A DNA stretch of 45,017 nt from Rhodobiaceae bacterium (GTDB taxonomy: Bacteria; Pseudomonadota; Alphaproteobacteria; Puniceispirillales; Puniceispirillaceae), in assembly GCA_018624035.1 (NCBI GenBank), contig JAAZUU010000003.1, forward strand, positions 1 to 45,017, written 5' to 3'. This document shows, in pieces, positions 1 to 45,017 of the stretch. Under the pieces are notes generated by a model, which had not been told where the DNA came from, did no database searches, and was given only the letters and a program-made list of their open reading frames with translations. Made by a program: the position numbers and the translations under genes. Position 1 is the stretch's first letter; each line of letters begins with the position of its first letter.

Positions 1-123
1 CACAGCTGTCATTCGATGGGAAGCTGCACGCATTACTGCCCGAATGATCTCGACCCGATGGGGGCGATCGCCGGGCTGAAACGCGCCACGGCAAAACGGT
101 TCTTCGGGCGGGGGCGCGGCTGA
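1..123 (+). CDS. Succinate dehydrogenase/fumarate reductase iron-sulfur subunit, 3' end
   Basis: Only the last 40 codons are in the window; the gene begins upstream. The visible peptide carries a Cys-x5-Cys-x3-Cys-Pro array (CHSMGSCTHYCP) followed by NDLDP. This matches the C-terminal ligand block of SdhB/FrdB, where the first two cysteines help hold the [3Fe-4S] centre and the third belongs to the [4Fe-4S] centre. The protein passes electrons between the flavoprotein and the quinone-binding membrane anchor on the cytoplasmic face of the membrane. Its TGA stop overlaps the next ATG (TGATG), so it is translationally coupled to the anchor genes. The sequence alone does not say whether the complex runs as succinate dehydrogenase or fumarate reductase. 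Confidence 0.88.
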   Translation, partial: HSCHSMGSCTHYCPNDLDPMGAIAGLKRATAKRFFGRGRG

Positions 124-455
124 TGCTGGATTTTCGTCTCTATATGGCGCAGCGCCTGTCAGCGCTGATCATGGCACCGCTGGTGATCGGCCATCTGGCG
201 GTGATGATCTATGCCGTTCAGGGCGGGCTCAGCGCCGGCGAAATCCTCGGCCGGACGCAGGGCAGCCTGTTCTGGACGCTGTTTTATGGCGGGTTCGTTG
301 TCGCGGTCTCGATTCATGCCGCGATCGGGCTTCGCACCATCATCTCGGAATGGACCGCGATGCGCGGCGGCATGCTGAACGGGCTTGCCATGGTGATCTT
401 CGCCGCCCTTCTTGTCATGGGGGGACGCGCCGTTCTGGCCGTCACGATGACATGA
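123..455 (+). CDS. Succinate dehydrogenase/fumarate reductase membrane anchor, subunit 1
   Basis: This 110-residue protein has three hydrophobic segments at about residues 12-32, 48-70 and 84-104. The N-terminal RLSA segment and a histidine in the first helix (GHLAVM), plus a second in SIHAAIGLR near residue 65, look like the haem- and quinone-binding helices of SdhC/SdhD/FrdC-type anchors. It starts inside the stop codon of the iron-sulfur gene and its own stop overlaps the next start (ATGA), which marks it as part of one complex. The family call rests on length, helix count, histidines and position; the sequence is too divergent to assign it firmly as C or D. Confidence 0.75.
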   Translation: MLDFRLYMAQRLSALIMAPLVIGHLAVMIYAVQGGLSAGEILGRTQGSLFWTLFYGGFVVAVSIHAAIGLRTIISEWTAMRGGMLNGLAMVIFAALLVMGGRAVLAVTMT

Positions 456-820
456 GAAGTGGAAATATCAACGCTGGCACCAGCCGCCCGGTGCGCGGCC
501 ATGCATTATGGTGCGCGCATATCATCCACCGCGTCTCCGGCATCGCGCTGGCGCTGTTTCTGCCCTTGCATTTCTGGGTGCTGTCACTGGCGCTGACCGA
601 CGCCGCCCGACTTGACAGCTTTCTGGCCTTCACCGAACTGCCCTTTGTGAAGGTCGCGGAATTCGGCCTTGTGTTCCTGCTTGCCATTCATCTGTTTGGC
701 GGACTGCGGCTGATGGCGCTGGAATGGCTGCCATGGCGCGCGCCGCACAAGACGCTGGCGGCCGGGGCGCTTGCCATCTCAGCCTTCGTGTCCGGTGTGT
801 TTTTCCTGCAGGCGATCTAG
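452..820 (+). CDS. Succinate dehydrogenase/fumarate reductase cytochrome b-type anchor, subunit 2
   Basis: The protein has 122 residues and three predicted membrane helices (about 28-50, 67-90 and 100-121). The segment HIIHRVSGIALALF matches the SdhC signature in which HR-x-S/T-G precedes the first helix, and IHLFGGLRLMALEW resembles the haem-ligand helix. I chose the ATG at 452, which overlaps the preceding stop as ATGA; the open frame extends further upstream but only through the coding region of subunit 1. With its neighbour it would form a two-polypeptide, six-helix anchor for quinone chemistry. A 21-base gap with an AAAGGGAT ribosome-binding site leads into the flavoprotein. Confidence 0.78.
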   Translation: MRSGNINAGTSRPVRGHALWCAHIIHRVSGIALALFLPLHFWVLSLALTDAARLDSFLAFTELPFVKVAEFGLVFLLAIHLFGGLRLMALEWLPWRAPHKTLAAGALAISAFVSGVFFLQAI

Positions 821-841
821 GGACAATGAAAGGGATCATTC

Positions 842-2602
842 ATGACAGCAACGCTTGAACGCCATGATACCGATATCCTGATCCTGGGGTCCGGCGGGGC
901 CGGTCTGTTCGCCGCGCTGCACGCGCAGCAGAGCGCGCCCGAGGGCACCAAAATCACGCTGGCGGTGAAGGGTCTGATCGGTAAATGCGGCTGCACCCGC
1001 ATGGTTCAGGGCGGCTATAATGTGGCGCTTGGCGGCGGTGATACGGTCGAGCGGCATTTCATGGACACGATCAATGGCGGCAAATGGCTGCCGGACCAGG
1101 ATATGGCCTGGCGGCTGTGCAGCACCGCGGTGGAACGAATCCACGAGCTGGAAAACGAGGTTGGTTGTTTCTTCGACCGCAATGAAGACGGCACGCTCCA
1201 TCAGAAGGCCTTTGCCGGCCAGACGGCCGACCGCACCGTGCATAAGGGCGATCTGACGGGAATCGAGATCATCAACAGGCTGATGGAACAGGTTCTCCGC
1301 CGGCCGGTTGAAAAGCTGCAGGAACATCGCGCCATCGCCATGATCCCCGGGCGCGAGGGCGACGGGCTGTCGGGCGTGCTGATGATCGACATGCGCCGCG
1401 GCATTTTCCGGCTGGTCCGCGCCAAGGCGGTGCTGATGGCGACCGGGGGCGGGCCGACCATGTATCGCTACCACACGCCGTCCGGCGACAAGACGATGGA
1501 CGGGCTGGCGATGGCGCTGCGGGCCGGATTGCCGCTTCGCGACATGGAGATGGTGCAGTTCCACCCGACCGGCCTTCTGGCAGGCGACAATACCCGCATG
1601 ACCGGCACTGTCCTTGAAGAAGGGTTGCGCGGCGCCGGCGGCATTCTGCTGAACGGGTCCGGCGAGCGGTTCATGTTCGGCTATGATGAGCGCGGCGAGC
1701 GCGCCACCCGCGATATCGTCAGCCGCGCCATCTATGATGAAATGCGCAAGGGCGATGTCACACCGCAGGGTGGTGTTCATATCGAGATGGCGCATCTTGG
1801 TCCGGAAAATGTCAGCCGCAAATTCGCCGGCATGGTCAAGCGCTGCGCCGATTGCGGGTTCGACCTTGCCGCCGGCCGGGTCGAGGTGGTGCCGACAGCG
1901 CATTACTTCATGGGCGGGGTTGTCGTCGATACCGACACGCGAACCGCCCTTCCCGGCCTCTATGTGGCGGGCGAGGATGCCGGCGGCGCGCATGGCGCGA
2001 ACAGGCTTGGCGGCAATGGTGTTGCCAATTCGACCGTCTATGGCGGCATTGCCGGAGATGTGATGGGGCGCGATATCGCCAGCCAGCCAACGCTTCGCGA
2101 GCCTGACGAGGCGGTGCTGTCCGCCGAGATTGACCGCGCCATGGGCCCGGTCGGCCGCGGCGGCGGCAATATTCATGAACTGCGCCGCTCTTTGCAGGAT
2201 GTGATGTGGGATGATGTCGGGGTGATTCGCACCGCCAGCGGCATGACGCGCGCGCTGGACCGGCTTGACGGGATCGAGTCCGCATTGATGGAAACCGGCG
2301 TCGCCGGTGGAAGCCTGGCTTTCAATCTGACCTGGCATGACTGGCTGAACATGCGATCACTGGTTGATATCTCGAAAATCATCACCCGCGCCGGGCTGGC
2401 CCGCGAGAATTCGCGCGGCGCGCATTACCGCGAGGATTTCCCGAACGTCGGCGCGCTTGAAAGTTCCTATTTCACGACGGCGCGGATGGCCGGCGAGGAT
2501 GTGGAGGTGACGCGCGCGCCGGTTGCCTTTACCATTGTCAAACCGGGCGAGAGCATCCTGCCGGACGGAGAGCCCAACACGCTGGTCGCGGCGGCGGAAT
2601 GA
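842..2602 (+). CDS. Succinate dehydrogenase/fumarate reductase flavoprotein subunit, lacking the FAD-linking histidine
   Basis: The 586-residue length is normal for SdhA/FrdA. The N-terminus has the Rossmann FAD motif GSGGAG (16-21). The substrate site is complete: HPTG at 241-244, an EEGLRGAGG loop at about 259-267, the catalytic arginine in TRD at 290, His354 in TAHYFMGG and Arg388 in NRLGGN. It oxidises succinate or reduces fumarate on the cytoplasmic side of the complex. Where covalent family members have R-S-H-T...QGG, this protein has C-G-C-T-R-M-V-Q-G-G, so Cys51 occupies the place of the flavinylated histidine. FAD is then probably bound non-covalently, as in L-aspartate oxidase and soluble fumarate reductases. 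The gene comes last in a B-C-D-A order and overlaps the fumarase gene by ATGA. Confidence 0.9.
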   Translation: MTATLERHDTDILILGSGGAGLFAALHAQQSAPEGTKITLAVKGLIGKCGCTRMVQGGYNVALGGGDTVERHFMDTINGGKWLPDQDMAWRLCSTAVERIHELENEVGCFFDRNEDGTLHQKAFAGQTADRTVHKGDLTGIEIINRLMEQVLRRPVEKLQEHRAIAMIPGREGDGLSGVLMIDMRRGIFRLVRAKAVLMATGGGPTMYRYHTPSGDKTMDGLAMALRAGLPLRDMEMVQFHPTGLLAGDNTRMTGTVLEEGLRGAGGILLNGSGERFMFGYDERGERATRDIVSRAIYDEMRKGDVTPQGGVHIEMAHLGPENVSRKFAGMVKRCADCGFDLAAGRVEVVPTAHYFMGGVVVDTDTRTALPGLYVAGEDAGGAHGANRLGGNGVANSTVYGGIAGDVMGRDIASQPTLREPDEAVLSAEIDRAMGPVGRGGGNIHELRRSLQDVMWDDVGVIRTASGMTRALDRLDGIESALMETGVAGGSLAFNLTWHDWLNMRSLVDISKIITRAGLARENSRGAHYREDFPNVGALESSYFTTARMAGEDVEVTRAPVAFTIVKPGESILPDGEPNTLVAAAE

Positions 2603-3603
2603 CAGCAGGAACAGACGTCGCAGCAACAGAGGGACAGGCGATGATCCCGATCGACATCATCGAAGCCACGGCGAATGAGCTGATGGCGAAGGCCGCCATC
2701 GAGATCCCGGATGACTACCTGACCGGACTGAAAGCCGCCGCCGAGAGCGAGGATGGCGACCTGTCATCCTTTGTCCTTCACGCCATGCTGGAGAATTACG
2801 ACGCCGCCAAGGAGGATGGCCGCGCCATGTGCGGCGATACCGGCACGCCGCGCTGGTATGTGAAGATGGGCAATGAGGCGCTCATCGAGGGCGGCCCGGT
2901 GGCGCTGGAGGCAGCGCTGCGCCGCGCCACCGCGGACGCCACGGCCGCCGTGCCGCTGCGCCCTAACCGCGTGCATCCGCTGTGGCGGACCGACCATAAC
3001 AACAATGTCGGGATCGGCGCGCCGGAGATCGAATATGCCTTCGAGCCGGACGGGGAATGGATTGACCTGATCACCGTCCACAAGGGCGGGCTGTTCGGCA
3101 CAGATTACCGGATGCTATTCCCCTCTGACGGTATCGAGGGGATCAAGCGATTCTATCTCGACAGTCTGGTGGCGTTCGGCAAGCGGGGCCTTGCCTGCCA
3201 GCCGGCGATCATCGGGATCGGGCTTGGCGGGACCAAGGATGCCTGCATGGTGCTTGGCAAGCGCGCCGCCTGTCTTCGCACCGTGGGGGACCGCAACAGC
3301 GATCCGCGCATCGCCGAGATCGAGGATGAGTTCAAGGAGCTTGGCAATTCCATCGGCATGGGGGCGATGGGGTTTGTCGGCAAGCATATGGTGATCGACT
3401 GCAATATCGAGGTCGGATACTGCCACACCGGCGGCATGCAGATGTCGGTGCATGCCTTCTGCCTGTCATCACGCCGCGCGGTGGCACGAATTCACGCCGA
3501 TGGCCGGGTCGAGCATCGCACCGACCCGGACTGGTTCACCCCCTATCAGCGACGGGAGACGGTCGAATGGGAACTTCCCGCAAGCCACGCGAAATCCGCC
3601 TGA
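2599..3603 (+). CDS. Class I fumarate hydratase / tartrate dehydratase family, alpha subunit
   Basis: This is the Fe-S hydro-lyase alpha subunit, which carries the [4Fe-4S] cluster that activates the hydroxyl of malate or a related diacid. Three widely spaced cysteines sit in the family's motifs: CGDTGTP near residue 73, DACMVLGK after GIGLGGTK, and GYCHTGGMQMS near residue 275. The 334-residue length from the overlapping ATG at 2599 suits the family. An internal ATG at 2641 (starting MIPIDII), preceded by GAGGGACAGG, is an equally plausible start, and homologous proteins would be expected to begin there. Placement directly behind the flavoprotein favours fumarate to malate over tartrate, but the sequence does not exclude L-tartrate dehydratase. 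Confidence 0.85.
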   Translation: MTAGTDVAATEGQAMIPIDIIEATANELMAKAAIEIPDDYLTGLKAAAESEDGDLSSFVLHAMLENYDAAKEDGRAMCGDTGTPRWYVKMGNEALIEGGPVALEAALRRATADATAAVPLRPNRVHPLWRTDHNNNVGIGAPEIEYAFEPDGEWIDLITVHKGGLFGTDYRMLFPSDGIEGIKRFYLDSLVAFGKRGLACQPAIIGIGLGGTKDACMVLGKRAACLRTVGDRNSDPRIAEIEDEFKELGNSIGMGAMGFVGKHMVIDCNIEVGYCHTGGMQMSVHAFCLSSRRAVARIHADGRVEHRTDPDWFTPYQRRETVEWELPASHAKSA

Positions 3604-4247
3604 GCACGACGCCGACTGCCGAGGCCATTGCCGAATTGCGGCTTGGCGATATCGTCTATCTCGACGGGCTGATCTATACCGCGCGCGAGGGTGTCTATAT
3701 GCGGGCGCTTGAGGATCAGGCCAATATCCCGATGGACCTGCCATCACAGAGCGCGGCGAATTTCCACTGCTCGCCGGCCGCCAATATCCGCGCAGATGGC
3801 AGTTTCGACCTTGGTGCGGTCACCGCCACCGCATCCTTCCGCTTCGCGAAATGGCTTCCCGAATGGATGGCCAAGACCGGCGCCAGGCTGATCATTGGCA
3901 AGGGCGGCATGTCATCCAAAGACTACAGGGACTATTTCGTGCCGAATGGCGCTGTCTATCTGTCGACCGTCGGCTATGGCACCGGCGCGCTGCTGGGGCG
4001 CGGGGTGGAAAATGTCGAGGCTGTCCACTGGCATGAGGAGCTTGGCATCGCGCAGGCCATGTGGGTGATCAGGGCGAACCGGATGGGCCCGTTCATCGTT
4101 GCCTCGGACCTTGCCGGCAACTGCCTGTTCGAGCGAGAGAACGCCAAGATTGCGGCCAATCTGGAAAAAGTCTATGAAGGCACGCGCCCGGCGGTGCTGA
4201 AACGCCTCGGCGAGACCGACGACCGAAGCGACGAGATGATCGGCTAG
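3567..4247 (+). CDS. Class I fumarate hydratase / tartrate dehydratase family, beta subunit
   Basis: The beta (swivel) subunit completes the two-subunit Fe-S hydro-lyase with the preceding gene. The 226-residue protein shows LRLGDIVYLDGLIYTAREG near the N-terminus, a GKGGM loop in the middle and HWHEELGIAQAMWVI near residue 160, all typical of the TtdB/FumA C-terminal domain. It begins 37 bases inside the alpha gene, which points to translational coupling. The residues before LRLGDIV form an unusually long N-terminal tail, and I see no better start. It closes the operon; the next gene begins after 57 bases with its own ribosome-binding site. Confidence 0.85.
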   Translation: MGTSRKPREIRLSTTPTAEAIAELRLGDIVYLDGLIYTAREGVYMRALEDQANIPMDLPSQSAANFHCSPAANIRADGSFDLGAVTATASFRFAKWLPEWMAKTGARLIIGKGGMSSKDYRDYFVPNGAVYLSTVGYGTGALLGRGVENVEAVHWHEELGIAQAMWVIRANRMGPFIVASDLAGNCLFERENAKIAANLEKVYEGTRPAVLKRLGETDDRSDEMIG

Positions 4248-4304
4248 CGCTAACCGATTGCTAACCTTATGCGGATATCATGTGGCCCTCGACAAGAGGT
4301 GACC

Positions 4305-4811
4305 ATGATGCACGACAAATCGATCAGACTGGCCCGGCTGGACGAAGCCGAAGCAATCGCAAATCTTGTTCGCGGCTCGATTTCCGAACTGTGTTTTGAC
4401 GATCATGACGGCGACAACGCGACGATCGACCGGTGGCTTGCCAACAAGACCAAAGACGACATCGCCGGCTGGATCGCCGCGCCCGACCTGTCGCTCTTCG
4501 TCATCGGATGCAGCACCGGCCTGGCGGCGGCAGGGTGCTATCGTGATGATGGTGTCATCCTGATGAATTACGTCTCGCCCTTCTATCGCTTTCAGGGGCT
4601 GAGCGCACGCATGATCGACTTTCTTGAAGCGTCACTCGTCGCGTGCGGGCTTGCCACCGCCCGTCTTGTCAGCACGCGCACCGCCATCTCCTTTTACGAG
4701 GACCGGGGATGGCAGCGCTATGGCGATCCGATCCCCTGCATGGGTGTTAAAGGCGAGCCAATGAAGAAGAATCTGAACCAGTCGGCCGCCGAACTCCAAA
4801 CGACCAATTGA
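4305..4811 (+). CDS. GNAT-family N-acetyltransferase
   Basis: A protein of about 168 residues with the GNAT fold. The segment MNYVSPFYRFQGLSARMIDFLE is the beta4-alpha3 acetyl-CoA site, here R-F-Q-G-L-S instead of the usual R-G-x-G-x-G/A. The tail ARLVSTRTAISFYEDRGW carries the common FYExxGW motif. The open frame reaches 4269, but AGAGGTGA at 4295-4302 places the start at one of two adjacent ATGs (4305 or 4308). The acceptor substrate cannot be told from sequence. It lies between the fumarase operon and the Ldh_2 gene with no overlap, so it may have its own promoter. Confidence 0.8.
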   Translation: MMHDKSIRLARLDEAEAIANLVRGSISELCFDDHDGDNATIDRWLANKTKDDIAGWIAAPDLSLFVIGCSTGLAAAGCYRDDGVILMNYVSPFYRFQGLSARMIDFLEASLVACGLATARLVSTRTAISFYEDRGWQRYGDPIPCMGVKGEPMKKNLNQSAAELQTTN

Positions 4812-4863
4812 CTTTGTATGGCACGGCATATCAGTCTGTTATGACATATCGCTGTGAGCCGTT

Positions 4864-4870
4864 GGAGGGA
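4864..4870 (+). promoter_or_regulatory. Shine-Dalgarno sequence that sets a TTG start
   Basis: GGAGGGA lies seven bases before the TTG at 4878. The longer in-frame GTG at 4854 has no comparable site, so translation of the Ldh_2 dehydrogenase most likely begins at the TTG. Confidence 0.6.
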
Positions 4871-4877
4871 CCCGGCC

Positions 4878-5930
4878 TTGGCTTCAGACACCTCATCAAA
4901 GCTGGACTATGACGGCCCCCGGATCAGCGTTACCGCCGACGAGGCGGTGACGGTGATGATCGACATTCTGCGCGGCCTCGGCTGTGATGATGACACGGCA
5001 TCCTGCATCGCCGATCACCTTGCCGATGCCAGCCTGTGCGGTGTCGAATCCCACGGCGTGATGCGGATTCTGCAATATGCACGGCAGTTCCGGAACGGCT
5101 ATATGAGGCCGGTCGCAAATCCCTTTATCGCACACAGGGATGGTGCCTTCCTGACCCTCGACGGGGATGGCGGGCATGGCATTCCGGCGATGGGGATCGC
5201 GTTTGAGTCGACGATCGAGGCGGCTCTTGACACCGGCATGGCGGTGACCAGCATTGTCAATCTTGGCCATACGGGCCGCCATGGTGCGTTTGCCGAACTG
5301 GCCGCCGAGGCCGGCATGATGTCGGTCCTCATCGGCGGCGGCAATCGCGCTGTCTGGCGGCAGGTGGCCCCTTATGGCGGAGCGGCCGCGAAACTGCCGA
5401 CAAACCCGTGGTGCGTTGGCCTTCCAGGCGGCGAGAACGGACCGTTCGTCATGGATATGGCGACATCGATGGTGGCTGGCGGCTGGATCTATGCCGCCGA
5501 GAATGCCGGCGCCGCGCTGCCCGCGGGATGCCTGATCGACAGCAACGGCAATCCCACGACCGACCCGCAGGCCTATTTCGATGGTGGCGCCATCCTGCCG
5601 GCGGCAGGGCAGAAAGGATACGCGCTGGCGCTGGCGGCGGAACTGATCGCCGAGGCGCTGATCGGGCCGGTGGCGACCGAGGGTAACTGGCTGCTGGTGA
5701 TGATCGACACCACCCGTTTGACAAGCGGGCATACACTGCAGTCGCGCGCCGAGGAGGTTCTGGCAGATATACGAAGCTGCCCGCCAGCACCGGGGTTTGA
5801 GCGGGTGGAAATACCGGGTGAACGCGAGCGGCGCTGTCGTGTCGAGGCCGGCGGCATCATCGCGATACCCGAGCGGACCTGGACCGATATTCTGGCGCTT
5901 CGCGATCAGATCATGGCAGGCGGTGCATAG
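4878..5930 (+). CDS. Malate/L-lactate dehydrogenase family (Ldh_2) oxidoreductase
   Basis: A 350-residue NAD(P)-dependent 2-hydroxyacid dehydrogenase of the Ldh_2 fold, unrelated to the classical LDH/MDH Rossmann family. The motif GVESHGVMR near residue 56 and the catalytic-histidine region NLGHTGRHGAF near 130 are seen, as is the PTNPWCVGLP nucleotide segment and the C-terminal GQKGYALALAAELIAEAL. Family members act on malate, lactate, ureidoglycolate, 2,3-diketogulonate or delta1-piperideine-2-carboxylate; nothing here chooses among them. A TTG start is preferred because of the strong ribosome-binding site ahead of it. The gene converges on iolJ, the two stop codons lying only 11 bases apart. 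Confidence 0.85.
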   Translation: MASDTSSKLDYDGPRISVTADEAVTVMIDILRGLGCDDDTASCIADHLADASLCGVESHGVMRILQYARQFRNGYMRPVANPFIAHRDGAFLTLDGDGGHGIPAMGIAFESTIEAALDTGMAVTSIVNLGHTGRHGAFAELAAEAGMMSVLIGGGNRAVWRQVAPYGGAAAKLPTNPWCVGLPGGENGPFVMDMATSMVAGGWIYAAENAGAALPAGCLIDSNGNPTTDPQAYFDGGAILPAAGQKGYALALAAELIAEALIGPVATEGNWLLVMIDTTRLTSGHTLQSRAEEVLADIRSCPPAPGFERVEIPGERERRCRVEAGGIIAIPERTWTDILALRDQIMAGGA

Positions 5931-5941
5931 CCGGCCTTGCC

Positions 5942-6766
5942 TCAGCTGAGGTTCCGCATGACCTCGGCGGCCATCGCTATCAGCGCCGGTTTCGTTGCGC
6001 GCAGGATCTGGCCGCGATCGAACATATCCGGATCATCGGCAAGGGTCTGACGCAGCGACCTGCCAAATGTCTGTCGCAGCTCGGTGCCGACATTGAACTT
6101 GCAGACCGCCGTATTCAGCGCCAGATGGCGGCGCATCTCGACCGGCACGCCCGACGCGCCATGGATCACCAGCGGACAGTCGGTGACAGCCTCGATCTCG
6201 GCGAGACAGGCAAGGTCGATCTCGGCCATCGCCTCGGTCTGCAGATGCACATTGCCAACGGAAATGGCCAGCGCGTCACACCCGCTCTCGGCGGCGAGCC
6301 GTCCCGCCTCCCCGGCGTCAGTCATCTGTGACGCCGCGCCTGCATCATAGCCAACAAAACCGATCTCGGCCTCGACGGACACGTCATGCCGGTGCGCCAA
6401 TTCGACAACCGTGCGGCTGGCAGCGATATTGTCATCGACAGGCAGCGCCGAGCCGTCATACATCACCGAGGTGAAACCGGCATCGATTCCGGCGCGGCAT
6501 TCATCGATTGTTTTCGCGTGGTCAATATGCACCACCACCGGCACCGATGCCGCCTCACCAAGGGTCCGGAACATCAGGCCTGAAATCCTCACCGGCAGCG
6601 TTTCACGGAATTTCGGGCCGGCCTGGAGGATGATCGGGCAGCCGACCTCTTCGGCGGCAGCGACATAGGCCTCAGCATCCTCCCAGCCGAGAACGACAGC
6701 GCCCATCACCGCGCGGCCAGCGGCGTGCACCGGGGCCAGAACATCTGTCAGGCTGGCGACAGGCAT
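5942..6766 (-). CDS. iolJ: Class II aldolase, IolJ-type (2-deoxy-5-keto-gluconate-6-phosphate aldolase)
   Basis: A 274-residue zinc-dependent class II aldolase of the FbaA/GatY/IolJ family. The metal and substrate motifs are present: HIDHAKTIDECRAGIDAGF (zinc histidine, catalytic region), MYDGSALP, EAEIGFVG, the second zinc site in SVGNVH, and LVIHGASGVP with the third. In the inositol pathway IolJ splits 2-deoxy-5-keto-D-gluconate 6-phosphate into dihydroxyacetone phosphate and malonic semialdehyde. It ends the long - strand inositol operon, ten bases after the IolB paralogue, with a strong GAGGGAGGG site before its ATG. From sequence alone it could also be a fructose- or tagatose-bisphosphate aldolase; the operon argues for IolJ. 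Confidence 0.82.
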   Translation of the reverse strand: MPVASLTDVLAPVHAAGRAVMGAVVLGWEDAEAYVAAAEEVGCPIILQAGPKFRETLPVRISGLMFRTLGEAASVPVVVHIDHAKTIDECRAGIDAGFTSVMYDGSALPVDDNIAASRTVVELAHRHDVSVEAEIGFVGYDAGAASQMTDAGEAGRLAAESGCDALAISVGNVHLQTEAMAEIDLACLAEIEAVTDCPLVIHGASGVPVEMRRHLALNTAVCKFNVGTELRQTFGRSLRQTLADDPDMFDRGQILRATKPALIAMAAEVMRNLS

Positions 6767-6776
6767 GCGCCCTCCC

Positions 6777-7613
6777 TCACTTGAATTTCGCGATCATGTC
6801 CTTGATGCCCGGGATCGTCTCAATCTGATAGGCATGCGTTGGCTGGAAATACTGCACCAGCGATCGCTGCGTCAGCCCGCCAAGGATGGTGAAGTAATAC
6901 ATCTCATATCCCGGCAGCACACAGCAGGGGTGATAGCCATTATCGATGCAGATCGTCGACCCGTCCACGATGTGATAGGCGTCGCCCGGCGCGCCGTCCT
7001 CGCGCTGCAGCATCTGCAGCCCCGACCCCCAATTCGGCCTGAAGCGAAAATTATAGGTCTCATCATGCCGCGTCTCGTCGGGCAGCCGGTTGGTGTCATG
7101 CTTGTGGCTAGGGAACCCCGACCAGCCGCCAGCCCCGACGGTGAACAGCTCGGAGACAAGCAGGCGGCCGACCTTGTCATGCTGTTTCTGGCCAAGGATG
7201 TGCTTGATCTTGCGATGCGTCTTGGTGTCGTCGGACCCGTACTGCACAAGGTCGGGCTCTCGCACATCGAACGGCTCCAGCACCTTGTCGTATTTCGCGC
7301 CGGCGATGAAGGTTTCGGTCGCCTCCGAGGTGCAGACAATCGTCACCTTCGCGCCAACCGGCACATAGACGCCCTCCGGCTCACCATCCCAGACATCCGC
7401 GCCGCGATTGCCAAGCTTGGTGAAACTGACCCCCTCGATCTCGACATCGACGGTGCCGGTCGCCGGCACGATGCAGGTCTCATAGCCGGGCACCTGATAT
7501 TCAAAAGCCTGGCCCTTTGTCAGCTTGACGATGTTGAAATAGTTCAGGGGAACGGTGCCATTCTCGGCATCGACGATCGGCCTGTTCTTATTGTCATAAG
7601 GGGCGATATGCAT
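6777..7613 (-). CDS. IolB-like isomerase, divergent paralogue
   Basis: A 278-residue bicupin-type protein of the 5-deoxy-glucuronate isomerase (IolB/KduI) fold. It keeps the metal-site pattern FPSHKHDTNRLPDETRHDE and the distal DNGYHPCCVLPGYEMYYF, which line up with PPHKHDTDNLPEES...EET and RGYHPVGAPHGYESYYL in the canonical IolB of the same operon. Elsewhere the two proteins differ strongly, so this is an old duplication or a separate import, not a recent copy. It lies between the second kinase and iolJ. It may act on a different deoxy-uronate or on another inositol isomer's ring-opened product; I cannot tell which. Confidence 0.75.
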   Translation of the reverse strand: MHIAPYDNKNRPIVDAENGTVPLNYFNIVKLTKGQAFEYQVPGYETCIVPATGTVDVEIEGVSFTKLGNRGADVWDGEPEGVYVPVGAKVTIVCTSEATETFIAGAKYDKVLEPFDVREPDLVQYGSDDTKTHRKIKHILGQKQHDKVGRLLVSELFTVGAGGWSGFPSHKHDTNRLPDETRHDETYNFRFRPNWGSGLQMLQREDGAPGDAYHIVDGSTICIDNGYHPCCVLPGYEMYYFTILGGLTQRSLVQYFQPTHAYQIETIPGIKDMIAKFK

Positions 7614-7641
7614 TCGTCCGTCTCCGTTCGGTCGTCATCCA

Positions 7642-8622
7642 CTATATGCCACTGATCGTGCGGGATGACATGAATTCGTCAATTTCGGCACCATTCGGCA
7701 TCGCGGCGGCACAGCCGCGACGCGACACGGCCAGCGCCGCGCCGGCGGCACCGCGCCGGACGGCATCCTCGATCCCAGCTCCATCGGCAAGCGCGGCGGT
7801 GATCGTGCCAAGGAAGGCATCACCGGACCCGAAGGGTTTCAGAGCCTCGACACGGAAAATTCCGATATGGGTGGCGGCATCTGCGGTCAGTATATCACAT
7901 CCGCCCTCGCCCATCTTGTAGAGCGTCAGTGCGCCGTTCGCGGCAAGTTCCTTGGCAAGGCCGCGGCCCCTGCCGCCGGATATGATGTCGAATTCCTCGT
8001 CATTCGCCACCGGCATGTCCACCTCACCGGCCATCGCCGACAGCACCCGCCGCGCCTCGTCAAGGCTTGCCCAGGCCTGCGGACGGTAATCAATATCCAG
8101 AATGACCGGACAGGTGGCGGCGCGCGCCCGATCCACCAGACGCATACAAGCGGAGCGTGACGGCTCGCGCGACAGCGCGGTGCCAGTGATGATGATGACG
8201 CCAACAGTATCCATATCCACCGCTTCGGCATGGTCCGGGGTGATCGCCAGATCCGCCGCGTCATTCCGGTAGATCACCACATCAGGGGACTCGGTCGTGC
8301 TTTCAGCCAACGCCAGCGAGGTACGCTGAAGGCCGGTGGTCACATGACAATGTCGGGTATCAACACCATAGCCGGCCAGCGAACGGGTGACGAATCGGCC
8401 CACCCCGTCATCCGAGACGGCCGCCATCAGCATGACTGGACATTTCTGCTTGGCGATCGTCACCGCGATATTGCCGGAGGACCCACCGACATCCGTGACA
8501 AGGCTCTCGGCATCCTCGATCTGTGTACCGTCCGGCACCGGATAGATATCCATGCCGGCGCGCCCGACGACAAGGGCGGTGCGGCCGGAAAGTCTTTCAG
8601 AGATTCGCTGTGCGACCGTCAT
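7642..8622 (-). CDS. PfkB-family carbohydrate kinase, second IolC-like
   Basis: A 326-residue ribokinase-fold kinase. PfkB signature 1 is represented by GGSSGNIAVTIAKQ (about 46-59) and signature 2 by FGSGDAFLG with the catalytic base Asp268. FGSGD replaces the usual TGAGD, but the base is kept. Features shared with IolC include the DVGGSSGNIAV start, GVDTRHCHVTTGLQRTSLA, VIYRNDAADLAI and LDIDYRPQAW, so the substrate is probably a 2-deoxy-5-keto-gluconate-like acid. Unlike the first IolC of this operon it has no DUF2090 domain. It begins 13 bases after iolE and precedes the IolB paralogue. Confidence 0.8.
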   Translation of the reverse strand: MTVAQRISERLSGRTALVVGRAGMDIYPVPDGTQIEDAESLVTDVGGSSGNIAVTIAKQKCPVMLMAAVSDDGVGRFVTRSLAGYGVDTRHCHVTTGLQRTSLALAESTTESPDVVIYRNDAADLAITPDHAEAVDMDTVGVIIITGTALSREPSRSACMRLVDRARAATCPVILDIDYRPQAWASLDEARRVLSAMAGEVDMPVANDEEFDIISGGRGRGLAKELAANGALTLYKMGEGGCDILTADAATHIGIFRVEALKPFGSGDAFLGTITAALADGAGIEDAVRRGAAGAALAVSRRGCAAAMPNGAEIDEFMSSRTISGI

Positions 8623-8635
8623 TCAGATTCCGCGT

Positions 8636-9532
8636 TCAGGCAAGGCTGTAACCAACATCATGAAGCGCCTGATGAAGCTTATTATAGCCCATCTTCGCAT
8701 ATTCCAGCGGGTTCGCCCTGGCCGGGTCCTGCTCGGCCTCGATGATGACCCAGCCTTCATAACCAACATCGAACAGCCGCCTCATGATGTCGTCATAATC
8801 GATCATGCCGTCGCCGGGAACGGTGAACACACCCTTGAGAACGCAATCGAGGAATGATTCGGCGTCACGGTCAATGCCGGCCAGGACATCCGCCCGGATA
8901 TCCTTGGTGTGGAAATGGTTGATCCGCTTGCCGTGTTTGGCGATCACCGCCGCATTGTCACCGCCAGCGAAGACAAGGTGACCGGTATCGAGAAGCAGGC
9001 CCACCGCCTCGCCGGTAGCGTTCATCAGCGCGTCAAGCTCGGCCTCTGTCTCGACGGCGGTGCCCATATGGTGGTGGAAGGTCAGCGGCACACCCTCGCC
9101 AGCGCAATGCTCGGCCAGCGCGGTCAGCCGCCTGCCATAGGTGGCGACATCGAATTGATCCAGCCTCGGCCGGCTCGAGAGCGGCTTTTCCTGCCGGTTC
9201 TGCACCGTGTCGAAAGTCTCGCCATAGACGATAACCGACGCGCCAACCGCCTTAAACAGCGCCAGCTGGTCGGCAATCCGCTCAAGTTCGGAGTCCAGAT
9301 CATTGTTGATCAGCGTGCCGCTATACCATCCCGACACCAGCACCAGATCATGTTTCTTCAGCACCGATGACAGCGCATCGGCTTCGTTGGGGAATTTGCC
9401 GCCGGTCTCGGTCCCGACAAAGCCGGCCTCGCGGGTTTCGGACAGGCACACCTCCAGCGGCGTGTCGCCGCCAAGCTGCGGCAAATCATCATTCGACCAG
9501 GAAATCGGGGACATCCCGAGACGCAGTTTCAT
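8636..9532 (-). CDS. iolE: Inosose dehydratase IolE
   Basis: A 298-residue TIM-barrel protein of the xylose-isomerase-like (AP endonuclease 2) superfamily, the usual IolE length. It dehydrates 2-keto-myo-inositol to 3D-trihydroxy-cyclohexane-1,2-dione. Visible motifs are MKLRLGMSPISWSND at the start, the metal-site strand TFHHHMGT, LLLDTGHLVFAGGD, NHFHTKDIR and VIIEAEQDPA near the C-terminus. The open frame runs 22 codons further upstream, but AAGGA seven bases before the ATG at 9532 and the fit to family length fix the start there. It sits between iolB and the second kinase. Confidence 0.9.
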   Translation of the reverse strand: MKLRLGMSPISWSNDDLPQLGGDTPLEVCLSETREAGFVGTETGGKFPNEADALSSVLKKHDLVLVSGWYSGTLINNDLDSELERIADQLALFKAVGASVIVYGETFDTVQNRQEKPLSSRPRLDQFDVATYGRRLTALAEHCAGEGVPLTFHHHMGTAVETEAELDALMNATGEAVGLLLDTGHLVFAGGDNAAVIAKHGKRINHFHTKDIRADVLAGIDRDAESFLDCVLKGVFTVPGDGMIDYDDIMRRLFDVGYEGWVIIEAEQDPARANPLEYAKMGYNKLHQALHDVGYSLA

Positions 9533-9539
9533 ATTCAGG

Positions 9540-9544
9540 TCCTT
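9540..9544 (-). promoter_or_regulatory. Shine-Dalgarno sequence that sets the iolE start
   Basis: AAGGA on the - strand lies seven bases before the ATG at 9532. The longer in-frame start at 9598 has no equivalent site. Confidence 0.5.
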
Positions 9545-9569
9545 TTCACAGAAAACGCAATGAGCGCGA

Positions 9570-9650
9570 TCAGGCCAGGCGGCCCTTGGCATTTCCATCG
9601 TCGGCGTCGGCGTCGGCTTGCTGGTCCCAGTCCTGTGCGGCCTGTGTCAT
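9570..9650 (-). CDS. Possible 26-codon ORF coupled to iolB
   Basis: The ATG overlaps the iolB stop codon (ATGA at 9650-9647), and the frame runs 26 codons to a TGA at 9570. The predicted peptide is acidic, with an Ala-Asp repeat (ADADADD) in its middle and a basic end (KGRLA). The underlying DNA carries a tandem GTCGGC repeat on the + strand. No family is recognised. It may be a real coupled small peptide, or chance reading of the iolB-iolE spacer; the ATGA overlap is the only positive sign. Confidence 0.25.
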   Translation of the reverse strand: MTQAAQDWDQQADADADDGNAKGRLA

Positions 9651-10444
9651 GTCAGCATCCATTCATGCGCCGGATCGTTCTTGAATTTCCATACCCGCTT
9701 CGGCCCGGCCATGACATTGAGATAATAGCTCTCATAGCCATGCGGCGCGCCAACCGGGTGATAGCCGCGCGGCACCATCACCACCGTCCGGTCCTCGGCG
9801 GCCATGGTTTCGTCCAGCTCGCGGCTGTCATCATAGACCCGATGCAGGACATAGCCCTGCGGCGGGTTCACACGGTGATAATAGGTCTCCTCGAGATAGG
9901 ATTCCTCAGGCAGATTGTCGGTATCATGCTTGTGCGGCGGATAGGATGACCAGTTGCCGGCCGGCGTGATCACCTCGACCACCAACAGGCTGTCCGCCGG
10001 TTCGGTTTCCGGCAGAATGTTGCAGACATGCCGCGTGTTGGAGCCGGTGCCACGTGTTTCCAGCGGCATGCTGTCAGCCCCGATCAGGCGCGGCGGCAGC
10101 GCGCCACCAGTCCCGGGCGCGCGGCAGACAGCCAGCTCGGCATCACTGCCGGCCTCGACCTGCCAGCCTGTCCGCATCGGGATGTAGACGGCCTGCGGCG
10201 CGGCGCGGTCAAACACGCTGACCCGACCGGTCAGCATGCCGGTATCAAGATCACCGGCCCTGATCCGCGCGTCACCGGTCAGCAGCACGAGACAGATCTC
10301 GTCCTCCGTGCCCTCGACATCGAGTGTTTGCCCGGCTTTCAGATCATGAAGCCCGAAGCCGACATGGGACCAACCCGCAGAGGCCGGCGTGATATCATGA
10401 ACAGCGCCACCATCAAGGTTTGGCCTGACAAGCAGTTTCGACAT
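9647..10444 (-). CDS. iolB: 5-deoxy-glucuronate isomerase IolB
   Basis: A 265-residue bicupin isomerase that converts 5-deoxy-D-glucuronate to 2-deoxy-5-keto-D-gluconate in inositol catabolism. The metal-binding block PPHKHDTDNLPEESYLEE (around residue 172) and the RGYHPVGAPHGYESYYLNV block (around 225) are typical of IolB, and the length matches the family. A GGGAG site precedes the ATG, 22 bases after iolD. It is the more canonical of two IolB-type proteins in this operon. Confidence 0.9.
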   Translation of the reverse strand: MSKLLVRPNLDGGAVHDITPASAGWSHVGFGLHDLKAGQTLDVEGTEDEICLVLLTGDARIRAGDLDTGMLTGRVSVFDRAAPQAVYIPMRTGWQVEAGSDAELAVCRAPGTGGALPPRLIGADSMPLETRGTGSNTRHVCNILPETEPADSLLVVEVITPAGNWSSYPPHKHDTDNLPEESYLEETYYHRVNPPQGYVLHRVYDDSRELDETMAAEDRTVVMVPRGYHPVGAPHGYESYYLNVMAGPKRVWKFKNDPAHEWMLT

Positions 10445-10466
10445 ATTCCGTCTCCCGTCCCGTCAA

Positions 10467-12308
10467 TCAGCGAAGCTGGCGCTTCTTGTTCTGGAGCCAG
10501 CCATCATAGGCGGCGGTCACCTCGGCGCGTTCCGATACCGCCGGGACGCCAACCTCCCACCAGGTGCCGCCGGCCGCGGTCGACGGGCCGGGGTCGGTAT
10601 CGATGACAATCACATCGACACCCTTGCGCGCCACCGCCTCGGCGGTCATTGCCTCCAGCTCGGCGATCGATCCCGCCTTCTGTGCGCGCGCGCCCATCGA
10701 GGCGGCATGCGCCACGAAATCGATATCGGGAAGCACCTCATGCGTGGAATCGGCAAGCAGATTGTTGAAAGCCGCGCCACCGGTCGCCGCCTGTAGCCTG
10801 TTGATACAGCCAAAGCCGCGATTGTCGGTGATGATCAGCGTCATCGAGCGCCCCATCATCACCGCCGTCGCCAACTCGGCATTCAGCATCAGATAGGACC
10901 CGTCACCCGCGAACACGACATTCGGCCGGTCAGGCGCCGCCATGTCGACGCCGATACCGGCGGCCACCTCATATCCCATGCAGGAAAATCCGTATTCCAT
11001 GTGATAGCCGTCAACCTCGCCAACCTGCCACAGCTTGTGAAGCTCGCCGGGCATCGAGCCGGCAGCGCCAACGGCGATCACCTCCGGCGGGCAGGCCCGG
11101 TTGACCGCGCCGATCACCTCGCTGTCGGATGGCAGGCCGTTGCTGTCTGCCGGGGCATCGCACACCGCGGCCACCTCCGTCATCCAGCTATCCCAGGCGG
11201 CGGCGATTTCGGCCCGGTAGGCATCATCCGTACGGTAGCCGCCAAGCCCGGCGGCAAGCGCCTCGATGCCGGTGTGGGCATCCGCCATCAGCGGCATCGC
11301 CCCATGTTTGACAAGATCATGCGCCTGCACATTAAGGGCAATCACCTGCCCCCTGATCAGCCCGTTCGAGCCGGTGGTGAAATCCTGCAGCCGGCTGCCG
11401 ACAGACAGCACAACATCAGCGGTTTCGGCCAGCGCATTGGCGGCGGACGCGCCGGTCACGCCAAGCGAGCCGACATACATCCCATCCGCCTCGACAAGGC
11501 TGGATTTGCCAGCCTGGGTGGACGCCACCGGAATGCCGGATTTCGCGGCGAAATCGGCAAGCGCCCGCGAGGCACCGGAATAGCGGACCCCGCCGCCGGC
11601 AATGATCATCGGTCGTTTGGCGGCTTTCAGCGCCGCGATGGCGCGGGACAGCTCACCCTCGTCCGGGTGGATGCGGCGCACCGACCAGAGGCGCGGCTTG
11701 AAGAAGCTTTCCGGATAGTCCCATGCCTCGGCCTGAACGTCCTGGCACAGGCCAAGTGTGACCGGCCCACAATCGGCCGGGTCGGTCAGCACCGACATCG
11801 CCCTGGGAAGTGCCTGAAGAAGCTGTTCCGGACGGGTGATCCGATCAAAATAGCGCGAGATCGGCCGAAGACAGTCATTGGCCGAGACAAGACCGTCGGC
11901 AAAGCTTTCCACCTGTTGCAGCACCGGGTCGGGCGCGCGGCTGGCGAACACATCGCCGGGCAGCAGCAACACCGGCAGCCTGTTCACATGCGCCAGCGCC
12001 GCCGCTGTCGCCAGATTGGTCGCGCCGGGGCCGATCGAGGTTGTCACCGCCATCATCCGGCGACGCTGCATCTGCTTGGCATAGGCGATGGCGATATGCG
12101 CCATACCCTGTTCATTATGGCCGCGAAAGATTGGCAGCTCATCGCGAATGCCATGCAGCGCCTCGCCAAGACCGGCCACATTGCCATGCCCGAAAATCGC
12201 CCAGACACCGGCAAACGCCGGGGCGGCGGTGCCGTCAAGCTGTTCGATGCTCTGCGCCGCCATCCAACGGGTCAGCGCCTGTGACATAGTCAGTCGAACC
12301 GTTGCCAT
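10467..12308 (-). CDS. iolD: Trihydroxycyclohexane-1,2-dione hydrolase IolD
   Basis: A 613-residue thiamine-diphosphate enzyme that opens the ring of 3D-trihydroxycyclohexane-1,2-dione to give 5-deoxy-glucuronate. The cofactor-activating glutamate is Glu66 in FRGHNEQGMAH. The middle domain carries PMIIAGGGVRYSGA, and the diphosphate/Mg motif begins at GDGSYLMLNAEL and ends at ITDNRGFG. Its N-terminal RLTMSQALTRW is characteristic of IolD. The start at 12308 follows AGGAGAGG, and the 10 extra codons of the longer open frame have no such site. It lies 16 bases after iolC. Confidence 0.93.
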   Translation of the reverse strand: MATVRLTMSQALTRWMAAQSIEQLDGTAAPAFAGVWAIFGHGNVAGLGEALHGIRDELPIFRGHNEQGMAHIAIAYAKQMQRRRMMAVTTSIGPGATNLATAAALAHVNRLPVLLLPGDVFASRAPDPVLQQVESFADGLVSANDCLRPISRYFDRITRPEQLLQALPRAMSVLTDPADCGPVTLGLCQDVQAEAWDYPESFFKPRLWSVRRIHPDEGELSRAIAALKAAKRPMIIAGGGVRYSGASRALADFAAKSGIPVASTQAGKSSLVEADGMYVGSLGVTGASAANALAETADVVLSVGSRLQDFTTGSNGLIRGQVIALNVQAHDLVKHGAMPLMADAHTGIEALAAGLGGYRTDDAYRAEIAAAWDSWMTEVAAVCDAPADSNGLPSDSEVIGAVNRACPPEVIAVGAAGSMPGELHKLWQVGEVDGYHMEYGFSCMGYEVAAGIGVDMAAPDRPNVVFAGDGSYLMLNAELATAVMMGRSMTLIITDNRGFGCINRLQAATGGAAFNNLLADSTHEVLPDIDFVAHAASMGARAQKAGSIAELEAMTAEAVARKGVDVIVIDTDPGPSTAAGGTWWEVGVPAVSERAEVTAAYDGWLQNKKRQLR

Positions 12309-12324
12309 ATCCCTCTCCTGTCGA

Positions 12325-14223
12325 TCAGCCAGCCGCATCCCAGGCGGCGATTAGTCTTCTGTAAACGGTGCTCATCATGCTGGTGGCCGCGGCATCATCG
12401 ATGTCACCGGCAAACCATTGCCGCGCCGCGTCACTGAAAATCGTCCGGCCAATGGCAAACCCGCGGACAAGCTTCTCACCACGCGCCATCTCCAAAACCC
12501 CGGTCAATTCATCATCCGGCATCTCCTTGCCAAGAACAATGATGCCCTGGATGTGCGGATCATGCGCCCGCGCGATATCGCCGGCCTTCGTCCAGAACGC
12601 CCGGTCGGCGACCGGCTCCAGCTTCCACCAGTCGGGCATGATACCAAGGTCATAGATGCGTTTCATCAGCGTATGGATTTGCGCCGGGTCAGCAGGTCTG
12701 CCGGCACGGCCATTGATGATCTCGAGAAGGAATTCATGGCCGGTCCGGCGACAGGCATCGGCGAGACTGATGATGGTCTGCTCGTGATGCGCGATCAGAT
12801 CCGCAGGATCGTCGGTGCGAAGCGGCGCCAACACCTTCACACAATGGTTCACCGGCCATTCGGCAAGCCGGCTGCCAAGGTCCGGCCCCTCCTCAAGCTC
12901 CAGCGGAAAGAGGCCGGATTCCTCGATCGGGCGGCCAATCCAGACATCATGGTCCGATGCCGCATGAAGTGCTGTCCGGCCAAGCCGGTCATCGACCAGA
13001 ATGCCAAGACCGTCACGCGTGCCGACCAGCGCGGTGACGGCATCGAGGGCCAACGTCTTGAAATGATCAATATCCGCATCCGACCGGCCATGCGCCGCCG
13101 CCATCTCGGTGAACTGGATCCGGTGATCAAAGGCGAAAGCCAGCAATTCATCATGCCGACGCCGGCGCGTCGTCGACCAGTGGATCTGTTCCAGAACCGG
13201 ATCCTTGCGAAGAGCGAAATGCTCGCTTCCGGTCTCGATCATGTGCCGAAGTTCGATCTGCGAGGGATAGGACGGGGCGCAGCCATGGCGCGATACCGCA
13301 AGCGCGCCACAGATATTGGCATAGAGAGCGCAATCCGCCGGCGCGGCGTCGCGCAGCCAGCCGGACAGGAAGCCGGACATGAACCCGTCACCGGCGCCAA
13401 GGACATTGAACACCTCTATCTCACGCACCGGCGAGCTGACCCCGTTATCCCAGCCGCTGATCGCGCCCTCGAAGACAACGCATCCAAGCGCGCCGCGCTT
13501 GCAGACAAGTGTCGCGTCGGTGATCGCGCGGGCGGCTTGCAGGGCGGTGATGGTGTCGGTGCTGCCACCGGCGATATGCCATTCCTCCTCGGTGCCGACA
13601 ATCAGATCGCAATGCGGTAACACGGTCTGCAGATGCGTGGTGACACGCGCGCTTTCGGCGAACCGGCTCTCGCCGTCGCCATGCCCGCCAAGCGCCCACA
13701 GGTTCGGGCGATAATCGATATCGAACGCGACCTTCCGACCGGCCCGGCGGGCCAGTTTCATCGCGGCGAAACTGGCACCGGCCACGCGGTCGGTGCTGAA
13801 ATGCGTTCCGGTGACAAGAACCGCCTTTGCCGAGGCGATGAAGTCCGGGTCGATATCCTCTTCTCCGATCGCCATATCGGCGCAATCCTCACGATAGAAG
13901 ATCAGCGGAAACTGTTCATTGTCGCGGATGCCAAGGATGACCAGCGCCGTCAGACGGTCCGGATCGGTTTTCACATGGCTGATATCAACGCCTTCACGGG
14001 TCAGCTGCTCGCGAATGAACCGGCCCATATGTTCATCACCAACGCCGGTGATCACCGCCGATTTCAGACCCAGGCGCGCGCAGCCGATGCTGATATTGGT
14101 CGGGCTGCCGCCGATATATTTGGAAAAGCTGGACATGTCTTCCAGACGGCCACCAACCTGCCCGCCATACAGATCGACAGACGAACGGCCGATGCAGATC
14201 ACATCAAGCGTAGGCTCAGCCAT
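12325..14223 (-). CDS. iolC: 5-dehydro-2-deoxygluconokinase IolC fused to a DUF2090 aldolase-like domain
   Basis: A 632-residue two-domain protein. Residues 1-335 are a PfkB kinase with GGSPTNISIG (38-47), DIDYRPNLW and the catalytic GAGDG (276-280, base Asp279). This domain phosphorylates 2-deoxy-5-keto-gluconate. Residues from about 345 to 630 form a DUF2090 domain with AFAFDHRIQF, VDDRLG, HCVKVL, EIINGR, DWWKLEP and KLVRGFAIGRTIF, the pattern of a class I aldolase-like barrel often fused to IolC in proteobacteria. The fused domain may carry out the aldol cleavage that IolJ does elsewhere, yet an IolJ also exists in this operon. The start codon overlaps the end of the regulator gene by eight bases. 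Confidence 0.92.
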   Translation of the reverse strand: MAEPTLDVICIGRSSVDLYGGQVGGRLEDMSSFSKYIGGSPTNISIGCARLGLKSAVITGVGDEHMGRFIREQLTREGVDISHVKTDPDRLTALVILGIRDNEQFPLIFYREDCADMAIGEEDIDPDFIASAKAVLVTGTHFSTDRVAGASFAAMKLARRAGRKVAFDIDYRPNLWALGGHGDGESRFAESARVTTHLQTVLPHCDLIVGTEEEWHIAGGSTDTITALQAARAITDATLVCKRGALGCVVFEGAISGWDNGVSSPVREIEVFNVLGAGDGFMSGFLSGWLRDAAPADCALYANICGALAVSRHGCAPSYPSQIELRHMIETGSEHFALRKDPVLEQIHWSTTRRRRHDELLAFAFDHRIQFTEMAAAHGRSDADIDHFKTLALDAVTALVGTRDGLGILVDDRLGRTALHAASDHDVWIGRPIEESGLFPLELEEGPDLGSRLAEWPVNHCVKVLAPLRTDDPADLIAHHEQTIISLADACRRTGHEFLLEIINGRAGRPADPAQIHTLMKRIYDLGIMPDWWKLEPVADRAFWTKAGDIARAHDPHIQGIIVLGKEMPDDELTGVLEMARGEKLVRGFAIGRTIFSDAARQWFAGDIDDAAATSMMSTVYRRLIAAWDAAG

Positions 14224-15058
14224 TCTCCGGCCCTTTCTCTCGCTTCAAGCCGGCTTCAATGGCCAGGTACTGGGTCAGGTTCATGGTGGCGCAGAGCGAG
14301 CGGAACCCGAAAAGATGCTCCTCGGTGACCAGCAGGGTCGTATCAAGCGCAACCGGGCTGACGGTGGTGTCGGTGATGCTGACGATGGACACACCCATTT
14401 CATGCGCCTGGCGCGCCAGATTGGCCGTCATTTCGCCGTAAGGGGAAAAACTGACCACAAACAGGACATCACGCGGGCCAATCAGCTTCACCTCGCGAAT
14501 GGCCTGCGCCGGAGAGCCGCGAAATTCCTGCGACCTGATGCCAAGCTGCGTCAGAAGATAGCCAAGATAGACCGTGACCGGCTTTGCCCGTCCGCCGGCG
14601 GCAAGCCAGACAGTCTCGGCATCGGCCAGACGTTGCGATGCCTGTTCGAGAATCTCGATCGACACCGTGTTGGAAAGCCGCTTGATTGAATCAACCGCCG
14701 AAATCGACAATGCCTCGAGATGGTCGGCCGGGTTTACGGCCGCCATTTCCGAGAGCCGGCTTCCATATTGCGGCCAGCTGTGGCGAACCTGCTGGCGGAA
14801 CACCGTCTGCATCTGGCTGAATCCGTCAAAGCCCAGCGTCTGGGCAAAGCGGACGAAGGCAGAGGACGCGATATCGGTTTCGGCGGCAAGCTCGGCTAGC
14901 GTTGACAGGGCGATGGCCTCGGGATGGCCAAGTGCGAAATTGCCGATCTCCTGCAACCGTTTCGGCAGGTCGGCATGCTGCTGCTCGATCCGCTCGACAA
15001 GCTGGTCGAGAGTCTCCGGTCTTGTCTCGACCTCAGCGGAGTCCATGGCCACGTCCAT
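14216..15058 (-). CDS. RpiR-family transcriptional regulator, probable IolR
   Basis: A 280-residue RpiR-type regulator: an N-terminal helix-turn-helix (about 20-95, with LSTLAELAAETDIASSAFVRFAQTLGF) and a C-terminal SIS sugar-phosphate-binding domain (about 125-265, with WLAAGGRA, GPRDVLFVVSFSPYG and VSIVSITDT). Proteins of this kind repress inositol operons in rhizobia and release DNA on binding a pathway intermediate. It sits inside the operon between the ATPase and iolC, overlapping iolC, so it is probably autoregulated. A second ATG four codons downstream is an alternative start. Its likely target is the divergent region at 18413-18651. Confidence 0.85.
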   Translation of the reverse strand: MDVAMDSAEVETRPETLDQLVERIEQQHADLPKRLQEIGNFALGHPEAIALSTLAELAAETDIASSAFVRFAQTLGFDGFSQMQTVFRQQVRHSWPQYGSRLSEMAAVNPADHLEALSISAVDSIKRLSNTVSIEILEQASQRLADAETVWLAAGGRAKPVTVYLGYLLTQLGIRSQEFRGSPAQAIREVKLIGPRDVLFVVSFSPYGEMTANLARQAHEMGVSIVSITDTTVSPVALDTTLLVTEEHLFGFRSLCATMNLTQYLAIEAGLKREKGPENG

Positions 15059-15072
15059 TCCGTTCCGATACT

Positions 15073-15861
15073 CTAGACAGCAAGCTCCTTGGCCAGATCA
15101 CCGATTTCGGCACCGCCGGCCATCAAACGCTTGATGTCGTCCCCTTCAAGATCCTTCGACGTGCCTTGCCCGATTACCTCGCCAAGACTGAGGAAGGTGA
15201 ACCGGTCGGCGATCAGACGCGCATGGATCTCGTTATGCGTGATAAGGATGATCGCGATATCGCCAAGCTTCTGAACCTTGCGGATCGTCTTCAGGACTTC
15301 CATCTGCTGCTTCTGGCCAAGCGCCGAGGTCGGTTCGTCCAGGATCAGCACCTTGGCGCCAAAATAGATCGCCCGCGCGATGGCAAGGGTCTGGCGCTGA
15401 CCGCCGGACATGGTGCCAACGGCCTGGTTCGGGTCGGCGACATTGATCCCGATCTTCGCCATCTCACGCGTCGCGATCTCGTCCATTTCAGCCATCTTCA
15501 TCACCCCGAACGGGCCCGGGAAATGGGTGATCTCGCGTCCAAGAAAGAAGTTGCGGGTCACCGAGGTGAGCGCGTTCAGCGCAAGGTCCTGATAGACCGT
15601 GCCAATCCCCGCATCGGTGGCATCACGCGGCGAGGCAAAGGAAACCGGTCTTCCCTCGACCCTGATCTCGCCTGCTGTCGGCTTGAAGACGCCGGACAGA
15701 ATCTTGATCAGGGTCGACTTGCCGGCACCATTGTCACCAAGAAGGGCATGCACCTCGCCTGGGTAGACCTTCAGATCAACCCCATTCAGCGCTGTGAAGG
15801 AGCCGAAGTTCTTGACCAGACCGGTTGTCTCGATGAGCGGTTCTGTTGCGTTGTCAGCCAT
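15073..15861 (-). CDS. Sugar ABC transporter ATP-binding protein, single-domain (FrcA/RbsA-like)
   Basis: A 262-residue ABC ATPase of the carbohydrate-uptake 2 family. Walker A is GDNGAGKST (42-50), the signature is MSGGQRQTLA and Walker B is VLILDEPTSAL, followed by the switch histidine in LITHN. RbsA, XylG and MglA have two ATPase domains; this one has one, as FrcA does, and would act as a homodimer. The start at 15861 lies one base after the permease stop region; 13 further codons in the open frame overlap the permease and are not needed. It powers the importer formed with the next two genes. Confidence 0.88.
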   Translation of the reverse strand: MADNATEPLIETTGLVKNFGSFTALNGVDLKVYPGEVHALLGDNGAGKSTLIKILSGVFKPTAGEIRVEGRPVSFASPRDATDAGIGTVYQDLALNALTSVTRNFFLGREITHFPGPFGVMKMAEMDEIATREMAKIGINVADPNQAVGTMSGGQRQTLAIARAIYFGAKVLILDEPTSALGQKQQMEVLKTIRKVQKLGDIAIILITHNEIHARLIADRFTFLSLGEVIGQGTSKDLEGDDIKRLMAGGAEIGDLAKELAV

Positions 15862-15862
15862 G

Positions 15863-17449
15863 TCAAAGCGTACCCATGATTCGCTTGCGTATGTTTTCAT
15901 TAAGCAGCGCCGAGGCGATGATCACGAGACCAAGGAAGACGCGGTAGAACGACCCGTCGATCCCCGGGATATAGAAGAAGGCTTCCTTCGCGATGCCAAA
16001 GATGAAGGCCCCGACGATAATCCCCATCACCGTGCCGAAACCGCCGGTCATCACGATGCCGCCGATGACGGCCGCGGCGATGGCCTCGAGTTCCTTGAGG
16101 TTGCCCTTCGCGGCATCGGCTGTGTTCACCTCGAACACCTGGCAGGTGGCAAAAATAGTGGCGCAGAAAGCCGAAAAGACAAAAAGCGATACCTTCACCC
16201 TGTCGGTCGGCACACCGTTCGCCTTTGCCGCCTGCAGATTGCCACCGGTGGAGTAGATCCAGTTGCCAGCCTGAGTGCGGCTGAGAACGACGTAGCAAAT
16301 CAACGCCAGGATCAGCCAGATCATGACGCAGGAATACAGCCCCGGCGCGAACTGGTTGCCGAAATTGTTGGTGTTCCAGTCAACCGGAAAATACAGGAAA
16401 TCAAAAATCGGCTCGAGGATGTCGCCACCAAAGAAATTCGCGACGGGCTGAGCTGACGGAATGCTGTCGATATAGGTCCGCACCACATCAAGATCGGTGA
16501 CTGTCCTGGGCGTCACAGGGGTGACAGTGAAGGTCTCGATCTTTTCCCGGATCGTCGCCACCATTGTCTCGTTGCCGGACTCAATGGCGTTTTCCAGTGC
16601 CCGCTCCAGCGGCTTGACACCCTTGGCGGCCATGATTTCGGTCTTCGCGTCAGCGACGCGCTGATAGGTATATGCCAATCGTTCGGTGATGCTGGCGACG
16701 GTATCCGCCGGCACCGTCTGCAGGATCGCCTGCAAATCGGCCTCGGGGAGCGCCTTTGCCGCCTCACGTTCAATTTCGCCATGCCCGGGAACATTGATGA
16801 TGTTCTTCATGTCGGGCAATTCGGTCACCGTCGTCGCGCCCTTGGTCTGGTCGGGACGGTGATTGAAAGCGCGAAGCGATACCTCGGTCAAGCCACGCAG
16901 GAAGAACAGGCCGCCAAGCGTCACGATAAAGGATGGCAGGCCCGAGCGCACGACGATGTAGCCCTGAAGCCAGCCAAAGAACAGCGTGAAACACATCGTG
17001 ATCAGGATCGCGCCGATGGGCGATACATTCTCGATGTAGATCAGCGTGAAAAATTCAATGTGAACCCCGCCCTCGAACGAAATGTACGGGATGACGATAG
17101 CAAATCCCCATCGGAGCACCATCGCCATGCAGGCACCGGCAAAGCCTATCATGGAGCCGATCGACAGGTCGAATTCCCCGGCGATGATCAACAGTCCGGC
17201 GCCAAGCGCGATGATCCCGAGCTGCGCGATCACCCGCAGATTGTTGCGGATGCCAAGGGCGTTGAAGCCCTCGCCGGCAAAGGGATTGAGCGAGAATTCA
17301 CCGGCCGGGATCGAGAAATATCCCAGCATGCCGAAAAGAAGCAGCATCACGCCGATCGGGCCGATTTCCGGCCGTGCCAGAAGCGATTTCAGCCATCCCT
17401 TGGATGCTAGACGGTCGGATTCCTGCCTTGAGCTTGCGGTCTGGTTCAT
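15863..17449 (-). CDS. Sugar ABC transporter permease with a large soluble insertion
   Basis: A permease of the RbsC/BPD_transp_2 family, 528 residues against about 320-350 usual. The family core is clear: ALGAGLLIIAGEFDLSIGSMIG (about 81-102), LPSFIVTLGGLFFLRG (171-186), NLQAAKANGVPTDRVK (404-419, the ATPase-contact loop) and AIAAAVIGGIVMTGGFGTVMG (456-476). Between the helix ending near 195 and the one beginning near 370 lies a hydrophilic stretch of roughly 150 residues, rich in Ala, Glu and Lys and probably helical. The ATG at 17449 is chosen over an upstream in-frame start that would lie in the terminator hairpin. GGA just after the hairpin's U-tract is the only visible ribosome-binding site. 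Confidence 0.86.
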   Translation of the reverse strand: MNQTASSRQESDRLASKGWLKSLLARPEIGPIGVMLLLFGMLGYFSIPAGEFSLNPFAGEGFNALGIRNNLRVIAQLGIIALGAGLLIIAGEFDLSIGSMIGFAGACMAMVLRWGFAIVIPYISFEGGVHIEFFTLIYIENVSPIGAILITMCFTLFFGWLQGYIVVRSGLPSFIVTLGGLFFLRGLTEVSLRAFNHRPDQTKGATTVTELPDMKNIINVPGHGEIEREAAKALPEADLQAILQTVPADTVASITERLAYTYQRVADAKTEIMAAKGVKPLERALENAIESGNETMVATIREKIETFTVTPVTPRTVTDLDVVRTYIDSIPSAQPVANFFGGDILEPIFDFLYFPVDWNTNNFGNQFAPGLYSCVMIWLILALICYVVLSRTQAGNWIYSTGGNLQAAKANGVPTDRVKVSLFVFSAFCATIFATCQVFEVNTADAAKGNLKELEAIAAAVIGGIVMTGGFGTVMGIIVGAFIFGIAKEAFFYIPGIDGSFYRVFLGLVIIASALLNENIRKRIMGTL

Positions 17450-17458
17450 GTCTAAATC

Positions 17459-17491
17459 CAAAAAAGTGGGCAGCACTGATGCTACCCACTT
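17459..17491 (-). terminator. Intra-operon rho-independent terminator/attenuator after the binding-protein gene
   Basis: Reading the - strand: AAGTGGGTAGC, loop ATCAGT, GCTGCCCACTT, then a run of T (six in all, two shared with the stem). The stem is 11 pairs including one G-U. It begins about 15 bases after the binding-protein stop and ends about 10 bases before the permease start. This layout lets most transcripts stop after the abundant binding protein while some read through into permease, ATPase and catabolic genes. Confidence 0.8.
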
Positions 17492-17506
17492 CCATGTTTG
17501 ATGTGA

Positions 17507-18412
17507 TTACCGGTCGACGCCTGCGAGCGAAGCAACCGAAGATGCATTCGACTTGTCAACAAAGCCGGGGCCCGACGGGATGTTTGCACCCGGAAGCAGG
17601 CCAGCGCCATTGTTGTACAGGTGCAGAACGATCACAGGCATGTAGCCCTGCAGACGCTGCTGCTGGTCGATCGTGTACTGAACCTTGCCAGCGTTGATCA
17701 TGTCCATGACCGGCGGGCTGAGGTCGAAGCAGGAGTGGTGAACGGTCATGCCAAGCTCGTCGATGGCCTGCTGCACACCGGCGCAGACATGCGGGCCGAC
17801 AGACAGAACAGCGTCGATGTCAGGGTTTGCCTGAAGACCGGCAGCCGCACGGGTCGGGATGGTGGCCGGATCGTTCGAGCTGTCAACCAGCTTGATCGGA
17901 ACCGACTCGCCATAACCGTTACAACGGTCGTTCAGCGCGGTGTTGTAGGCTTCCTGAATGAAACAGACGCCCTTTGTGGCACCTTCTGCCTTGGCGCGGG
18001 CACCGGCAGCCTGACCAGCCAGGAACTCAGGCTGACCGACGTGCATCAGGGCACCGACATCCTTCGACGACTCGAGACCCGAGTTCATCGTGATGACAGG
18101 AATACCAGCAGCGACGGCATCCTTGATAGCCTGACCCAGAGCGTCCGGATCCGGCAGTGAGACAACCATGCCGTCAGGCTGGGTCGCGGCGGCAGCGGCG
18201 ATCGATTTGGCCATGTCACCCATGTCACCAGACGGGGTGAAGATGTATTCAAAGTCAGCGCCAACAGCACGAGCGGCATCCTCGCCACCCTTCTGCACTA
18301 CAGGCCAGAACGGGTCTTTACCTTCACCATGTGTAACCATCACATAGCGTTCTGCCTGAGCGGCGCCCGAAAACAGCACGGCCGCAGACAGCGCAAGAAG
18401 CAACTTCTTCAT
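17507..18412 (-). CDS. Periplasmic sugar-binding protein (Peripla_BP_4 family)
   Basis: A 301-residue substrate-binding protein for the adjoining ABC importer. Residues 1-20 form a Sec signal peptide (MKKLLLALSAAVLFSGAAQA) with probable cleavage before ERYVM. The mature part follows the ribose/galactose-binding fold: PFWPVVQKGGEDAA, PDGMVVSLPDPDALG, IPVITMNSG, and a C-terminal DLSPPVMDMINAGKVQYTIDQQQ hinge region. The ATG at 18412 follows GGAGGA closely. It heads the - strand inositol operon, so inositol is the most likely ligand, but the xylose isomerase across the divergent promoter leaves a pentose possible. Confidence 0.88.
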   Translation of the reverse strand: MKKLLLALSAAVLFSGAAQAERYVMVTHGEGKDPFWPVVQKGGEDAARAVGADFEYIFTPSGDMGDMAKSIAAAAATQPDGMVVSLPDPDALGQAIKDAVAAGIPVITMNSGLESSKDVGALMHVGQPEFLAGQAAGARAKAEGATKGVCFIQEAYNTALNDRCNGYGESVPIKLVDSSNDPATIPTRAAAGLQANPDIDAVLSVGPHVCAGVQQAIDELGMTVHHSCFDLSPPVMDMINAGKVQYTIDQQQRLQGYMPVIVLHLYNNGAGLLPGANIPSGPGFVDKSNASSVASLAGVDR

Positions 18413-18651
18413 TGTGTCCTCCAAAGGTTTATCGGGGGCACGTTTCGATGCTTGTGAATTGAATGGCCCCCGCGCGCGACTCTAGATAGGTGGGGCCGCT
18501 TGTAAAGGGCCAATTTGGAAAAAATATTTCAAAATCCCGATTTCGTGATTTTTAATCTTGCTTCAACACGTCGCATGCGCGACCAAATCTTTCGTTTAAT
18601 GTCACGCGAAACATCAGGCCGGCATCCTCGGCCATATATCTGGAGATCTTG
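18413..18651. promoter_or_regulatory. Divergent promoter region between the inositol operon and the Idh-SDR-xylA genes
   Basis: These 239 bases separate two start codons facing away from each other and hold no plausible gene. The centre (about 18510-18565) is A/T-rich within a G/C-rich setting. It contains a candidate operator at 18517-18530 and an inverted pair GGCCCC (18465-18470) / GGGGCC (18492-18497) in the leader on the binding-protein side. I could not place convincing -35/-10 pairs for either direction. Confidence 0.65.
18517..18530. promoter_or_regulatory. Candidate IolR operator, GGAA-N6-TTTC
   Basis: The sequence GGAAAAAATATTTC matches in seven of eight fixed positions the GGAA-N6-TTCC element reported for the RpiR-type IolR of Sinorhizobium meliloti (from memory). 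It sits mid-way in the divergent region and the regulator gene is in the downstream operon. Binding is inferred only. Confidence 0.4.
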
Positions 18652-19776
18652 ATGAAGGAAATCGGCATCGGTGTCATCGGCACAGGCTTCATGGGTAAGG
18701 CGCATTCCATTGCATACAGCGCATCTGCCTCGGTTTTCGGGACCGGTCTGAGGCCGCGTCTGGAGATTGTTTGCGACCTCAGTCCGGAGAGGGCATCACA
18801 GCGCGCGACCGACCTTGGATTCAGCAGATATACGGATGACTGGCGGGCGGTCGTCAGTGACCCGGCGGTCGAACTGATTTCGGTCTGCACACCGAATGAT
18901 ACCCATGCCGAGATCTCGATCGCGGCGCTTCAGGCGGGGAAACATGTCTGGTGCGAGAAGCCGATGTCGACGGCTATTGGCGATTCGCAGGCGATGACGG
19001 ATGCTGCTGCTGGCAGCACGGGCAAGACGATCATCGGCTATAATTACACCAAGAACCCGGCTGTCACACATGCCCGCCGCCTGATCGAGAGCGGTGCTAT
19101 CGGGCGTGTGGCGGCATTCTTCTGCCGTTATGACGTCGACAATGAAGCGGACGAAATGCGCCCCTGGTCCTGGCGCATGTCGCGCGACCAGTCGGGAACC
19201 GGCGCGAATGGCGATGTGCTGAGCCATGTCATCAGCGTTGCGCATTACCTGACCGGTTCGACCATCAAACGCGTTGTCGGCGATATCGCGATTATCCACA
19301 AGGAACGCGACGACCCGAAACAGGCCGGCAGCCGCAAGGAGGTCGACAATGACGACATGGTCGCCGCGCTTGTCCAGTTCGAGAATGGCGTTCACGGCCA
19401 TATCGGGGCCAGCCGTGTCACCTGGGGCTATAAATGCGGCCTCCGCTGGGAGGTGCATGGCACCAAGGGAACCATTATTTTTGAACAGGAACGACTGAAC
19501 GAGTTGCGCCTGTTCACCCCGCAGGATGATCCGGCCACCGACGGGTTCCGCACCATTCTGACCGGGCCCCAACACCCGCCCTATGAGGCATTCCTGCCGA
19601 ATGGCGGACACAGCCTTGGCTATATGGATGTGAAGATCTGCGAGCTTCATGAACTTCTCGAGGCCATCAGGGGCGACGGGGGCGTCTGGCCGTCCTTCGC
19701 CGACGGTCTGGTGATCGAAAAAGTGATGGACGCGGTCGACCGGTCCTCGCTCAGCGGCAGCTGGGAAGATGTGTGA
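18652..19776 (+). CDS. Gfo/Idh/MocA-family sugar or inositol dehydrogenase
   Basis: A 374-residue NAD(P)-dependent dehydrogenase. The Rossmann motif GTGFMGKAHS begins at residue 10, the EKP motif places the catalytic lysine at 103 (WCEKPM), and GANGDVLSHVISVAHYL supplies the Asp188/His192 pair. The family oxidises a ring or C1 hydroxyl of sugars or inositols. ATG at 18652 follows GGAG; the upstream TTG in the same frame is less likely. It is the first gene of the + strand set, overlaps the start region of the next open frame, and faces the inositol operon. Substrates such as scyllo- or chiro-inositol, or an aldose, are all possible. Confidence 0.83.
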   Translation: MKEIGIGVIGTGFMGKAHSIAYSASASVFGTGLRPRLEIVCDLSPERASQRATDLGFSRYTDDWRAVVSDPAVELISVCTPNDTHAEISIAALQAGKHVWCEKPMSTAIGDSQAMTDAAAGSTGKTIIGYNYTKNPAVTHARRLIESGAIGRVAAFFCRYDVDNEADEMRPWSWRMSRDQSGTGANGDVLSHVISVAHYLTGSTIKRVVGDIAIIHKERDDPKQAGSRKEVDNDDMVAALVQFENGVHGHIGASRVTWGYKCGLRWEVHGTKGTIIFEQERLNELRLFTPQDDPATDGFRTILTGPQHPPYEAFLPNGGHSLGYMDVKICELHELLEAIRGDGGVWPSFADGLVIEKVMDAVDRSSLSGSWEDV

Positions 19777-19817
19777 TCATCCTTCATAAGGGGACGGATC
19801 GTAAAGGGAGACACTCC

Positions 19818-20600
19818 ATGGTCGATAACAGCACTTCCAGCGTTATCATCTCCGGCGGCACGCAGGGCCTTGGCATGGCAGTCGCCAAAACTCTGATCGC
19901 ACAGGGATGCAAGCGCCTGACGATCACCGGCCGCGACATTGCCAAAGGAGAGGCGGCAGCGGCGCGGCTTGCGACAAATGGCGTCGACTGCCTGTTCGTC
20001 GCCTGTGATGTTGCCAGAATCGAGGACTGCCAGGCTGTCATTGAACAGGTGCTGGCGCATCACGGTTTCGTCAATGGTCTTGTCAACTGCGCCGCCGACA
20101 CCTCGCGTGGTAGTCTGGTGGACACCTCGCCGGAGCTGTGGGCCCGCCATATGGACACCAATCTGCGCGGGCCGTTCCTTCTGATGCAGGGTGTGGTGCG
20201 GCACCTTCTGGAGACCGGCAAGCCGGGCTCCATCGTCAACATCCTGTCGACCTCGGCGCATGTGGGGCAGAGTTTCCTGACTCCCTATGCGACCTCCAAG
20301 GGCGGGCTGCAGACGCTGACCCTGAACACCGCCAATGCCTACCGGGCAAACCTGATCCGCTGCAACGCTGTGGCGCCGGGATGGATGGACACGCCCGGAG
20401 AGGATGTGGTGCAGAAAAAATTTCACGATGCGCCGGATGACTGGCTGGAACAGGCAGAGGCGGGGCTGCCGATGAGCCAGCTTGTCAAAACCGATCAGAT
20501 CGCGCCGCTGATCGCCTATCTTGTCAGCCCGGATTCCGGCATCATCACCGGCGCGGTGATCAATTACGACCAGCAGGTCATCGGCGCGGTTCCCGAATAG
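19818..20600 (+). CDS. Short-chain dehydrogenase/reductase
   Basis: A 260-residue classical SDR. The cofactor motif is GGTQGLG (13-19), the structural motif is NCAA at 90-93, and the catalytic Ser and Tyr-x3-Lys are in ILSTSAHVG and YATSK (Tyr157, Lys161). AAGGGAGA six bases before the ATG at 19818 fixes the start; the open frame continues to a GTG at 19773 that overlaps the previous stop. It probably works on a polyol or keto-sugar made or used by its neighbours. The absence of an acidic residue after the second strand cannot be judged by eye, so the NAD/NADP choice stays open. Confidence 0.85.
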
Positions 20601-20662
20601 GGCAAAGCACCTTTACGCAATGCTGCATGGAAGCAGCCGCAGAAACATGGAGGGCGAGACCA

Positions 20663-21973
20663 ATGACAGATTCCTATTTCAAGCTTGAGTCCCCGATCAC
20701 GTTCAAGGGTGAGGCCGGCGACGGCATCCTGTCATACCGGCATTACGACCCCGATGAGGTGGTGATGGGCAAGAGGATGGAGGATCACCTCCGCTTTGCC
20801 GTCTGTTACTGGCATAATTTTGTCTGGCCGGGGACCGACCCTTTCGGCGGTCAGACCTTCGAGCGGCCCTGGTTTGGCGACGACATGGCGGCGGCTCGCC
20901 ACAAGGCCGATGTCGCGTTCGAGATGTTCAGCGCGCTTGGTGTTCCCTATTTCTGTTTTCATGATTTCGACGTTCGACCGGAGGGGGCAAGCTTTGCCGA
21001 AAGCCGCCGCAACCTTGAGGAGATCACCGATTACTTCTCCAAGAAGATGGAACAGACCGGCCTCAAGCTGTTATGGGGTACGGCCAATCTGTTCAGCCAT
21101 CGCCGCTTCATGGCAGGTGCTGCCACCAACCCAGACCCGGATGTGGTGGCCTATTCTGCCGCGACGGTGAAAAGCTGCATTGACGCCACGCATCGTCTTG
21201 GTGGCGAGAACTATGTCCTGTGGGGTGGCCGTGAGGGCTATGAAACGCTGCTGAACACCCGCATCGGTCAGGAAATGGACCAGCTTGGCAGATTTCTGAA
21301 CATGGTTGTCGAATACAAGCACAGGATCGGTTTCACCGGCACGATCCTGATCGAGCCAAAACCGCAGGAGCCGACAAAACATCAATATGATCACGACGTC
21401 GCGACGGTATACGGCTTCCTGAAACGCTACGGTCTGGAAGATGAGGTCAGGGTCAATATCGAGCAGGGCCATGCCATTCTTGCCGGGCATTCCTTTGAAC
21501 ATGAACTGGCGCTGGCGTATGACCTCGGCATTTTCGGATCAATCGACATGAACCGGAATGACTATCAGTCAGGCTGGGACACCGACCAGTTTCCGAACGA
21601 TGTCGCCGAGGTCGCGCTTGCCTATTACCAGATCTTGAAAGGCGGCGGCTTCAGCACCGGCGGCACGAATTTCGACGCCAAGCTGCGGCGCCAGTCGATC
21701 GACCCTCAGGATCTGCTGGCGGCACATGTCGGTGGCATGGATGTCTGCGCCCGCGCCCTGAAGGCGGCGGCGGCAATGCTGGAAGACGGCACGCTGGAGG
21801 CGGCGCTGGACGAGCGCTATGCAGGCTGGAAATCGGGCCTCGGGATGGATATTCTGAACGGGACGCATGATCTGGAGAGTCTTGCCGCACATGTCCAGGA
21901 CACTGGGCTGAAGCCGCAGCCGGTGTCGGGCCGTCAGGAAATCCTCGAGGCTGTCATCAACCGGTTTGTGTGA
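20663..21973 (+). CDS. xylA: Xylose isomerase
   Basis: A 436-residue class II xylose isomerase that interconverts D-xylose and D-xylulose. Catalytic and metal residues are in place: His100 and Asp103 in [15 protein letters not shown], the [13 protein letters not shown] metal block, NIEQGHA and [17 protein letters not shown]. The ATG at 20663 follows GGAGGGCGAG and gives the family length; 12 extra codons upstream are unnecessary. It is the last gene of the + strand set and converges on galE. No xylulokinase gene is in the window, so xylulose must be phosphorylated by a product encoded elsewhere, or the enzyme serves another aldose. Confidence 0.93.
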
Positions 21974-21985
21974 TTTCATTCGGCC

Positions 21986-22999
21986 TTAACCGTCGAAACC
22001 GCGCGGATATCTTGACCGCCACCGCCAGACATCGGCGCACATAGCCTCCAGCGTCCTGTCCGCTTTCCAGGCCAACACATCATTGGCCTTTGATGAGTTT
22101 GCCACGCTCTCTGAAACGTCACCATCCCTGCGGGGTTTAATTACATAGCTGATCGACTGGTTGCTTGCCCGGCTGAAGGCCTTGACAACCTCCAGAACCG
22201 AGCTGCCCTCACCCGCACCGAGATTGAATGTCTCAACGCCCTGATTACCTTCAAGGAAGGCCATGGCGGCGATATGGCCATCGGCAAGGTCGGTGATATG
22301 GATGTAATCCCTGACGCCTGTGCCATCCCTTGTGTCATAATCATTGCCAAAGATCGAAAGCTCTGTGCGCATGCCTGTTGCGACATCGGCGATATAGGGC
22401 ACCAGATTGTTCGGAATGCCTTTCGGGTCCTCGCCGATCTCCCCGGACTCGTGTGCCCCAACCGGGTTGAAATAGCGCAGCAACGCAGCGGAGCGCCCCG
22501 GGTCCGTCGCCGCCCAGTCGGTGATGATATCCTCGATCATCGCCTTGGTGCGTCCATAGACATTGACCGGCGCCACCGGATGAGCCTCGTCATAGGGAAG
22601 GTAACGCGGCGTGCCATAAACGGTGGCGGAGGAGGAGAAGATAATGCGCTGGCAGCCTGCCTGATCCATGGCCTCTAGAAGGCTGATAGATCCCTCGACA
22701 TTTGTCCGGTAATAACGCAGCGGCTGTTCCTGCGATTCTCCGACAGCCTTCAGCCCGGCGCAGTGAATGACAATATCTGGCCTGAAGGACGACAACGCCT
22801 CTGAAAGCACCCCAGAATTACAGATGTCTTGGTCCAGAACCTCGAATGACGAGCGGGTTATGATGCGAACCTGGTCAAGAGATTTTGGTGAGCTGTTGGC
22901 AAAATTGTCCACAACGAGGACATCATGGCCATCTTCTAACAGCCCAACGAGGATATGACTGCCGATATAACCCGCGCCGCCGGTAAGGCATACACGCAT
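21986..22999 (-). CDS. galE: UDP-glucose 4-epimerase
   Basis: A 337-residue extended SDR that interconverts UDP-glucose and UDP-galactose (or the N-acetyl forms). It has GGAGYIGSH at the N-terminus, the catalytic SSSATVYG and YGRTK, and the galE-type LRYFNPVGAHESGEIGEDP segment. The ATG at 22999 is chosen by alignment with the Rossmann strand (MRVCLTGGAGYIG). It lies 51 bases after the UDP-glucose dehydrogenase gene on the same strand, forming a small UDP-sugar pair between the catabolic and glycan regions. Confidence 0.92.
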   Translation of the reverse strand: MRVCLTGGAGYIGSHILVGLLEDGHDVLVVDNFANSSPKSLDQVRIITRSSFEVLDQDICNSGVLSEALSSFRPDIVIHCAGLKAVGESQEQPLRYYRTNVEGSISLLEAMDQAGCQRIIFSSSATVYGTPRYLPYDEAHPVAPVNVYGRTKAMIEDIITDWAATDPGRSAALLRYFNPVGAHESGEIGEDPKGIPNNLVPYIADVATGMRTELSIFGNDYDTRDGTGVRDYIHITDLADGHIAAMAFLEGNQGVETFNLGAGEGSSVLEVVKAFSRASNQSISYVIKPRRDGDVSESVANSSKANDVLAWKADRTLEAMCADVWRWRSRYPRGFDG

Positions 23000-23050
23000 T
23001 GACTGGCCCCCCTGCTTATTTGGCGCGACTGCGGACATCAAATCGAAATA

Positions 23051-24217
23051 TCAGTCGACGTTGAACAGATCCCGGCTGAACACCTTTTCCGACACATCGG
23101 CAAGTTCATCGGTAAGGCGATTAGCCAATATAACATCACTTTCCTGCTTCAGCGATGCCAGATCATCGGCGCGGGTCATGCCTTCGATCTCGGCATCCTC
23201 GGTCGTCGGTTCAAAGAATCTGACCGTGACGCCGCTGTCTTTAAGGCGCTTCACGATCCCGAAAACCGCCGAATGCCGGAAATTGTCAGACCCGCTCTTC
23301 ATGTTCAGGCGGTAGACGCCAACCACGCGTGGCGACGACGACAGAATCTGCCCCGCCAGAAAGTCCCAGCGCGCCGTGTTAGTGGCCACAACCGCCGAAA
23401 TGAGCGCCTGCGGAATGTTGTCGAAGTTCGCGACCATCTGCTTAGTGTCCTTGGGGAAGCAATAGCCGCCATAGCCAAAACTTGGGTTGTTGTAACCCTT
23501 ACCAATCCGCGGCTCCAGGCACACACCGTTGATGACATCACTGGTGGAAAGCCCGTGCGTCATGCAGAAACTGTCCAGCTCGTTGAAATAGCCAACCCGC
23601 ATCGCAAGGTATGTATTTGCGAACAGCTTGACAGCCTCGGCCTCTTTCGCGCCTGTCAACATGACCGGGCAGTCGTCTGTCCTGGCGCAGCTTGCCAGCA
23701 TTTCAGCGAATTGCCGACACCGATCGGTATCACCGCCAACAATGATGCGCGACGGATAGAGATTGTCATGAAGCGCCCGCCCCTCGCGAAGAAACTCTGG
23801 CGAGAAGAAGATATCCTGACAGTTCAGTTCTAGGCGCAGTTCCTCGATAAAGCCAATCGGGATGGTCGATTTTACGATGATCGTCGCCGCCGGGTTTGTA
23901 CCCCGCACCTTCTGCGCCACGGTGCGAACACTTGATGTATCAAACCTGTTCGTGGCGACGTCGTAGTCGGTTGGGGTTGCGATGACAACAAAGTCAGAGC
24001 CGACCACAGCCGCGTCAAAATCCGTCGTCGCCGTCATATCCAGCTTTTCACTTTCCAGAAAGGCGGTGATGTCGGGGTCATGAATGGGGGATGTGCCGGA
24101 CGCCACCAGATCGATCTTGTCAGAATCGATATCGACAGCACGCACCTTGAATTTCTGTGCCAGCAGAACGGACAGCGACAGGCCGACATAGCCAAGCCCG
24201 ATGATGGATACAGTCAT
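23051..24217 (-). CDS. ugd: UDP-glucose 6-dehydrogenase
   Basis: A 388-residue NAD-dependent dehydrogenase that oxidises UDP-glucose twice to UDP-glucuronate. GLGYVGLS (7-14) binds NAD, FSPEFLREG (138-146) is the central family motif, and GGYCFPKD holds the catalytic Cys253. The length equals that of short bacterial Ugd enzymes. The ATG at 24217 starts the Rossmann strand; 20 further codons in frame have no support. With galE it supplies UDP-glucuronate and UDP-galactose for surface polysaccharide. Confidence 0.92.
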   Translation of the reverse strand: MTVSIIGLGYVGLSLSVLLAQKFKVRAVDIDSDKIDLVASGTSPIHDPDITAFLESEKLDMTATTDFDAAVVGSDFVVIATPTDYDVATNRFDTSSVRTVAQKVRGTNPAATIIVKSTIPIGFIEELRLELNCQDIFFSPEFLREGRALHDNLYPSRIIVGGDTDRCRQFAEMLASCARTDDCPVMLTGAKEAEAVKLFANTYLAMRVGYFNELDSFCMTHGLSTSDVINGVCLEPRIGKGYNNPSFGYGGYCFPKDTKQMVANFDNIPQALISAVVATNTARWDFLAGQILSSSPRVVGVYRLNMKSGSDNFRHSAVFGIVKRLKDSGVTVRFFEPTTEDAEIEGMTRADDLASLKQESDVILANRLTDELADVSEKVFSRDLFNVD

Positions 24218-24334
24218 AAACGCCCATCCATTATTGCTATTGCGATATTTGTCACCAACAGAACCTCTGCCGAGCAATCTTTTGGCCTAGCGACTTTACA
24301 TTGCAGATATGTGAACCATGACGGGATCATCTGT

Positions 24335-25330
24335 CTAGTGTGGGATGTCCACCGCCATGCTAGTTTGTGCTGATTTGAGTGCCGCCTCGGCAATCAACAG
24401 CGCGTTCAGCCCGTCTCGGCCAACCGGAATGCCACCCGTCTCACCACCAAGCGCGGCGATGAAAGCGTTGATTTCATTGGCATAGGCCGCCACATAGCGG
24501 GTCATAAAGAAATCATGCAGCGGCGGGCGCGTGTAGCCATCCGCTGTTGCCACCTCGATCCGCACCGGATGCTCATTCTCCGCCGCCGCCATGCCTTCAG
24601 ACCCGTGAATTTCCACCCTCTGGTCATAGCCATAGACAGCACGCCGCGAATTGGTGATCGACACCTGCCGCCCATCCTCCCAGCGCAGAATGGCGCTGGC
24701 GCTGTCATAATCGCCAAGAGTCGCGATCTGCGGGTCGGTTAGAACCGATCCGGTGGCAAGGACGCTGGTCGGCATGTCGCCCATCAGGAAGACGGCCATG
24801 TCGAAATCATGGATCATCATGTCCTTGAAAATGCCACCAGAGCGTTTGATGTATTCGCCCGGCGGCGCACCCGGGTCGCGTGAGGTGATGATGCCCATTT
24901 CAGGCATGCCGATGCGGCCATCCGCGATTGCCGCCCGCACTCCCATGAAATGCGGGTCAAATCGCCGGTTGAAACCGACCATCAGCGTCGCCTCCGTCTC
25001 CTCCACGACCTTCAGGCAATCGCGAACACGGCCGGAAACAAGATCAATCGGCTTTTCACAGAACACCGCCTTGCCGGCACGGGCGAACAATTCGATCTGC
25101 TGAGCATGAAGGTCTGTCGGTGTGCACAGAATGACGGCATCGATGTCGGCAGCCGCCGCGATGTCCTCGACACTGCGAATGTCGGCACCGTACTGATCCG
25201 AGACCAACCCGGCGGCCAAGTCGATCGGGTCATGAACGGCAGCCAGCGTGGCGTTGTCATTACCGGCAACGGCGCGGGCATGAACCTGGCCAATGCGACC
25301 GGCACCAAGAATGGCGAAACGAAGGGGCAT
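24335..25330 (-). CDS. iolG: Inositol 2-dehydrogenase-type oxidoreductase (IolG)
   Basis: A 331-residue Gfo/Idh/MocA protein. GAGRIGQVHA (9-18) is the NAD motif, CEKPID puts the catalytic lysine at 93, and GGIFKDMMIHDFDMA supplies Asp170 and His174, the spacing of the Asp/His pair in characterised IolG. The enzyme oxidises myo-inositol to 2-keto-myo-inositol, the substrate of IolE. It is not in the main operon but 6 kb away, behind galE and ugd and separated from ugd by 117 bases with no gene. ATG 25330 follows GGAG; 30 extra codons in the open frame are discarded. Confidence 0.85.
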   Translation of the reverse strand: MPLRFAILGAGRIGQVHARAVAGNDNATLAAVHDPIDLAAGLVSDQYGADIRSVEDIAAAADIDAVILCTPTDLHAQQIELFARAGKAVFCEKPIDLVSGRVRDCLKVVEETEATLMVGFNRRFDPHFMGVRAAIADGRIGMPEMGIITSRDPGAPPGEYIKRSGGIFKDMMIHDFDMAVFLMGDMPTSVLATGSVLTDPQIATLGDYDSASAILRWEDGRQVSITNSRRAVYGYDQRVEIHGSEGMAAAENEHPVRIEVATADGYTRPPLHDFFMTRYVAAYANEINAFIAALGGETGGIPVGRDGLNALLIAEAALKSAQTSMAVDIPH

Positions 25331-25774
25331 GCGGGAACTCCGGTCTGACATCAGGACTGATGCGAGCGATGTAGCACCGCAGGCCGGCAAGTTCAAACGA
25401 TAGAGCAGATGGGATGCCAACTAGAAACTGAGACAGCGCATCGACAGCCATTGCTGGGTGGTCACGCCGCTGCCGGACGCCCGATAGCCAAGCACGTCAT
25501 AAAGGTCCGCGGGCGCCGCCGGCGGCACCTCCATCTCGGTGGCGTCGTCGTCGGCGTCGGCCTCACGTCTCGGGCGGCGTCCCACATCCGGGCGGCCCTG
25601 GCTTGCTCTCGTCACTTCCATGGACAGGAATACGGCGCAATTCGATTTTGGTTTAGCGCCACCCGGCTTCTTTGGGTTTGCACCGCATGGGCCTTGCGCT
25701 TGCCCGATCCGGCTGTAGGTTAGGACTGGCGCGATCTGGCGCGGGCTTGTGAATGCCCGTTTGTGGAGTGACAA
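25331..25774. other. 444-base stretch without an assigned gene of known family
   Basis: The interval lies between iolG and a small membrane-protein gene that diverges from it. It holds one candidate small - strand gene (25421-25621, listed separately) and the leader of the membrane-protein gene. Apart from a GGAGTGA ribosome-binding site just before 25775 I see no clear promoter, terminator or repeat. Confidence 0.5.
25421..25621 (-). CDS. Possible small protein, 66 residues
   Basis: From the ATG at 25621 the frame encodes 66 residues: a basic/acidic low-complexity N-terminal half (RRPRREADADDDATEME), then PPAAPADLYDVLGYRASG and a C-terminal VTTQQWLSMRCLSF. Codon choice looks like that of neighbouring genes, with mostly G/C third positions, which is why I keep it. 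No strong ribosome-binding site precedes the ATG and the frame is open further upstream, across the divergent membrane-protein gene. No family is recognised. Confidence 0.35.
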   Translation of the reverse strand: MEVTRASQGRPDVGRRPRREADADDDATEMEVPPAAPADLYDVLGYRASGSGVTTQQWLSMRCLSF

Positions 25775-26074
25775 ATGCAGACCTTCGGATTTGAAAGCCG
25801 TGCCGGCCAGTTCACCTACCCGTTCCTGATCAGTGGCATGCTGCTGGTCCATCGCTATGTCTATCCGGCGCATCCGGAATGGCGGACGGCCGAATTCTAC
25901 CTGTCGATGGGATTGCTCGGCCTCTACATCGTGAGCCGTAAATTCATCAATGGTGAGACCCACGCCAGATGGTTCCGGCAGATCCGCATGCTGGAAAAGG
26001 GCATCGAGGTCTATATCGGCGTGAGCGTTGTGTCGTCGCTGATCTTCACGCTGATCATGTCGATGTTTGGTTAG
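25775..26074 (+). CDS. Small membrane protein of unknown function
   Basis: A 99-residue protein with about three hydrophobic stretches (residues 14-30, 40-58 and 76-97). A basic loop, HARWFRQIRMLEKG, lies before the last one. GGAGTGA sits shortly before the ATG, and the codon bias fits the genome, so it is probably real. I do not recognise the family. It stands alone between iolG and the glycan cluster, marking the boundary where base composition falls. Confidence 0.65.
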   Translation: MQTFGFESRAGQFTYPFLISGMLLVHRYVYPAHPEWRTAEFYLSMGLLGLYIVSRKFINGETHARWFRQIRMLEKGIEVYIGVSVVSSLIFTLIMSMFG

Positions 26075-26202
26075 AGGGTGGCTGGTAGCATCCCTATCAC
26101 GACCATCACACCGGTGCCTTTTCGACAGCATCATTAGTTAAAGAAGAGCTGGTCGCGGGCGAGCCTGAGTACCCCTACCATCTCGAATAGCAGGAACCTG
26201 AC

Positions 26203-28035
26203 TCAATCCATCTGGCGCAGCTTAAGGGAGGCCACATCCATGTTGTCGCCGATAGCGTCACGAAGTTCCTCAATAGACAACAGTGGCGTCATATCTTCTA
26301 AAGGCTGAGACACCAATTGGTTGTTGGATAGCCTTGTCACCCCGCATTTTGGCATCAGCTTTTCATCCTTGCGCAAAACGACATCAACAAGCAGTTGACC
26401 ATTAGCCTCGACAGCTCTTTTAAGCAGTGCCGAAATATCACTTTCGGCAGTAATCCGCATAAAATCGAACCCGAAACTGGCGGCCACTTTTTCAAAGTCC
26501 GGCACCTCGAGCTTGGAGGTGGACCCAGTACCGACAAACCGACTTTCAAAATAATTTTCCTGTGTAGCTCGGATTGAAGCATAGCCGCCATTATTCTGGA
26601 CAAAGATCGTCAATGGATTGTCCAGCGTCTTCAGCGACTGCAACTCCTGCAAGTTCATCATCATGCTACCGTCACTTTCAAACAGAAAACATTTTCCAGA
26701 TCCGGCCGCACTGGCACCCAGCAAAGCCGGGAGGCCGTAACCCATTGAACCAAGACCCGTCGTCAGGGCAATCCATTGGTCACTTTGGTTTCGAAAATGC
26801 GTGTAGAAAACCTCGATAGCCAGACCGGAACTGCCCGTAACAATCGTTTCTCCGCCGGTAAATGCGTCCGAAAGAGCTTCCATGAAATCATAGATGCTAA
26901 GGTCATCGTCACCGGCGCCAAGATAGGCGAACGTCTCTCTGGCAAATTTTGTGCGAATGCGATCTATATCCTCAAGCCATGCACGTCGTGATGTTGGAGC
27001 GCTATTCCCTTTTAGGCGTGATGACAGCAGGGGCACTAGCACAGACAGGTCCAGATTATAGGACGTGACCTTTGCCGGCATTTTCCGAAGCTCGGCGATA
27101 TCTATGTCGACGACAAATGTCTTAGCCTGTCGTGCAAATCGGTCAGCATTGAAGGCCGTCTGAATATTATCAAGACGACTTCCCAGTACGAGGACGAAAT
27201 CAGCTTTCTGGAGGATCATGTTGGGATAACGTTTGGCGACGACGCCAAAGCGGCCGCAGTTCAGCTTATGGTCGAACGGCAGGAAGTCGGCCATCGGCCA
27301 GGTAAGCGCGACAGGCAGGTCTTTGGCTTCAATCAGTTGGCGAAGGTTGTCTGATTGTCTGGCGCATTTCACGCCAAACCCGGGGATGATCACCGGTCTC
27401 TCAGCTTCTTGAAGAGCTTTTATTACATCGCTGACGCAGGTCTCCAGCCGCGATTGGTGTTCAGGATCATCCGCCTTTTCCTCATTTTGCGACGCGCTGA
27501 TCTCAGCATTATTAATCCGGGACTGAACATCCAGTGGCACCTCAAGAACTGCCGGACCAGGCCGCCCGTCGAGGGCAGCCTTCACAGCATCTTTCACATC
27601 ATCGAGAACGGTGTCCGCATGAAAGCAGGTTTTGGCAAATTTGGTAACGTTCCTGACCATGGAAACAAGGTCGATTTCCTGCGGGCCCTTTTGCCTCAGG
27701 TCCTGATCAAAATTATAGTCGGCGGTTTTAACCTGTCCGGCCAGAACGAGAACCGGGATGGAGTCAAGCCAAGCTCCGGATATGCCCGTGATCGCGTTTG
27801 TACTGCCCGGGCCGGTTGTTACGAGAGCAACGCCGAGGCGACCAGTGCGGCGAGCGTAATATTCCGCAGCAATCACCGCCGCCTGCTCATGATGAGTCGG
27901 AACGAATTCAATCCCCGGTTCGGCCCCCGCTGCATCTACCAGAAACATGTTGCCGCCTCCAGGAACAAGAAACACACGGTCAACGCCAAGCGACGAGAGA
28001 TAGGCAAAAATTTTGTTGGAGATTGTCGATTGCAT
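26203..28035 (-). CDS. Acetolactate synthase-like thiamine-diphosphate enzyme, YerE-type candidate
   Basis: A 610-residue protein with the three-domain layout of acetohydroxyacid synthases. Glu50 in PTHHEQAAVIAAEYYA is the cofactor-activating glutamate, the middle domain holds VIIPGFGVK and VLVLGSRLD, and the diphosphate motif runs from ESDGSMMMNLQEL to FVQNNGGYASI. The motif starts SDG where most have GDG. It lies among glycan genes and far from branched-chain amino acid genes. Yersinia YerE, a relative, adds a two-carbon unit from pyruvate to a CDP-3,6-dideoxy-4-ketohexose; with ddhB and ddhC 6 kb away that role is plausible. ATG 28035 is chosen over a TTG five codons upstream. Other ThDP chemistry cannot be excluded. 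Confidence 0.75.
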   Translation of the reverse strand: MQSTISNKIFAYLSSLGVDRVFLVPGGGNMFLVDAAGAEPGIEFVPTHHEQAAVIAAEYYARRTGRLGVALVTTGPGSTNAITGISGAWLDSIPVLVLAGQVKTADYNFDQDLRQKGPQEIDLVSMVRNVTKFAKTCFHADTVLDDVKDAVKAALDGRPGPAVLEVPLDVQSRINNAEISASQNEEKADDPEHQSRLETCVSDVIKALQEAERPVIIPGFGVKCARQSDNLRQLIEAKDLPVALTWPMADFLPFDHKLNCGRFGVVAKRYPNMILQKADFVLVLGSRLDNIQTAFNADRFARQAKTFVVDIDIAELRKMPAKVTSYNLDLSVLVPLLSSRLKGNSAPTSRRAWLEDIDRIRTKFARETFAYLGAGDDDLSIYDFMEALSDAFTGGETIVTGSSGLAIEVFYTHFRNQSDQWIALTTGLGSMGYGLPALLGASAAGSGKCFLFESDGSMMMNLQELQSLKTLDNPLTIFVQNNGGYASIRATQENYFESRFVGTGSTSKLEVPDFEKVAASFGFDFMRITAESDISALLKRAVEANGQLLVDVVLRKDEKLMPKCGVTRLSNNQLVSQPLEDMTPLLSIEELRDAIGDNMDVASLKLRQMD

Positions 28036-28190
28036 GTTACAGATGTCCAAGGCCGATGACTTAAGTTAGGCCCTGAGGGCCCCGGGAAACGATGGGGACG
28101 TCACAAACCGCGACCTGCGGCTTGGTGATGTATTCGGGTATCTCTTGTACTAGACAAAGAGTTGCAACTTCAACGCAAGAAACAAGAAAC

Positions 28191-29126
28191 ATGACAACCA
28201 CGGCTCTAGTAATTGCGACACGGGACCGCCCGCAAATGCTGCTCCAGACCGTCGAATCTGCCATTAAGCAGTCGGTTCCCTTCACACGTATCGTTATTTC
28301 GGAAAACAGCTCATCGGAGGAAGCGCGGCAAATCACCATTGACGCCTTGCAGCCCTACTTAAGACAACATCCTAAGAAGTTCTTCATCGTACTACCACCA
28401 TCAGACCTCCCATCTGATGAACACACAGCATACATGCAAAGGCATATTCTCGGAGAAGAGGATTACACGGTCCTGTTTCATGACGATGATCTCATGGAAT
28501 CTACCTATCACACCGCGCTTCGCCAGATTTTAGACAACAACAAAGACATCGTCGGTGTGTCCTGTAACGCCAGACTGTTAAATGGACAGGACTTAACCAG
28601 ACAGACGACAATGGGTTCGTGGTCGGGCACGTTGGAAATAGTTTCTCCGACTGAGCTTCTCTCTACATATATGGATTTTAGCCGCATCGGCCCGCCGCCG
28701 CTGTGCGGCTACATGCATCGGACGAGCGTTCTAAAACAACTATCGTTTAGTCGATTCTACGGGGGCAAGTATTCAGATGTTGCGGCACTGACCCAACTTG
28801 TAGCGCACGGAACGATTATGTGGCTTTCTACGGCCCACATGCAGTATCGAGTCCACCCTGGCCAGAACAGTCAGACGGTGAGTACGAGAGACTATCGTTC
28901 ATTGATCAACTACTTGGTCGACAACAAATGGCTTCCCGCAACCTCACCCCTTCTTAGATCTTATCGATTTAAGCATCTTCGACTGAAACTTGGGATGATG
29001 GATAAAAAAACAAAGATACGATCGATCATATTGGTCAGACGTTATCTGCTCAGCGAAGTACTATTCAGATATATCTTCAAACCCGGGTTTTATCTTCATC
29101 TTGCCCGACTATTGTTTCGAAGCTAG
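28191..29126 (+). CDS. Glycosyltransferase family 2
   Basis: A 311-residue GT-A fold glycosyltransferase. The N-terminus TTTALVIATRDRPQMLLQTVESAI is the nucleotide-sugar-binding strand of GT2 enzymes, and LFHDDDLME carries the metal-binding Asp cluster. The C-terminal 60 residues are basic with a hydrophobic tail, suggesting membrane association. The open frame extends upstream to 28092, but alignment to GT2 and the conserved start strand favour ATG 28191; the ribosome-binding site is weak. It is divergent from the ThDP enzyme and followed nine bases later by a CgeB-like transferase. Confidence 0.8.
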   Translation: MTTTALVIATRDRPQMLLQTVESAIKQSVPFTRIVISENSSSEEARQITIDALQPYLRQHPKKFFIVLPPSDLPSDEHTAYMQRHILGEEDYTVLFHDDDLMESTYHTALRQILDNNKDIVGVSCNARLLNGQDLTRQTTMGSWSGTLEIVSPTELLSTYMDFSRIGPPPLCGYMHRTSVLKQLSFSRFYGGKYSDVAALTQLVAHGTIMWLSTAHMQYRVHPGQNSQTVSTRDYRSLINYLVDNKWLPATSPLLRSYRFKHLRLKLGMMDKKTKIRSIILVRRYLLSEVLFRYIFKPGFYLHLARLLFRS

Positions 29127-29135
29127 GGGATCAAA

Positions 29136-30125
29136 ATGTCAGATCGCAAAGTCTATTTCGCGGCAGCCGGTTTCGCTTACAATGACAGAAGGAGAGGGCA
29201 TTCCTATGAAAAGTCGGTTCTTTTCAAGTGCGCAAAGGATGTGTTTCCAAACGCAGAGCTGGTTGATGTCTACAATGCAGGTTCACATAAGCCTCTCTTA
29301 AACAAAATCAGGCAACATAGCCAGAAAGACAGGCCACTAGTAGTTTACGTGCCGTTCAGGGCATTGCTGGGGCCTGTTGAATTGCGAGAGATCAAAGAAC
29401 ATGCCGATATCGGCATTCTACATCTTGACGATACATGGCGGACAGATCTCGTTTCGATATACCTGAACTATTGCGACTGGTTCACGACGAGTGATCCGAA
29501 CCACAGATGGCGGTATCGGGGGCGGCATGCCCTAAAGAGCAGGTTTCTGCCTTTCGGCTATGATGCCGAGGCTGCAACAAGGTTTTCCAGGCCCTTTGCA
29601 GATCGTGACGTCCAACTGTCATTCGTTGGCGCGCGAGATCGCTACCGCGAATACATCGTCAAGAAACTCGCTTCGCAGGGCATCGAGGTATCCTGTTATG
29701 GGGCCGGCTGGCCGGCCGGGTCGCTTTCGCAGGAAAATTTCTACGACGTGATCGGTCGCTCCAGATTTGCCTTAAACCTCAGCAACTCTACTAGCTGGGA
29801 TGCAAGATTTCTGCTTCGTTACCCAATGGCGCTCGCGCGTAACCTAAAAAGCAACAAGACCGTTGAGCAGTTGAAGGCACGGCATTCAGAAATTGCCGCC
29901 CTTGGCGCCTGCCAGTTCAGCTTCTACACGAGTGGTATCGAGCATCTTTTCGATATCGGCAGGGAAATCTATGTCTATCCGAACATTGATGAACTCGCCT
30001 ATATGATCACCCGAATCACCGACGATGAGGCTGCCATGGCCGCTTCAAGAGCGTCCAATAAGGTGGCGGCCCTTTCCTATCAAAGGCAATTCAGCGAGCT
30101 TTTTGCGCTTCAAAAATTGACATAG
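29136..30125 (+). CDS. CgeB-like glycosyltransferase (GT-B fold)
   Basis: A 329-residue protein. The C-terminal part, with RHSEIAALGACQFSFYTSGIEHLFDIGREIYVYPNIDELAYMI (given here only as landmarks: RHSEIAALG near 246, EHLFDIG near 268, VYPNIDEL near 280), follows the 'spore maturation CgeB' / Glyco_trans_1_2 pattern, in which an R-x-x-E-x-x-A-x-G loop binds the donor. AGGGGAT lies just before the ATG. It likely adds a sugar during surface-glycan assembly; donor and acceptor are unknown. It forms a two-gene + strand unit with the GT2 before it and converges on another GT2. Confidence 0.72.
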   Translation: MSDRKVYFAAAGFAYNDRRRGHSYEKSVLFKCAKDVFPNAELVDVYNAGSHKPLLNKIRQHSQKDRPLVVYVPFRALLGPVELREIKEHADIGILHLDDTWRTDLVSIYLNYCDWFTTSDPNHRWRYRGRHALKSRFLPFGYDAEAATRFSRPFADRDVQLSFVGARDRYREYIVKKLASQGIEVSCYGAGWPAGSLSQENFYDVIGRSRFALNLSNSTSWDARFLLRYPMALARNLKSNKTVEQLKARHSEIAALGACQFSFYTSGIEHLFDIGREIYVYPNIDELAYMITRITDDEAAMAASRASNKVAALSYQRQFSELFALQKLT

Positions 30126-30133
30126 GCTCTTGC

Positions 30134-30150
30134 GACCACATCCTGTGGTC
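30134..30150. terminator. Small hairpin between convergent glycosyltransferase genes
   Basis: GACCACA-TCC-TGTGGTC is a perfect seven-pair inverted repeat nine bases after one stop codon and overlapping the other. No U-tract follows on either strand, so it is at best a weak bidirectional terminator. Confidence 0.35.
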
Positions 30151-31090
30151 ACCGACGAAGCCTGATTGCCAGCGTAAGAAGACCGTAGAGTTTTCGGACG
30201 ATTGGCTGCGGCAAGACGAACGCCACCCTGATTAGCATCCTAACAAGTTTCCTGACCTTATACTTTTCCTGCCAAAGGATGAGGAAAAGTGGCAATTCTC
30301 TGAACCCGTTGGAACGTGCCTGCAATATCGTCAGCAACAGACGTACACCACCGGATTTCCGCACCTCGGCCGCAGGAAAGGCAAGTTCTGGATATCTCTC
30401 GTGATAACTTTCAATAAGAGAGCAATATTCAACATACTGCTTAATGATATCCGATCGCATCCACCATCCTGTGCTATGCGCGCTGCGCCAAATGACCGGC
30501 TGCGAAATGACAGATGTTTTCCCTCCAGCGAGCGCGGCGCCCCGGATAGCCAATTCCACATGCCCCCACTCAAACCCGATCAGGGGATCCCTAACCGTCT
30601 CTCGAAGCACCTTTCCATCGAACAGATGACCGGAGAGCACTTTGTTGAAAAACCCGGAATCTGTTGACTGCCAATTTCCGATTCGTGTTTCCAAAGAGAA
30701 GCACATGGCCTCATGGTCAACGAGCAATACACCCATATTCAGTTCGTCGTCCAAAAATTTTTCAATAGCAAGACCGAGGCCGGGTTGGGCTATGTCGCCG
30801 CATCCCATCAGGAGGCAAACATCTTGAGACGCATGCGAGATCGTGAATTTTAGCGAGTCGTCGTATTCGAGGTAACCTTCGTTTGTCCCGATTGAGAATG
30901 TATGACAGCCGATATCGCAAAAGGGCGCCAAAAGGTCAGCCTCCCCAAAATCGCAGTGGTTCAATCCGACGACAAACTCACACTGTATTGACGGCGTTTC
31001 GGCAAGTGCCGCAAGAACCGAGGAAATAGTGGCCCGAAGACCTTCCAGGTCACGATAACAGGGAATGCATATCGAGATTGCCCGTGCCAT
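30149..31090 (-). CDS. Glycosyltransferase family 2-like protein
   Basis: A 313-residue GT-A-type protein that begins ARAISICIPCYRDLEGLRATISSVL, the usual GT2 entry strand. Where most GT2 enzymes have a D-x-D, this one has LLMGCGDIAQPG, so only one aspartate is obvious at the metal site. A conserved-looking VIWRSAHSTGWWMRSD follows. The C-terminal 50 residues are basic and hydrophobic, consistent with membrane attachment. It is the last gene of the long - strand glycan operon, separated from the NeuB-cupin gene by a 106-base spacer with a strong inverted repeat. Confidence 0.75.
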   Translation of the reverse strand: MARAISICIPCYRDLEGLRATISSVLAALAETPSIQCEFVVGLNHCDFGEADLLAPFCDIGCHTFSIGTNEGYLEYDDSLKFTISHASQDVCLLMGCGDIAQPGLGLAIEKFLDDELNMGVLLVDHEAMCFSLETRIGNWQSTDSGFFNKVLSGHLFDGKVLRETVRDPLIGFEWGHVELAIRGAALAGGKTSVISQPVIWRSAHSTGWWMRSDIIKQYVEYCSLIESYHERYPELAFPAAEVRKSGGVRLLLTILQARSNGFRELPLFLILWQEKYKVRKLVRMLIRVAFVLPQPIVRKLYGLLTLAIRLRR

Positions 31091-31108
31091 GCCATGCCCT
31101 ACCCTACT

Positions 31109-31140
31109 CGGCCACCAGATCGATCATCCTCTGGTGGCCG
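31109..31140. repeat. 11-bp perfect inverted repeat in the NeuB-GT2 spacer
   Basis: CGGCCACCAGA and TCTGGTGGCCG flank a 10-base loop between the stop of the NeuB-cupin gene and the start of the downstream GT2. No U-tract follows on the - strand. It could stabilise or process the transcript, or serve as a rho-dependent pause. Confidence 0.6.
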
Positions 31141-31196
31141 CCCATTCTGGTAATCTCCAAGCGCTCTCGACGCCCCAGAGAGAAACGAAGAATGCG

Positions 31197-32711
31197 TTAT
31201 CCAGCGGCAGTCCAGAAATTGATGAAGGTCTTGCGCTTGGCGTTCTCGGCAATCGCCGGATCCGTGTAATACGAGTCATCGACGAAATGTGTCGAGGAGA
31301 TTTCCTCGATAACACATCCGTTTGACGTCGAGAACGCATGCCTAACGCCGGGTTCAATTGTAACCACATCGCCCGGCTTCGCAACCTTGCTGTCACCGTC
31401 GAGAACAAGATCCACGCTGCCATGGACAACGTGGAACGTCTCTTTCTTCTTTTCGTGATACTGCTCGGGGTGGTTCTGCCCAGGCAGCATGATCAGGACC
31501 TTCTTGCAATATTCCTCGTTGACTACGGTAACCATCGACATGCCCGTCTCGTTGAACTTCTCCAGACCGTAGTGGTGCGACACCTCGAGCATGGCGCCTT
31601 TCGGAAGAACGATTCCCGCGTCCGAGGTAAACCTCGCGACCTTCCGGACAATGTCCAGCACTTCGGACCGAGAATCCAAAAGCTGACAATTGCTCTCGTT
31701 CACCGACTTGTTGGCTGGAATCGGCTCGGTCGTGGTGAAAGCAACATATTTGGAGAAGTCATTGGCGACATAATCGCCCTTCGCATACGGGATGGAGAAA
31801 TACAGATCGTCACGCGTTAGAACCGTATTGGCCGGCACGTCATGTTTAACGAACATGGCGCGCTGCAAATCACGAAGGTGCAGCACCTCCGCCTCGGTGT
31901 TTTCAACCTTGGCGTCCATGAGCCCTACTGAAACGACCGTCTGCCGCAACTCATTCAGCCAGGTGTCAAGGTCCTGCGGACTTGCCGAATATGCGTTCTT
32001 TCCATAGGAGTTCGTTTCCAGCGCCACATGCTTTTCAAAAACCCGTGCGCCAAGACAGAAAGCCGTGCCTCCAGTACTTGTCAAACTCGGATCCTCATGG
32101 GTGGAATAGCCGATCCTCAGGCCCGGATAACGAGCTTTGTAGTAGGCAATCTGGCCGATGTTCAACTGCTCGTAAGGTGTCGGATAAAGACCAACACAAT
32201 GCATCATCGTCGCACTAACATCGCGATTGGTGAAGAAGGAAACCATGTTGTCGATGTTCGCCTGGTTGGCGCCAGCTGTGGAAAATATCACCGACTTTCC
32301 TGCATTTGCTATTTCTTCGAGAAGTGGCCAATCCGCAAGTGAACAACTGGCGATCTTGATGATGTCAACACCGAATTTCAATGTCCGCGCCACTGACGTC
32401 TCGTCAAAGGGCGTGATGATCAACATGAAGCCGTTATCGCGACCGCAATCGATAAGTTCCTGCCATTCGTCATTCGTCAACACTGTCTCTTCGAAGCGCT
32501 TGACGAATTTCAGGTCAGAACCTTTGTAGTCAGGATGAATAAATGAATTCAGATCTCGAAACTGATACTTGACAGCAAAATCGAAATGTTCCCGATATGC
32601 GTCCACAACCTCCGCCATAGCGTTGGTCAGAGCCTTACCGTGGGCGATGTCACCCATGTGATTATTGGCGATTTCGAGGATAACAAGTGGCTTTTCAGCA
32701 GAACTAGGCAT
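31197..32711 (-). CDS. NeuB-family sialic/ulosonic acid synthase fused to a C-terminal cupin
   Basis: A 504-residue multidomain protein. Residues about 10-255 are a NeuB TIM barrel (LEIANNHMG at 12-20, FAVKYQFRD, ITPFDE, IKIASCSL, HCVGLYPTP, GYSTHED, VFEKHV), which condenses phosphoenolpyruvate with an amino- or deoxy-sugar. Residues about 270-345 resemble the SAF antifreeze-like domain (RAMFVKHDVPANTVLTRDDL). Residues about 380-490 form a cupin with the metal pattern HPEQYHEKKKETFHV and IEPGVRHAFS, like D-lyxose isomerase. ATG 32711 follows AAAGGATC. No CMP-sugar synthetase or NeuC is nearby, so the acid made and its activation are unknown. Confidence 0.82.
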   Translation of the reverse strand: MPSSAEKPLVILEIANNHMGDIAHGKALTNAMAEVVDAYREHFDFAVKYQFRDLNSFIHPDYKGSDLKFVKRFEETVLTNDEWQELIDCGRDNGFMLIITPFDETSVARTLKFGVDIIKIASCSLADWPLLEEIANAGKSVIFSTAGANQANIDNMVSFFTNRDVSATMMHCVGLYPTPYEQLNIGQIAYYKARYPGLRIGYSTHEDPSLTSTGGTAFCLGARVFEKHVALETNSYGKNAYSASPQDLDTWLNELRQTVVSVGLMDAKVENTEAEVLHLRDLQRAMFVKHDVPANTVLTRDDLYFSIPYAKGDYVANDFSKYVAFTTTEPIPANKSVNESNCQLLDSRSEVLDIVRKVARFTSDAGIVLPKGAMLEVSHHYGLEKFNETGMSMVTVVNEEYCKKVLIMLPGQNHPEQYHEKKKETFHVVHGSVDLVLDGDSKVAKPGDVVTIEPGVRHAFSTSNGCVIEEISSTHFVDDSYYTDPAIAENAKRKTFINFWTAAG

Positions 32712-32734
32712 TTGCCCGATCCTTTTTCAAGTGG

Positions 32735-33391
32735 TCAAAATTGATTCAGATATAACAGGATATCACTATGTTTTAACAGCAGTTTATCCCTTGAGATGGC
32801 GACCGCAAGGTCAACATCATATCCGCTGTCGAAAAAAAGAAAATCAACGTCGGCAGCGTGTGCCGCTTCAAAGTCGGTGCGTGTGTCACCAACATAAATT
32901 GTCTCGCCGGGATGAACGGAAAGACGCACCAGAAGTTCATTGAGAGGATCTGGCGCCGGCTTGTTCCGAACGGCTTCACCGTCACAGATCATCTCCGGGA
33001 AATATTTGTCGATTCCGACCGAGCGAAGCGTTAACTCAGCCAGCTGCCTTGGTTTGTTTGTGCAAATGGCGGTGACAATGCCCTTGGCCTGCAAACCATC
33101 CAATGCATCTCTAACATTGGCAAAGAGCGTGTCTGGCTCAATCTCCGCGGTCCTGTAGCGCTTGCGGAACTCTTCAAGGTGAACGTCGACTTCAAACTCG
33201 TTGCAGCCAAGAGCCGACAGGATAAGCTGCCGCCCGCCCAGTGAGGTCAGGGGGCGTATGAACTCGGCTGAAGCCGGCGGTAATGCCATTTCAAACCGCA
33301 TCATGTTGATGATGTCCGTAACGGTTACGGCACTGTCGACAAGTGTGCCATCCAAATCATAGATGACGGCCTTCGGTGGTCTTGACGGCAT
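32735..33391 (-). CDS. HAD-superfamily phosphatase (phosphoglycolate phosphatase-like)
   Basis: A 218-residue HAD subfamily IA hydrolase with all four motifs: the nucleophile Asp12 in YDLDGTLVDS, the Thr in CTNKPRQLA, the Lys in KPAPDPL, and the acidic YVGDTRTDFEAA. The helical cap is between motifs 1 and 2. GGAGG nine bases upstream favours the ATG at 33391 over a TTG at 33412 that overlaps the CDP-glucose dehydratase stop. Between ddhB and the NeuB-cupin gene, it may remove phosphate from a sugar-phosphate intermediate, such as the product of a NeuB that works on phosphorylated substrate; this is inference. Confidence 0.85.
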   Translation of the reverse strand: MPSRPPKAVIYDLDGTLVDSAVTVTDIINMMRFEMALPPASAEFIRPLTSLGGRQLILSALGCNEFEVDVHLEEFRKRYRTAEIEPDTLFANVRDALDGLQAKGIVTAICTNKPRQLAELTLRSVGIDKYFPEMICDGEAVRNKPAPDPLNELLVRLSVHPGETIYVGDTRTDFEAAHAADVDFLFFDSGYDVDLAVAISRDKLLLKHSDILLYLNQF

Positions 33392-33408
33392 CAACAAGAA
33401 CCTCCGCG

Positions 33409-34488
33409 TCAACCGATACCGACAAGCGTTTCATATTCGGCGATCTGGCGGAGTGAGGTTTCAATGTCATCCTCTGCGGACAGGTGCGCCGCATACCAGT
33501 CGGCAGTGAAACGCAATGCCTCTGAAAGCGGCATGGCCGGTCGCCAATTCAATTTATGGGCCGCCTTTGAAATATCCAATCTGAGAATCTGCTTCTCCGG
33601 ATGAAAACCTCCGGCATCGATCGCAAATCCATCCGCATAGTCGAAGCGTTCGCAGAACCGCCTGACAACCCACTCAACTGACTGGCTATCCTTCTCGACA
33701 GGTCCGAAATTCCAACCCCCGACAAAATCTGTCCCAACCTCACTTAATGCCTCGGCAAGTGCCAGATAGCCGCGAAGCGGCTCAAGAACGAACTGCCATG
33801 GCCGCGTTGCATGTGGGTTTCGCAGAACCAGTTTCTCGGCATTCTGCTTCGCGCGCACCACGTCTGGAATGAGACGATTCTCAGCCCAGTCCCCGCCGCC
33901 AATTACGTTTCCGGCTCGCGCACTTGCAATAAGGCTGGTGGCCGCGGCACCTGCGTCCCGTGTGAAGTAGGACTTAATGAAAGCGTGCGTTACCAGTTCC
34001 GCGCACGCCTTGCTGTTACTGTATGGATCGTCGCCGCCCAACCGATCAGCCTCCCGGTAAGGCCAAATCCACTCGTTGTTCTGGTAACATTTGTCGGTTG
34101 TCACAATCACGGTCGAACGAACGGACGGGACGGACCTGACAACATCCAGAAGATGAACGGTTCCCATAACGTTGGTGCTGTAGGTATCGACCGGATCTTC
34201 ATAGGAAAGCTGCACGAGTGGCTGTGCCGCCATATGGATCACAATCTCTGGGGATGCATCCTTGATCACCGTCTCGAGGCTGGCGCGATCTTTCACGTCG
34301 CCAATGACTGAAGTGATGCGACCGTCAAGCTTTAGCAGATCATAGAGAGGCTGGGTCTCAAGCGGTGCGCGGGCATACCCGGTGACCTCGCTTCCAAGGC
34401 TGGACAGCCAAAGCGCCAGCCAGGATCCCTTGAATCCCGTGTGGCCAGTGAGGAAGACCCGGCGCCCGTTCCAGAATGCTCTATTCAT
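33409..34488 (-). CDS. rfbG: CDP-glucose 4,6-dehydratase (DdhB/RfbG)
   Basis: A 359-residue extended SDR that turns CDP-D-glucose into CDP-4-keto-6-deoxy-D-glucose. The N-terminal TGHTGFKGSWLALWL is highly characteristic of this enzyme. TTDKCYQNNEW supplies the catalytic Thr and neighbouring acid, and DDPYSNSKACAE the Tyr-x3-Lys. RAGNVIGGGDW and TRPWQFVLEPLRGY are further family marks. It is followed closely by the HAD phosphatase and preceded by the DdhC dehydrase, its pathway partner. The cytidylyltransferase (DdhA/RfbF) that should make CDP-glucose is not in the window. Confidence 0.92.
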   Translation of the reverse strand: MNRAFWNGRRVFLTGHTGFKGSWLALWLSSLGSEVTGYARAPLETQPLYDLLKLDGRITSVIGDVKDRASLETVIKDASPEIVIHMAAQPLVQLSYEDPVDTYSTNVMGTVHLLDVVRSVPSVRSTVIVTTDKCYQNNEWIWPYREADRLGGDDPYSNSKACAELVTHAFIKSYFTRDAGAAATSLIASARAGNVIGGGDWAENRLIPDVVRAKQNAEKLVLRNPHATRPWQFVLEPLRGYLALAEALSEVGTDFVGGWNFGPVEKDSQSVEWVVRRFCERFDYADGFAIDAGGFHPEKQILRLDISKAAHKLNWRPAMPLSEALRFTADWYAAHLSAEDDIETSLRQIAEYETLVGIG

Positions 34489-34539
34489 TGATCCATACCG
34501 GCAAGCTCAGCTTCATGACATATGTCCCGTTCGCCAGTC

Positions 34540-35856
34540 TTACACCTCAAGGTTCTGACGGATCACGGAAGCGACATAGCTTAGCATTTCTTCGCTCAAG
34601 GCGGGATGGATGCCGACCCAGAACGTGTCGTACATCACTTGGTCGGTGACATCGAGCCTGGAGGCAACGCGATATGCCTGATCCGCCATCGACGGCTGGC
34701 GCACGAGGTTACCGGCGAACAACAGCCGCGTGCCGATCCTGACCTCGTCAAGCTTCTGGATCAGCTCAAATCGGGAAATTGGCGATTTTCTGGTTATCGT
34801 GATTGGGAATCCAAACCACGATGGATCACTGTTCGGCGTTGCCTCTGGAAGTATGATGCGGTCTTCCAGCCCTGCCAGCTCCGCTTTCAAAAAGGCGAAA
34901 TTGGACTTTCGCGCCTCGATGAAGGATACGGCCTTCTTGAGCTGCGCGAGACCACAGGCGGCCTGCATGTCGCTGATCTTCAGATTGTAGCCGATATGGC
35001 TATATGTGTATTTATGGTCATAGCCATGCGGCAGATCGCCAAGCTGCCATTCAAACCTTTTGTTACAAGTGTTGTCCCTGCCTGGAAGGCAATAACAGTC
35101 ACGCCCCCAATCCCGAAAGCTTTCGGCAATGGCCTTGAGTTCATCGTTGTTGGTAAAGACGGCGCCACCTTCGCCCATCGTTATATGGTGCGCCGGATAA
35201 AAACTCAGCGTACCCACGTCACCGAACGTACCTACCTTCTGACCATTGTAGGTCGAGCCAAGGGCGTCGCAGGTATCCTCGACAAGCCAGAGCCCGTGCT
35301 TCTCGCAAAGACCCGTGATGATGTCGAGATTGAACGGGTTTCCGAGAGTGTGCGCCAGCATGATTGCCTTGGTTTTTGGCGTTATGGCGGACTCGATCTT
35401 CTCGGCATCAATGTTGTAGGTCGGCATCGACACATCAATAAATACCGGAACAGCGCCAAATTGCAGTATAGGGTTCACGGTCGTCGGGAAACCGGCGGCA
35501 ACACTGATTACCTCATCACCCCTCTTGATTGCGCGATCGCCAAGTTTCTGGGATGTCAGGCATGTAAAGGCGACTAGATTTGCCGATGAACCCGAATTCA
35601 CTGTCAGAACATGTTTAACGCCTATGAATTTGGCGAGGCGGCGCTCGAATTCGGCATTGTATCTGCCGGCTGTCAACCACCCGTCAAGGCTGGCATCGAC
35701 CATCGCCACCAGCTCCTCGGCATCAATCAGTTTGCCAGAAGGGGGAATAACGGTTTTGCCCGGTTCAAAATGATTGGCTCCACGATGGGTAGCCTCGAAT
35801 TCCCTGACAAGATTGAAAATAGCTTCACGGTCAGCTTTCTCGGCAAGGCGGCTCAT
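34540..35856 (-). CDS. rfbH: CDP-4-keto-6-deoxy-D-glucose 3-dehydrase, E1 (DdhC/RfbH)
   Basis: A 438-residue PLP protein of the DegT/DnrJ fold that, with an Fe-S flavin reductase, removes the 3-hydroxyl of CDP-4-keto-6-deoxyglucose. The site that is lysine in aminotransferases is histidine here (His223 in [13 protein letters not shown]), as in E1, so the cofactor is held without a Schiff base. [11 protein letters not shown] (Cys254, Cys256, Cys264) marks the [2Fe-2S] insertion unique to E1-type dehydrases. [18 protein letters not shown] at the N-terminus is also typical. The partner reductase (DdhD/AscD, E3) is not visible. An AGAGGATA site precedes the ATG. Confidence 0.93.
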
Positions 35857-35928
35857 GGCTATCCTCTAGGTCAATAAAATTTGATCTGACTTAATTTATA
35901 CGCTGAATTTACCGATGTAGATAATCCC

Positions 35929-36348
35929 TCATCTTGACCTAAAGGAGAAGAGAAAGTTACCAATTGTAGCGATTGATATGGAAAAAAACATACTCACAGC
36001 TTGCGCAATCATTATTGGAAGATTTGCAATATCAATGCATGTTGTCAGCAAGGCGAGACCGATTGCTGTTGCAAAGCCTTAAACCTGCACGAACTTGATC
36101 AATTCACCTCGCAAGCTTGCTTTCGTCCTGAACACCAGACGCTTGCAGAGAATGAAGTTGGAGAGAACCGCTATCATCGTGGCTATCAGGCCGACCACCG
36201 GTGTTGGCAACAAGTCCAGCAGCAGGAACAGACACACCACGCCGATAACATATCCGATGACCGTGTTAAGCAGGCCGACAGCAATATACGCCAAGGGCTT
36301 CCTGCCGCCCCCCCTTACGAACTGGAAGATATGTTCCAAGGTCATCAT
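35929..36348 (-). pseudogene. GtrA-family membrane protein interrupted by an in-frame TAA
   Basis: Read from ATG 36348 the frame gives 89 residues with two membrane helices (PLAYIAVGLLNTVIGYVIG and TPVVGLIATMIAVLS) and the GtrA mark NFILCKRLVF, then stops at TAA 36081-36079 (after ELIKFVQV). Continuing past that stop in the same frame yields 49 more codons: two further helices (GFATAIGLALLTTCIDIA and MIAQAVSMFFSISIATIGNF) and the second GtrA mark NFLFSF, ending at TGA 35929. The joined product, about 139 residues and four helices, is a normal GtrA protein, which helps move lipid-linked sugars. One base change therefore splits the gene. Suppression, a sequencing error or a functional two-helix form remain possible. 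Confidence 0.85.
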
Positions 36349-36380
36349 TAATGTTACCGACCTTTGCTGGCCTCAGTCAT

Positions 36381-37049
36381 CTAGGTTCCATCGTAAAGGT
36401 CGGCGACCCCCACTCCCGACGCATTTTGAACCCAGGTCTCGGCTATTCGACTAGAAGGTTTCAGCACCACGCAGGCGGTTAATAAAAGGACGGTAACGTC
36501 GATCAGAAAAGTCCTGTTTTCCGAATACCAGGATTCGAGCTTTGCCTTTCTCGGCAACAGAGCTTGAGAATGAAATTCCCTAGGATTTGCGCGCCCAGCA
36601 AGAAGCCGCTCTTCAGCCCGAAATACCAGAGCCGAGACGCCGGTAATGCCCGGCTTAACCTTTGCGATGACTGCCGCGGCATCCGCGCTGTAGAGACCGA
36701 ACTGGTTCAGTGTGACCGGCCTCGGGCCGACGAGGCTCATTTCGCCGATCAGCACATTCCAAAGCTGTGGCAATTCATTGATCTTCGTCTTGCGAAGAAC
36801 GCGACCGACCGGCAATACCCGCGGATCATTCTTCAGTGTGATGTCGCCACTTCCGAGAGAAGGGCTGTTTTCGAGCATTGTCGCGAATTTCAGGATGAAG
36901 AATGACTTCGAACCAAACCCCATTCTTTCTTGGCGGTAAAACACCTTTCCTTCGCCTGTCATCCTCAGGAGAATTGCAAGCGGGCACAACAGAGGTAGCA
37001 GCACTATGAGCCCGAAGGCAGCACAAATAATATCTAGGAAGCGTTTCAT
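36381..37049 (-). CDS. Bacterial sugar transferase (PglC/WcaJ-type phosphoglycosyltransferase)
   Basis: A 222-residue monotopic phosphoglycosyltransferase that would start the glycan by moving a sugar phosphate from a nucleotide sugar to undecaprenyl phosphate. A single N-terminal re-entrant hydrophobic stretch (about 5-29) is followed by [30 protein letters not shown] and [10 protein letters not shown]. The catalytic acid pair Asp-Glu of PglC-type enzymes reads Asn91-Glu92 here. The C-terminus has a second hydrophobic region (about 180-195), not usual for the minimal PglC. It lies four bases after the CapD-like gene. Confidence 0.85.
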
Positions 37050-37052
37050 GCA

Positions 37053-38264
37053 CTACATCCTGTTATCGAGGTTCTGCCCGGTTTCGATGTGATGCAGTTC
37101 AGGAACAAGGGCCTGAAGAAGCGAGACAATGTCCGACTTGCTCCACTGCCCGCTATGCCGAAGCGCTTCGAGTTTCCCGACAAATAAATCGAGACTGGAC
37201 TTGTCGGTGAATTCCGGATGGTGGATCACGCCTATGGAATCGAAACGTTCTAGGTCAAGGCTGTCTCCCGGCAGGTAAAATTCCTCATAGAGCTTCTCAC
37301 CAGACGTATCGCTCGCAAAAAAATAACAGGGCCATTTCTGCGTCGCGATCAAATCGGCCCCCCGCACGCGCGCCTCCTCCTCGCTTTCGCATAAAACCGG
37401 TTCATAGCCGTGCGTTTCAAGGAAAGAGACGGCAATTTCGTGCAGATATGTCAGGCGCATCAGCTCACTTTCCTTGGGAAAGAAAATATCCCTTGCCTGA
37501 CCTTGCAGGCACGACAGAAGACACAGTTCCCCCGCTTCCCGTTGCGTCACGAAATATCGCTGAATATCCAGCGGTGCCGAGATCGGCTGTCTGTTCCGAA
37601 GACGCTGCGTGAACCCGTGTAGAAGCGATCCGTCCGAGAAGGCGACGTTGGCGAAGCGTGCGGTCGACACCGGCACGGCAAGATCATTCCGCATCAGCGC
37701 CAGTTCCATCACCCGCTTGCTGGCTCCCATCAGGCTTGCCGGCGCGGCCGCCTTGTCGGTCGAAACACTGAAATATTTCCTGGTCCCTGCTGCCGCGGCC
37801 AAATCAACGGTTTTCATCGTGCCAAGGATGTTGACCTCAAGAAGCCGCATCAGCGTGTAAGGATCCCTTTCGCTCCGCACATGCTTCATGGCTGCCAGAT
37901 TCAACACATAGTCATAAGGCCCTTCGCGGTAAAACATCGCGTCAAAGACCGGCGACACCGCATCCAGCGCGAAGGTTCGGAAATCCCCGTCGAAATATCC
38001 CAGAGAGCTTCGCAGATCACGGACAAGTTCAACGAGATTGTTCTCGCTGAGATCCACGACATGAAGCGCTGATGGCTTTCGCCTGAACAGCTCCTTGACG
38101 ACGGCCCGTCCAATCGAACCAGCACCGCCTATAACAAGAAAACGTCCCTTCCCCACAGCCTGCTCGAGTTCTTGGCCGCAGCGCTCTATATCGGCCTCGA
38201 ATAGCGAATGCCGCTCTCTCAGCAAATCGAGGATCTCCCTTTGAACTGGCAAGGACAAGTTCAT
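37053..38264 (-). CDS. CapD/WbpM-like nucleotide-sugar dehydratase/epimerase
   Basis: A 403-residue soluble SDR of the Polysacc_synt_2 family, which acts on UDP-N-acetylglucosamine-type sugars (4,6-dehydration or C4 epimerisation). GGAGSIG (46-52) binds NAD(P), LNLAAMKHVRSERDP follows, and the catalytic region is STDKAAAPASLMGASKR. Met179 takes the place of the usual Tyr, giving an S-M-K triad as reported for WbpM. No membrane domain is present, unlike full-length WbpM. Its product is likely the sugar used by the downstream phosphoglycosyltransferase. The start overlaps the preceding stop as ATGA, so it is coupled to the GT4 gene. Confidence 0.82.
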   Translation of the reverse strand: MNLSLPVQREILDLLRERHSLFEADIERCGQELEQAVGKGRFLVIGGAGSIGRAVVKELFRRKPSALHVVDLSENNLVELVRDLRSSLGYFDGDFRTFALDAVSPVFDAMFYREGPYDYVLNLAAMKHVRSERDPYTLMRLLEVNILGTMKTVDLAAAAGTRKYFSVSTDKAAAPASLMGASKRVMELALMRNDLAVPVSTARFANVAFSDGSLLHGFTQRLRNRQPISAPLDIQRYFVTQREAGELCLLSCLQGQARDIFFPKESELMRLTYLHEIAVSFLETHGYEPVLCESEEEARVRGADLIATQKWPCYFFASDTSGEKLYEEFYLPGDSLDLERFDSIGVIHHPEFTDKSSLDLFVGKLEALRHSGQWSKSDIVSLLQALVPELHHIETGQNLDNRM

Positions 38265-39424
38265 CTCCCCAATAGTTCAGACACGAAATCGACGTACTTC
38301 TTCACAACAACCTCCTGCTCGAATTCCGCCACGGCCCTCACACGACCTTCCCGGCCAAGACGGGCCCGTGACTCGGGCTGGGTGAGCAACGTTGAAAGCG
38401 CTTCGTGAAGCGCATCGGTGTCACGGGGTGGTACAAGCATTCCCGTAACTCCGTCAACAACCGCATCTGTGAGACCGTGAATTCTGGTCGCGACTACGGG
38501 AACCTCACAAGCGGCGGCTTCCAACGCGACGACGCCGAAGCCCTCGCGATAGCTTGGTAACACAAGAATATCAGCCGCATTCAGCCATTTTTCAGGTGTT
38601 CTTGTCAAACCCGGACAAATAATCCTCGTCCCTATTTGCTTGCCAAATGCCGTTTCCATGCCACGCATCAAATTCTCTTCATCAGGTCCTACGAAGGCTA
38701 TCTTCACATCAGAAAAATCACCAAGCAGGCGCCTGCTTGCGTCGATGAGTTCCTCTACACCCTTGTCGCGGTTAATCCGGCCAAGAAACAAGAGGAGACG
38801 TTCATCTTCTTCGATGCGAAAGCCTTTTCTCCATTCATGGCGTGATTCCCTGTCAGGTCGGAACAATGCGGTATCCACGCCAGAGATCGACCCCTGCCCG
38901 AGAACTTCGATGTCTCTGGAGCCAACCACTTTCTCTTCAAGAAGAAATGTTTTCTCGCTCGCACTGACGGCCAGCAATGCCGTGCTGGAGGCTGCCGTGA
39001 TCCTATCACAGGTCTTGAGGAGAAACCGCAAGAATCCCGATTTCGAAGACCAGAACTCACCCTGAAATATATGCAATCGTTCTGGGATCCGACTCGCCTT
39101 TGCCGCAAGTGAGGCAAGAAGCCCGGCTTTGGGCACGAGCGTGATGACAAGGTCAAATTGGCGCAATCGGAAGATTCCGTATAGGTTAAACAGGCACACC
39201 AGATCTCGAAACGGCGCAATCTGACGCGCAATAGGCACGCTTATGATTTCTGCCGGCAATACCAGCGGCTGTACGTCGACATCGACACCCTCGTTGTAGA
39301 CAAGGGTGACGTCCGCCCATTCAGCCAGTGCGACAACGAATTTCCTGAAGAAAAAGTGAATGGTCAGGGGTGTCGCCGCGACGAGACAGACCTTTGGTCG
39401 TTCATCAGGCGAGGTCGCTCTCAT
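38261..39424 (-). CDS. Glycosyltransferase family 4 (GT-B)
   Basis: A 387-residue GT-B enzyme. The C-terminal Glycos_transf_1 domain starts at LLLFLGRINRDKGVEELI (about 220) and includes the donor loop SYREGFGVVALEAAACEVPVVA (about 290-311). The N-terminal domain has the pattern LVAATPLTIHFFFRKFVVAL, seen in enzymes that act on lipid-linked acceptors such as PglA and WbpY-type transferases. It overlaps both neighbours by ATGA and follows the ABC flippase, so it probably adds the second sugar to the carrier. Donor unknown. Confidence 0.86.
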   Translation of the reverse strand: MRATSPDERPKVCLVAATPLTIHFFFRKFVVALAEWADVTLVYNEGVDVDVQPLVLPAEIISVPIARQIAPFRDLVCLFNLYGIFRLRQFDLVITLVPKAGLLASLAAKASRIPERLHIFQGEFWSSKSGFLRFLLKTCDRITAASSTALLAVSASEKTFLLEEKVVGSRDIEVLGQGSISGVDTALFRPDRESRHEWRKGFRIEEDERLLLFLGRINRDKGVEELIDASRRLLGDFSDVKIAFVGPDEENLMRGMETAFGKQIGTRIICPGLTRTPEKWLNAADILVLPSYREGFGVVALEAAACEVPVVATRIHGLTDAVVDGVTGMLVPPRDTDALHEALSTLLTQPESRARLGREGRVRAVAEFEQEVVVKKYVDFVSELLGR

Positions 39425-41214
39425 AGCGACAGCACTTTCGTGGCGTATTCCTCGGCAACGACATCATGTGAAATGAGAATGACTATACGGCCCTCATCAC
39501 TCAGGTCCCTGATCAACCGCAATGTGCTGTGCTTGCTGTCCGTCTCCAGTCCGGAGATGGATTCGTCAAGCGCGAACACCTCGGCACCGTGATAGAGCGC
39601 GCGGGCAAGAACCAGACGCTGCTTCTGCCCACCACTCAACACGTCGCCATCCGGACCGACATCAGCATCCAGCCCACCGGCCAGACGCGATATGTCCTGC
39701 GAAAGCCCCACATCGGCGACGCATGACAGGGCGCGAATTCGCTCAGCATCCGTCGGGCTTGCCTGAGAGAACGTGACGTTTTGCAGAACCGAACCGGGAA
39801 TAATCAACGGTTGCTGCGGCGAATAGAACACCCTGCCAGCGAACCATCCGTGCTGCTCGATCAGCATCCCGTTTACGAGGACCTGGCCGGACGTGGGTTT
39901 CCTGAGGCCGCACATGATATCCATCAATGTGGTCTTCCCGACTCCCGACTTGCCATTCATCAGAAGAAAATCACCCTTGGCGAGGGACAGTGACACATCC
40001 TCGAAGAGGGGCCGCCCCCGTTCGTAGCCATGTCCGACGGACTTGAGCTCCAGAACGTTCACCATGTTGACTTCAGGAGGCGACGTCGGTGAAGATACGG
40101 GCGTGGCAAAGGTGACATTCGTCGCCATGTCACCGGTGCAGATCTGCGACGTGACATTGCCTAAAACCGCACGATTGAATTGAAAGCTGATCAACGCATT
40201 CGATATGGACGTGACGATCGGAAGCAGCCTGGCGCCGGCCCCGCCGATGAACACCAAATCCCCAACGCCGACAACCGAAGACGCATTCGTGAACAGCACC
40301 GCCATGATGAGAAACAGTGCCATGAACAGCTCGAGAAAATAGCGTGGAGCGGCTCCGATCAGGCTGGCCAGCCGATCCGCTCTGGCGAATTTCCGCGCCG
40401 ACGCTTCGAGTATCCGGACGGCCCCGTCACGAAGCGTCGGCACCCCGAGTTGGCGCCAACCGGACGTAAACGAGGCAGCATAGGTGCTCAATCCTTCCAG
40501 TGCCGAGTTCGCAACCTCACCGTAAACACGCGTCATGCGCTTGAACTTCAGGATGTAGAAAAGGACCAGCGGAGATATCGATGCCACCATGAAGACAAGC
40601 ATCAGCGGCGAGACTACGAGGATCGTCGCCACGATCAGCAACATGATGAAGAGCTCTCCTAGCACGCGAAGCGCCGGCTCGACTATGCCCTTACCGATCA
40701 GATTGACCTGCCTGACGATCAGATCCGCGGACGCGCCGCTACCGCGGTCGGTCTCTCCAGCTTTCCGCTCGCCACGCCGCAAGCTTATCCTGAACAAGAT
40801 GTTCCGCAATTTCACCTGCAGCTGGTTCGACTGAAGAAGGACGAAGTTCGCCAACACCAGTCCGAGCAGGAAACGGGTGAGAAACAACAGCAGACACACC
40901 GCGCTCTGATACAGAAATCCCAGTTCATGGAAACCGGTACGGGCGATCACCTGGCCGAGCACGCCCTGCTGCGCTCCGCTTAGAAGAACCAAGCTCACAA
41001 ATGCCGCGAGAACGACAAGCGAGAGAACTTCAATCGATGCAAGGACGACGGCGGTGACGCCGAGGCGGAAGGCCCTGAACCGAAGAGCGCCAAGCAGTCT
41101 GACGAACTCTGTCACGTCCCTGACGTCAAGAATTTTCCTGCTCTTTATCTTCACTTTTCGTGCTTTCTCGCGCCAGACACGACCCGGTCCATCAAGCAAC
41201 GAAACGAGTACCAC
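39421..41214 (-). CDS. ABC exporter, PglK/MsbA-type lipid-linked oligosaccharide flippase
   Basis: A 597-residue half-transporter with an N-terminal six-helix membrane domain (about 45-350) and a C-terminal ATPase (about 385-597). Walker A is GKSGVGKTT (421-429), the Q-loop is SPQQPL, the signature is LSGGQKQRL and Walker B is VFALDES, with the switch His in ISHD. Fusion in this order is typical of PglK/Wzk, which flip undecaprenyl-diphosphate oligosaccharides to the periplasm. The frame opens with a GTG and has no clear ribosome-binding site; a GTG at codon 21 is another possible start. It lies 62 bases after the GT10 gene. A lipid A-type or peptide substrate cannot be ruled out. Confidence 0.85.
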   Translation of the reverse strand: MVLVSLLDGPGRVWREKARKVKIKSRKILDVRDVTEFVRLLGALRFRAFRLGVTAVVLASIEVLSLVVLAAFVSLVLLSGAQQGVLGQVIARTGFHELGFLYQSAVCLLLFLTRFLLGLVLANFVLLQSNQLQVKLRNILFRISLRRGERKAGETDRGSGASADLIVRQVNLIGKGIVEPALRVLGELFIMLLIVATILVVSPLMLVFMVASISPLVLFYILKFKRMTRVYGEVANSALEGLSTYAASFTSGWRQLGVPTLRDGAVRILEASARKFARADRLASLIGAAPRYFLELFMALFLIMAVLFTNASSVVGVGDLVFIGGAGARLLPIVTSISNALISFQFNRAVLGNVTSQICTGDMATNVTFATPVSSPTSPPEVNMVNVLELKSVGHGYERGRPLFEDVSLSLAKGDFLLMNGKSGVGKTTLMDIMCGLRKPTSGQVLVNGMLIEQHGWFAGRVFYSPQQPLIIPGSVLQNVTFSQASPTDAERIRALSCVADVGLSQDISRLAGGLDADVGPDGDVLSGGQKQRLVLARALYHGAEVFALDESISGLETDSKHSTLRLIRDLSDEGRIVILISHDVVAEEYATKVLSL

Positions 41215-41276
41215 GGGGTACGCATTTAGGATCTTATATCTTCACGGCGCACTCCACAATTGCAAACTGGCCCGCG

Positions 41277-42356
41277 TCACTGATCCGGCACTTTGTAGAT
41301 CTGCTCGAGCGCGGCATGGAAACCGCCGTTAAACCGTTCGAAAGCCGATGACGCAAGAAATCTCCTGATCGCCTGCCGGTAAGCCGCGCGGTCCTCGGGC
41401 GTCATCGCAATACAGTGATCAATGGCCCCGGCAGGACTACCGAATTCATCCATATCGACAAAGCAGTCTGCGGGAATAAAGCTATTTATGTCGGGTGCGC
41501 CCCAGTAGATCGGGATACAGCCACAGAAAAGCGCGTCGAAAATCTTTTCGGTGATGTAGCCAGACATCCTCATGTTCTCGGCACAGAAAGCAAAGTCGTA
41601 GCTGCCATAGATTTCGGTCTTGCTTTCGGGTGCCCCAACCACCATCGCATGCTGGCGCAGTTTCAGGGACCACCACGCCGATCGCAGGGGACTGCGCGAC
41701 TGAAGACGGCCCCAACCTCGCCCAAACAAGTCGAGCGGTCCGCCAAGACCACGGCCATTGATGGCGGCAAGTCGGATTGCGTATCCATTATCGGCAGCGG
41801 CACGCCGGAAATGCGCACCGGCAATCAACGCGACACGGTTGATCCTTTTGGAATCGGGGGATTCATTCGGGGCTGACAGATAATTGCGATTTGTCCAGTC
41901 GAGCCGACGAAGCTTCGCGCGAAGGGCGGGATCAGCGCAGCGGTAACCGTCTTCCTCGGTGTTGTGGAGAAATACATGCGCGAAATCGCCTGCCAGCCTT
42001 TCCACATTTCGGTAGTCATCCGGCTTTACCAACGGCGGCTCGAAGAGTGCCACCCCCTTTTTGCGGACATTTGCTCCACCATAGGCCAATGCCTGGGCGG
42101 CAGGAGCGCCGAGGCTCCAGTAATCAAACCGGCAATGGGAATAGTGCGGGCGAACGGACTCCAGCATATCCGCGGTGAAGACCGGATACCCTGCAGCTTC
42201 AAGGCGCGCCTTCATCTCCGCATTCGGACGCAGCGTCTGGTCGCGGTTGAGAGGTGTCGTCAAATCGAAAAAACGGTTTTCGAAGTAATGATAGGAGGGC
42301 GGATCAATCAAGATCACCACACCGTATCTTGCGACCGGGAGATCCGCTTGCGGCAT
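41277..42356 (-). CDS. GT10-family fucosyltransferase-like glycosyltransferase
   Basis: A 359-residue protein with the GT10 donor-binding block: YDFAFCAENMRMSGYITEK (near 260), FDALFCGCIPIYWGAPDI and FIPADCFVDMDEF, matching alpha-1,3-fucosyltransferases. GT10 enzymes transfer L-fucose from GDP-L-fucose. It is directly downstream of colD, and the GDP-sugar genes next to it point to colitose (3-deoxy-L-fucose), so this enzyme may be a colitosyltransferase. GAGGG lies 11 bases before the ATG, which is six bases after the colD stop. No signal peptide is seen, in line with a cytoplasmic enzyme acting before the lipid-linked glycan is flipped. Confidence 0.85.
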   Translation of the reverse strand: MPQADLPVARYGVVILIDPPSYHYFENRFFDLTTPLNRDQTLRPNAEMKARLEAAGYPVFTADMLESVRPHYSHCRFDYWSLGAPAAQALAYGGANVRKKGVALFEPPLVKPDDYRNVERLAGDFAHVFLHNTEEDGYRCADPALRAKLRRLDWTNRNYLSAPNESPDSKRINRVALIAGAHFRRAAADNGYAIRLAAINGRGLGGPLDLFGRGWGRLQSRSPLRSAWWSLKLRQHAMVVGAPESKTEIYGSYDFAFCAENMRMSGYITEKIFDALFCGCIPIYWGAPDINSFIPADCFVDMDEFGSPAGAIDHCIAMTPEDRAAYRQAIRRFLASSAFERFNGGFHAALEQIYKVPDQ

Positions 42357-42362
42357 CTTCGG

Positions 42363-43535
42363 TCAGCCCTCTTTTCCAAGACCTGCAAGCGGAGCAAGTC
42401 TGTCCGAGACATCATAATGATGGTTTCCAATGAACAGCCCATGCTGCTGGATCCACGAGGCATTCGGCAAGGGTCCAAAGGGCTCGACGTCCATATGATC
42501 CAGCATCTTCTGGTCGGCGAAATTGCCAGCTACGATCGGCCTGTATTCAAACCCGAGTTCATCAAGCTCATGCCGCAATGCGGCTCGGTCGTAATCGACC
42601 CCCGGCCTGATGACCATCGAGAAGCCGAACCAGCTGCTCTCCCCGGTTTCCCGCTGAATACCGATCTGTTCGTGATCTTTCATCACTTGCTGGAAAACGG
42701 CCGCATTACGGCGCCTGCCTGCCACTAGCCCATCAAGTTTGGCAAGCTGTTCGCGTCCTATTGCGCCGGAAAGTTCCAAAGGTCTCACATTGTAGCCGGG
42801 AAGAACAAACCGGAAGGCCTCGAAGAAAGAGTCCTCATGTTTCCTACCGGCAATTCTCGTGACGTCAGGAAGGTTCCGTGTCCAGCCATGCGCCCGCAGG
42901 CTAAGCACAATTTGATAGAGGTCTTCGTCGTCGGTCAGGATGAGGCCACCCTCCATCGTGGAGATATGGTGCGAGAAGAAGCAGCTGAAACTCCCCATGA
43001 CACCAATACTGCCGGTCTTGCGACCGGAAATCACGGCACCCATCGATTCACAATTGTCCTCAATCACGGTGATGTTGCGATCACCAATGAGGTTATTTAT
43101 TGCTGCGAAGTCATTCGGATTGCCAAGCAGGTTCACCGCAAATATCAGCCTCGTGCGATCACTGATCGCGTCCGAGAGCGCGTCGAGATCGAAATTCAAT
43201 GTGTCGATATCTATGTCCACAAGGCGGATCTTCAGCCCATACTGGCTAAGCGGGGCATATGTCGTGCTCCAGGACACGGCGGGCACGAGCACCTCGTCAC
43301 CCGACCGCAGAGGATCATGTTCACGGAAGAACAGGGCCGCAACCATGAGAAGATTGGCCGAGGAACCGGAATTCACCATCACGGCGTGGCGGCTGCCGTT
43401 CCAGGCGGCGAACTCATGTTCGAAGGCCGCCACTTCCTTTCCCATGGTGAAGTAGCCGGTGTCGATGACACGTTGCATCGCAGCAAGTTCCGCTTCATCC
43501 CAGGTCGTCGTCGCCAATGGGAACGTGTCACTCAT
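42363..43535 (-). CDS. colD: GDP-4-keto-6-deoxy-D-mannose 3-dehydratase ColD
   Basis: A 390-residue PLP enzyme of the DegT fold. The active-site lysine of aminotransferases is replaced by His189 in CFFSHHISTMEGG, as in ColD (His188). The blocks FPLATTTWDEAEL, VPAVSWSTTY, NLLGNPNDF, EDNCESMGA, LRAHGWTRNLP, FVLPGYNVRPLE and GESSWFGFS agree with ColD as I recall it. It has no Cys cluster like DdhC. ColD removes the 3-hydroxyl of GDP-4-keto-6-deoxymannose using glutamate to recharge the cofactor, giving GDP-4-keto-3,6-dideoxymannose. It starts inside the stop codon of the ColC-like gene (TGATG), and gmd is one gene upstream. Confidence 0.88.
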   Translation of the reverse strand: MSDTFPLATTTWDEAELAAMQRVIDTGYFTMGKEVAAFEHEFAAWNGSRHAVMVNSGSSANLLMVAALFFREHDPLRSGDEVLVPAVSWSTTYAPLSQYGLKIRLVDIDIDTLNFDLDALSDAISDRTRLIFAVNLLGNPNDFAAINNLIGDRNITVIEDNCESMGAVISGRKTGSIGVMGSFSCFFSHHISTMEGGLILTDDEDLYQIVLSLRAHGWTRNLPDVTRIAGRKHEDSFFEAFRFVLPGYNVRPLELSGAIGREQLAKLDGLVAGRRRNAAVFQQVMKDHEQIGIQRETGESSWFGFSMVIRPGVDYDRAALRHELDELGFEYRPIVAGNFADQKMLDHMDVEPFGPLPNASWIQQHGLFIGNHHYDVSDRLAPLAGLGKEG

Positions 43536-44452
43536 CACTGGTTCGCCCTGAAATACTCATATGTTCTGGTCAGGCCTTCATGAAGATCGGTTTTGGCTTT
43601 CCAGCCCCACTCCGCCGCCAGCTCTGAACTGGCCAGTTTCTGCTTCATCCCGGTCGGTTGAGACGTGTCATAGACAAACCGGCCCTTATAGCCGACGATC
43701 TCGGCAGCGATCTCATAATAATCTTTAATGCTGAAATCACGACCGATACCGGCGTTCATCAGCGGCGGCAGCCTATCAAAATCGCTACAGCAGCGCCAGA
43801 GCAGGCCGGTCAGGTCTCCAACATACATGAATTCGCGACGCGCTGTTCCATCGCCCCAGATCGTGACGGCCTCGTCACCCTGTTCCCTTGCGAGATGGAG
43901 CTTGCGAAGCACCGCCGGAATGAGATGCGCATTGAGTTCGTCGAATTTGTCGAACGGCCCGTAGAGATTGCAGGGGATGATGGTTTTGACTTCAAAGTCC
44001 AAGCTGCTTGAAGACAGATATTGACCAAGCCTCTGAACGCCGATCTTCGCTAGGGCATAGCCTTCGTTTGTCGGCTCCAACTCACCCGTGAGAATGCTTG
44101 TTTCGACAAGCGGATTCTCTGCATGGCGGGGGTACATGCAGGTGCTGCCGAGGTTGATCACTTTCTTAGCCCCAGAATCCCGCGCGGCAAGCAGGACATT
44201 GGTGCCTATCTGAAGGTTTTGAAGATAAAAGCCAACCGGATCGGCCATGTTGGCCTTGATGCCGCCAACCTTCCCCGCGGCGTGTATGACGACGTCCGGC
44301 CGCATGTCATGAAGATAGCGCCTGACAGCATTTTCATCTGTGAGATCCAGTTCGGAACGCGACGGCGCCAGAACATCGGGCATGTCGCCTGCAGGGTGCG
44401 CCAGCATATTGCGACCGACCATTCCACTACCGCCTGTAAGCATGACCTGCAT
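43535..44452 (-). CDS. colC: GDP-L-colitose synthase ColC or GDP-L-fucose synthase Fcl
   Basis: A 305-residue extended SDR that epimerises and reduces a GDP-4-keto-6-deoxysugar. LTGGSGMVGRN is the cofactor motif, LGSTCMYP gives the catalytic Ser and Cys, NEGYALAK the Tyr-x3-Lys, and IIPCNLYGPFDKFDELNAHLIP carries the His proton donor region. Fcl and ColC share these features, so motif reading alone does not separate them. The translational overlap with colD and the form EPTNEGYALAKI favour ColC. The ATG at 44452 is preferred over a TTG eight codons upstream. It lies 24 bases after gmd. Confidence 0.8.
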   Translation of the reverse strand: MQVMLTGGSGMVGRNMLAHPAGDMPDVLAPSRSELDLTDENAVRRYLHDMRPDVVIHAAGKVGGIKANMADPVGFYLQNLQIGTNVLLAARDSGAKKVINLGSTCMYPRHAENPLVETSILTGELEPTNEGYALAKIGVQRLGQYLSSSSLDFEVKTIIPCNLYGPFDKFDELNAHLIPAVLRKLHLAREQGDEAVTIWGDGTARREFMYVGDLTGLLWRCCSDFDRLPPLMNAGIGRDFSIKDYYEIAAEIVGYKGRFVYDTSQPTGMKQKLASSELAAEWGWKAKTDLHEGLTRTYEYFRANQ

Positions 44453-44476
44453 AAAGTTGGCGACCCCCGGCGGCAA

Positions 44477-45017
44477 TCAGAAATGCATGCGGCTCGAAAG
44501 CCTAGCCTCTGCTTCGGCTTCCCGCATGTCGGCAAGGACCATTTCCTCGACAAGATAGTCGAAGCTTGTCTTCGGTTCCCAGCCCAGCTTCTCTCGTGCT
44601 TTCGATGCATCGCCGATAAGCGACTGAACCTCGGCCGGTCGGAAATATCTCGGGTCGACCGCGACGATCGGTTTTTGCGATCGGTTGGAAGAGGGGCCGT
44701 TAGTCCAGCAAGCCGTTTCGTTCGGCCCCTGACCATCCCATTCAAGCTGCATTTCAAGGCAGTCTGCTGCCTGGCTTATGAAATCCCGGACGCTGTACTG
44801 TGTTCCCGTTGCGATGACATAGTCCTCGGGTTCCTCCTGCTGCAACATCAGCCACTGCATTTCGACATAGTCGCGTGCGTGTCCCCAGTCACGTTTTGCG
44901 TCGAGGTTGCCGATGCGAAGACAATCCTGTCGCCCAAGCTTGATCCTCGCCAGCGCACGCGTGATCTTTCGCGTCACGAACGTCTCCCCTCGGAGCGGAC
45001 TTTCATGATTAAAGAGA
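44477..45017 (-). CDS. gmd: GDP-mannose 4,6-dehydratase, C-terminal part (5' end outside the window)
   Basis: The window holds the last 179 codons or so; the reading frame stays open to the right edge. [19 protein letters not shown] and [17 protein letters not shown] are diagnostic of Gmd, followed by DYVIATG and SVRDFI. The enzyme converts GDP-D-mannose to GDP-4-keto-6-deoxy-D-mannose, the substrate of ColD. It heads the gmd-colC-colD-GT10 series and is complete only beyond the window. Confidence 0.93.

Follow-up and report, generated by a model that had tools for sequence, protein, structure and literature searches.

An inositol operon with two non-orthologous sets of probable lower-branch genes in a Rhodobiaceae bacterium

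INTRODUCTION

Why would one inositol operon carry genes for two kinases, two isomerases and two aldolases? The question is raised by the window, by which we mean the whole stretch of 45,017 nucleotides analyzed here (GCA_018624035.1, contig JAAZUU010000003.1). A preliminary description of this DNA had suggested that the extra genes form a parallel lower branch for a different substrate. The Bacillus subtilis iolABCDEFGHIJ genes encode a separate IolC kinase and a class II aldolase, IolJ. These B. subtilis genes are named here as in an excerpt of PMC8355322. According to the portion of PMC9430895 consulted, 548 species (7.4%) have multiple core iol genes in one cluster, so duplicated core iol genes as such are already in print; two lower branches in one operon were not described in the titles and abstract openings among the matches listed from the open-licence literature.

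RESULTS

Organization of the operon

All seven genes were confirmed on the minus strand at 5942-14223 (Table 1), in a same-strand run that continues upstream through an RpiR-family regulator and a sugar ABC transporter up to position 18424. The last four genes (IolE, PfkB2, IolB2 and AldoJ) are separated by 13, 28 and 10 bases, and a simple consensus scan found no minus-strand terminator-like site between 15368 and 5700. Chance is no issue for this gene arrangement. The two IolC-type kinases, of which one is fused to DUF2090 and one is not, the two IolB-type isomerases, and the free class II aldolase beside DUF2090 were all found as first described, and the second kinase, second isomerase and aldolase (hereafter the module) do adjoin one another at the 3' end; for the aldolase, an IolJ identity is proposed.

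Table 1. Genes of the operon and the profile matches by which they were assigned.
Feature	Position	Strand	Evidence and assignment
Sugar ABC transporter (ATPase, permease, binding protein), upstream of iol genes	15073..18424	-	PF00005, PF02653, PF13407
RpiR-family regulator, next upstream of IolC	14216..15058	-	PF01418 and PF01380
IolC-DUF2090 fusion	12325..14223	-	PF00294 and PF09863; NF047869, 696.9 bits (cut-off 600); predicted DKG kinase and DKGP aldolase domain of the first lower branch
IolD, ring-opening TPP enzyme	10467..12338	-	TIGR04377, 860.6 bits (cut-off 715)
IolB1, classical 5-deoxy-glucuronate isomerase	9647..10444	-	TIGR04378, 330.5 bits (cut-off 205)
IolE, inosose dehydratase	8636..9598	-	TIGR04379, 395 bits (cut-off 290)
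PfkB2 (IolC2), stand-alone IolC-family kinase of the module	7642..8622	-	TIGR04382, 266.5 bits (below cut-off 300)
IolB2, divergent KduI/IolB-family isomerase of the module	6777..7613	-	PF04962, 240 bits (gathering score 23.9); TIGR04378, 140.8 bits (below cut-off 205)
AldoJ, class II aldolase, proposed IolJ-type DKGP aldolase of the module	5942..6766	-	PF01116, 226.8 bits

The IolE profile match begins at residue 24, and the true start of this gene may lie ~66 bases downstream.

The source genome, a draft in 207 contigs, is 95.6% complete. Within it, the two isomerases are the only PF04962 proteins, and IolD (E 1e-100) and IolE (E 1e-20) have one match each, so that what had been noted of their single copies in the operon holds for the whole genome. 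No second IolD or IolE that might feed the module was found elsewhere in this draft; a single ring-opening enzyme would therefore supply both branches, barring further enzymes.

Divergence and conserved residues of the module proteins

IolB2 is 25.5% identical to IolB1 and PfkB2 is 27.8% identical to IolC, and each tree splits the paralogues with full support, which rules out a recent duplication of the kinase or the isomerase. Although IolB2 passes PF04962, it fails the NCBIfam equivalog TIGR04378, on which the IolB2 proteins of 45 other genomes score 139.5 to 151.1 bits. The protein has an HxH...E...H set (His170, His172, Glu185, His228), present at at least 95% in 94 IolB2 and 32 IolB1 sequences, which by analogy with KduI we take to bind the metal. 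Right behind Glu185, the two IolB clades diverge at conserved columns (Asn188/Tyr189, Phe189/His190), and these columns serve as signatures by which the IolB and IolB2 sequences can be distinguished.

The window's PfkB2 likewise fails TIGR04382. Among 33 genomes without a fused kinase, PfkB2-type kinases score 295.7 to 337 bits on this model, and 32 pass the cut-off, the exception being G148 at 295.7. The PfkB catalytic residues Gly265, Gly267 and Asp268 are common to PfkB2 and IolC at at least 90% (93 and 11 sequences), the catalytic Asp268 included. AldoJ keeps Asp82, His83, His174 and His202 at at least 97% in 88 sequences; these align with class II aldolases of known structure (chains 7nc7 and 3q94) and are presumably the zinc histidines and catalytic Asp of that class. 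Its scores lie below the cut-offs of all 20 NCBIfam aldolase models among the matches listed and below the equivalog cut-offs for fructose- and tagatose-bisphosphate aldolases (best, 196.1 versus 343.05). The IolC-DUF2090 fusion passes NF047869 (Table 1).

Conservation of the module across genomes

Surveyed for co-occurrence, PfkB2, IolB2 and AldoJ adjoined one another in an unchanged order in 76 of 80 GTDB loci. IolD stands directly before them in 46 of the 80 and somewhere in the locus in 67, and the order in Photobacterium is IolE-IolD-Gfo-PfkB2-IolB2-AldoJ. Three relatives (G064, G070, G065) carry the module without another iol gene within the ~20 kb fetched, and a KduI/IolB relative ~44% identical to IolB2 lies in a Rhizobium cluster that contains no further iol genes.

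For whole-genome searches we hand-picked 46 of the 80 loci, mostly on long contigs and from isolates. IolD is present in 45 of the 45 other genomes with IolB2, and the module kinase is the sole IolC-family kinase found (E 1e-40) in 33 of them. A classical IolB over the cut-off and DUF2090 are both missing from 11 of the 45, the isolates Roseobacter insulae and Labrenzia sp. R4_2 included, and no lower branch besides the module was found there. A classical IolB is present without the fused kinase in 22 of the 45. Within the order to which the window belongs, 24 of 136 genomes have a PfkB2-type kinase, and all 24 have IolB2; one genome (G118) has IolB2, at a contig end, without such a kinase. 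Both kinase types co-occur in 13 of the 136, spread over six genera, and some relatives carry one set only.

The parallel lower branch proposed at the outset therefore stands as a discrete, complete and widely conserved unit of isomerase, kinase and aldolase. The different substrate that was to go with it is unsupported, since the module holds the sole IolC-family kinase in many genomes and the sole IolB in some, in the company of IolD.

Trees and selection

The final trees used 27, 27 and 26 of the 100, 97 and 96 sequences collected. The window's IolB2 falls inside the roseobacter clade (100/100), but its PfkB2 falls inside the SAR116 clade (100/100) and not with the roseobacters. AldoJ is of the SAR116 type in the window and G119 and of the roseobacter type in two congeners (99/98). 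Displacement has gone gene by gene: with an isomerase that groups with the roseobacters, a kinase that does not, and both aldolase types in one genus, the parts seem exchangeable, and finding parts of both lineages side by side argues for one common reaction. The free IolB2 tree splits the window's genus; a single clade was not rejected (p-AU 0.085), in a test whose p-values are optimistic because the groups were picked after quick trees had been seen.

Between the window and G119, dN/dS was 0.036 for IolB2, 0.082 for IolB1, 0.126 for PfkB2, 0.081 for IolC and 0.135 for AldoJ, by a simple count method at dS of 0.6 or more. Against L051 and L052, AldoJ gave 0.32 and 0.47, values that are high because the aldolases there are of the other type, and the remaining lower-branch enzymes gave 0.05 to 0.19. 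Both sets are under purifying selection, which makes a division of labour between them likely.

DISCUSSION

Two probable forms of one lower branch

The reading we favor, at a probability of about 0.68, is that the operon holds one upper inositol pathway and one lower branch, the latter in two complete, non-orthologous versions. Transport, IolE and IolD would make up the upper pathway. The first version would consist of IolB1 and IolC-DUF2090, with kinase and aldolase fused, and the second of IolB2, PfkB2 and the IolJ-type AldoJ, the form found in roseobacters. Either would convert 5-deoxyglucuronate to 2-deoxy-5-ketogluconate, phosphorylate this at C6, and split the product into dihydroxyacetone phosphate and malonate semialdehyde. 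Between a new-substrate route and an alternative form of the existing one, the extra set is thus more likely the latter; it resembles the version on which many roseobacters appear to rely exclusively. The substrates of the enzymes, and a shared intermediate for both sets in the source organism, are inferred.

Several observations count against this reading. Two strictly redundant sets should not persist, yet dN/dS is low in both; clade-specific IolB columns lie right behind Glu185; the IolB2 relative with ~44% identity has no other iol genes beside it in its Rhizobium cluster; plain redundancy gives no explanation for a classical IolB without the fused kinase in 22 of 45 genomes; and the window's IolB2 and PfkB2 are both below curated equivalog cut-offs.

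The selection on both sets, the residues behind the IolB2 metal ligand, and the classical IolB kept beside the module would each fit branches specialized by stereochemistry, in which a single IolE/IolD opens the rings of at least two inositol stereoisomers, and the 5-deoxyuronate of differing C3/C4 stereochemistry is carried by IolB2-PfkB2-AldoJ to the same end products. It is the isomerase, kinase and aldolase of the lower branch that see C3/C4 stereochemistry. We consider such specialization unlikely, because no lower branch other than the module was found in 11 of 45 genomes and because Anaerostipes, in the part of PMC8355322 consulted, brings chiro-inositol to the shared inosose by a dehydrogenase and an inosose isomerase, ahead of ring opening. 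Slightly more doubtful still is the specific form in which one ring-opening enzyme feeds two stereochemically distinct branches and the module is specific for a 5-deoxyuronate from a non-myo-inositol cyclitol. Marine bacteria would then sort cyclitol stereoisomers after ring opening, and not ahead of it as in the routes familiar to us.

That the module does not serve inositol here at all is improbable. It would then handle another aldose or uronate through isomerase, kinase and a DHAP-forming aldolase, its place in the iol operon being incidental, as its isolation in G064, G070 and G065 and the Rhizobium relative of IolB2 might suggest; IolD in or directly before so many module loci, the Photobacterium gene order and the roseobacter type of the window's IolB2 all speak against it. 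Redundancy in passing, with the module acquired, lacking a separate role and due to be lost, would accord with the mobility implied by gene displacement and with relatives that carry one set only, but it is very improbable given both kinase types in 13 genomes of six genera and purifying selection on both sets.

Retaining the two-version reading, the analysis distinguishes two kinds of lower inositol branch to which the public records consulted give the same names: module orthologues on replicons of Ruegeria sp. TM1040 and Rhizobium sp. WL3, where they adjoin iolD, bear the RefSeq names iolC and 5-deoxy-glucuronate isomerase. In a good share of the marine Alphaproteobacteria examined, no form but the second was found, and a search relying on classical IolB and DUF2090 would score the pathway in such genomes as incomplete. 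Genomes with both sets, which include those of the cultured marine strains Kiloniella sp. EL199, Parasedimentitalea denitrificans and Labrenzia sp. OB1, offer a ready test of redundancy versus substrate specialization.

Comparison with known systems

The sulfo-EMP2 pathway for sulfoquinovose combines an isomerase with a PfkB kinase and a class II aldolase. The module shares this enzyme logic and is tied to IolD; we saw no link from it to sulfo-sugars and dropped sulfoquinovose as a substrate. A PhyH 2-oxoglutarate oxygenase, considered as the key to an O-methyl-inositol substrate, is frequent in relatives and was rejected, being absent from the window's operon genes. Like B. subtilis with its separate IolC and class II IolJ, the module has a separate kinase and a class II aldolase, a likeness of gene set; the window's AldoJ lies below the cut-offs of all the NCBIfam aldolase models among the matches listed.

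For Phaeobacter inhibens, our gene-order argument uses what we take to be gene numbers PGA1_c07300-07320. The IolJ-like PGA1_c07220 of that species, a DKGP aldolase assigned to myo-inositol by fitness data in the part of PMC9007349 consulted, probably belongs to this kind of module, and its tie to myo-inositol also leaves the different-substrate reading unsupported. The P. inhibens IolJ-type route, as far as that part of PMC9007349 describes it, is likened to the module by gene order, not sequence, and the two sets presumably correspond. The megaplasmid cluster of Ruegeria sp. TM1040 resembles the module in its stand-alone IolC kinase, IolB-family isomerase and class II aldolase, there beside IolD. 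In contrast to both, the window's module lacks its own IolD and comes after a classical IolC-DUF2090/IolD/IolB/IolE operon. The first half of this operon agrees with the IolB and IolC-DUF2090 route in the same part of PMC9007349, to which the window adds a second lower branch behind; the agreement extends to the proposed DUF2090 pair, with Lys463 and Glu501 spaced by 38 as are Lys493 and Glu531 of the published protein, a match by spacing and not by alignment.

A classical and a probable second set of lower-branch genes in one operon

Profile matches on the minus strand bore out the gene list of the preliminary description, which had claimed an inositol operon with duplicated kinase, isomerase and aldolase functions. 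One lower branch comprises IolB1 and a fused kinase/aldolase (IolC-DUF2090), and the other comprises a stand-alone kinase (PfkB2), IolB2 and a class II aldolase of proposed IolJ type (AldoJ), hereafter the module. The last four genes, IolE, PfkB2, IolB2 and AldoJ, are spaced by 13, 28 and 10 bases, and a simple consensus scan of the window listed no terminator-like site on the minus strand between 15368 and 5700. With 27.8% identity between the two kinases and 25.5% between the two isomerases, recent copying is not the origin of the second pair.

Features of the window and of related loci
Sequence	Position	Strand	Feature
Window	18424-5942	minus	Inositol operon: sugar ABC transporter, RpiR regulator, IolC-DUF2090, IolD, IolB1, IolE, PfkB2, IolB2, AldoJ
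Window	17462-17493	minus	14-pair terminator-like stem between binding-protein and permease genes
Window	18649-21973		Divergent Gfo/Idh, SDR and xylose isomerase, adjoining the operon
L133 (Rhizobium johnstonii 3841 pRL10)	11980-12813		KduI/IolB protein
L036 (order relative)	6179-7006		PhyH
L038 (order relative)	6758-7594, 8588-9478		PhyH
L083 (Hoeflea MAG)	8020-8991		PhyH

The stem within the transporter genes would fit an attenuator favouring the binding protein. In the adjoining divergent genes, the Gfo/Idh protein matches the NCBIfam levoglucosan dehydrogenase at 335.8 bits, below the cut-off of 650, and the xylose isomerase exceeds the cut-off of TIGR02630. A candidate IolA (MMSDH; 611 bits, cut-off 448.5) lies on a different contig of the home genome, a draft in 207 contigs.

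Judging by retained residues, the enzymes of both lower branches look active. His170, His172, Glu185 and His228 of IolB2, the counterparts of the metal-binding residues of KduI, are common to IolB1 and at least 95% conserved (94 IolB2 and 32 IolB1 sequences). PfkB2 retains Asp268, the PfkB catalytic residue, and AldoJ retains Asp82 and the three histidines that bind zinc in class II aldolases. IolC-DUF2090 retains a Lys/Glu pair, 38 residues apart, resembling a pair treated in PMC9007349. Between the window and its congener G119, dN/dS ranged from 0.036 to 0.135 across the five enzymes of the two branches.

Conservation of the module

In agreement with the earlier proposal that the second kinase, the second isomerase and IolJ form a group, a survey of genomes found the three genes together: PfkB2, IolB2 and AldoJ are contiguous and co-oriented in 76 of 80 loci, the best of at least 490 relatives in a GTDB contig scan. 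Roseobacters make up the majority of these 80, which also include Rhizobiaceae and relatives, Granulosicoccaceae, Kiloniella and SAR116. The exceptions are L053, which starts just ahead of IolB2, L066 (aldolase not called), L087 (kinase not called) and L096, where a Gfo/Idh gene occupies the kinase position and the stand-alone kinase is on a separate contig of the same genome (G161). IolD stands immediately ahead of the module in 46 of these best 80 loci and anywhere in the locus in 67; classical IolB (the IolB1 type) is present in only 22.

Across 136 genomes of the order Puniceispirillales, IolB2 (a match of at least 124 bits to the window protein) occurs in 25 and a PfkB2-type kinase in 24, all among those 25; the remaining genome, G118, has its IolB2 at a contig end. 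Separated by score (fused at least 382 bits, stand-alone at most 318) and frame length, both kinase types occur in 13 of the 136 genomes, the stand-alone type only in 11, the fused type only in 5 and a fragment in 2, so the state of the window is not unique.

Whole-genome searches covered 45 genomes with the module, which represent all but one (L124) of 46 loci chosen by hand among the 80. IolD exceeds its cut-off in all 45 (exactly one at E 1e-100 in 40) and canonical IolE in 22, the other 23 having only a relative of 166-185 bits. Classical IolB is over cut-off in 33 genomes, fused-type IolC is found in 12, and DUF2090 in 13, in two of them (G153 and G164) in pieces only. The module kinase is the sole IolC-family kinase at E 1e-40 in 33 genomes, including G153, where one DUF2090 piece lies at a contig start and a fused kinase may have been lost to the contig break. 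Neither classical IolB nor DUF2090 was found in 11 genomes, some of them metagenome assemblies and possibly incomplete; isolates among them, by title, include Roseobacter insulae, Roseibium sediminis and Labrenzia sp. R4_2.

On sequence grounds, the lower inositol branch in its IolC-IolB-IolJ form is the likeliest identity of the module, which would have been appended to a classical IolB/IolC-DUF2090 operon. It may instead have a stereoisomer-specific role, since three points argue against simple redundancy of the two branches: both sets are under purifying selection, the IolB clades differ conservedly just past a metal ligand, and 22 of the 45 genomes keep classical IolB without the fused kinase. 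Such a role is made less likely by the Anaerostipes study (PMC8355322), in which chiro-inositol is described as joining the route ahead of ring opening.

Phylogenetic placement and named clusters

In trees of 26 to 27 sequences each, with groups named post hoc once the first trees were known, IolB2 of the window's genus falls within the roseobacter clade (100/100; p-AU 0.004 for the genus outside it), and PfkB2 falls within the SAR116 clade (100/100; p-AU 0.002 for placement with roseobacters). For AldoJ, the window and G119 have the SAR116 type, and the congeners L051 and L052 the roseobacter type (99/98; p-AU 2e-6 for a single clade of the genus). Long branches are involved in the IolB1-IolB2 split and in the position of the Rhizobium relative. 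If the isomerase and aldolase can be exchanged singly, their intermediates are probably those that the roseobacter enzymes use.

The Ruegeria sp. TM1040 megaplasmid carries, in this order, an ABC transporter, LacI, Gfo/Idh, TIM barrel, Gfo/Idh, iolD, iolC, isomerase, class II aldolase and iolG, annotation names that are no evidence of function. The arrangement recurs, without iolG, on a replicon of Rhizobium sp. WL3, and Photobacterium sp. DA100 has IolE-IolD-Gfo-PfkB2-IolB2-AldoJ. Binding-protein gene and aldolase are eight genes apart in TM1040; counted in locus-tag steps of ten from PGA1_c07220 of Phaeobacter inhibens, this predicts c07300, which would be the number of the P. inhibens inositol binding protein, a tentative agreement drawn from gene order. 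According to PMC9007349, PGA1_c07220 was identified as a DKGP aldolase via fitness data, and IolJ of B. subtilis and the similar P. inhibens protein were, to its authors' knowledge, the only DKGP aldolases characterised before.

Partial gene sets and PhyH neighbours

IolD and IolE are over cut-off in G067 (L136), G135 (L137), G095 (L138), G068, G069 and G096, and in these six genomes neither an IolB-type match nor, at E 1e-50, an IolC-family kinase was found; they appear to hold a ring-opening pair without a recognised lower branch. G067 has, after IolE, a PfkB-like protein sharing 24% identity with IolC.

The KduI/IolB protein of R. johnstonii, annotated as 5-deoxy-glucuronate isomerase, is 43.6% identical to IolB2. 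Its cluster holds a peptide-type ABC transporter, glycosyl hydrolase, TIM barrel, hydroxyacid dehydrogenase and mandelate racemase; other iol genes are absent. Similar matches occur on many Rhizobium plasmids (43-44% among the matches listed), with this one cluster examined.

In 21 of the 22 GTDB loci that hold both the module and classical IolB (for example L061, L069 and L055), the gene of that IolB adjoins a member of one PhyH-type (2-oxoglutarate oxygenase) family; the family was confirmed with Pfam for a single member. A search of open-licence literature found no paper treating inositol, PhyH and iolB together. Six PhyH-adjacent IolB proteins in the tree form their own clade, apart from the window type (support 97). 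The operon genes of the window include no PhyH; in iol-type operons of relatives, PhyH genes lie between IolB and IolE, ahead of IolE, or ahead of the module kinase.
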